From: a virus
IMG/VR virus record: IMGVR_UViG_3300032326_001076
Span: 1-32,358 of that record
Length of the DNA stretch: 32,358 nt
Direction: 5' to 3' (one strand)
The position numbers and the translations under genes are program-made. Shown piece by piece: positions 1 through 32,358 of this stretch (position 1 is the stretch's first letter; the number at the start of each line of letters is the position of its first letter). The notes under the pieces are model-generated. The model was given only the letters and a program-made list of their open reading frames with translations, was not told the DNA's origin and did no database searches.

Positions 1-393
1 AAACGAGTTTTAATAGTACAATCCTTTGAAGAGGCTTTAAGGTTTGGGTTTGCAGTTCGGTCACAAAGATTATTTAACGAACTTAATACTTTTGTTTATG
101 TAAATGGTAGACCAGACCACCAAAAAGGACAACATGATGATTTAATTATGGCAATGGCTATGGCAATTTATGTTGGTGAATCTTCATTTTCTAAGTTAGA
201 AAAAGCGACAGAACAAGCAAAAGCCATGATTGAGTCATGGACAATGGATTCACGGGAATTTAAAGATTCAAGTAGTAATTTCAACCCAGCATTACCTGTA
301 AATACTATGAATAACCCTTCTATGAAAAACTATCAATCAACTAGAGATGATTATCAAAAATATTCTTGGTTATTTGGAGGGGCAAGAGTTTAA
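1..393 (+). CDS. 17: Terminase large subunit, C-terminal end (5' part outside window)
   Basis: Reading frame 1 is open from the first base, so the gene enters from the left edge. What is visible is the last ~130 residues of the packaging motor's nuclease domain. The segment GRPDHQKGQHDDLIMAMAMA (codons near 106-165) carries the conserved HDD(L)IMA motif at 133-141, whose acidic residues bind metal in the RNase H-like headful nuclease of T4 gp17-type terminases. The ATG at 148 is internal, not a start. The tail after the nuclease core is polar and probably flexible. The portal gene follows after 39 nt, so packaging motor and portal are adjacent. In T4 the sheath and tube genes (18, 19) lie between them; they are absent here. 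Confidence 0.9.
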   Translation, partial: KRVLIVQSFEEALRFGFAVRSQRLFNELNTFVYVNGRPDHQKGQHDDLIMAMAMAIYVGESSFSKLEKATEQAKAMIESWTMDSREFKDSSSNFNPALPVNTMNNPSMKNYQSTRDDYQKYSWLFGGARV

Positions 394-432
394 TTTAATT
401 TCTTAATAATTATAATATAAAGAAAAGTATCG

Positions 433-2262
433 ATGGAACAACAAAAATTAACCGTTTGGCAAAGATTGGGTAAAGTTTTTGGACCAACAGCTCAATTGGA
501 CCAACAATCCCCTGTTTTTAAGTTTGATAAAAAAGAATTACTTAAAACAACTGATAAATCTCAATACGAAAAAGAAAAGTTACAAGCTCAACAAACAATG
601 TTCATTGGTCAACAATGGCAAAAAGTTGAATCGAATTTGTACACTCAAGCCGTTTATTATGAACCAACAAGAATGGCATCATATTACGATTATGAGTCTA
701 TGGAATACACTCCTGAAATTTCTGCGGCTTTGGACATTTATGCTGAAGAATCAACAACACCGGATAAAGAAGGTCACATGTTACAAATTTATTCAGAGTC
801 AAAAAGAATAAAACAAGTATTAACAGACTTATTTAATAATAGGTTAGATATAAATACAAACTTACCGATGTGGACAAGAAATACTTGTAAGTTTGGTGAC
901 AACTTTGTTTATTTAAAATTAGACCCTGAGAAGGGTATTGTTGGTTGTCAGCAATTACCAAATATTCAAATTGAAAGATTAGAAAAAGGAATGAGATTTC
1001 AACCTGACAAGTATTCACAAGAAATGGAAAACGACGCTCTCAAGTTTACGTGGAAAGAAAAAAATATGGAGTTTAATGTTTGGGAAATAGGTCATTTTAG
1101 AATTTTGGGGGACGATAGAAAGTTACCTTATGGTACTTCTATGTTAGAAAAAGCTAGACGTATTTGGAAACAACTTTTGTTATCTGAAGATGCTATGTTA
1201 ATATATCGAGTTTCTAGAGCACCTGAAAGAAGAGTGTTTAAAGTTTTTGTGGGTAATATGGATGACAAGGATGTTGACCCATATGTACAGAGAGTTGCTA
1301 GTAAATTTAAAAGAGACCAAATCGCTGACCCAAAAACTGGAAATGTCGATATGAGATATAATCAATTGGCGGTAGACCAAGATTTCTTCATACCCGTTCG
1401 TGATGCTACAGCAACTAATCCAATTGAAACACTACCTGGTGGTACAAACTTGGCTGAGATAGCAGACATTGAGTATATCCAAAAGAAACTTGTAACCGCC
1501 TTAAGAATACCTAAAGCATATTTAGGTTTTGAAGAGGCTGTTGGTGACGGAAAAAACTTATCTTTATTGGATATTAGATTTGCTAGAACCATTAACAGAA
1601 TCCAAAAATCTATGATTGCCGAATTAAATAAAATTGCAATCATTCATTTATTCTTATTAGGATTTGAAGATGAATTAACAAATTTTACATTAGGACTAAC
1701 TAACCCTTCTAAACAATCTGATTTATTAGGTATTGAAGTTTGGAAAGAAAAAATAACTCTTTATAAAGATGCTGTTGCCGAAATTGCAAATTCGGTAGCA
1801 CCTGTGTCTGCATCATGGGCTAAAAAACACATTTTAGGGTTTTCTGATGAGGAAATAAAATTAGATATACAACAACAAAGAGTCGAAAGAGCAGTTGCTG
1901 CCGAGTTAGGAAAAACTGCAGAAGTAATTACTAAAACAGGTATTTTTGACGGAGTCGATAATCTTTATGGTAAGAAAACTGCGGCCCCTGCGGCAGGTGC
2001 CGAGGCGGGAGCTGAAGCCGGTGCAGGTGCTGAAGCAGGAGGTGCTGACTTAGGTATGGATATGGGAGGAGGAGCTCCACCTGAACCACCAGCAGAAGAA
2101 CCTGCGGGAGGTGCTGTAACACCTGAAAATTTTAATAAAAATGACATGAATTTACTTTTGGAAGAAAACCTTTTTGGTGATTCTTTATATATGAATTTAG
2201 GTAAAGGAAGAAACAATTTAGTTGAAATTAACGACAAGTTAAAAGAATTGATAGATAGATAA
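433..2262 (+). CDS. 20: Portal vertex protein (T4 gp20-like)
   Basis: 609 residues, somewhat longer than T4 gp20. The dodecameric portal sits at one capsid vertex, nucleates prohead assembly and is the DNA channel. The sequence is typical of T4-like portals: an N-terminal region with YYDYESMEYTPEISAALDIY (about residues 84-103), then a WTRNTCKFGDNFVYLKLD segment, and the IPKAYLGFEEAVGDGKNLS stretch near 360-378. Residues ~515-565 form an Ala/Gly/Glu/Pro-rich low-complexity linker that is locally GC-rich in an AT-rich genome. It is followed by a conserved-looking C-terminal tail ending in NDKLKELIDR. The linker accounts for most of the extra length. The start at 433 has no Shine-Dalgarno. Its stop overlaps an ATATTTAT box that precedes the next gene. 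Confidence 0.93.
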   Translation: MEQQKLTVWQRLGKVFGPTAQLDQQSPVFKFDKKELLKTTDKSQYEKEKLQAQQTMFIGQQWQKVESNLYTQAVYYEPTRMASYYDYESMEYTPEISAALDIYAEESTTPDKEGHMLQIYSESKRIKQVLTDLFNNRLDINTNLPMWTRNTCKFGDNFVYLKLDPEKGIVGCQQLPNIQIERLEKGMRFQPDKYSQEMENDALKFTWKEKNMEFNVWEIGHFRILGDDRKLPYGTSMLEKARRIWKQLLLSEDAMLIYRVSRAPERRVFKVFVGNMDDKDVDPYVQRVASKFKRDQIADPKTGNVDMRYNQLAVDQDFFIPVRDATATNPIETLPGGTNLAEIADIEYIQKKLVTALRIPKAYLGFEEAVGDGKNLSLLDIRFARTINRIQKSMIAELNKIAIIHLFLLGFEDELTNFTLGLTNPSKQSDLLGIEVWKEKITLYKDAVAEIANSVAPVSASWAKKHILGFSDEEIKLDIQQQRVERAVAAELGKTAEVITKTGIFDGVDNLYGKKTAAPAAGAEAGAEAGAGAEAGGADLGMDMGGGAPPEPPAEEPAGGAVTPENFNKNDMNLLLEENLFGDSLYMNLGKGRNNLVEINDKLKELIDR

Positions 2263-2269
2263 TATTTAT
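2262..2269 (+). promoter_or_regulatory. ATATTTAT box, candidate late promoter element
   Basis: The box overlaps the TAA stop of the portal gene and ends 12 nt before the ATG at 2282. Similar boxes precede six other starts in the window. ATATTTAT resembles the reverse complement of the T4 late -10 box TATAAATA. Its role as a promoter is inferred from position only. Confidence 0.35.
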
Positions 2270-2281
2270 TAAATAAAAAAC

Positions 2282-3010
2282 ATGAACACATTTGGAACAA
2301 TAAAGTCAAAAATAGAAAACGCTTCTGTTAAACATTACGGAAAAAAAACTTTTGACGCCTTTATGAAAGGTTTAAAGTCTAACTTATTAGAAAATAAAGA
2401 TTTAGCCGAGTTGTATTATATTTACGATGATTTATCACAAAAAAAAGGTTTGGATAAAACTATTGCAACTGATTACATTAATGAAACAATTGAGTATTCG
2501 CAAATTTTGTTGGAGAATAATTTAGACGGTATTATAAAATTGAACGAGTGGGTAAATAAAATTTCAACCGATACTGAAAATAATTACCAAGATATTGATA
2601 ATGTGGTGTATATAAAATCTATAAGGAATTTAGAAACATTGCTCGAATCAAAAAAGAACATTCTGAATATTATTTCATCTGAAAATAAAATTAAAGTTAA
2701 TGAATCTTTTAATCTACCAATTTCTTCGATGTTAAAAGTCGCTAATCAAAATTTGAATGATGAGTTAAAAAATATTTCTGAAAGTGACATGAAAGAAATT
2801 GAGTCTTTATCTTCTATGAGTAAAGAAGAATTAAAAGAAAATATAAGTAAGATACAAGAGTCAATTATCCCAAAACTTAAGTCTACTTTAAATGAATCAA
2901 ATGATAGTTCAGTAAAAAGTAAAATAGAAGAAACTATCGAAAAAATTAAAAGTTCACCAATAGATAAGTACAATCTTTACAAACTCACAAAACTATATCA
3001 AGGTTTATGA
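2282..3010 (+). CDS. Uncharacterised helical protein at the gp67/gp68 position
   Basis: 242 residues, rich in Lys, Glu, Asn and Ser, with no recognised domain. Several stretches look alpha-helical and possibly coiled-coil, especially the last 90 residues (KEELKENISKIQESIIPKLK and following). It lies between portal and protease, where T4 carries the small prohead core proteins gp67 and gp68. A head-core or head-assembly role is therefore plausible by position, but I see no sequence proof. It is preceded by an A-rich leader without Shine-Dalgarno. Its TGA overlaps the ATG of the next gene (ATGA at 3007-3010), which suggests coupled translation with the small membrane protein. Confidence 0.75.
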   Translation: MNTFGTIKSKIENASVKHYGKKTFDAFMKGLKSNLLENKDLAELYYIYDDLSQKKGLDKTIATDYINETIEYSQILLENNLDGIIKLNEWVNKISTDTENNYQDIDNVVYIKSIRNLETLLESKKNILNIISSENKIKVNESFNLPISSMLKVANQNLNDELKNISESDMKEIESLSSMSKEELKENISKIQESIIPKLKSTLNESNDSSVKSKIEETIEKIKSSPIDKYNLYKLTKLYQGL

Positions 3011-3249
3011 TTAAATTTTTTAAAAATATGATGGAAGGAGCTAATGGTGGAATTTCATCTAAAAGATTTATTGGTTTGCTGTGTAGTCTTTCTTTAATCT
3101 TATGTTTATTTATTAGTACACTAACTTGTGGAAAATATAATCCACCTAATATCTTAGTAGAAACAATCGGATTACTAGCTTTTGGAACATTAGGTTTAAC
3201 TTCTATTGATTTTTTTACAAACAAAAAAAAGAATGAAAATCAAGAATGA
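3007..3249 (+). CDS. Small membrane protein, holin-like
   Basis: 80 residues. After a short N-terminal stretch with GGISSKRFIGLLCSLSLILC (residues ~15-34) there are two hydrophobic segments (about 20-37 and 48-68) separated by a short polar loop, then a charged tail (NKKKNENQE). Two membrane spans, small size and a charged C-terminus are the usual features of phage holins, which permeabilise the inner membrane at lysis. No endolysin is visible nearby, so the call rests on topology alone; another small virion or membrane protein is possible. The start overlaps the previous stop by 4 nt. The last 10 nt overlap the end of the convergent rpsU gene. Confidence 0.6.
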   Translation: MIKFFKNMMEGANGGISSKRFIGLLCSLSLILCLFISTLTCGKYNPPNILVETIGLLAFGTLGLTSIDFFTNKKKNENQE

Positions 3250-3428
3250 TTAAATTTATTCTGTAAATAAATCGCTTTATTTTTTTGTTTTCTTCTCTTA
3301 ATTGATTTTTTAACAAACTCTTGTCTTTCTCTGAGTTTTTCTAATTGTTTTGTCTTATAAATTTTTAATTTATATTGTTTTAGAGCTTGCTCTAAAGAAG
3401 ATGAATTTTTTACAGGTACAATTATCAT
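3240..3428 (-). CDS. rpsU: Ribosomal protein bS21 homologue, Bacteroidota type
   Basis: 62 residues, the full length of bS21, on the opposite strand to the surrounding head genes. The N-terminus MIIVPVKNSSSLEQALKQYK matches the bS21 pattern: an I/V-x-V/P opening, then a helix with ALK-x-Y/F-K. It is followed by LRERQEFVKKSIKRRKQKNKA, with the basic helix and the K.S..RR..K.KA.Y.Q ending seen in Bacteroidota bS21. bS21 binds the small-subunit platform near the 3' end of 16S rRNA. In Bacteroidota it helps bury the anti-Shine-Dalgarno sequence. Large phages are known to carry bS21 copies. The leader (ACACTCTTA before ATG) has no Shine-Dalgarno, and an ATATTTAT box lies 15 nt upstream. It could replace host bS21 in ribosomes during infection. 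Confidence 0.85.
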   Translation of the reverse strand: MIIVPVKNSSSLEQALKQYKLKIYKTKQLEKLRERQEFVKKSIKRRKQKNKAIYLQNKFNHS

Positions 3429-3443
3429 TAAGAGTGTTTTTTT

Positions 3444-3451
3444 ATAAATAT
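3444..3451 (-). promoter_or_regulatory. ATATTTAT box upstream of phage rpsU
   Basis: On the - strand the box reads ATATTTAT followed by A-rich DNA, and it ends 15 nt before the rpsU ATG. On the + strand the same place contains TATAAATA (3443-3450), a perfect T4-type late -10 sequence pointing toward the gene at 3533. This 104-nt divergent region could therefore serve both directions. Confidence 0.4.
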
Positions 3452-3532
3452 ATGTGTTTTTTGTAATTTTGACAAATATTATTTTTTAATTTATATTTTC
3501 AGTAAACCCAATAAACTTGAAAGACATTATGA

Positions 3533-3982
3533 ATGAAAAAAGGGAAAACATCAAAACTAAACATTTTCGAAGATGCGAAATGTTATTATGGCACAGTAGA
3601 TGCTAAAAATTTAAAATCAGTATACATAGTTTTACAAACATGGATAGAACCAACAGATGAAGATAAAAATTGGAATAGGTTAATTGGAGAAATAAAAAGA
3701 CAAATACAACATACATTACTCGAAGTTGTTGATATTACAATATTTGAAAGAAAACAAATTGTTGATTTAGATTTAAGAACAAGCGGAATACAAAAAAATA
3801 AAAAAAGTTTCTTTAATTTAGAACTTACATTATTTATTCACAATCAATTTATAGATTTTAAATCATTAATGTTGAAAAACAAAATTAAAAACATTTTAAA
3901 TTCAATCTACAAAGATGATTTAAAAAACAACAAGTATTTTACTTTGAGTAAAAGTAAAGTGAAAGAAACCAATTTATCCTAA
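3533..3982 (+). CDS. Uncharacterised protein in the head-gene block
   Basis: 149 residues, no family recognised. The middle reads LDLRTSGIQKNKKSFFNLEL (about residues 81-100), a well-ordered alternating beta pattern. It is preceded by a helix (WNRLIGEIKRQIQHTLLEVV) and followed by a Lys/Asn-rich helical tail. The mixed alpha/beta core and the position between the gp67/68-like slot and the gp21 protease suggest a head or head-tail joining component, but this is only context. The start at 3533 is preceded by a 104-nt divergent intergenic region containing TATAAATA at 3443-3450. Its stop overlaps the ATATTTAT box before the protease gene. Confidence 0.75.
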   Translation: MKKGKTSKLNIFEDAKCYYGTVDAKNLKSVYIVLQTWIEPTDEDKNWNRLIGEIKRQIQHTLLEVVDITIFERKQIVDLDLRTSGIQKNKKSFFNLELTLFIHNQFIDFKSLMLKNKIKNILNSIYKDDLKNNKYFTLSKSKVKETNLS

Positions 3983-3989
3983 TATTTAT
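3982..3989 (+). promoter_or_regulatory. ATATTTAT box upstream of gp21
   Basis: The box overlaps the TAA of the preceding gene and is followed by AAAATAAAAAAATTT and the ATG at 4005. The spacing from the box to the ATG is 15 nt, close to that at 2262. It is a candidate late promoter element by recurrence. Confidence 0.35.
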
Positions 3990-4004
3990 AAAATAAAAAA
4001 ATTT

Positions 4005-4718
4005 ATGAAAATATTAGGACCAAAAGATACAGGTAAAGGAATACTTGTTGAGTGGGATGCTGGAATTATAAATCCAAACGAACCACGTAATCAAAATATA
4101 ATTAGAGAATCATACGGACAACTCGACCACTCTAAACCATTTATCTTTTATGCAACTCTACAAAAATATGGGGTTCCAAATAGAAATGGTAGAATATATC
4201 CAGAAAAAATATTAAAAAGAGAAGCTGAAAAATATCAAGATATTATCAAAAGAGGAATGTCCATTTCAGAATTAAATCACCCTGAGTCGTCGTTAGTAGA
4301 TTTAGATAGAGTTTCACATTTAATAACAGAAACATGGTGGGAAGGAAACGTATTAATGGGAAAAATTAAATTATTAACAAGTCCCGGTTTTCACGAAAGA
4401 GGAATTGTAACATCTAAGGGAGATGTCGCTGCAAATCTTATGAGACAAGGAGTCACTATGGGAGTATCTTCTCGTGGGGTCGGGTCTTTAGTAAAAAAAG
4501 GAGACCAAAATGAGGTACAGGAAGATTTTGAATTAATTTGTTTTGACCTCGTATCGTCACCGTCAACGCCAGGAGCGTATCTATATTTGAATGCTGAAGA
4601 TAGACCAAGATACGAAGAAAAACTTTCTGAGCATGAAAATGTTTATTCAGATGGTGGAAATGGTTTACAAAAATCTGTTGACTTAATGAAAAGATTATCC
4701 GATTATTTGGATAAATAA
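4005..4718 (+). CDS. 21: Prohead core protease (T4 gp21-like)
   Basis: 237 residues, close to T4 gp21. This serine protease is built into the prohead core and cleaves scaffold, capsid and internal proteins after (I/L)-x-E during maturation. The fold signature is visible: YGVPNRNGRIYPEKIL near residues 55-70, the catalytic-His region SELNHPESS (His92), and the nucleophile region GVTMGVSSRGVG (Ser155/156). FDLVSSPSTPGAYL near the end is also typical of this family. It is followed after 13 nt by a small DUF4494-like gene, then a terminator and the scaffold gene, so the protease-scaffold-capsid order of T4 is kept. Its preferred cleavage sequence appears in gp23 and in two accessory proteins downstream. 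Confidence 0.93.
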   Translation: MKILGPKDTGKGILVEWDAGIINPNEPRNQNIIRESYGQLDHSKPFIFYATLQKYGVPNRNGRIYPEKILKREAEKYQDIIKRGMSISELNHPESSLVDLDRVSHLITETWWEGNVLMGKIKLLTSPGFHERGIVTSKGDVAANLMRQGVTMGVSSRGVGSLVKKGDQNEVQEDFELICFDLVSSPSTPGAYLYLNAEDRPRYEEKLSEHENVYSDGGNGLQKSVDLMKRLSDYLDK

Positions 4719-4731
4719 AAAAAATTAAAAA

Positions 4732-4941
4732 ATGGACGAAAAATATTTTATCGCAAGAATTACAACCGACATGGTTGATGACAACACAGGAAAAATTAAA
4801 AAAATTAAAGAAGAAAAATTAGTTAAAGGTTTTTCACCAACAGATGTTGAGGCTAAAGTAACTAAAGCTTATGAGACATACTCTATGGATTGGCGAATTA
4901 CGGCAATCGTTGAAAGTAAAATTGATGAGGTTATAGAGTAA
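4732..4941 (+). CDS. Small DUF4494-like protein
   Basis: 69 residues. The pattern is a beta-rich start (YFIARITTDMVDDNTGKIKK), a KIKEEKLVKGFSPTDVEAKV segment and a terminal strand (WRITAIVESKIDEVIE). It resembles the short DUF4494 proteins of Bacteroidota, which read roughly V.Y....NGK.KKV.E.YLVDA.SFTEAEA and end in an I..I..AK.SEI strand. Function is unknown. The resemblance is from pattern memory, not a search. It lies 13 nt after gp21 and is followed by a strong terminator, so it is probably cotranscribed with the protease. Confidence 0.7.
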   Translation: MDEKYFIARITTDMVDDNTGKIKKIKEEKLVKGFSPTDVEAKVTKAYETYSMDWRITAIVESKIDEVIE

Positions 4942-4962
4942 AAAATTAAATGACTTATTTAC

Positions 4963-4992
4963 AAGGGAACACTAAAAATGTTCCCTTTTTTT
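4963..4992 (+). terminator. Intrinsic terminator after the gp21 unit
   Basis: Perfect 7-bp stem GGGAACA (4965-4971) / TGTTCCC (4979-4985), loop CTAAAAA, followed by seven T residues; flanking A/T pairs can lengthen the stem. It separates the protease unit from the scaffold gene. Confidence 0.85.
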
Positions 4993-5032
4993 GTTTATTA
5001 AGACCAAAAAATATTTTTTTTGAAATATCTGC

Positions 5033-5040
5033 ATATTTAT
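5033..5040 (+). promoter_or_regulatory. ATATTTAT box upstream of gp22
   Basis: The box lies between the terminator at 4963-4992 and the ATG at 5074, and is followed directly by TTATAAAATA. A fresh promoter is expected here because transcription is terminated just upstream, which strengthens the reading of this box as a promoter element. Confidence 0.45.
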
Positions 5041-5073
5041 TTATAAAATAAACTAAATACGCATTTTAAAAAA

Positions 5074-6711
5074 ATGAATTTTAACACAAATGATTCAGTA
5101 GTTGAAAAAACATTATTACAAATAAAAACTATTGAAGAAGCTATTAGTGAAAACGCAAAAGGAATACTTGCTTCTACCATGAAGGAAGAAATCAGTGAGT
5201 TAGTAAGGGAGTCGTTAAAAACTCCGAAGAAAAAAAATGTACGCGAACAAGGAGAAGATGCTGACGCAGCACAACCGCAAGTCGATGACGAAGTAGAAGG
5301 TACAGAAATAGATGTAGATACTGAAATGAGTCCAGAAGGAGATGAAACGGAAGTTTCAACTGAAATGGGTGTTGAGGTCCCTACAGATAACGTAGAAATG
5401 CCACCATTAGACATGTCTAAAGCACCTATGAAAGATGTTATGAAAGTATTCAAAGCTATGGGTGACGAAGACGGTATTATCGTTGTAAAGGACGGTGAAA
5501 ATATTCATTTGACCGATACTAACGCTGATACTGAGTACATGATTAATATGGGTGGCGGTTCAGATGAAATAGACGCAACATATATGGACACAACAAATGA
5601 AAGCGTTGTTTATGAATTAGTCTACGAACAAGACGAGATGGGTGAGTCATACGATGATATGATGGAAATGGATGATGAAGATTTAGATGAATCATACGAT
5701 GACATGATGGAAATGGATGATGAAACTATGTATGAAATCCAATACGATGAAGAGAATGAAGACATGGACCCTATGATGGAAGAAAGAATGAAACCTGTTG
5801 GAATTGGTTTTGGTAAGAGAAGAGACGGAATGTCAAAATCTTCTGTTAACAATAAAGGTTTCAAAGACAGTAATAAAGGAGGTCTTAAATCAGAAAAAAG
5901 AGGAAAAGGTCCTAAATTTTCTTTTGGAAAAATCAAACATGGAGTTACCGAATCTGAAATGGATGAAATGGATGAATATACTGAAGGTTGGATGGATGAA
6001 ACCAACATGATGGATTCTGAAATGACAGAAATGGATTACATGGAAATGGATTCTGAATTTGGCGGAAACAAACACGATTATAAAAGACGAGGAGGTCACA
6101 AAATCGGAGATGTTGGAGGTCATTACAAGGATTATGAAATGATGGAAATGGATGACGAAATGATGGAAATGGATGACGAAATGTATGAGGGTAATGATTC
6201 TCAATCATTCGAAATGCCAGGTGAAACCACAGAAGCATCTCGTACTTTAACTTATAGAAGAAGAGCTGAGAGAGACCGTGTTGCAGCACCAAGTCAATTA
6301 AGAAAAGAATCTTTCAACAAAGAATTAAATTTGTTAAGAGAAAAAAATGAAGAGTACAAAAAAGCTTTGGACTTCTTTAGAAACAAATTGAACGAAGTTG
6401 CAATATTTAACTCAAATTTAGCTTATTCAACTAGATTGTTCACAGAACATTCAACAACAAAACAAGAAAAAATAAATATTCTAAGAAGATTTGACAATGT
6501 TGAATCTTTAAAAGAATCTAAGTCTCTTTACAAATCAATCAAATCAGAACTTGAAGGTACTTCAAAATCTAACAAAGTTGTTAAAGAATCAGTAGAATCA
6601 AAAATTACAAAAACAGCATCTACTGGTTCGGCAACGAATTTGATTGAAAATAAAACTTATGAGAATCCTCAATTCATGAGAATGAAGGATTTGATGTTAA
6701 AAATAAAATAA
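5074..6711 (+). CDS. 22: Prohead scaffold/core protein (T4 gp22-like), enlarged and repeat-rich
   Basis: 545 residues, about twice T4 gp22. It forms the inner scaffold of the prohead and is expected to be digested by gp21. The C-terminal third looks like the T4-type core protein: a helix LREKNEEYKKALDFFRNKLN, then SNLAYSTRLFTEHSTTKQEK and ILRRFDNVESLKESKSLYKS. The N-terminal ~70 residues are also helical. Between them lies a low-complexity region (~residues 70-390) rich in Asp, Glu and Met with repeats of MMEMDDE, interrupted by a basic Gly/Lys/Arg stretch around residues 240-290. The alternating acidic and basic blocks are unusual. The identification rests on the C-terminal domain and on its place between gp21 and gp23. 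Confidence 0.87.
   Translation: MNFNTNDSVVEKTLLQIKTIEEAISENAKGILASTMKEEISELVRESLKTPKKKNVREQGEDADAAQPQVDDEVEGTEIDVDTEMSPEGDETEVSTEMGVEVPTDNVEMPPLDMSKAPMKDVMKVFKAMGDEDGIIVVKDGENIHLTDTNADTEYMINMGGGSDEIDATYMDTTNESVVYELVYEQDEMGESYDDMMEMDDEDLDESYDDMMEMDDETMYEIQYDEENEDMDPMMEERMKPVGIGFGKRRDGMSKSSVNNKGFKDSNKGGLKSEKRGKGPKFSFGKIKHGVTESEMDEMDEYTEGWMDETNMMDSEMTEMDYMEMDSEFGGNKHDYKRRGGHKIGDVGGHYKDYEMMEMDDEMMEMDDEMYEGNDSQSFEMPGETTEASRTLTYRRRAERDRVAAPSQLRKESFNKELNLLREKNEEYKKALDFFRNKLNEVAIFNSNLAYSTRLFTEHSTTKQEKINILRRFDNVESLKESKSLYKSIKSELEGTSKSNKVVKESVESKITKTASTGSATNLIENKTYENPQFMRMKDLMLKIK
5644..5724 (+). repeat. In-frame direct repeat in gp22, ESYDDMMEMDDE x2
   Basis: Two nearly identical 36-nt units (5644-5679 and 5689-5724) with a 45-nt period encode ESYDDMMEMDDE at residues 191 and 206. 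They differ only at wobble positions (GAG/GAA, GAT/GAC), which points to a tandem duplication maintained at protein level. Confidence 0.85.
6139..6180 (+). repeat. Perfect 21-nt tandem repeat in gp22, MMEMDDE x2
   Basis: Two identical 21-nt units (6139-6159, 6160-6180), each encoding MMEMDDE at residues 356 and 363. This is the same heptad core as in the repeat at 5644-5724. Perfect identity suggests recent expansion or slippage. Confidence 0.9.
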
Positions 6712-6741
6712 AAAAATAAACCTACATTTAAAAATTAAAAA

Positions 6742-8577
6742 ATGGGAGCATTATTAGAATCAGGTCTTGTTGGTAACATTGGTTTGAAACACCTAAAAGT
6801 TATCAAAGAAGATACAATTAACAAATGGGATAGATTAGGATTCCTAGACGGTCTTAAAGGACACATCAAAGAGAACATGGCACAGTTATATGAAAACCAA
6901 GCGTCTCACTTAATCAACGAAGCGGCTGCGACTGATAGCTCAGGTTCTTTCGAAACTGTAGTTTTTCCAATCGTAAGACGTGTTTTCTCTAAATTATTGG
7001 CTAACGACATCGTGTCTGTACAAGCAATGAACTTACCAATTGGTAAATTGTTCTACTTTATTCCTAAAATTCAAGGGTATAACGTAAACGGAAATGCTAC
7101 ACAAGACCCAACGGCGGGCGGTTCTCACGTTGCTCCTTTTGGAGCTCCAAATGGACCAACGAACATAGGTTTTGGTTATTCAGATTCTGATAAAAATCTT
7201 TATGATAGATTTTACGAAGGAAACGAACCAGCATTAGACCCTCCAGGATTGTTTGACTATTCTAAAGGTGCATTTTCAGCTAGAACGGTTTCAGCTTCTA
7301 CACAGGTATGGTCTTCAGGAAACCTTATTCAATCAGGATATCCAGCTAGTACAGAATTTAGAAAAGTTATTATCGCTATGTCTGGATTTAATAATTCAGG
7401 TGCTGGTAAATTAATCGGTCCTGATGGTAACGAAATGGACAATGAGGCATTTTTATCAGGTCTTGAAGTTACTTTAGTTACAAACGCAACTGCTAACGGG
7501 TTCTCTGGAACATCTTTGGGTTCATCTTTGGGTACGGGTCCATTATTATTTAGAGTTGTTACTCAAAAATATGGTAAAGGTATAGTACAGTACGGTACAA
7601 CAACAACCGCAACTTTCGATAATTTAGGTAATGGTGGTTCTTTCGATGATATTTGTAGTGCTAATGGTATTATTTACTTAGAAATCGATACTCAAGTACC
7701 TTGTTCTATTGGTGCTAATTCTATTGATGGATACAGTGGATTTACTACTCAGGCAGTAGCAACCGCATACAACCAAGCTTTCAAATGTACTTACAGAATT
7801 TATCAAGAACTTGAGTTCGAAGATAGAATTGGTGAGGTTTCTTTTGACCTACAATCAGTAACTGTTTCTGTAGCAGAAAGAAAACTAAGAGCACAGTGGT
7901 CTCCTGAATTAGCACAAGACGTTTCTGCATTCCATAACATCGATGCTGAAGCTGAATTAACAGCTTTATTATCTGAGCAAGTGGCGGCGGAAATTGACCG
8001 TGAAATTTTACGTGACTTACGTAAAGGTGCAGCTTGGACATTACGTTGGGATTACAACGGATGGAAAAGAGGAACTACTGCAAATCCATTAACTCAGTAC
8101 ACTCAAAAAGATTGGAACCAAACTTTGATTACTGCAATTAACCAAATTTCGGCACAAATCCACAAGTCAACACTTCGTGGTGGAGCTAACTGGATTGTTG
8201 TATCTTCTGAGGTTTCAGCGATTTTTGACGATTTAGAATACTTCCACGTATCTAACGCGGCTCCTGAGCAAGACCAATACAACATGGGTATTGAAAGAGT
8301 AGGTACTTTATCTGGTCGTTACCAAGTATATCGTGACCCTTACTTCCCACCAAACACAATTTTGTTGGGTCATAAAGGTTCTTCATTGTTAGATACTGGT
8401 TACGTTTACGCACCATATGTACCTCTACAATTAACACCTACAATGTACAATCCATTCAACTTCACACCTATCAAAGGTATTATGACAAGATACGCTAAGA
8501 AAATGGTTAACAACCGTTTCTACGGACGTATCACTGTTGACGGAGTACGTACATTTGATTTAAGAGAATTGAGATAA
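6742..8577 (+). CDS. 23: Major capsid protein (T4 gp23-like)
   Basis: 611 residues, longer than T4 gp23. The central and C-terminal parts are clearly gp23: QSVTVSVAERKLRAQWSPEL and AQDVSAFHNIDAEAELTALL (about residues 370-410), then a SGRYQVYRDPYFPP region and the terminal MTRYAKKMVNNRFYGRITVD. The N-terminal ~60 residues form the expected delta peptide. Cleavage by gp21 is predicted after Glu60 in SHLINE/AAATDSS, which fits the (I/L)-x-E rule and is close to the Glu65 site of T4. Two spans of about 40-90 residues rich in Gly/Ser/Thr (about 115-200 and 230-330) may hold surface insertions. The leader is A-rich with no Shine-Dalgarno or ATATTTAT box, so it is probably transcribed from the gp22 promoter. 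A strong terminator follows. Confidence 0.96.
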   Translation: MGALLESGLVGNIGLKHLKVIKEDTINKWDRLGFLDGLKGHIKENMAQLYENQASHLINEAAATDSSGSFETVVFPIVRRVFSKLLANDIVSVQAMNLPIGKLFYFIPKIQGYNVNGNATQDPTAGGSHVAPFGAPNGPTNIGFGYSDSDKNLYDRFYEGNEPALDPPGLFDYSKGAFSARTVSASTQVWSSGNLIQSGYPASTEFRKVIIAMSGFNNSGAGKLIGPDGNEMDNEAFLSGLEVTLVTNATANGFSGTSLGSSLGTGPLLFRVVTQKYGKGIVQYGTTTTATFDNLGNGGSFDDICSANGIIYLEIDTQVPCSIGANSIDGYSGFTTQAVATAYNQAFKCTYRIYQELEFEDRIGEVSFDLQSVTVSVAERKLRAQWSPELAQDVSAFHNIDAEAELTALLSEQVAAEIDREILRDLRKGAAWTLRWDYNGWKRGTTANPLTQYTQKDWNQTLITAINQISAQIHKSTLRGGANWIVVSSEVSAIFDDLEYFHVSNAAPEQDQYNMGIERVGTLSGRYQVYRDPYFPPNTILLGHKGSSLLDTGYVYAPYVPLQLTPTMYNPFNFTPIKGIMTRYAKKMVNNRFYGRITVDGVRTFDLRELR

Positions 8578-8596
8578 TCAATTAAAAGTTAATAAT

Positions 8597-8626
8597 AAAA
8601 AAGGTCAGAGAAATCTGACCTTTTTT
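8597..8626 (+). terminator. Intrinsic terminator after the capsid gene
   Basis: Stem GGTCAGA (8603-8609) / TCTGACC (8614-8620) with a GAAA tetraloop, flanked by A6 and T6 that can extend the stem. The A-tract on one side and T-tract on the other could let it work in both directions. Confidence 0.92.
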
Positions 8627-8635
8627 ATTTTATAG

Positions 8636-8643
8636 ATATTTAT
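8636..8643 (+). promoter_or_regulatory. ATATTTAT box upstream of the Cys-rich accessory gene
   Basis: It lies just after the capsid terminator and 6 nt before the ATG at 8650. As at gp22, a new promoter is needed after a terminator. Such a short leader would give a nearly leaderless transcript. Confidence 0.4.
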
Positions 8644-8649
8644 TGTAAT

Positions 8650-9408
8650 ATGAATATAGATACAATTGTAAAAAAAATATTGTCTGAGGCCACAACTACA
8701 AAAGGTAGGGGTAGTTATGTATCTCCATGGGTTCCCGCATTAAAAGAGTTTGAAAAAAATGTTAACGGTCCATTTACTGAACCTGCAAATTCATATGATG
8801 ACCCACTTTTAGACTATGATATTATGGACGGTAGTTGGACGTATAACAAAAAAACAAGAAAAAAGTTAGAAAAAAGAGCTGACAAAATAAAAAAATATTT
8901 AAAGTCAAATCCTGATAGTTTTGGTGCGGACGATGAGGGGGGTATACTTAACGCAATACCTAAAAATACTTTTAATACTAAACCAATAAAAAATTTTGAC
9001 CCAAAAAAAACAGTAACTAAGTTAAGTGAGTGGACAGAATTAAATAAAATCCCACTCAACGAAGATTTAGCAGTTTGGTTTGGTACGAAAAAAAAACCAA
9101 AAGGCTCCAAACAACCAAAAGGACCATGGGTTAATATATGTAGAAAAGTTGACGGAAAACATCCACCCTGTGGTAGACCTGACGCAAGTAGTAAATCATA
9201 TCCTAAATGTAGGGCTGCGGGTGTTGCAGGAAAAATGAGTGATTCCGCTAAAAAAGCGGCCTGTGCACAAAAAAGAAGAGCCGAGAAAAAAGATACTCAA
9301 ACAGGTAAAGGTCAAAAACCTGTAATGACTTCATACAAACCAAAAAAGAAAAGGACCCAAAATGAGTCCTTAGAGAAAATTATAAAAAATATTTTAAGCT
9401 CACTTTAA
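8650..9408 (+). CDS. Basic Cys-containing accessory protein with a capsid-targeting-like N-terminus
   Basis: 252 residues, very basic. Residues 1-13 (MNIDTIVKKILSE, followed by A) form a short amphipathic helix ending in an L-S-E/A site that fits the gp21 cleavage rule, much like the targeting peptides of T4 internal head proteins. Residues ~140-215 hold a recurring phage module: LAVWFGTKKKPKG, WVNICRKVDGKHPPCGRPD and SYPKCRAAGVAGKMS, with Cys at 164, 174, 187 and 205 and many Lys/Arg. Four Cys could bind metal. The C-terminus ends in another amphipathic helix (LEKIIKNILSSL). It may be packaged in the head and bind DNA; this is inference. Its last 4 nt overlap the end of the convergent gene 9405-9869. 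Confidence 0.75.
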   Translation: MNIDTIVKKILSEATTTKGRGSYVSPWVPALKEFEKNVNGPFTEPANSYDDPLLDYDIMDGSWTYNKKTRKKLEKRADKIKKYLKSNPDSFGADDEGGILNAIPKNTFNTKPIKNFDPKKTVTKLSEWTELNKIPLNEDLAVWFGTKKKPKGSKQPKGPWVNICRKVDGKHPPCGRPDASSKSYPKCRAAGVAGKMSDSAKKAACAQKRRAEKKDTQTGKGQKPVMTSYKPKKKRTQNESLEKIIKNILSSL

Positions 9409-9869
9409 CAATAAGCTCCTGAACAGTGTTTTTTACCATCTAACCCTGGTTTTGTACCTTTACATACTTGAACCGCATATCCATTCGCATATGCTGAAGG
9501 ATACACATCAAATTTAGCTTTAGCTGCCGCCTTACCACGAGCACATAATTTAGTACCTGTTTTTTTTCTACCTTCCGCCATCATAATATCTTTATTATCG
9601 ACATTAGACATGTAAGTACCTTCTTCTTTCGATTCATTCATTAAAAAATCAAAAACTTGGTCCATATTGTTTTTTGCTTCAGAGATATGGTCTTGAGCCC
9701 AATCATGACCATTTTCTAAAATTTGTTCAATCATGTCATGGTCCATATCCAACAATAAGTCACATTGTCTTCTCATTTGTTCTAAGTTCGAAAAGAACAT
9801 GTATCTTGAACTTCTTTTTTCGTCTTCTTCTCTAAGAACACTATTAATTATTCTACTAAGATTTTTCAT
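9405..9869 (-). CDS. Small Cys-rich protein with a YPSAYAN module
   Basis: 154 residues. Residues 1-14 (MKNLSRIINSVLRE) again form a short amphipathic helix ending in an L-R-E site, similar in layout to the convergent neighbour. The middle is acidic and helical. The last ~50 residues hold a conserved marine-phage module: KLCARGKAAAKAKFDVYPSA followed by YANGYAVQVCKG, with Cys at 109, 136, 149 and 154. Function is unknown; metal binding and a role inside the head are guesses. It is the last gene of the long - strand series and ends inside the last codons of the + strand gene, with no obvious terminator between them. Confidence 0.75.
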   Translation of the reverse strand: MKNLSRIINSVLREEDEKRSSRYMFFSNLEQMRRQCDLLLDMDHDMIEQILENGHDWAQDHISEAKNNMDQVFDFLMNESKEEGTYMSNVDNKDIMMAEGRKKTGTKLCARGKAAAKAKFDVYPSAYANGYAVQVCKGTKPGLDGKKHCSGAYC

Positions 9870-9871
9870 AT

Positions 9872-11347
9872 TTATTTTTTATTAACTATTTGGAATTGTA
9901 ATTCCCTTTTATATGTTTCGATATTTCTATCACTAACTACTTTTATATCGACAAAATATTCATTTGGTATTTTGTCTGTCGTATTAAAAATAAAATAATA
10001 AGCGTTTGGTGTCTTATTAATTCTTGTCCATTCTTGAACTTGTACTTCTGTTTTTCCTCCTTCTTTAACGTATATTCTATAATATGCCTCTACATTATCT
10101 AACAATTGATTTCTTGAGTATGCCTTTTTAATGGTGACGTTAACTTTTCTGATATCGGTATTCAATATCATTTCATTTTGTTTTATGCCGTCAAAACTAA
10201 ATCCGTACAAATTAGGAGTCAATGTCGTAGACCCCAACTTATAATTACCATTTTTTGGTAATAACGCAAACTCATTTTCAACGTTTGTTAGTTGTACTGA
10301 GTTAACATAAAGACTTTTCCATAAATCGTAGTATAAACATGGGGTTGTTGCTCCTGTTAAACCATTTACATCCACTTTATATACTCCTTTAGTTACTTTA
10401 CATGTTGATAAGTTGGTATACCCTTGAACAACATCCCCATTCGAATCTAGTATATCCACTAATGGATTAGAATCTAAGTTAATTGCATTTCCATTTTCAT
10501 AAACATATAGGTACAAATCATTATTATTTCCGGCGTAAAATGTGTTTCTATCATCAGATATTAAATCATTATAAGTTGTTTCTAAAAATGGTTCATAAAA
10601 AGTTTGTGTATGTGGTGAGAAAAAACCAACGGAGTAGTTTTCTGTCATACCTGAAATATTTTCAACAGCCGGTAAAAATGCAATAATCCAACCCGCAGGT
10701 GCAGTTCCTCCTGTCAAAATTAAATTTATTTCATGAGTCATGTCAAATTCTATATCTTCGTTTCCAAACTCGAAGTGTTGTGTGTCGACTATTGTGAGTG
10801 CTGAGTAATTAAGACCAGTATTACCCGTTAGAGAATTACTGTTATTATATATTCCCGCATACGACCAATCTGTAATTGTTGTTGCCTCAAACCAATTGGA
10901 CGGTCTTTGAGAAAAGGCCCTATCATTTAAATTTGTTATATTAAAATCATAATAATCATATCCAACACCACTATCCCAATTTTGTATTGTCCCTGTTGTT
11001 CCTGATGTTTTTGGTATTCTAATAAGTGCTAAATCGAATGATGTTGCTCTTCTTCTTCCAACAGACGTAGTATCGTTTAATAATTCTTTATCAAAAAAAG
11101 AAGTGTTTGTCATTCTTAACTTGTGACTTAAAGGTGTTCCACAATTTGTAGAAACAACACCATCAGTAATTAAGTCAGTTAGACCAGAAAGATTTATATC
11201 GAAAATATATCTACTAAACCCTATAGGTGCTGATGAATTATTTGCAGTCCCATAAAATAATTCAACAATAGGGTTTCTACCCGTATTGGTGTAAGAATTA
11301 TATACTATTGTGTTAGACTTATCAAAGTAAGACCGATAAATTGACAT
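9872..11347 (-). CDS. Large beta-rich protein, probable virion structural component
   Basis: 491 residues, rich in Asn, Thr, Tyr and Gly with short alternating hydrophobic runs, as in beta-structured neck, baseplate or fibre proteins. The N-terminus MSIYRSYFDKSNTIVYNSYT leads into a region with many short strands. The C-terminal part (VNVTIKKAYSRNQLLDNVEA, later YFVDIKVVSDRNIETYK) looks like an Ig-like or adhesin-type domain. No known family was recognised. It follows the baseplate gene at 11369 by 21 nt, so it is probably part of the tail/baseplate set. A GTATTTAT box lies 13 nt before the start. Confidence 0.7.
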   Translation of the reverse strand: MSIYRSYFDKSNTIVYNSYTNTGRNPIVELFYGTANNSSAPIGFSRYIFDINLSGLTDLITDGVVSTNCGTPLSHKLRMTNTSFFDKELLNDTTSVGRRRATSFDLALIRIPKTSGTTGTIQNWDSGVGYDYYDFNITNLNDRAFSQRPSNWFEATTITDWSYAGIYNNSNSLTGNTGLNYSALTIVDTQHFEFGNEDIEFDMTHEINLILTGGTAPAGWIIAFLPAVENISGMTENYSVGFFSPHTQTFYEPFLETTYNDLISDDRNTFYAGNNNDLYLYVYENGNAINLDSNPLVDILDSNGDVVQGYTNLSTCKVTKGVYKVDVNGLTGATTPCLYYDLWKSLYVNSVQLTNVENEFALLPKNGNYKLGSTTLTPNLYGFSFDGIKQNEMILNTDIRKVNVTIKKAYSRNQLLDNVEAYYRIYVKEGGKTEVQVQEWTRINKTPNAYYFIFNTTDKIPNEYFVDIKVVSDRNIETYKRELQFQIVNKK

Positions 11348-11360
11348 AACTGTTTTTAAT

Positions 11361-11368
11361 ATAAATAC
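11361..11368 (-). promoter_or_regulatory. GTATTTAT box upstream of the 491-aa structural gene
   Basis: On the - strand it reads GTATTTATATTAAAAACAGTT before the ATG at 11347, a one-base variant of the ATATTTAT box, 13 nt from the start. It sits in the 21-nt gap after the baseplate gene and may drive the last two genes of the series. Confidence 0.35.
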
Positions 11369-12937
11369 TTAGTTAAGTCGAATATTGCTATTAAGAATTT
11401 TTTGATACGCCTCTTGCATTTTTGCCAATAAATCATCTGTAGATAATCCATCCAACGTGACAGAAGAAGGTGGTAACAACGGATATGGGTGAACGTGCGT
11501 TAAACAAAATCTAACAATCAATTCGAGTAGTTCTAATAGTTCTTCCCCTCTAACCATAGAAGATGTGTTAGGCTCAATATTATCAACAATTCTATCCTTT
11601 GGAATGCCGTATACTGTTCTTTGTAAATCTATTTTTTCTTTTCCTGGTATTGTTGTTGCGTTTGATAAAAGATACAACGTGGTCGCCCCTAAAAGTGCTG
11701 TTGTATTTTCATTTAAATTTGCCGTTGAGGGTACAAATGTTTCGGATTGTAAACGATATGGTATTTGAGGTGATAATTTAGCATCTATTACCAAACCATA
11801 CCCTGATGTGGTATCTGTTGATGAAATTTTTACCAAAGACATAAGCTGTCCCATATTTCCAGCAGAAATTAAATCATTTGTAGAAATAAATTTAGATGTT
11901 AAATCACGTAATCTTTTTGATGGTCTATAATAAAAGGGGAACTGCTCATTAGGTTTTAAGTTGGGTTGTAATAAAGCAGTCGACGGGGTTGTAATAATCT
12001 CTTTTAATCTTTGATTTATTTGAAGAGACAAATCTTGTAAATTTAATCCTATTGGTAAATTAATCATTCTAATTAGTGAAACACCGTTTGTTGTTCCCGA
12101 TAAATCAAGTTCGGTACTATATCCAAAATTAGAAGTTAATGTTAAATAATTTCTACCATCAGTTCGAAGTGCATATACGTATATGATTGCAGTAAATGCC
12201 GAAAATTGATTTTCAGGATTGACTACGTCATACTCTACTAAATATTTTATTGGGATATCATTTTCAATTAGTCTTGTTTGTTTTTCTACATTTCCAAAAG
12301 TAGTATCTGTATAATATTTTGAAAGTTGTAAAAAGGCTCTTGTATCATCAGAGTCAGGTATTTGTCCCGTAGAAAACTTTTTATGTTTACCCGCTCTTAA
12401 CAATAATTCATCTTCTTTTATAATAATGTCCGCACTATCTCTACCGTTTAGTGAAATATCAACCGGTTCGGCAAAAACTCCTGAGTTATTTTCATTTTTG
12501 AATGTTCCGTCTTGATTTTTGATTGGTGGTAAATTTACTGTTGAATTTACAAATCCTGCGCCTAATTGTGTTTGTGAAGATGCGGTATCTTCAAACTTGA
12601 TTGTTGTCGGTGACGAATATGTCGACAACATGTAATATTTATTTCTTGTTTTTCTAAAGTTTTTGTTGAAGTAGAACAACATTACTTGTTCACCTGGTTT
12701 TGGTACTTGATTTACAAAATAAGGTAAAAATGGTAAAAAAACGAACGGGTCTTTTGGTGACCACGGTCCATTTTTATTCGGGTCATTTGAATTTGGGTCA
12801 AAACCTTGATTGGCCTTTTCGAAGGCTTCAATATTTTCGAACACAGGTTCAACCCTGATTCTTCCTAACATCAAAGGGTCATCGCTTGCAATGCAAGTAC
12901 CATAAAATATTTGTTGTCCGTCGGCTATTCTATCCAT
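11369..12937 (-). CDS. Baseplate protein with gp5-like N-terminal OB domain
   Basis: An in-frame ATG lies farther upstream at 12964, but the ATG at 12937 is preferred. It overlaps the previous stop by 8 nt and gives MDRIADGQQIFYGTCIASDD (522 residues). The N-terminal ~110 residues look like the OB-fold of T4 gp5/VgrG-type hub proteins: YGTCIASDDPLMLGRIRVEP, then FVFLPFLPYFVNQVPKPGEQ and VMLFYFNKNF, where a ligand-binding barrel meets the tail-tube axis. The middle is beta-rich. The C-terminal part includes a helix (EELLELLELIVRFCLTHVHP) followed by a Pro-rich turn. No lysozyme motif is visible, so it is not a complete gp5. It may be a hub or wedge component; family assignment is by fold pattern only. 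Confidence 0.65.
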   Translation of the reverse strand: MDRIADGQQIFYGTCIASDDPLMLGRIRVEPVFENIEAFEKANQGFDPNSNDPNKNGPWSPKDPFVFLPFLPYFVNQVPKPGEQVMLFYFNKNFRKTRNKYYMLSTYSSPTTIKFEDTASSQTQLGAGFVNSTVNLPPIKNQDGTFKNENNSGVFAEPVDISLNGRDSADIIIKEDELLLRAGKHKKFSTGQIPDSDDTRAFLQLSKYYTDTTFGNVEKQTRLIENDIPIKYLVEYDVVNPENQFSAFTAIIYVYALRTDGRNYLTLTSNFGYSTELDLSGTTNGVSLIRMINLPIGLNLQDLSLQINQRLKEIITTPSTALLQPNLKPNEQFPFYYRPSKRLRDLTSKFISTNDLISAGNMGQLMSLVKISSTDTTSGYGLVIDAKLSPQIPYRLQSETFVPSTANLNENTTALLGATTLYLLSNATTIPGKEKIDLQRTVYGIPKDRIVDNIEPNTSSMVRGEELLELLELIVRFCLTHVHPYPLLPPSSVTLDGLSTDDLLAKMQEAYQKILNSNIRLN

Positions 12938-13133
12938 TAGATGTTCTTTTTTTGTACTCTTCAAAAATATTATTATAAGTCTTTTCTATTTCATCTAATT
13001 GAATCGTCAATTTTAAAATAGTTTCTTTTGTTAACTCAAAGTCCTTATTTATTTTATCTAAAGCAAGTTCTAATTGTTTATTAGATTTGTTTTTGTAGTT
13101 ATTAATTACGTCTAATAATTCTTCTTTTTTCAT
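12930..13133 (-). CDS. Small coiled-coil protein
   Basis: The likely start is the ATG at 13133, one base after the upstream stop, giving 67 residues from MKKEELLDVINNYKNKSNKQ. An ATG six codons farther upstream (13151) would overlap the 662-aa gene by 17 nt. The whole protein is predicted helical with a heptad-like pattern (LALDKINKDFELTKETILKL). It overlaps the baseplate gene by 8 nt, so translation is probably coupled. It may be a small chaperone or linker for the structural proteins around it. No family recognised. Confidence 0.65.
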   Translation of the reverse strand: MKKEELLDVINNYKNKSNKQLELALDKINKDFELTKETILKLTIQLDEIEKTYNNIFEEYKKRTSNG

Positions 13134-13134
13134 T

Positions 13135-15123
13135 TTAATAAGATTTTCCAAATCCTTTTGTTGGTTTAGTTATACCGGGACCAGCACCAAATGGTGGAAC
13201 AACAACTGTTAGTGGTGGTATGTATATTTCGGTTTTTCCATTTTCCGCCTGTTCTTTGTTTTGTCCTTTAATCATGGCCATAAATGCCATATTCATCATA
13301 TTAGGTCCACCATCAGGGGCATCACCAGTGGGTAGTCCTGCAGATTGGATTCCTTCAACTGCGTTGGCAAAGGCTCTAGTGTCAGAAACTCCCCCGAGTA
13401 ATTGTGAACCTGCTAATGCGAATAAAGGAAGTCCCGAATCTTGTCTATTGAGTGCTAAATTCAGTAATTTAAGTATGTCGTCAATTACACTTTTACAGTT
13501 TCTATAATCAACAAAAGTTTGACCAAGTACCAAAAGAGCATAAACTATTGATGAATACATTTGAAGTTTTTTATTTTTTGCTTCTTTTGCGATGTCACCC
13601 AATATTTGTTCAACAAGTTTTTTGACGTTTTTTTTAACAATATCAAAAAGTTCTTTTACATAAATTGCAAAAACCTTTCTCATTAAACCTACTGTAAACT
13701 TTTTAAAAGTTTTCATAAATTTTTCCAAGTCATCAAACAAATTGTCAATTTGTGCCGAAAACTGAGAATTGATTGCTTTAATCATAATCATAAAACCTAA
13801 CATCACCTTTGGTGATAAAATGCTTTTGAAAGAAATCTTAGGTAGTTGATTTATTAAATCGGTATCTATACTTGCCTTTAAATTAAGGTTAATACCAATT
13901 CCCGGTACTAAGTTTTTCCAATTAGGGTCTTTGGCCATTTCTTCTAAGGCTTGTTCTACCCTATCTATTTTTTTTGTTGACGTATTTTCGGTAATAACCT
14001 CATCTAAAGATGACCTTGTACCTAAAACGTTTACAGGTAATTTTACATTCCCACAATCCTCAAACTCAACTACACCTTCTTTTATGTTATTGATTTGATT
14101 TTCTATTGTTCTAAGTTCCTGTGGGGAAACTTCAAAGAATGCGTCATCAATTAAATCTTGGTCACTGAGTTTTGCAGTACCACCCACATCAATTTTTTTA
14201 TTAGGGTCAGAACACACCCCCATTATTCTTTTTAAAATTAAATCAAACTTTTTTTCTTCTCGTAGTTGGTCTGTAGAAATTTTCAAACTAAAGTCAAATA
14301 CGCCAGTTAAGGCATTCATAATGTCTGCAGACAATACGTCAAAATCAATAACGTCAATACTTCCATAATAGTCGTTTAAAAAGTCCGCTACGTTTGTCGC
14401 ATTATTCAATTGTGGTTTCAATGTCACTTTGAAAAAGTCTCCAAAGTTTGTTGGGTTAACGGCCGGATAAAATTGAACATATTCTATATCGAATAAATCT
14501 TGACCTGACGCTCCTTGATACCCAATACCAAATTGGGTTTGCAAAGATTGACCTAAATTTTGTAGTCTTTCATACAACTGCCTATTAAGACTACTTGGTA
14601 TAGTTCCTATACTAAAAGGTTGGTTTTCATAATAATATTTTGAATCTTCATCGTCAGGTGAAAAAATTAATTTTTTAAATAAATCAACTTGATTAACTTT
14701 GATGTAAAAAGGTTGGTTTAATTTATCTTCATAAGACTGTTCCTCAGAACATCCTATTGTTGAAATAATTTCTTCAACTAACAAACTTTTAATTTGTTCT
14801 TTTGTTCTATCAGCGGCCTCTAAAAAAAATCTACTGATTGTGGATAAAGATTTACCACCCGTTGGTGGTAACGTTTGTTTGAATAAATCTAAAAGTTGTT
14901 CTAGTTGATTTTTTATTTCACTTTTTACACTGTTTTTAAAGTTTGCGGCCTTTTTATCGAGTTCTTTTGCTTGTTTGATTGCGTCACTCTTTTTTTTATC
15001 TAAAGAAGTTTTTGCTTTTTCTTTTTTTTGCTGCAGGTCATTTTTTTTGTTTTCAACAACAGTTTGATAAGAACTTATCTTAGATTTAGCCTTATTATAA
15101 TCGTCTGTTAAATCTATACCCAT
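13135..15123 (-). CDS. Large structural protein, unknown (tail or baseplate region)
   Basis: 662 residues. Residues 1-75 form a long Lys-rich coiled coil (NKKNDLQQKKEKAKTSLDKK). A mixed region follows with a conserved-looking FDIEYVQFYPAVNPTNFGDF stretch. Residues ~430-560 are helical and amphipathic to hydrophobic (FKSILSPKVMLGFMIMIKAI, LVKQ-type helices). The last ~100 residues are Gly/Pro-rich and end in a flexible tail (PPLTVVVPPFGAGPGITKPT). No family recognised. Size and neighbours (baseplate protein downstream) suggest a virion structural protein; the coiled coil plus hydrophobic helices could also suit a tape-measure-like or ejected protein, but I cannot distinguish these. The start overlaps the previous stop as TAATG. 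Confidence 0.7.
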   Translation of the reverse strand: MGIDLTDDYNKAKSKISSYQTVVENKKNDLQQKKEKAKTSLDKKKSDAIKQAKELDKKAANFKNSVKSEIKNQLEQLLDLFKQTLPPTGGKSLSTISRFFLEAADRTKEQIKSLLVEEIISTIGCSEEQSYEDKLNQPFYIKVNQVDLFKKLIFSPDDEDSKYYYENQPFSIGTIPSSLNRQLYERLQNLGQSLQTQFGIGYQGASGQDLFDIEYVQFYPAVNPTNFGDFFKVTLKPQLNNATNVADFLNDYYGSIDVIDFDVLSADIMNALTGVFDFSLKISTDQLREEKKFDLILKRIMGVCSDPNKKIDVGGTAKLSDQDLIDDAFFEVSPQELRTIENQINNIKEGVVEFEDCGNVKLPVNVLGTRSSLDEVITENTSTKKIDRVEQALEEMAKDPNWKNLVPGIGINLNLKASIDTDLINQLPKISFKSILSPKVMLGFMIMIKAINSQFSAQIDNLFDDLEKFMKTFKKFTVGLMRKVFAIYVKELFDIVKKNVKKLVEQILGDIAKEAKNKKLQMYSSIVYALLVLGQTFVDYRNCKSVIDDILKLLNLALNRQDSGLPLFALAGSQLLGGVSDTRAFANAVEGIQSAGLPTGDAPDGGPNMMNMAFMAMIKGQNKEQAENGKTEIYIPPLTVVVPPFGAGPGITKPTKGFGKSY

Positions 15124-15491
15124 TATAAAGTGTAATTTTGACCACTATCTTTTTTTATGTCTTTATTAATCAGACTATGTAAAACATCTTCATCCATATC
15201 AGATAATGAAAAATTTTCCTCCTTAGAAGAGTTTGATTTTTCCCAAATAGTTGATTGAAGTTTAGACAACGATAATTTTTTTTCTATTGTGTCATTTATA
15301 ATTTTTTGTTGTTCTTTTATTACGGGACCTATTACAGTCATATCTTCAGCATCTTTAAGAAGACCCAACATTTTGTTTTGGATTCTCATGGCTGTTGCTC
15401 TTTGTTCAACCAATTCATTATAAATTTCTTGCATTAAACCTAACACGGAATCTTTATTCAGTGCGATTTCTTTTTTTCTAGTTCTATTCAT
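15123..15491 (-). CDS. Small helical protein next to the late sigma factor
   Basis: 122 residues, largely helical (SVLGLMQEIYNELVEQRATA, then GPVIKEQQKIINDTIEKKLS), with an acidic C-terminal part (SLSDMDEDVLHSL). No family recognised. It lies between the gp55-like sigma gene and the structural genes. Size, acidity and location are compatible with a gp33-like late coactivator, which in T4 is a similarly small protein linking polymerase and sliding clamp, but there is no sequence proof. It starts 16 nt after the sigma gene, has an ATATTTAT box 4 nt before its ATG, and shares TAATG with the next gene. Confidence 0.7.
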   Translation of the reverse strand: MNRTRKKEIALNKDSVLGLMQEIYNELVEQRATAMRIQNKMLGLLKDAEDMTVIGPVIKEQQKIINDTIEKKLSLSKLQSTIWEKSNSSKEENFSLSDMDEDVLHSLINKDIKKDSGQNYTL

Positions 15492-15495
15492 ACTA

Positions 15496-15503
15496 ATAAA
15501 TAT
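15496..15503 (-). promoter_or_regulatory. ATATTTAT box between sigma gene and structural operon
   Basis: On the - strand it reads AAATATTTATTAGT just before the ATG at 15491 (4 nt spacing). It would place the tail/structural genes 15491-9405 under the same element as the head genes. Confidence 0.4.
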
Positions 15504-15507
15504 TTTG

Positions 15508-16254
15508 TTATCTATTATGTATTTTATTCAGAGTTTGAAAATACAAAGTTTTATATTTTTTCAAATAAACACGTATTTCCTTTGTGTTCATATTAGTCAT
15601 TTCCCGAAGAGTTAATAGAACAATATTCTTGTTGAACTTATTATTATCATTTCCTATAAAAATATTACCGTAGTTTTCAAAAAGTTCAATTAGGGCGTTA
15701 CCTAATCTTGTTTCATTTTCAGGTAAGTCTTTTGTATCTACATATTTTTTAAGGTCATTCATAAAATGTTCTATTACAGCTTCTGCTTCAATTTTTTCAA
15801 ACTCTAAATAATAAATCATGTCAGGTCTGTTTTCTAAAGTTGCGGAAATGTCTTCGTAAGATATTTTTCTATTTGTTTCTTTTTGGTCTTTAAGAATTTG
15901 ACCCATTAAATAGTTTTTACAGATGGTTCCGAAATAAGAATATGCCTTTTTGTTTTTAGCCGGTTTAAACTTATCTACTTTTGTCATCAAAAAAGAATGG
16001 GTGTCCGCATGAATATCTTGATAGTTCATGTCTTTTCTATATAACTTATATCTTCTAATGATTGAGTCAATCATTTTATCTAACGGATATTTTAGAAATT
16101 CGTTATATATTTGTTCTTTTTCTTTTTTGGTGTCAGCTTCTATATAAAGTACAACCGCCTCTTCCTCACGAACGTCAAAATAATTTTGTGATTTTGGTTT
16201 CGTCTTTTTCTTTTCGTCTATGTTCTCATTTTCTGTTGAAGATGATAAAAACAT
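15508..16254 (-). CDS. 55: Late-transcription sigma factor (T4 gp55-like)
   Basis: 248 residues, longer than T4 gp55. The N-terminal ~25 residues are Lys/Glu/Ser-rich and disordered. The core holds a sigma region-2 pattern: helix EFLKYPLDKMIDSIIRRYKL (about residues 52-71), then DTHSFLMTKVDKFKPAKNKK and AYSYFGTICKNYLMGQILKD (about 104-123), the part that in sigma-70 proteins contacts polymerase and the -10 element. The C-terminal LTLREMTNMNTKEIRVYLKK looks helix-turn-helix-like. gp55 directs host RNA polymerase to T4 late promoters consisting only of a -10 box. Recurrent ATATTTAT boxes before head and tail genes in this window could be its targets. The start overlaps the upstream stop as TAATG. 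Confidence 0.75.
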   Translation of the reverse strand: MFLSSSTENENIDEKKKTKPKSQNYFDVREEEAVVLYIEADTKKEKEQIYNEFLKYPLDKMIDSIIRRYKLYRKDMNYQDIHADTHSFLMTKVDKFKPAKNKKAYSYFGTICKNYLMGQILKDQKETNRKISYEDISATLENRPDMIYYLEFEKIEAEAVIEHFMNDLKKYVDTKDLPENETRLGNALIELFENYGNIFIGNDNNKFNKNIVLLTLREMTNMNTKEIRVYLKKYKTLYFQTLNKIHNR

Positions 16255-17066
16255 TACGCTTGTTCAGGTTCGTATTTTATTTTTCTGTCTGAACTAAAAA
16301 AATGTTCTTTTTTTGCTGATTCAATCCAAAATGAAACTTCTTTATCTGATATTTTGTTTTGTCCATTTTTATAACTCCAAAATATAGACCCTTCTCTCAT
16401 ATTCATATGTTTGTAACCAATTTTAGGAATTGTCATAATATTAACAGAGTTATAGGTAAGTCTTAAAAGAAACTCATAAACAAATGTTAATTTGAAAGAT
16501 GGTTTGAACCCTCCAACTTCATTATAAAGTTCTCTTTTCAATACCATTCCACTTGTTTGAAAGTTTTGGTAACCCATTAATAAATCATTTGTTAAATACC
16601 CCATTTCGGTATTTAAACTTACGGCAAATGTTGCTTCATTTGTAAAACCAACAAACATTCCTTTTTCGTCAGTATCAACCACTAACGGTAAAAAGGCTCC
16701 AACTTCAGGATATGAATTTGCATATCGCTCAACGTTTTTAAACCATATACTTGAATATTCATCATCAAATTCTAAAACACTAATCCAAGTAGAGTTTGAA
16801 TTTTCAACACCTAAATTAACTTGAGAACAAAAATCATGTTCTTTTTTATTTTCAACATAATTTACTGTAAGTCCACTATAATCAAAAGATTCTAACTTTG
16901 ATTTTAAACCTTCTTCGTCGGTATGAACCACAATCAATTCTTTTGGTTGATGGTTTTGAAAATATATCGACCTGATTGCTCTTTCGTAATATAGGTCAAA
17001 ATCTTTCTGTTTAGATGAGTTTACTGGTAAAATTACCGACAAATCAAAAATATTTTTATCTTCCAT
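16254..17066 (-). CDS. GT-A (family 2-like) glycosyltransferase
   Basis: 270 residues. The N-terminus LSVILPVNSSKQKDFDLYYE begins the nucleotide-binding fold. The metal-binding acidic motif is WISVLEFDDEYS near residues 93-104. Later, SGMVLKRELYNEVGGFKPSF resembles the acceptor-side region of family 2 enzymes, where a new subject is opened with GGF. The enzyme would transfer a sugar from a nucleotide donor to an unknown acceptor. Donor and acceptor cannot be read from sequence. It lies 2 nt from a second glycosyltransferase and shares TAATG with the sigma gene, so glycosylation and late transcription are co-expressed. Confidence 0.82.
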   Translation of the reverse strand: MEDKNIFDLSVILPVNSSKQKDFDLYYERAIRSIYFQNHQPKELIVVHTDEEGLKSKLESFDYSGLTVNYVENKKEHDFCSQVNLGVENSNSTWISVLEFDDEYSSIWFKNVERYANSYPEVGAFLPLVVDTDEKGMFVGFTNEATFAVSLNTEMGYLTNDLLMGYQNFQTSGMVLKRELYNEVGGFKPSFKLTFVYEFLLRLTYNSVNIMTIPKIGYKHMNMREGSIFWSYKNGQNKISDKEVSFWIESAKKEHFFSSDRKIKYEPEQA

Positions 17067-17068
17067 GA

Positions 17069-18136
17069 TTAATTAACTTTTTCTGTTTCGTTTATTTTTT
17101 CTAATTGTTGTAATAGTGATTCTCCTCTTTTTTTATAATATTCATCAAAAAGACTTACGACTTCATTTTCATACATTTCTTTATTGGTATATTTTAAAAC
17201 TGTGTTTGACATATTATCATATAATTTTTCAGAAATATTATCCTCTAACCAATTTTGAATGTAGTTTGCAATAATATCAACAATTTCGTTAAAATTTTGT
17301 GTCCATATTCCATTTTCTTCCGTCATCCATTCAGGTATCATATTAGGAGCTTTTCCAATAACAGGTGTTCCTGAAACCATAGATTCTAATGGGTACGTAC
17401 CAAATCCACTTTCATTATCTACCCATACACTTACAAAAGAATCTTTTAAAAATTTAGAAAAATCTTCTTGAGCGATACCTCTCATATCTCTAAATGTAAT
17501 CCATCTAAATTGTGGGTATTTTAAATAAAAAGTTTTGATAATTTTAGAAGTGTCTCTTGTGTCTCTTGTGTGAATTGAAATGATTGGTTTGGACGGTTTT
17601 TCTTTTTTTGTGAAAATAGGGTCAATTAACGGTTGAACAACATCATAACTAACATTTTTCATAATTGAGGACAAATACTTTTTTTGTTCTTCTGATGTTG
17701 TAATACATTTAAAAAATCCGTACTGAGTCCAACTAACACCAGGTGCCAATGTTTCTAAAATATAATCATATGCCTGACACAATACAATTTTACCACAAGG
17801 AAACTTAGCCAACTGTTCCATTACATGTCCATAAAGTTCGGGTATTACCACAAAATCTTCAGGTGAAATTGATAAATTTTGGCCTTCAATTTCTTGATGA
17901 GGTAAAGATGAATAATCTTCACTTAACCAAGAACTAACTCCTTGATATTCTTTTGTTTCATGAATAATAACGACATTAAAATCTTTATTTTTCAACGTTA
18001 GAGCCATATCGTAAATGTACTTTACTGAAGCTTTAGGATTACCTTTTGTATCCTGAACCAAAAAATAAATTTTAGCTGTTTTGTTTTTTAAGTTTTCGAT
18101 TGACTTCTCAATTTTTTTGATTTTTTCTGAATCCAT
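17069..18136 (-). CDS. GT-B glycosyltransferase (family 4-like)
   Basis: 355 residues. After a Lys-rich N-terminal stretch (~25 residues) comes a first Rossmann domain starting at IYFLVQDTKGNPKASVKYIY. The second domain carries PIISIHTRDTRDTSKIIKTF and the donor-binding signature GFGTYPLESMVSGTPVIGKA near residues 245-264, where Glu and Gly residues of the E-x7-E-like region bind the nucleotide sugar. The last 25 residues are Lys/Glu-rich and coiled-coil-like. The acceptor is unknown. It lies between a small unknown gene (1 nt gap) and the family 2-like enzyme, so both may act on one target. Confidence 0.8.
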   Translation of the reverse strand: MDSEKIKKIEKSIENLKNKTAKIYFLVQDTKGNPKASVKYIYDMALTLKNKDFNVVIIHETKEYQGVSSWLSEDYSSLPHQEIEGQNLSISPEDFVVIPELYGHVMEQLAKFPCGKIVLCQAYDYILETLAPGVSWTQYGFFKCITTSEEQKKYLSSIMKNVSYDVVQPLIDPIFTKKEKPSKPIISIHTRDTRDTSKIIKTFYLKYPQFRWITFRDMRGIAQEDFSKFLKDSFVSVWVDNESGFGTYPLESMVSGTPVIGKAPNMIPEWMTEENGIWTQNFNEIVDIIANYIQNWLEDNISEKLYDNMSNTVLKYTNKEMYENEVVSLFDEYYKKRGESLLQQLEKINETEKVN

Positions 18137-18137
18137 A

Positions 18138-18419
18138 TTATAACTTTTTAATGATTTTATGTAATAGTAACGTATTAAACGAAATTTTAAATGGTATTGT
18201 TAAGTTACTCGCTGCGTGAATACCAAGATTTTCATCCAATTCTTCTCTTTCAGTAAGAACAACGTCGATTAAACTTTTAAAAGTCTCGTATCTTGTGATA
18301 CTTAACTGTTCGTTTTCAGACTCTCCACTTATTATAATAATTTTTGATTTACTTAGACTGACTTGGGACTCCAACTCATCAATATCTAAGTAATATTTTT
18401 CTCCTAAAAAATTTAACAT
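18138..18419 (-). CDS. Small uncharacterised protein
   Basis: 93 residues, no family recognised. The N-terminal half is acidic with alternating strands (YYLDIDELESQVSLSKSKII, then IISGESENEQLS), and the C-terminal half is helical and hydrophobic (TIPFKISFNTLLLHKIIKKL). It is spaced 1 nt from both neighbours, which supports real coding in a tightly packed operon between the HAD-like protein and the GT-B enzyme. Confidence 0.65.
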   Translation of the reverse strand: MLNFLGEKYYLDIDELESQVSLSKSKIIIISGESENEQLSITRYETFKSLIDVVLTEREELDENLGIHAASNLTIPFKISFNTLLLHKIIKKL

Positions 18420-18420
18420 A

Positions 18421-19065
18421 TTAAATATTTTTTATTATTTCGTTTAGTTTTTTTAATTCAGTTATTTCATATTCACACGTAACATTTTTATTGTATGGTG
18501 TTTCGTATTTTATAACGGTTTTATTTTCAGGTGCGTTTTCTATGAGTTTTGGATTAGCACTTACTATTATATCTAAACTATCCCATAGGTTTTGTAAAGT
18601 TGTATTGGAATAAAATTTTATATTTTCTACTAAACACCCAAACTTTGATAAGAAAAATAATGATGCCGGTTTTGACCGTCCCATTTCATCGGACACAATT
18701 ATTATTTCATAATTGTCTCTAAAATTTATATAAAAATCATTTAGGTCGTTAAATGTAAAAGTTTCGGTAGACCCCGCATGACCAAATATTTGCATCACAA
18801 AATCCTCATACATAAACGAGTATAGTTCATCACTATCTTTGAATGTAAAATGAGACATTAATTCCAAAGAGGTAACTTCATTTATAATTTTATATTCAAA
18901 ATTGTTTTCGGTTGTGTTTTCTTTAGTGTTTCCTGATAAATCAATTTCATACGTCTTATTTTCATCGTCCGATTCTTCAACCATATGTTTTTCATACACC
19001 TGTGTAAATTTTCCAATAGTGTCTCTTAAAACGCCGTTAATCTCAATTCCTATTCTCTTCATCAT
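18421..19065 (-). CDS. HAD-like protein with altered catalytic motif
   Basis: 214 residues. The layout follows the haloacid-dehalogenase fold: strand 1 RIGIEINGVLRDT (residues 4-16), a helical cap region, IIIVSDEMGRSKPASLFFLS (motifs II and III with Ser and Lys), and WDSLDIIVSANPKLI (motif IV region). Normal HAD phosphatases begin D-x-D-G; here the positions read Glu8-Ile-Asn10-Gly, so both catalytic aspartates are changed. This argues against ordinary phosphatase activity and for a binding or regulatory role, or a changed reaction. It overlaps the end of phoH by 23 nt. Two ATGs lie in tandem; either may be used. Confidence 0.65.
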   Translation of the reverse strand: MMKRIGIEINGVLRDTIGKFTQVYEKHMVEESDDENKTYEIDLSGNTKENTTENNFEYKIINEVTSLELMSHFTFKDSDELYSFMYEDFVMQIFGHAGSTETFTFNDLNDFYINFRDNYEIIIVSDEMGRSKPASLFFLSKFGCLVENIKFYSNTTLQNLWDSLDIIVSANPKLIENAPENKTVIKYETPYNKNVTCEYEITELKKLNEIIKNI

Positions 19066-19777
19066 ATCTTTCTAATATTTTTCCAATTAATGGATTTCTT
19101 ACGTTTTTGGCATTTCTAAAATCATATATTCCAATATCGTTTACTTTATTAAATCTTTGAAGTGCGTCATAAAGTCCTGATTGTTTTTTATCTTTATAAC
19201 GGTCTGTTTGTTCTAAATCGCCAGATATAAAAAATTTACTATTGTAACCAATTCTTGTTAGTAATAATTTTATTTGATTCGGAGTTGCGTTTTGAGCCTC
19301 TTCAAATATTAAAATAGAATTATCAATATTCATTCCTCTCATATACGCTAAAGCAAAAACTTCTATAATTTCCGCTTCTTTTAATTTTTCACGAGCGTCT
19401 TTTCCAATTATTTTATTTAACAGATAATATGATGGAAAAATATATGGGTCCAATTTTTCCTCTAAATTACCCGGTAAACTTCCTAATTTTTCCTCAGCCT
19501 CAACCGCTGGTCTTACAATAATAATTTTTTCATATGAATTTGATGGGTCCATCAAAAGGTCAACAGCAGCCTTCATGGAAATATAACTTTTACCAACACC
19601 TGCGGGACCTGAACAAATAGTAATTTGATTTGAAATTAGTATATCATAATAATCTTTTTGTTCGTCAGATAAAAATTTACTTTTTTGTTTCTTTTTAACT
19701 ACTGAGTTTATAAAATCTTTTTTTGTGTAAGATTGTGGAATAACCGGTTCTTCTTGTGTTGTTTTTTTTCTAGTCAT
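19043..19777 (-). CDS. phoH: PhoH-like ATPase
   Basis: 244 residues, a single PhoH P-loop domain. Walker A is GPAGVGKS at residues 57-64. The Walker B-like strand reads NSILIFEEAQNATPNQIKLL (about 153-172), and a sensor-like FISGDLEQTDR follows. In most PhoH proteins the Walker B end is DEAQN; here it is EEAQN, a conservative change. PhoH genes are widespread in marine T4-like phages; a role in RNA metabolism or phosphate stress is suggested but unproven. The N-terminal 40 residues are Lys/Gln-rich. The start shares TAATG with the end of gmd, linking it to the sugar cluster transcriptionally. Confidence 0.9.
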   Translation of the reverse strand: MTRKKTTQEEPVIPQSYTKKDFINSVVKKKQKSKFLSDEQKDYYDILISNQITICSGPAGVGKSYISMKAAVDLLMDPSNSYEKIIIVRPAVEAEEKLGSLPGNLEEKLDPYIFPSYYLLNKIIGKDAREKLKEAEIIEVFALAYMRGMNIDNSILIFEEAQNATPNQIKLLLTRIGYNSKFFISGDLEQTDRYKDKKQSGLYDALQRFNKVNDIGIYDFRNAKNVRNPLIGKILERYDEENRN

Positions 19778-20751
19778 TATTTAATTGTATAATAATCTAA
19801 CCAATAGTCAATCATTTCATCTAACATTGATTCAAATGTATAATCATGTGACCATCCTGTTTTTATTTTTAATTTTGAGCTGTCCCCTTTCAAATCATGT
19901 AATTCCTCGGGTCTCAAAAATTTCTCATCTTGTTCAACATATTCAGACCAATGTAATCCTAATCTAGTAAAAACATAATTGACAAGTTCTCTTACAGAAT
20001 GAGATATACCAGTGGAACAAACAAAATCATCAGGATTATCTAATTGTAGAATTTCCCACATTGCTTTAACATAATCTTTAGCATGTCCCCAATCTCTTGT
20101 TGCATCAAGATTACCTAATTTTAATTTATTTGATAATCCTAATTTAATTTTAACCGCTTCTTTACAAACTTTATTAGTTACAAAATTAGTTCCTCTTCGT
20201 GGTGACTCATGATTAAACAAAATTCCATTTGAAATGTACATCCCGTATGAATTTCTATAATTACGACAGATATTATAGCTGAATACTTTAGCACAACCAT
20301 AAGGTGATACAGGGTTCATATGTGTAGTTTCTCTTTGATAACCATCAAAATCAATTGAATTACCAAACATCTCAGAAGAAGATGCTTGATAAATTTTTGT
20401 ATCAGGTTTAATTAATTTAACCGCCTCAAGAAGGTTTAAAGTTCCTAATCCTGTTACATTTGATGTATAAATTGGTTGGTCAAACGAAATTCTAACATGT
20501 GATTGTGCGGCTAAATTATATATTTCATCGGGTTGTGTTTTTTGAATAACTGAAATTAATGATGAAATATCTGTTAAGTCGGCATAATGTAGTTTTATCT
20601 TATCGTAGACATTGTCTAATCTAGCTGTTTGATTTTCAGCAACAGAATTTCTTTTTAAGGTACCATGAACTTCATATCCTTTTTCTATTAAAAATTCTGA
20701 TAAATATGAACCGTCTTGTCCGTTAATTCCGGTAATTAAAGCTTTTTTCAT
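19777..20751 (-). CDS. gmd: GDP-mannose 4,6-dehydratase
   Basis: 324 residues, typical for Gmd. It converts GDP-D-mannose to GDP-4-keto-6-deoxy-D-mannose using tightly bound NADP. The Rossmann motif GINGQDGSYLSEFL starts at residue 8. Substrate and catalytic residues are visible: SSSEMFG (Ser125-Ser126-Glu127) and SPYGCAK (Tyr151, Lys155). The GDP-binding stretch FNHESPRRGTNFVTNKV and LGNLDATRDWGHAKDYVKAM are close to textbook Gmd. It is 8 nt downstream of a ColD-type gene and is the entry enzyme for all GDP-deoxyhexose products of this cluster. Host GDP-mannose would be the substrate, since no mannose-1-P guanylyltransferase is visible here. Confidence 0.96.
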   Translation of the reverse strand: MKKALITGINGQDGSYLSEFLIEKGYEVHGTLKRNSVAENQTARLDNVYDKIKLHYADLTDISSLISVIQKTQPDEIYNLAAQSHVRISFDQPIYTSNVTGLGTLNLLEAVKLIKPDTKIYQASSSEMFGNSIDFDGYQRETTHMNPVSPYGCAKVFSYNICRNYRNSYGMYISNGILFNHESPRRGTNFVTNKVCKEAVKIKLGLSNKLKLGNLDATRDWGHAKDYVKAMWEILQLDNPDDFVCSTGISHSVRELVNYVFTRLGLHWSEYVEQDEKFLRPEELHDLKGDSSKLKIKTGWSHDYTFESMLDEMIDYWLDYYTIK

Positions 20752-20759
20752 ATTCCCAA

Positions 20760-21914
20760 TTATCCATTTAAATTTATAATATCAGAAATAACCTCAATAG
20801 AATCAATTGATAAATTCACATGATTTGGAACGTAAAATCCATATTTATCAATAACCTCACAGTTTTTGAAATATTTTTTTTCATAATTCTCAAACCACAT
20901 TGGTTTATTTGACATATTACCTGCAATTAAGGGTCTTACTTCAATATTATTTTTCTTTAAATTATATATTATTTTTTCTTTATTCTTATTAACAATAGGA
21001 AATGCAAAATTAGAAATAAAATTATAATTTAAATCTGCCAAATTTAATTCATTGACTTTTATTTTATCGATATAACTTTTAAAATTTATGTTTCGATTCT
21101 GAGAATACACATCTAATTTGTCAATTGCCTTTAATCCAATGAACGCTTGTAAATCTGTTGACCTTAGATTAAAACCTGGTAAATAAAAATTATATAAAGA
21201 ATCAAATTCACTTATGGAATATTTTTGTCTAAGTTCATTTTGTTTTTTTTCGGGTAAATCTCTATCCCAACCATGACTTCTCATCATTAATAGTGTATGA
21301 TAAAAGTCTTCATCATTTGTACATATAAAACCACCCTCAATAGTACTTAAGTGATGACCAAAATATAATGAGAAAAATGATGCAAACCCAAATGACCCCA
21401 AATACTTATTTTTAAATTTAGACCCCATACTTTCACAAACATCTTCAAGAAGAATTACGTCATATTTTTTACATAATTCGACTATTTTTTCCATTTCAGG
21501 AACTAGTCCTAAAGGACTTACTAAAATAAAACAAGATGGAGTTTCATTAATAAAAATATTTTCTAATTCATTTAAATCACACGATAAATCATGCAAATTA
21601 CAATCACACATTATAGGTTCCATACCTAATAAAATTGCGGAACTGACATCTGTTGCCCAACTTAATGATGGAACTACAATTTTTTTATTTTTTATTTTTT
21701 TACCATGTAATAAGGCCGCCAATGTTAATAATATCGAAGATGACCCTGAGTTTACATAAACTGTATAATTAACACCTATTTTAGATGACCATTTTTCTTC
21801 TAATTGAATAGTTAACTCCCCTTTAGTTAACTTTGGAATATCGTCTTGACTTAACCACTCAATAAGAGAGTTTATATCATTTTTATCAATTGTATCACTT
21901 ACTAATTTTATCAT
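20760..21914 (-). CDS. ColD-type pyridoxamine-phosphate 3-dehydratase (copy A)
   Basis: The DegT/DnrJ/EryC1 aminotransferase fold, but the PLP-anchoring lysine is replaced: the segment reads FSLYFGHHLSTIEGGFICTN, with His-His at 187-188 when counted from the ATG at 21914. This is the hallmark of GDP-4-keto-6-deoxymannose 3-dehydratase (ColD) and related RfbH-type enzymes, which use free PMP to remove the 3-hydroxyl. Other cofactor regions are present: SGSSSILLTL, LLEDVCESMGS and the MMRSHGWDRDLP stretch. An ATG eight codons upstream (21938) also exists, but the internal start aligns with the paralogue and reduces the overlap with the upstream gene to 20 nt. With Gmd and the ColC-like neighbour it would complete a 3,6-dideoxyhexose route. 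Confidence 0.85.
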   Translation of the reverse strand: MIKLVSDTIDKNDINSLIEWLSQDDIPKLTKGELTIQLEEKWSSKIGVNYTVYVNSGSSSILLTLAALLHGKKIKNKKIVVPSLSWATDVSSAILLGMEPIMCDCNLHDLSCDLNELENIFINETPSCFILVSPLGLVPEMEKIVELCKKYDVILLEDVCESMGSKFKNKYLGSFGFASFFSLYFGHHLSTIEGGFICTNDEDFYHTLLMMRSHGWDRDLPEKKQNELRQKYSISEFDSLYNFYLPGFNLRSTDLQAFIGLKAIDKLDVYSQNRNINFKSYIDKIKVNELNLADLNYNFISNFAFPIVNKNKEKIIYNLKKNNIEVRPLIAGNMSNKPMWFENYEKKYFKNCEVIDKYGFYVPNHVNLSIDSIEVISDIINLNG

Positions 21915-22803
21915 AATAAATTTTTTTAACACCTTCACTTAAATTTATAAATTTAAAATCAGGAAATATATTTTTTAATTTTTGGTTAGACACGTCTTTT
22001 CGATATTGTCCATTAGGTTTTGAACTATCATAAATTATTTCTAAATGATTTGAATTTGTGGCGTTTAACGCGATTTTAGTCATTTCATTTATAGTATAAA
22101 CTTCATCATTTGCAACGTTGAAATTATCTGTAATATCATTATCTATACATAATTTTATAATATTAGATAAGTCATCCGCGTACATAAATTGTCTTATTGG
22201 TGTGCCGTCCCCGAATAAAACTATTTTATTTTCATTATTTAAATTTGCGTCATATATTTTTTTAATTAAAGAAGTTACAAAATGACTTTTATTTGGGTCT
22301 TCTTTATCATTATCACCATATAAGTTACAAGGAATTAAATAATTATATTTAGTGTTATGTTGTTTGTTCATTGCGTCAATTTGAACTGCTAAACATCTTT
22401 TAGAATATCCATAACTAAAATTAGTTTCAGTAGGAGGTCCATCATGTAGTTGGTATTCATTAAGAGGGTATGTATTAGACACATCAGGATATATACAAGT
22501 GCTTAAAATTCCAATAAATCTTTCAACATTATATTTTAATGAATATTTTAATAACAAAGTATTCATTAAAATGTTTTCAGTAAAATAATCATAAGGATAA
22601 TTTATATTATCAATGATTCCACCTACTTTAGCCGCTAAATGAACTATGACTGTCGGACGATATGTCTCAAATAATTTAATTACCGAAGTTTCATTAGTTA
22701 AATCAAAATCTGATGAGTTAATATATATTGCGTTTGGTATAATTTTTTTTAATGATTTTCCTACTAAACCTGACCCCCCTGTTACTAAAATTTTTTTTTC
22801 CAT
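21895..22803 (-). CDS. GDP-fucose synthase / ColC-type epimerase-reductase
   Basis: 302 residues, SDR fold. Rossmann motif GGSGLVGKS at 9-17. Residues matching those of E. coli GDP-fucose synthase are all kept with an offset of 5-6: STCIYPD (Ser101, Cys103), YGYSK (Tyr131, Lys135) and KSHFVTSLIKK (His174). Cys and His are the epimerisation pair, Tyr and Lys the reductase pair. FGDGTPIRQFMYADDLS and NGQYRKDVS complete the family pattern. Fcl makes GDP-L-fucose from the Gmd product; the close relative ColC epimerises at C5 only and makes GDP-L-colitose from the ColD product. The adjacent ColD-type gene favours the ColC role, but sequence alone cannot exclude fucose. Confidence 0.87.
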   Translation of the reverse strand: MEKKILVTGGSGLVGKSLKKIIPNAIYINSSDFDLTNETSVIKLFETYRPTVIVHLAAKVGGIIDNINYPYDYFTENILMNTLLLKYSLKYNVERFIGILSTCIYPDVSNTYPLNEYQLHDGPPTETNFSYGYSKRCLAVQIDAMNKQHNTKYNYLIPCNLYGDNDKEDPNKSHFVTSLIKKIYDANLNNENKIVLFGDGTPIRQFMYADDLSNIIKLCIDNDITDNFNVANDEVYTINEMTKIALNATNSNHLEIIYDSSKPNGQYRKDVSNQKLKNIFPDFKFINLSEGVKKIYYDKISK

Positions 22804-22807
22804 ATTT

Positions 22808-23584
22808 TTAAATTGTTGTTACCCCTTTTTTTTGAACTACTATTGTTGCACAATCTTGGGCGAATTTAATAGACATTTCAATATTTTTAGTTCTAACATA
22901 TTCTGCGACTAATCCTGAAATAAATGTATCACCAGCACCTGAGACATCTTTAATTTGGACTTTAGGCACTGTGAAAATTTTATCTTGGTATTTACAACCT
23001 TTATCTGAAAGAGTGATTATTAATTTTTTTTCTAAATCTAAATTATTAATATTGAACTTTGTATGTTCATATTCCACATGATTTATTTTAATAAAATCAG
23101 CATTAATACACCATTCATCTAATATTTTTTTAGTGTCAATAAATATGTTTTTATTATTAATACAAATAAATTGAATATCTTCTTCGGTTAAAAATCCTTT
23201 GTCATAATCACTAATTATAATTGAGTCATATGTGACATCGTTATATTGATTATTAACAATTTTTTTTAAAACTTCTTGGTCTATCCTTGATATTCTGTCA
23301 TTTTCATCAATTCTAATTAAAATTTGATTTGTTCTTTCATCAACATAACGGGTTTTTCTTATCACTTCATCGTTTGTGATTAAAAAAACCTCGACTCCGA
23401 TTGATTTTAAATTGTTAACTACATTTCCAGCCATTCCATTGTTACTTGTTGTTTGTGTAGGATTAAAAACTGGAACAGGGGCTTCAGGGGCTAATCTAAC
23501 GACACTTCCATAAGTGAAATTATCAATACAGGAATCCCCGACTACTAAAATTTTAACTTTATTGTATTTTTCTTTATTAATCAT
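22808..23584 (-). CDS. PfkB-type sugar kinase, HldE kinase-domain-like, shortened
   Basis: 258 residues, versus about 315 for the HldE kinase domain. The N-terminal signature RLAPEAPVPVFNPTQTTSNN and GMAGNVVNNLKSIGVEVFLI is that of D-glycero-D-manno-heptose-7-phosphate kinase (RfaE/HldE domain I). The PfkB catalytic motif DVSGAGDTFISGL is intact near residue 215, with the Asp as base. About 35 residues expected between the GV.V.L strand and the substrate loop (IRKTRYVDERTNQILIRIDE) are missing. The substrate may be a heptose phosphate or another sugar phosphate. The HldE adenylyltransferase domain and GmhA/GmhB are not visible, so any heptose route depends on the host. Upstream lies a 61-nt AT-rich gap. 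Confidence 0.8.
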   Translation of the reverse strand: MINKEKYNKVKILVVGDSCIDNFTYGSVVRLAPEAPVPVFNPTQTTSNNGMAGNVVNNLKSIGVEVFLITNDEVIRKTRYVDERTNQILIRIDENDRISRIDQEVLKKIVNNQYNDVTYDSIIISDYDKGFLTEEDIQFICINNKNIFIDTKKILDEWCINADFIKINHVEYEHTKFNINNLDLEKKLIITLSDKGCKYQDKIFTVPKVQIKDVSGAGDTFISGLVAEYVRTKNIEMSIKFAQDCATIVVQKKGVTTI

Positions 23585-23645
23585 ATTTTTTAATTTTTAC
23601 ATTATATAATATATAACTTGAAACATAAGAATATTAAATGGCAAA
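23585..23645 (-). promoter_or_regulatory. AT-rich gap before the PfkB kinase gene
   Basis: 61 nt with no gene, the longest gap in the sugar cluster. On the - strand it reads TTCAAG, then TTATATATTATATAATG and an A-rich leader to the ATG at 23584. It lacks the ATATTTAT box. A promoter is plausible because neighbouring genes are otherwise packed within 10 nt, but no clear consensus is seen. Confidence 0.25.
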
Positions 23646-24203
23646 TTATAATGTTGTAGAAAAATTATCTAAAAAATTATTAAATCCAATTTTACAATTT
23701 TTTATCCATGAATTATAGTCTCCGTCATCTGAAACCCATTTATATGATGAAAATTTTACTTTATATAATTCACAAATTTTAGCATGAGAATAACACTCCA
23801 TATCTAAAACTGAACACTGATTAACCATTCTAATGTAATTTTGAGAATACTTTAATATTTCATCATGGTAAAAAAAATAATCAGTTGTAAAACAAGAAAA
23901 CTCAGAATTTTTATCAATTTCAATAAATCCTAATTCATCATTATTTGTCTTACCGTATTCAAAAATTGGGGTAGCGTCAATATCCTCAAAACATTTACCA
24001 ATTTTAATTATTTTACCGGGTTCTAAATTTGTCGAACCACAAGAACCTATGTTAATAATTTCATTAAAACCTTCTGAAATTAATTTTGAAGTTGTTGACA
24101 TTGCATTTAATTTACCTAATCCTGAATAAAAAACAGGAATACCATTAATTTCTTTTGAATTATTAACTTCTTCAGGTATTGCAACCACAAATGCTTTATT
24201 CAT
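23646..24203 (-). CDS. Nucleoside phosphorylase/nucleosidase family protein (MTAN-like)
   Basis: The start is taken at the ATG 24203 (185 residues, MNKAFVVAIPEEVNNSKEIN); a GTG four codons upstream is possible. It has the phosphorylase/nucleosidase fold with the glycine turn IINIGSCGSTNLEPGKII and the active-site region SVLDMECYSHAKICELY, in which Met-Glu contacts the ribose. KWVSDDGD follows, where the Asp would protonate the base as in MTA/SAH nucleosidase. It is shorter than typical MTANs (~230). It may hydrolyse a purine nucleoside such as SAH or 5'-deoxyadenosine, which fits the radical SAM gene in the same cluster, but this link is speculative. Confidence 0.75.
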   Translation of the reverse strand: MNKAFVVAIPEEVNNSKEINGIPVFYSGLGKLNAMSTTSKLISEGFNEIINIGSCGSTNLEPGKIIKIGKCFEDIDATPIFEYGKTNNDELGFIEIDKNSEFSCFTTDYFFYHDEILKYSQNYIRMVNQCSVLDMECYSHAKICELYKVKFSSYKWVSDDGDYNSWIKNCKIGFNNFLDNFSTTL

Positions 24204-24258
24204 ATCCAATGACACTTTTTACTGTTAAAATATTGTTTAATTTTTTTAAATTGCCCAT
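24196..24258 (-). CDS. Possible 20-residue leader ORF before the nucleosidase gene
   Basis: ATG at 24258 opens MGNLKKLNNILTVKSVIGYE and ends in TAA at 24196-24198, overlapping the nucleosidase ATG by 8 nt. It has the A-rich leader typical of this genome and fills the 64-nt gap after the RmlC-like gene. Translational coupling is plausible. It could equally be chance in AT-rich DNA. Confidence 0.25.
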   Translation of the reverse strand: MGNLKKLNNILTVKSVIGYE

Positions 24259-24267
24259 ATTTAATTA

Positions 24268-24765
24268 TCAAAAATTTATAAATTTTGAATTTTTATCTCG
24301 GTCAGAAAGTATTGGTGTTTTTATTGGCCAATCTACATTAATTTTTGGGTCGCTCCAGTTAATTGAAAATTGCTCATCAACATCGGGATAATTTCCATCG
24401 TAAGACCATTTATAAAAAAAAATAGCATCATCACTTAAAACTTGGTGAGCATTTAAAAAATTTGGTGGAACTAATACTGTTTTTTTATTTTTATCGTTTA
24501 ATATAAAATTTTCTGTTTCTAAAAAAGTTTTAGAGTCTTTTCTATAGTCAACAACGGATAAAAAAATTTCACCGTAAAGACAAGTTATTAGTTTCCATGA
24601 TTTATTATCTCCATGAAAACCTCTTAATACTCCTTTTTTTGATTTTGCAACTTTATCATGATTAAATTGTAAATTTGGAATATACTCATCCTTATTCCAT
24701 ACTGTCCAAAGTTCACCTCTTTCGTCCGAATAACAACTAGGTGTATTAATTTTTACATCTTCCAT
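24268..24765 (-). CDS. RmlC-type sugar epimerase (cupin)
   Basis: 165 residues, close to the dTDP-4-dehydrorhamnose 3,5-epimerase family (~180). Family marks in order: DERGELWTVW, VLRGFHGDNKSWKLITCLYG (about residues 46-65, holding the catalytic-His region), EIFLSVVDYRKDSKTF, VLVPPNFLNAHQVLSDDAIF, and the C-terminal WSDPKINVDWP...PILSDRDKN. The enzyme would invert one or both centres next to the 4-keto group of a nucleotide sugar. No dTDP-sugar genes (RmlA, RmlB, RmlD) are visible, so it may act on a GDP-4-keto sugar made by Gmd and ColD, or on host dTDP-sugar. It is 4 nt from the second ColD-type gene. Confidence 0.83.
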   Translation of the reverse strand: MEDVKINTPSCYSDERGELWTVWNKDEYIPNLQFNHDKVAKSKKGVLRGFHGDNKSWKLITCLYGEIFLSVVDYRKDSKTFLETENFILNDKNKKTVLVPPNFLNAHQVLSDDAIFFYKWSYDGNYPDVDEQFSINWSDPKINVDWPIKTPILSDRDKNSKFINF

Positions 24766-24769
24766 ATTT

Positions 24770-25951
24770 TTATAATGAAATGTTATTTAATAAGTTCACT
24801 AACAAATCAATTTTTTCAGTATTTAATGTTGGATAATTACCGATGTACCAGCTAAAATTATGTACGTGCTCAACATTTTGGAAGTTAGATAACTTATTTT
24901 CATATTCTTTAAATAAAAATGGTTGTCTTAATTGGTTACCACCTCCTGATAACCCACGTCTAAACTCAATTCCGTTTTCATTTAAAGTCTTCTCAATTAA
25001 ATCTCGTAATTCAAAAGATTTTTCTCTCATGATAACAATAAATGCGTAATTACATTGACCTTCAGTTGATAACTCTGTAATGTACTTATTAGAATCTAAA
25101 TTTAAAATAAATTTATCAAAATTATTTTTTCTAATTTGATTATTTGTATCTAATTTTTTTAGTTGGGAAATTCCTAAAACCGCGTTTATTTCGGTACTTC
25201 TAAAATTATGAGAAGGTCTTAAAAAAATAAAATCTTTATTCAGTGTTGGATTATCATTTATTATTTTATTTCTTAGATTTTCATCAGTAATTTCTCTAAC
25301 CATCCCATGAGACCTAAGAGCTCTACAAACTTGATAAAAATATTCATCATTTGTACAAATCATTCCGCCCTCAATTGTTGACATATGATGTGCAAAATAA
25401 AAACTAAAGTTACTTACAAACCCAAAAGAACCTACTTTTTTTTGTTTAAATTCAGTACCGTGAGATTCACACACATCCTCAATTAACAAGATATTTTTTT
25501 CTTTACAAATTTCTAAAAGTTCGTCAGTTAAACCATTAATACCTAAAACGTGTGTTAAAAAAATTGCTTTTGTTTTAGGAGTAATTGATTCTTTTAATTT
25601 ATCTAAATCAAAAGATAAATTTTTTAAATTTATATCACAAAAAACAGGTTTCATTCCACTAAATAAAACAGCAGAAATATCTGAAATCCATGTTAATGGG
25701 GGAACAATAATTTCACCTTCACCGTATATGTAATTAAGCGCCAATAATGTTAATTCATTTGCAGATGCTCCTGAGTTTAACATTAAACTGTATTTAACAC
25801 CTAACCATTCTGACCATTTTTTTTCAAATTCTAAAACTTTGGGTCCATTAGTTAATTTTGGTATTTTTTCTTGGTTTAAAAAATTAATTAATGATTGAAC
25901 ATCCTCTTTTGTGATATTATCATCCATTAATGGTAAATTAAAATTATTCAT
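24770..25951 (-). CDS. ColD-type pyridoxamine-phosphate 3-dehydratase (copy B)
   Basis: 393 residues, paralogue of the gene at 20760-21914. It has the same DegT fold and the same substitution of the PLP lysine by His-His: FSFYFAHHMSTIEGGMICTN (His188-His189). NSGASANELTLLALN, LLIEDVCESHGTEF and RALRSHGMVREI are the cofactor-binding parts. The two copies differ in the stretch after the RSHG motif and in the C-terminal half, which lines the sugar pocket, so they may act on different nucleotide sugars. The neighbour is an RmlC-type epimerase, whereas copy A is next to Gmd and the ColC-like enzyme. The start shares TAATG with the GT-B gene. Confidence 0.85.
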   Translation of the reverse strand: MNNFNLPLMDDNITKEDVQSLINFLNQEKIPKLTNGPKVLEFEKKWSEWLGVKYSLMLNSGASANELTLLALNYIYGEGEIIVPPLTWISDISAVLFSGMKPVFCDINLKNLSFDLDKLKESITPKTKAIFLTHVLGINGLTDELLEICKEKNILLIEDVCESHGTEFKQKKVGSFGFVSNFSFYFAHHMSTIEGGMICTNDEYFYQVCRALRSHGMVREITDENLRNKIINDNPTLNKDFIFLRPSHNFRSTEINAVLGISQLKKLDTNNQIRKNNFDKFILNLDSNKYITELSTEGQCNYAFIVIMREKSFELRDLIEKTLNENGIEFRRGLSGGGNQLRQPFLFKEYENKLSNFQNVEHVHNFSWYIGNYPTLNTEKIDLLVNLLNNISL

Positions 25952-27048
25952 TAGTTTAACATTTTATCAATTATACTTTCAAATTCTAAATCTCTTTTTT
26001 CTTTTGAAAATTTAATTTTTGAGTTTATTAGATTATTTTCTTTAATTAAATCCATATTTGAAGGGTTCTCAATTAAATCGATTATTTTAGATTCAATTGA
26101 ATTACATAATTCAATATTTGGAGATTCTAAATGGAGTGAATATTTTTCTTTTAATACACCGTTTTCAATATATGATGATTTATACTGACCTTTACACATA
26201 AATTCTTCATCTAAAAATTCATTAAACCCCCACCCATCTGAACCTAAAACAATATTACCATATGTAAGTGCTTTAACAACTGACATAGAATGGATTCTAC
26301 ATGCTGGTATTAAAAAAATATCAGTATCTTTTAATATTTTATGAATTGTATTATCGGTATACATTTTTCTACCATGATTTATTTCATCATGTGGTAAAAT
26401 ATTAATAAAAGGACATGATATAATCCAATCATTTAGTGATTTATCAATTTTAATATCACCCAATAAATTTAAAAAAACATTTTTATAACCTTTTTCTATT
26501 ATATTTTTAAATGCAATAATAACCTCAACACCACCTCTTAATGGAAAATTGTTTTCCGTTCCCCCAAATGAATTAGTAAATGTTAATATTATTTTGTCTT
26601 TATTTGTTTTTTTAATAACCTCAATCGGGCTTTGATATGCTAAACTTAAATAAAATAATTTATTTTTAATTGTTTCATCATTATTAAAAATTGTCCCTAT
26701 TGAGTCAATGGTTTGTTTCATGTGACAAATAACACCCTTAAAATTTGGGTTTTGAAACATCTGTTTATAATTATTTAACCAATGACAGTTATTATAATCC
26801 CATTCAAAATTACTTCCGTTATGTATGTGTGGGAAAAATAAAGTGATATAATCTTCAATAATAATTGAATGATTATTTTGAATATTCTTATAGTAAGTTG
26901 GTATGAATGTTAATTCAGAAGACAGGTCGTCATTTACTATTTCATATTTATTTAAAGATGAACTAAATAAAGAATTATATAATGGATGGTCAGCAATTAA
27001 AGGATGTACTGACATTGACTTTGCGTAATTTATTTTTTTTTTAAACAT
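25951..27048 (-). CDS. GT-B glycosyltransferase
   Basis: The start is taken at the ATG 27048, which overlaps the upstream stop by 8 nt and gives MFKKKINYAKSMSVHPLIAD (365 residues); an ATG ten codons upstream (27078) is possible. The second domain is the recognisable part: RIHSMSVVKALTYGNIVLGS and DGWGFNEFLDEEF form the donor-binding region of family 4-like enzymes. The first domain has few recognisable marks. A sugar from the local pathway could be its donor; the acceptor is unknown. It follows two tandem GT-A genes and precedes ColD copy B. Confidence 0.7.
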   Translation of the reverse strand: MFKKKINYAKSMSVHPLIADHPLYNSLFSSSLNKYEIVNDDLSSELTFIPTYYKNIQNNHSIIIEDYITLFFPHIHNGSNFEWDYNNCHWLNNYKQMFQNPNFKGVICHMKQTIDSIGTIFNNDETIKNKLFYLSLAYQSPIEVIKKTNKDKIILTFTNSFGGTENNFPLRGGVEVIIAFKNIIEKGYKNVFLNLLGDIKIDKSLNDWIISCPFINILPHDEINHGRKMYTDNTIHKILKDTDIFLIPACRIHSMSVVKALTYGNIVLGSDGWGFNEFLDEEFMCKGQYKSSYIENGVLKEKYSLHLESPNIELCNSIESKIIDLIENPSNMDLIKENNLINSKIKFSKEKRDLEFESIIDKMLN

Positions 27049-27718
27049 ATTGAGAATACCCTTTATGAAATTTATCAACCAGTTCTGAAAATACTGAAAA
27101 ATCGTGACCGTTATGTGTATTGTAACTTGTAGGTGGACCTATATGTATGGTTGTATTCCAAACTTCAACCATAGTTTCGTCAAACATGTAAGTTAACCAA
27201 TATCCTAACCAATTATCCGCATAATGATTTTTAAATTTTGGATGATATAAAAATCCTCCAAAATAATTCATAACAGTTTCTTTGCTTACAATTGGATATC
27301 TATGAACTCCATATTTTGGATATCCTTTAGGCATAAATGAACCTAATCCGTTATCACTACCTAAAGATAAAATTTTAATATTTCGATTATCATACACGTA
27401 TGATTCTAATAAATCAATTGATGTGAAGAAAAACTCATCAAAAAAACAATCATCAACAGAATGAACTAACCATTTACCTTCGGCAACATTTACTAAATAG
27501 TTATAAGCGGCAACACATCCATCTGAAAATGTAACTTCTTCAAACCATCTTACATTTTCTCCTTCAATTTTATGTTGACTATAAACTAAAATTTCGTAAG
27601 TGTATTTATTTTGAGATTTCCCTAAACTATTTATATTTTCGATAGATTTCATAACAAAATCTGATGGATTTCTATCCGTAGTATTACTTGGTAATAAAAA
27701 ACTTATATCGACTTTCAT
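27041..27718 (-). CDS. GT-A glycosyltransferase-like protein (tandem copy 1)
   Basis: 225 residues. The N-terminus DISFLLPSNTTDRNPSDFVM and the acidic motif GKWLVHSVDDCFFDE (about residues 80-95) indicate a family 2-like nucleotide-sugar fold. The C-terminal half holds GGFLYHPKFKNHYADNWLGY W (about 154-174), shared with the next gene upstream: the two are tandem paralogues. It is shorter than usual family 2 enzymes (~250-300). Donor and acceptor are unknown. Confidence 0.72.
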   Translation of the reverse strand: MKVDISFLLPSNTTDRNPSDFVMKSIENINSLGKSQNKYTYEILVYSQHKIEGENVRWFEEVTFSDGCVAAYNYLVNVAEGKWLVHSVDDCFFDEFFFTSIDLLESYVYDNRNIKILSLGSDNGLGSFMPKGYPKYGVHRYPIVSKETVMNYFGGFLYHPKFKNHYADNWLGYWLTYMFDETMVEVWNTTIHIGPPTSYNTHNGHDFSVFSELVDKFHKGYSQYV

Positions 27719-27720
27719 AA

Positions 27721-28380
27721 TTAAACGTAATTTTTATATCCTTCTTTATTTTTATTTATTAATTCTTTAAATATGTTTTCATCATATTCATCATGAATTT
27801 TGTCACATGAATTATTAAATGTTATCATATTAAACTGGTTGTATTCTATTGTTGGTTCTCCTTGTTCATCCATCCAATATCCTAACCAATTGTCAGGATA
27901 ATGATGTTTAAATTTTGGATGATAAATAAATCCGTTTAGATATTCATTAACAGTTTCCCTTTTAAAAACAGGGTATCTTGCAATAATACCTGAAGAATTG
28001 CAATAGTCAGGTAATTGACATGAGCCATGAAAATTAGTTGGTAAACATATTATTTTATATTTTTTATTTTCAAACATTTCAGACTCAAGTATATCAATAA
28101 TTGACGGTACATCTTTATCAAAAAAATGGTCGTCCGAACATAATATAATATAATTCCCATTTGAAACATTATATCCTTCATTATAGGCGTTAACACATCC
28201 CATTTTATCTCCAGTTTCTTTTAAGAAAATAACATTTTCACCTGAAATTTCATTTGGACTAACAACTATAATTTCATGAGTTTTACCTTGAAAATTTAAA
28301 GAATTAATATTATCAATAACTCTTTTAGAAAAATGGTTGTGGTCTCGATTTGATGGTAGAATAAAACTAATATCTATCAT
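27721..28380 (-). CDS. GT-A glycosyltransferase-like protein (tandem copy 2)
   Basis: 219 residues, paralogue of the preceding entry, 2 nt away. It shares the opening (IDISFILPSNRDHNHFSKRV), the acidic motif YIILCSDDHFFDKD and NGFIYHPKFKHHYPDNWLGY followed by W. The copies differ in the middle (a Cys-containing loop, GSCQLPDYCNSSG, here versus a Gly/Pro-rich loop there) and at the C-terminal end, so acceptor specificity may differ. The strongly conserved HPKFK.HY.DNWLGYW is not a motif I know from standard family 2 enzymes and may define a small family. Confidence 0.72.
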   Translation of the reverse strand: MIDISFILPSNRDHNHFSKRVIDNINSLNFQGKTHEIIVVSPNEISGENVIFLKETGDKMGCVNAYNEGYNVSNGNYIILCSDDHFFDKDVPSIIDILESEMFENKKYKIICLPTNFHGSCQLPDYCNSSGIIARYPVFKRETVNEYLNGFIYHPKFKHHYPDNWLGYWMDEQGEPTIEYNQFNMITFNNSCDKIHDEYDENIFKELINKNKEGYKNYV

Positions 28381-28387
28381 TAGTTAA

Positions 28388-29140
28388 TTAATTATTTTGA
28401 TTTATAATATTTAAATACAGATTTTTAGCTTGTTGCTCAACTAATGTATAATAGTATTCATTCTCAGGATTTTTTATACCATCCATTTCCATATTATTAA
28501 ATGAATTTCCAAATCCCGAAGTTCCGTCTGTCGGATTTCTTAAATAGAAATTTGGTACAGTTTTCCATAAATCAATATTATATTTTTCATACATTAATAT
28601 AAATAATAATGTTTTCCAGTTGTCTGCATTACATTGCCATCCATAATTTTGTAAAACTTCAATGCATTTAACTGAAAAACAAGGTAGACTAACCCCCTCA
28701 TTATGTTTCCAAACTGACATTATGTTTGGTTGCCTCCAGTTATTTTTATATAACTCAACCCTTGGTCTACGTGGACCAACAAAACAATAAGGGTCTTTTA
28801 TTTCTAAAATATCATCAATAAACCCATTTTTTATAAATGTAAAATCATCAGAACATAATAAAACAAATTTTGAATTTAAATTTCTTTGACTAAATAAATA
28901 AAAATGGTCTAAATGTATTGAGTGTCGTCCTTCCCCTCTGGACCAAACAAACTTTTTAATGTTTAATGGAAATTGTTCAAAAAACGATTCATCAGGTTGT
29001 GAATCATCATCACTGTCGTATTTTATTAATACTTCACAATTTGATTTGTTTCCACCACATTCAACTAAACTAGATAGTAATTTACCAATATTACTATCTT
29101 TATTATCTTTAACTCTGGATGTTAATAATAATGTAATCAT
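28388..29140 (-). CDS. GT-A glycosyltransferase-like protein
   Basis: 250 residues. The opening ITLLLTSRVKDNKDSNIGKL and the acidic motif KFVLLCSDDFTFIKNG (about residues 91-106) fit a nucleotide-sugar-binding fold of the same kind as the two tandem neighbours, but the HPKFK motif is absent. Instead there is GPRRPRVELYKNNWRQPNIM and a C-terminal region with NADNWKTLLFILMYEKYNID. Its closest relation is probably to the tandem pair, more diverged. Donor and acceptor are unknown. Confidence 0.65.
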   Translation of the reverse strand: MITLLLTSRVKDNKDSNIGKLLSSLVECGGNKSNCEVLIKYDSDDDSQPDESFFEQFPLNIKKFVWSRGEGRHSIHLDHFYLFSQRNLNSKFVLLCSDDFTFIKNGFIDDILEIKDPYCFVGPRRPRVELYKNNWRQPNIMSVWKHNEGVSLPCFSVKCIEVLQNYGWQCNADNWKTLLFILMYEKYNIDLWKTVPNFYLRNPTDGTSGFGNSFNNMEMDGIKNPENEYYYTLVEQQAKNLYLNIINQNN

Positions 29141-29141
29141 A

Positions 29142-30098
29142 TTATTTTTTAATTATATTTCGATTTATACTGTTGTAACTAAAATCTTCTTCATTTCTAT
29201 ACAAATATTTTTTTAAAAATTTTCGTAATTCATCATTTTTACATAATTGATTTTCATCAAAACATTCTTTTTTGTGCATTTTAAACCTTCTTAATTCTTC
29301 ATAACCAAAACCACATTCAGTGCCTTCAGGAAATGAAATAATTTGTTCCATGGTGTATGGAGGATAAACATCATCCCAAGTACCATGAGGAGCCTTAAAC
29401 CCTGATGAATGACCGTCTAATCCGTCTCCGTCGTTTGGTAAACCATCTGGAACATTAAACGCATGGTGAACTCTTACTTTAGATGTTATTATCCATTGTT
29501 TTTTTATTGCAGCATTTATAAAAGAAAAAACTGATTCTGTACAATACGATTTAAATATGTCAGGAATTACATTACCGTACTCTTTGAATATATCTTTAGA
29601 AAAAATTTGACAATGCAAATTACACGCCTTTCCTACCGGAACAAGTAAATTCTCTCGTAAAATTGGCTTTGAATATTCATTCATACCAAACCATACCCAT
29701 CCCATATCGTTATCTACTTGAGCACTAACCATACCAAAATTACCTGATTCAAACTCGTCAAATAAATTTTTTAATTGAGTATTATCTGTAAACTTAATTC
29801 CTGAATCTAAATACAAATACCCTTCAAACTCTCCGTATTCTTCAATACATTCTCTAACTGTGTCGTTGAAGGTAATATTTACAGGTAATGTGTCGTATAT
29901 TCTATTAACAAAGTCAACATCAACATTAGAAACTACTTTATTTATTTGTTCATCGGTATTTAAACAAGATGAAACTGCTAAAATATAATCATTATAATCT
30001 TGATTTCTAATTGTTTTTAATGCGGACACATAATAATCAGAGTTATCTTTACCTGAAATGCCACAAGTATTGTATACTACTAAATATTTTTTTTTCAT
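29142..30098 (-). CDS. GT-A glycosyltransferase-like protein
   Basis: 318 residues. The N-terminal LVVYNTCGISGKDNSDYYVS is followed by ALKTIRNQDYNDYILAVSSC, as in family 2 enzymes that start with a sugar-nucleotide fold. The metal-binding motif is probably GYLYLDSGIKFTDN (about residues 93-106). The middle has VRVHHAFNVPDGLPNDGDGL, a loop rich in Asp/Gly that may bind metal or acceptor. The C-terminal ~70 residues are Lys/Glu-rich. It overlaps the ThDP beta-subunit gene by 4 nt (ATGA), so the two are translationally coupled. Confidence 0.65.
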   Translation of the reverse strand: MKKKYLVVYNTCGISGKDNSDYYVSALKTIRNQDYNDYILAVSSCLNTDEQINKVVSNVDVDFVNRIYDTLPVNITFNDTVRECIEEYGEFEGYLYLDSGIKFTDNTQLKNLFDEFESGNFGMVSAQVDNDMGWVWFGMNEYSKPILRENLLVPVGKACNLHCQIFSKDIFKEYGNVIPDIFKSYCTESVFSFINAAIKKQWIITSKVRVHHAFNVPDGLPNDGDGLDGHSSGFKAPHGTWDDVYPPYTMEQIISFPEGTECGFGYEELRRFKMHKKECFDENQLCKNDELRKFLKKYLYRNEEDFSYNSINRNIIKK

Positions 30099-30631
30099 TT
30101 TTCATTATAATAATCTCCCCACTCAACTAAAATTGTGGGTTTATTGTCAGTTCTTTCATATGCGTATTTATAAGACTCAAAAATTTGATATGGTTCGTCT
30201 AAACGGATTATATCTACAAAATCACACATCGCTTTAAATCCTGATGTAAAATCACCTACGTGTTGGTGTTGAGGATGTAAAGGTCTTTGTGAGCCAATAG
30301 ATGTTCTTATAATAATTTTAGGAGTATATCCTCCATTAGACATTAATTTAACTTTATCAATATGATTCACAATTTGATTAGCGGCTAAAAGTAAAAAATT
30401 CCATCTAGGATATATTGATATTGGAACTGTACCATTTAATGACATACCAAATGTTAAACCCATTTGCATATCTTCATTTACCGGCATTTCTAATAGTTTA
30501 GATTTATTAACGTCCTTCAAGGTATTCGTCATTGCAGTACCTGCATAATCAACCGCCTGACCTAAAAATAAGGTGTCATTTTTTTCACCTAGCCAATCCA
30601 TTGATTTTTTTAATTCATCAAAATAATTCAT
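30095..30631 (-). CDS. Thiamine-diphosphate enzyme, E1 beta-like subunit (miniature)
   Basis: The start is taken at the ATG 30631 (178 residues), 13 nt after the alpha-gene stop; an ATG 23 codons upstream would overlap that gene and add an unrelated lysine-rich tail. The sequence follows the N-terminal (PYR) domain of pyruvate dehydrogenase E1 beta: TLFLGQAVDYAGTAM, then the acidic residue of LLEMPVNEDMQMG (Glu53) that activates the thiazolium, YPRWNFLLLAANQIVNH, and the substrate-side His motif HPQHQHVGDF (His122, His124). It ends with ILVEWGDYYNEK, the point where E1 beta continues into a C-terminal domain; that ~130-residue domain is absent. With the alpha subunit it would form one active site. 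Confidence 0.85.
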   Translation of the reverse strand: MNYFDELKKSMDWLGEKNDTLFLGQAVDYAGTAMTNTLKDVNKSKLLEMPVNEDMQMGLTFGMSLNGTVPISIYPRWNFLLLAANQIVNHIDKVKLMSNGGYTPKIIIRTSIGSQRPLHPQHQHVGDFTSGFKAMCDFVDIIRLDEPYQIFESYKYAYERTDNKPTILVEWGDYYNEK

Positions 30632-30644
30632 TTTTTTATTTTTT

Positions 30645-31250
30645 TTAAAATTGTATTCTTTTTCCTGAACCTGCGTGAGGATACTTAGATTCATATTCAT
30701 AATAGATTATTTTTCTTTTTTCATTTTTGAAAAAATGTTCATCACTATTCCAAACCTCACTTGTAATAGAACAAACTGATTTGTTGTTATTTTCAATAAC
30801 AAATGTTATAGGTAAATCATGATTCACTGAATATTTCCAGTTTTCAAAAAATGCTCCTGTTTCTGAAGCCATATCACCAACAAAACACCACACATGATTT
30901 GTTTGACCCTTACGTTTTATATCTAAAGCAACACCTGTTGCAATAGGAATACTTCCTGTTACTATTGCGGACGAATAGATATTAAATTCTGGATAACATA
31001 ATGTGATAGATTTACCATCTAAAATATCTTTCGTTAAAATATCTTGAGGAACACCTTTTAGTAAACATTGATAATGTGACCTCCATGTACAAAAAACCCA
31101 ATCTTCATCTTTAATGTTTTTAAAAATTTCAATCATTTGATTTTCATTACCATCATATAAATGTATTGGGGCTTTTATTTTTCCTTCGTTGAAGAAATCA
31201 CCAATTCTTGTTTCAAAATTTATTAATTCTTCTTTTGTATAATTTTTCAC
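30645..31250 (-). CDS. Thiamine-diphosphate enzyme, E1 alpha-like subunit (miniature)
   Basis: 201 residues with a GTG start; an in-frame stop lies two codons upstream and the next ATG is too far in. E1 alpha marks in order: FCTWRSHYQCLLKGVPQD (His59 in the place of the substrate-binding His), SAIVTGSIPIATGVALDIKR, and the ThDP motif GDMASETGAFFENWKYSVNH ending with LPITFVIENNNKSVCS (GDM at 125, NN at 154). The C-terminal ~100 residues of standard E1 alpha are missing; instead a short tail ends in KYPHAGSGKRIQF. No lipoyl E2 or E3 gene is visible, so an oxidative dehydrogenase complex is unlikely. A non-oxidative transfer of a two-carbon unit is more likely. Confidence 0.85.
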   Translation of the reverse strand: MKNYTKEELINFETRIGDFFNEGKIKAPIHLYDGNENQMIEIFKNIKDEDWVFCTWRSHYQCLLKGVPQDILTKDILDGKSITLCYPEFNIYSSAIVTGSIPIATGVALDIKRKGQTNHVWCFVGDMASETGAFFENWKYSVNHDLPITFVIENNNKSVCSITSEVWNSDEHFFKNEKRKIIYYEYESKYPHAGSGKRIQF

Positions 31251-31274
31251 TTCTTAAATTTTTAGTATAAATTA

Positions 31275-32358
31275 TTATTCTAATATTTTTCTTTTCAGTT
31301 TAATTTTAACCATTTCATTGATATTATCAATAGCAACTTGACCGAATTTATTTTTTATTTTTTCTAAAAATTTATGATTTGTATGGTATTCATAGTATGA
31401 ATCATCTCTAAATTTTAAGATTTCAGCGGCACTTAATGATTCTGTGGGTAATGGTAAAGTGTTATACCCATGAAATGAATAACCCTCATAAGTATCAGGT
31501 AACTGAATACCCTTTTCGATTGCATCCTTATAAAGTTTACTTCCTGGTAATGCCATAGTTGCGTAGGCATTCCACCCAAAAGTACAAAGTTCTTTAGATA
31601 GTTCTAAAGTTTTTTTCATACTATCAATTGTATCGCCTGGCAAACCAAAAATATAATTGGCCATAACCTCAATATCCGATTCATGTACCTGTTCAATAAC
31701 TTTTTCGATATCCACATCCTCAAATTTACCTTTAGATACTTCTAACCTTACCGTTTTATCACCACTTTCAATTCCTAACGCCAACCATTTTATACCTGAT
31801 TCTCTAATTAATTTTAATAAATCAGGTCTACGAACTGTATCAACTCTAGAATATGCCCACATACGTAAGAATTTACCGTATCCTCTTTCTTTTAACATTT
31901 CACATAATGGTACATAATATTTTCTATTTAATAGAAACATTTCATCAGTTATTTTAATAGTGTGAACCCCTAATTCAACTAGTTTATCAAATTCACCAAT
32001 AATAAATTCGGGTGACCAAAATCTCATTGAGCTATAGTTACCGGCAACACCAATTTCATCATTATCATTTCTATTAATGATATTAATCATACAAAAATCA
32101 CAACCAAACTGACAACCTAATGATGTTTGAATTGCCGCGTAAGGACTTCGTTTATTCTCATCATATTCAGCGTGCCACATAGGCGCTCTATATAAATCTA
32201 AAGGCGTTTCTTTATATGGTAATAAGTCCCATGAGTATCCTGGTAAATCAATATCCATTCTTTCAGACGGAACTACTTTTTCAGGAAAAGTCATTTTTAT
32301 TTCACCATTTTTTCTATATACAATACCTTTGATATTTTCTAAATTTTCTTCATTAATT
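31275..32358 (-). CDS. Radical SAM protein, B12-binding class, 5' end outside window
   Basis: The frame stays open upstream of the ATG at 32294 through the right edge, reading ENLENIKGIVYRKNGEIK, so the gene is partial and 32294 is internal. GI.YRK.G.I before a P....LPGYSWDLLP stretch is the usual linker between an N-terminal cobalamin-binding domain and the radical SAM core; the B12 domain itself would be outside. The cluster motif is CQFGCDFC (Cys-x3-Cys-x2-Cys), binding [4Fe-4S] and SAM. LALGIESGDKTVRLEVSKGK and YIFGLPGDTIDSMKKTLELS are family marks. Possible reactions are methylation or rearrangement of a sugar or amino group; no substrate can be read. It is 24 nt upstream of the ThDP alpha gene. 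Confidence 0.88.
   Translation of the reverse strand, partial: INEENLENIKGIVYRKNGEIKMTFPEKVVPSERMDIDLPGYSWDLLPYKETPLDLYRAPMWHAEYDENKRSPYAAIQTSLGCQFGCDFCMINIINRNDNDEIGVAGNYSSMRFWSPEFIIGEFDKLVELGVHTIKITDEMFLLNRKYYVPLCEMLKERGYGKFLRMWAYSRVDTVRRPDLLKLIRESGIKWLALGIESGDKTVRLEVSKGKFEDVDIEKVIEQVHESDIEVMANYIFGLPGDTIDSMKKTLELSKELCTFGWNAYATMALPGSKLYKDAIEKGIQLPDTYEGYSFHGYNTLPLPTESLSAAEILKFRDDSYYEYHTNHKFLEKIKNKFGQVAIDNINEMVKIKLKRKILE

Follow-up and report, generated by a model that had tools for sequence, protein, structure and literature searches.

Full-size pyruvate dehydrogenase (PDH)-like pairs are known or proposed, in antibiotic pathways, to transfer acetyl from pyruvate to the C3 or C4 ketones of ketosugars (PMC12247030, PMC4425429). 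In Campylobacter jejuni, Cj1427 oxidizes C4 of GDP-D-glycero-D-manno-heptose, and Cj1427 with a C3-dehydratase gives GDP-3-deoxy-4-keto-heptose in vitro, with [M-H]- at 616.08 (PMC10680097); in C. jejuni HS:5 a ColD-type C3-dehydratase works on a GDP-4-keto-heptose, and GDP-4-keto-3,6-dideoxymannose is the product of C3-dehydratases from E. coli O55:H7 and Y. pseudotuberculosis IVA (PMC10440746). Published marks of thiamine diphosphate (ThDP) enzymes are the motif GDX25-30N in the pyrophosphate-binding (PP) domain and a catalytic Glu in the pyrimidine-binding (PYR) domain (PMC2831816).

The pair and its sugar gene cluster

The DNA analyzed here (the window, the whole of a 32.4-kb virus record) contains portal, head protease, major head protein and PhoH genes, and its minus strand carries a long sugar gene cluster. 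The two genes of the pair lie in this cluster.

30645..31250, minus strand: ThDP enzyme α subunit (PP domain), a miniature E1-α; GTG start, 201 aa, Pfam E1_dh 4.1e-16
30095..30631, minus strand: ThDP enzyme β subunit (PYR domain); 178 aa, Pfam Transket_pyr 1.7e-8

E1_dh and Transket_pyr, on separate chains, are the only above-cutoff profile matches of the pair. The first covers profile positions 6–163 of 300 and the second nearly its whole domain, and Pfam finds no Transketolase_C in β. As listed, the β open reading frame reaches 30700 and overlaps α; its conserved start codon, an ATG, lies at 30631, 13 nt past the α stop. One PHROG, phrog_34187 (405 aa), spans α and β in tandem.

The other sugar genes of the cluster that could be assigned are as follows.

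31275..32357, minus strand: radical SAM protein, truncated at its 5' end where the record stops; Pfam Radical_SAM 1.4e-18
24770..25951, minus strand: DegT1, ColD-like PMP-type 3-dehydratase in which His replaces the PLP Lys; Pfam DegT 6.7e-71
24268..24765, minus strand: RmlC-like 3,5-epimerase; Pfam dTDP_sugar_isom 1.6e-38
23646..24215, minus strand: MTA/SAH nucleosidase-like protein; PNP_UDP_1 3.1e-9, NCBIfam MTA/SAH nucleosidase 5e-13 (below cutoff)
22808..23584, minus strand: PfkB kinase, a relative of the heptose-7-phosphate kinase domain of HldE; rfaE_dom_I 1.6e-39 (below curated cutoff)
21895..22803, minus strand: GDP-fucose-synthase-like epimerase/reductase (Fcl-like); GDPFucSynFcl 1.8e-54 (below cutoff)
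20760..21938, minus strand: DegT2, a second ColD-like 3-dehydratase; best PDB matches ColD entries, 200 bits
19777..20751, minus strand: GDP-mannose 4,6-dehydratase-like protein (Gmd); GDP_Man_Dehyd 2.7e-117, PHROG 540

The best PDB matches of DegT1 are the ColD entries 2gms and 3gr9 (191 bits), against 129 bits for perosamine synthetase and 119 bits for CDP-sugar 3-dehydrase. Relatives of the radical SAM protein are about 510 aa long, with an N-terminal B12-binding domain in the full-length relative; the protein (31275-32357 in the window, 5616-7145 in locus L041) has a distant match to AprD4 (6fd2). A possible role of the MTA/SAH nucleosidase-like protein is to clear radical-SAM by-products. 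Its gene occurs together with the radical SAM gene in 15/16 loci by a narrower count (p 0.11) and in 16/16, viral loci only, by a wider one (p 0.012), kinship being ignored in both. The Fcl-like protein matches GDP-L-fucose synthase in the PDB at 2e-57, and Gmd, DegT2 and Fcl (19777-22803) probably form a separate hexose branch making GDP-colitose or a related dideoxyhexose. Five ORFs between DegT1 and β (25951-30098) have no significant Pfam match save a weak GT2 hit (E 0.0015) in the ORF at 27721-28380; they may be divergent glycosyltransferases.

Catalytic residues and predicted folds

The ThDP motif of α is GD-X28-N, reading GDM rather than GDG; the M is present in 106 of 107 relatives and the D is replaced by E in 31 of them. 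Also invariant or nearly so are R57, H59 (H in 106/107), E153, N155 and H192 in α, a conservation seen again in a 46-row alignment, and E53, R76, W77, N78 and H124 in β. Since the activating Glu of β is present in 107/107, both published marks of a ThDP enzyme are found in the pair. A first-pass annotation of this DNA had stated that the motif, the activating Glu and substrate His residues are all kept, and this is borne out. The substrate His of β is probably H124 rather than H122: the latter aligns without gaps with the PDH β histidine yet varies among the relatives, whereas H124 is invariant.

AlphaFold2 models of the single chains (pLDDT 94.8 for α and 90.0 for β) have predicted PP and PYR folds of the E1 type. 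Foldseek matches the α model to human PDH E1 α (E 2e-12, TMq 0.80) and the β model to E1 β (E 5e-13, TMq 0.86), in agreement with the original assignment. The same annotation had both subunits lacking the C-terminal parts of standard E1 subunits, which holds for β, where Transketolase_C is absent, but not in so simple a form for α. The α alignment takes 240 columns for 201 residues of α against a 363-residue E1 α, and these extra columns suggest that the modelled α is shortened internally, with the last strand before YPHAG kept, and is not a plain C-terminal cut.

Distribution and conservation

Relatives of β are present in at least 144 IMG/VR stretches and in 81 bacterial genome stretches (80 of each were kept for analysis). 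Many of the bacterial carriers are SAR11, SAR86, SAR116, Nitrospira, Verrucomicrobia, Burkholderiales and Prochlorococcus records, largely metagenome-assembled genomes (MAGs) and single cells; some MAG contigs may have been assigned to the wrong genome. The α relatives are mostly 190–220 aa and the β relatives mostly 170–200 aa long (about 200/177 aa in nearly all), and the two genes are adjacent in nearly all cases, with a gap within 25 bp in most. Between the window and its nearest relative, phage locus L041, dN is about 0.06 and dS 0.86 for α (dN/dS about 0.07), and dN is 0.03 and dS 1.36 for β (dN/dS about 0.02), so the pair is under strong purifying selection. The adjacency of the genes, the recurring short form and the low dN relative to dS exclude chance and decay; frameshifted or decayed E1 genes are thus ruled out by a conserved short form with dN/dS below 0.1.

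The pair is a widespread viral and bacterial family that is not peculiar to the phage of the window. In a 108-row tree the window falls within a clade that is mostly viral. Mapping the virus/cell label onto this tree takes 9 changes, of which supported branches force 3 or more, so the genes appear to have crossed between viruses and cells on several occasions. A plasmid search returned distant relatives alone (23–31% identity), some of them full-length E1-like proteins, and searches of published papers returned no report of the pair in phages.

Three phage loci (L018, L026 and L027) have two differing miniature pairs, the second β being 48% identical to that of the window, a hint of either two sugars or a second branching step. 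Eight other loci (L037, L064, L119, L121, L127, L128, L130 and L154) have a miniature pair plus matches to a longer E1-like pair, of 279/305 aa in L127. Fusions of the two genes are seen in L081/L082; an apparent fusion in L163 (386 aa) proved to be an ORF extended upstream.

The absence of E2 and E3 genes noted in the first-pass annotation extends well beyond the window, which has none. Among 144 loci scanned with E2 and E3 motifs there was no match. Protein queries against 164 loci found 0 homologues of E3 and one of E2, which lies about 9 kb off on the opposite strand in L137. An acetoin-dehydrogenase cluster served as positive control; the E2 motif was detected in it and the E3 pattern was silent, so the negative result for E3 rests on the homology search. 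In E1 complexes the C-terminal domain of β binds E2, and the pair, having neither this domain nor E2/E3 partners, is ruled out as the E1 of a PDH or acetoin complex. One locus filed as phage, L197 (CAKLQH020000018.1, 'Acinetobacter phage MD-2021a'), contains an acetoin dehydrogenase cluster, chorismate synthase and other host-type genes, and looks bacterial rather than viral.

Gene neighborhood

We surveyed genes within 8 kb of β in the 144 loci with enough flanking sequence, labeling them by homology to proteins of the window or of other loci; many contigs are fragments, and the loci share descent, so the counts overstate independence. DegT genes lie near the pair in 124 loci, HddA- or HldE-type kinases in 116, Cj1427-like short-chain dehydrogenase/reductase (SDR) genes in 107, B12 radical SAM genes in 105 and RmlC-like genes in 48. 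In whole loci, SDR and DegT occur together in 103 and are joined by the kinase in 91, although some loci have no DegT or no SDR; HddC and GmhA recur with the pair in many loci. An SDR gene pair replaces the B12 radical SAM gene in other loci (Fisher p 5e-6, kinship ignored).

The DegT genes are mostly of one kind. Across all loci, 144 of 157 DegT matches have His for the aminotransferase Lys (H-type, ColD-like), and an H-type gene is present in 136/164 loci, that is, in 136 of the 137 that have any DegT; the K-type alone occurs in one. On the other hand, a control sample of 28 DegT genes from ten host genomes has 21 of K-type and 7 of H-type, and six of these seven bear the module's own motif and look like the module gene. 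The linkage of the pair to ColD-type genes, which the first-pass annotation had offered as a check, is therefore very strong. It is also backed independently of the short form, since on Azospirillum lipoferum 4B plasmid AZO_p6 (NC_016588.1; L196, 5028-8366) full-length E1 α/β genes are followed directly by an H-type DegT gene.

The Cj1427-like proteins match PDB entries 6vo6/6vo8, which we take to be Cj1427, at E 1e-103 (phage L041) and 2e-110 (Nitrospira). The window shows no such gene because the record stops partway through the radical SAM gene; in L041, whose β is 93% identical to that of the window, it lies directly upstream of the radical SAM gene, and the downstream order DegT1-RmlC-MTAN-PfkB is common to both. 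The module includes relatives of Cj1427 and of the C3-dehydratase together with the ThDP pair. Cj1427 makes L-2-hydroxyglutarate; the idea that an L-2-hydroxyglutarate oxidase gene tracks the Cj1427-like genes was unsupported (12/17 against 97/127, p 0.56).

Function of the pair

With the ColD-type linkage supplying a 4-ketone, and full-size E1-like pairs known or proposed to acetylate ketosugars, we infer a C4 acetyl transfer. The pair would be a minimal α/β ThDP carboligase whose neighbors make an NDP-3-deoxy-4-keto-sugar and which acetylates that sugar at its C4 ketone, a reading to which we give a probability of about 0.6. In it, α would provide the PP domain and β the PYR domain, and the donor would be a 2-oxo acid, most likely pyruvate, giving a two-carbon acetyl unit. 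In most relatives a Cj1427-type GDP-heptose 4-dehydrogenase would form the 4-ketone, the ColD-type PMP dehydratase would take off the 3-hydroxyl, and the pair would join the acetyl unit to C4 of the 3-deoxy-4-keto-heptose. Given the Cj1427-type and ColD-type neighbors in most relatives, the product would be a 3-deoxy-4-C-acetyl heptose, which the radical SAM, RmlC-like and SDR enzymes may then modify before it is handed to a surface or virion glycan. What is observed is the genes, their conservation, their predicted folds, the lack of E2/E3 and the linkage with heptose-kinase, ColD-type and Cj1427-type genes; catalysis, donor, acceptor, product and glycan destination are inferred from these.

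Several other functions were weighed. The pair might act in the same glycan pathway with no branching of a ketosugar, as a decarboxylase of 2-oxo or imino acids or as a supplier of acyl groups, for example to the radical SAM step. Minimal split ThDP decarboxylases do exist (Foldseek also matches the pair to AzcB/AzcC, an α-imino acid decarboxylase with chains of about 169 aa), and the B12 radical SAM linkage is nearly as close as that of ColD. Nonetheless, in sequence and fold the pair is nearest to 2-oxo acid dehydrogenase E1 and not to the decarboxylase superfamily, and with ColD-type genes so closely linked a 3-deoxy-4-ketone is the natural acceptor, so we consider this unlikely. Rather improbable is a transketolase-like enzyme that builds a sugar-phosphate skeleton, such as a heptulose phosphate, ahead of GmhA, kinase and nucleotidyltransferase. 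GmhA, HddA/HldE-like kinases and HddC are indeed found in many loci, and a fused cyanophage form of the pair lies among kinase, isomerase and nucleotidyltransferase genes. However, the PP domain has E1_dh, not the transketolase N-type, as its best match (α matches the E1_dh and PDH E1 α models, and the transketolase model weakly, at 1e-4), the ColD linkage would be left unexplained, and cells already own a transketolase that makes sedoheptulose 7-phosphate available.

Very improbable, in our estimation, is the function proposed in full by the first-pass annotation, in which the pair acts on GDP-4-keto-3,6-dideoxymannose to give a yersiniose-like branched hexose. The window does encode a 4,6-dehydratase resembling Gmd, along with another ColD-like protein, and this hexose is a product of known C3-dehydratases (PMC10440746). 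The claim that the phage makes such a 4-keto-3,6-dideoxy substrate survives to the extent that the Gmd/ColD/Fcl-like set could make the hexose. But DegT2, Gmd and Fcl look like a colitose-type set separate from the pair, of the two ColD-like genes it is DegT1 that accompanies the pair in its closest relative, and Gmd-like genes lie near about 16 of 144 pairs against 107 for the Cj1427-like gene. The acceptor is thus likely an NDP-3-deoxy-4-keto-heptose and not GDP-4-keto-3,6-dideoxymannose, because Cj1427-type genes, HddA/HldE kinases, HddC and GmhA recur and Gmd is rare; the sugar-branching role itself is favored by the ColD linkage and the lack of E2/E3, with a heptose in place of the hexose. 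Finally, a degenerate or stand-alone E1 that uses host E2/E3 would fit the E1 ancestry of the pair, but has next to nothing in its favor when nearly all relatives lack the E2-docking β C-terminal domain and the neighbors are constantly sugar genes and not E2/E3.

If the C4-acetylation reading is correct, this is a compact enzyme for placing carbon branches on sugars; acetyl-branching, described for antibiotics and for a few O-antigens, then extends to phages and to marine bacteria of great abundance, SAR11 among them, and a sugar class to seek in the surface glycans of the carriers is predicted. The proposed acceptor is already accessible through the published Campylobacter enzymes. More tentatively, and with somewhat less than even confidence, we suggest that a pathway not described before, common to phages and to abundant bacteria of aquatic habitats, leads to a new class of C4-branched 3-deoxy-heptoses. 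Its key enzyme would be an E1-family carboligase of unusually small size, and its set would be the Cj1427-type dehydrogenase, the ColD-type dehydratase, the miniature E1-type carboligase and the B12 radical SAM enzyme. Phages that encode a large part of the pathway may be using it to change the glycans of the host or of the virion, for instance as a barrier to other phages.

Comparison with known systems

The C. jejuni GDP-heptose pathways (Cj1427; HS:5 C3-dehydratase) resemble the module in the C4-oxidation and PMP-dependent C3-deoxygenation of a GDP-heptose, and the word thiamin is absent from PMC10440746 and PMC10680097. AzcB/AzcC have small separate chains like those of the pair but match it weakly, E1 subunits being far closer. 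YerE-type lyases (yersiniose A and relatives) likewise are proposed to place a pyruvate-derived two-carbon unit on a deoxy-ketosugar (PMC12247030); however, YerE is a flavoprotein of the decarboxylase superfamily, whereas the phage pair is E1-type and made of two chains, not a single-chain protein of that superfamily.

Both halves of the pair match one protein of 402–405 aa in cyanophages (ADO97531 of S-SM2, AIR93527 of P-TIM68, and phrog_34187), a single chain with the GDG motif and 33–42% identity to the pair; such fused relatives are already annotated as 'transketolase central region-containing protein'. Searches of the S-SM2 and P-TIM68 genomes turned up neither a ColD-like nor a Cj1427-like gene, so the fused branch must use another acceptor or chemistry. 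The wider family therefore does not need a 3-deoxy-4-keto-heptose acceptor, which limits what can be concluded for the miniature pair.

The closest parallels are the α-KADH2 acetylases, AviB1/AviB2 (avilamycin), Pau11/Pau12 (paulomycin), KbDH-α/β (kibdelomycin) and the aldgamycin enzyme, which like the pair are E1-like α/β ThDP proteins encoded beside deoxy-ketosugar genes without E2/E3 (PMC4425429, PMC12247030). They differ in size (325/345 aa in Pau11/Pau12 against 201/178 aa in the phage), in having GDG where the phage pair has GDM, and in setting, antibiotic clusters as opposed to heptose/glycan modules in phages and in bacteria that are mostly Gram-negative. The best reading of the pair would accordingly be as a minimal relative of the AviB1/AviB2 (α-KADH2) ketosugar C-acetylases.
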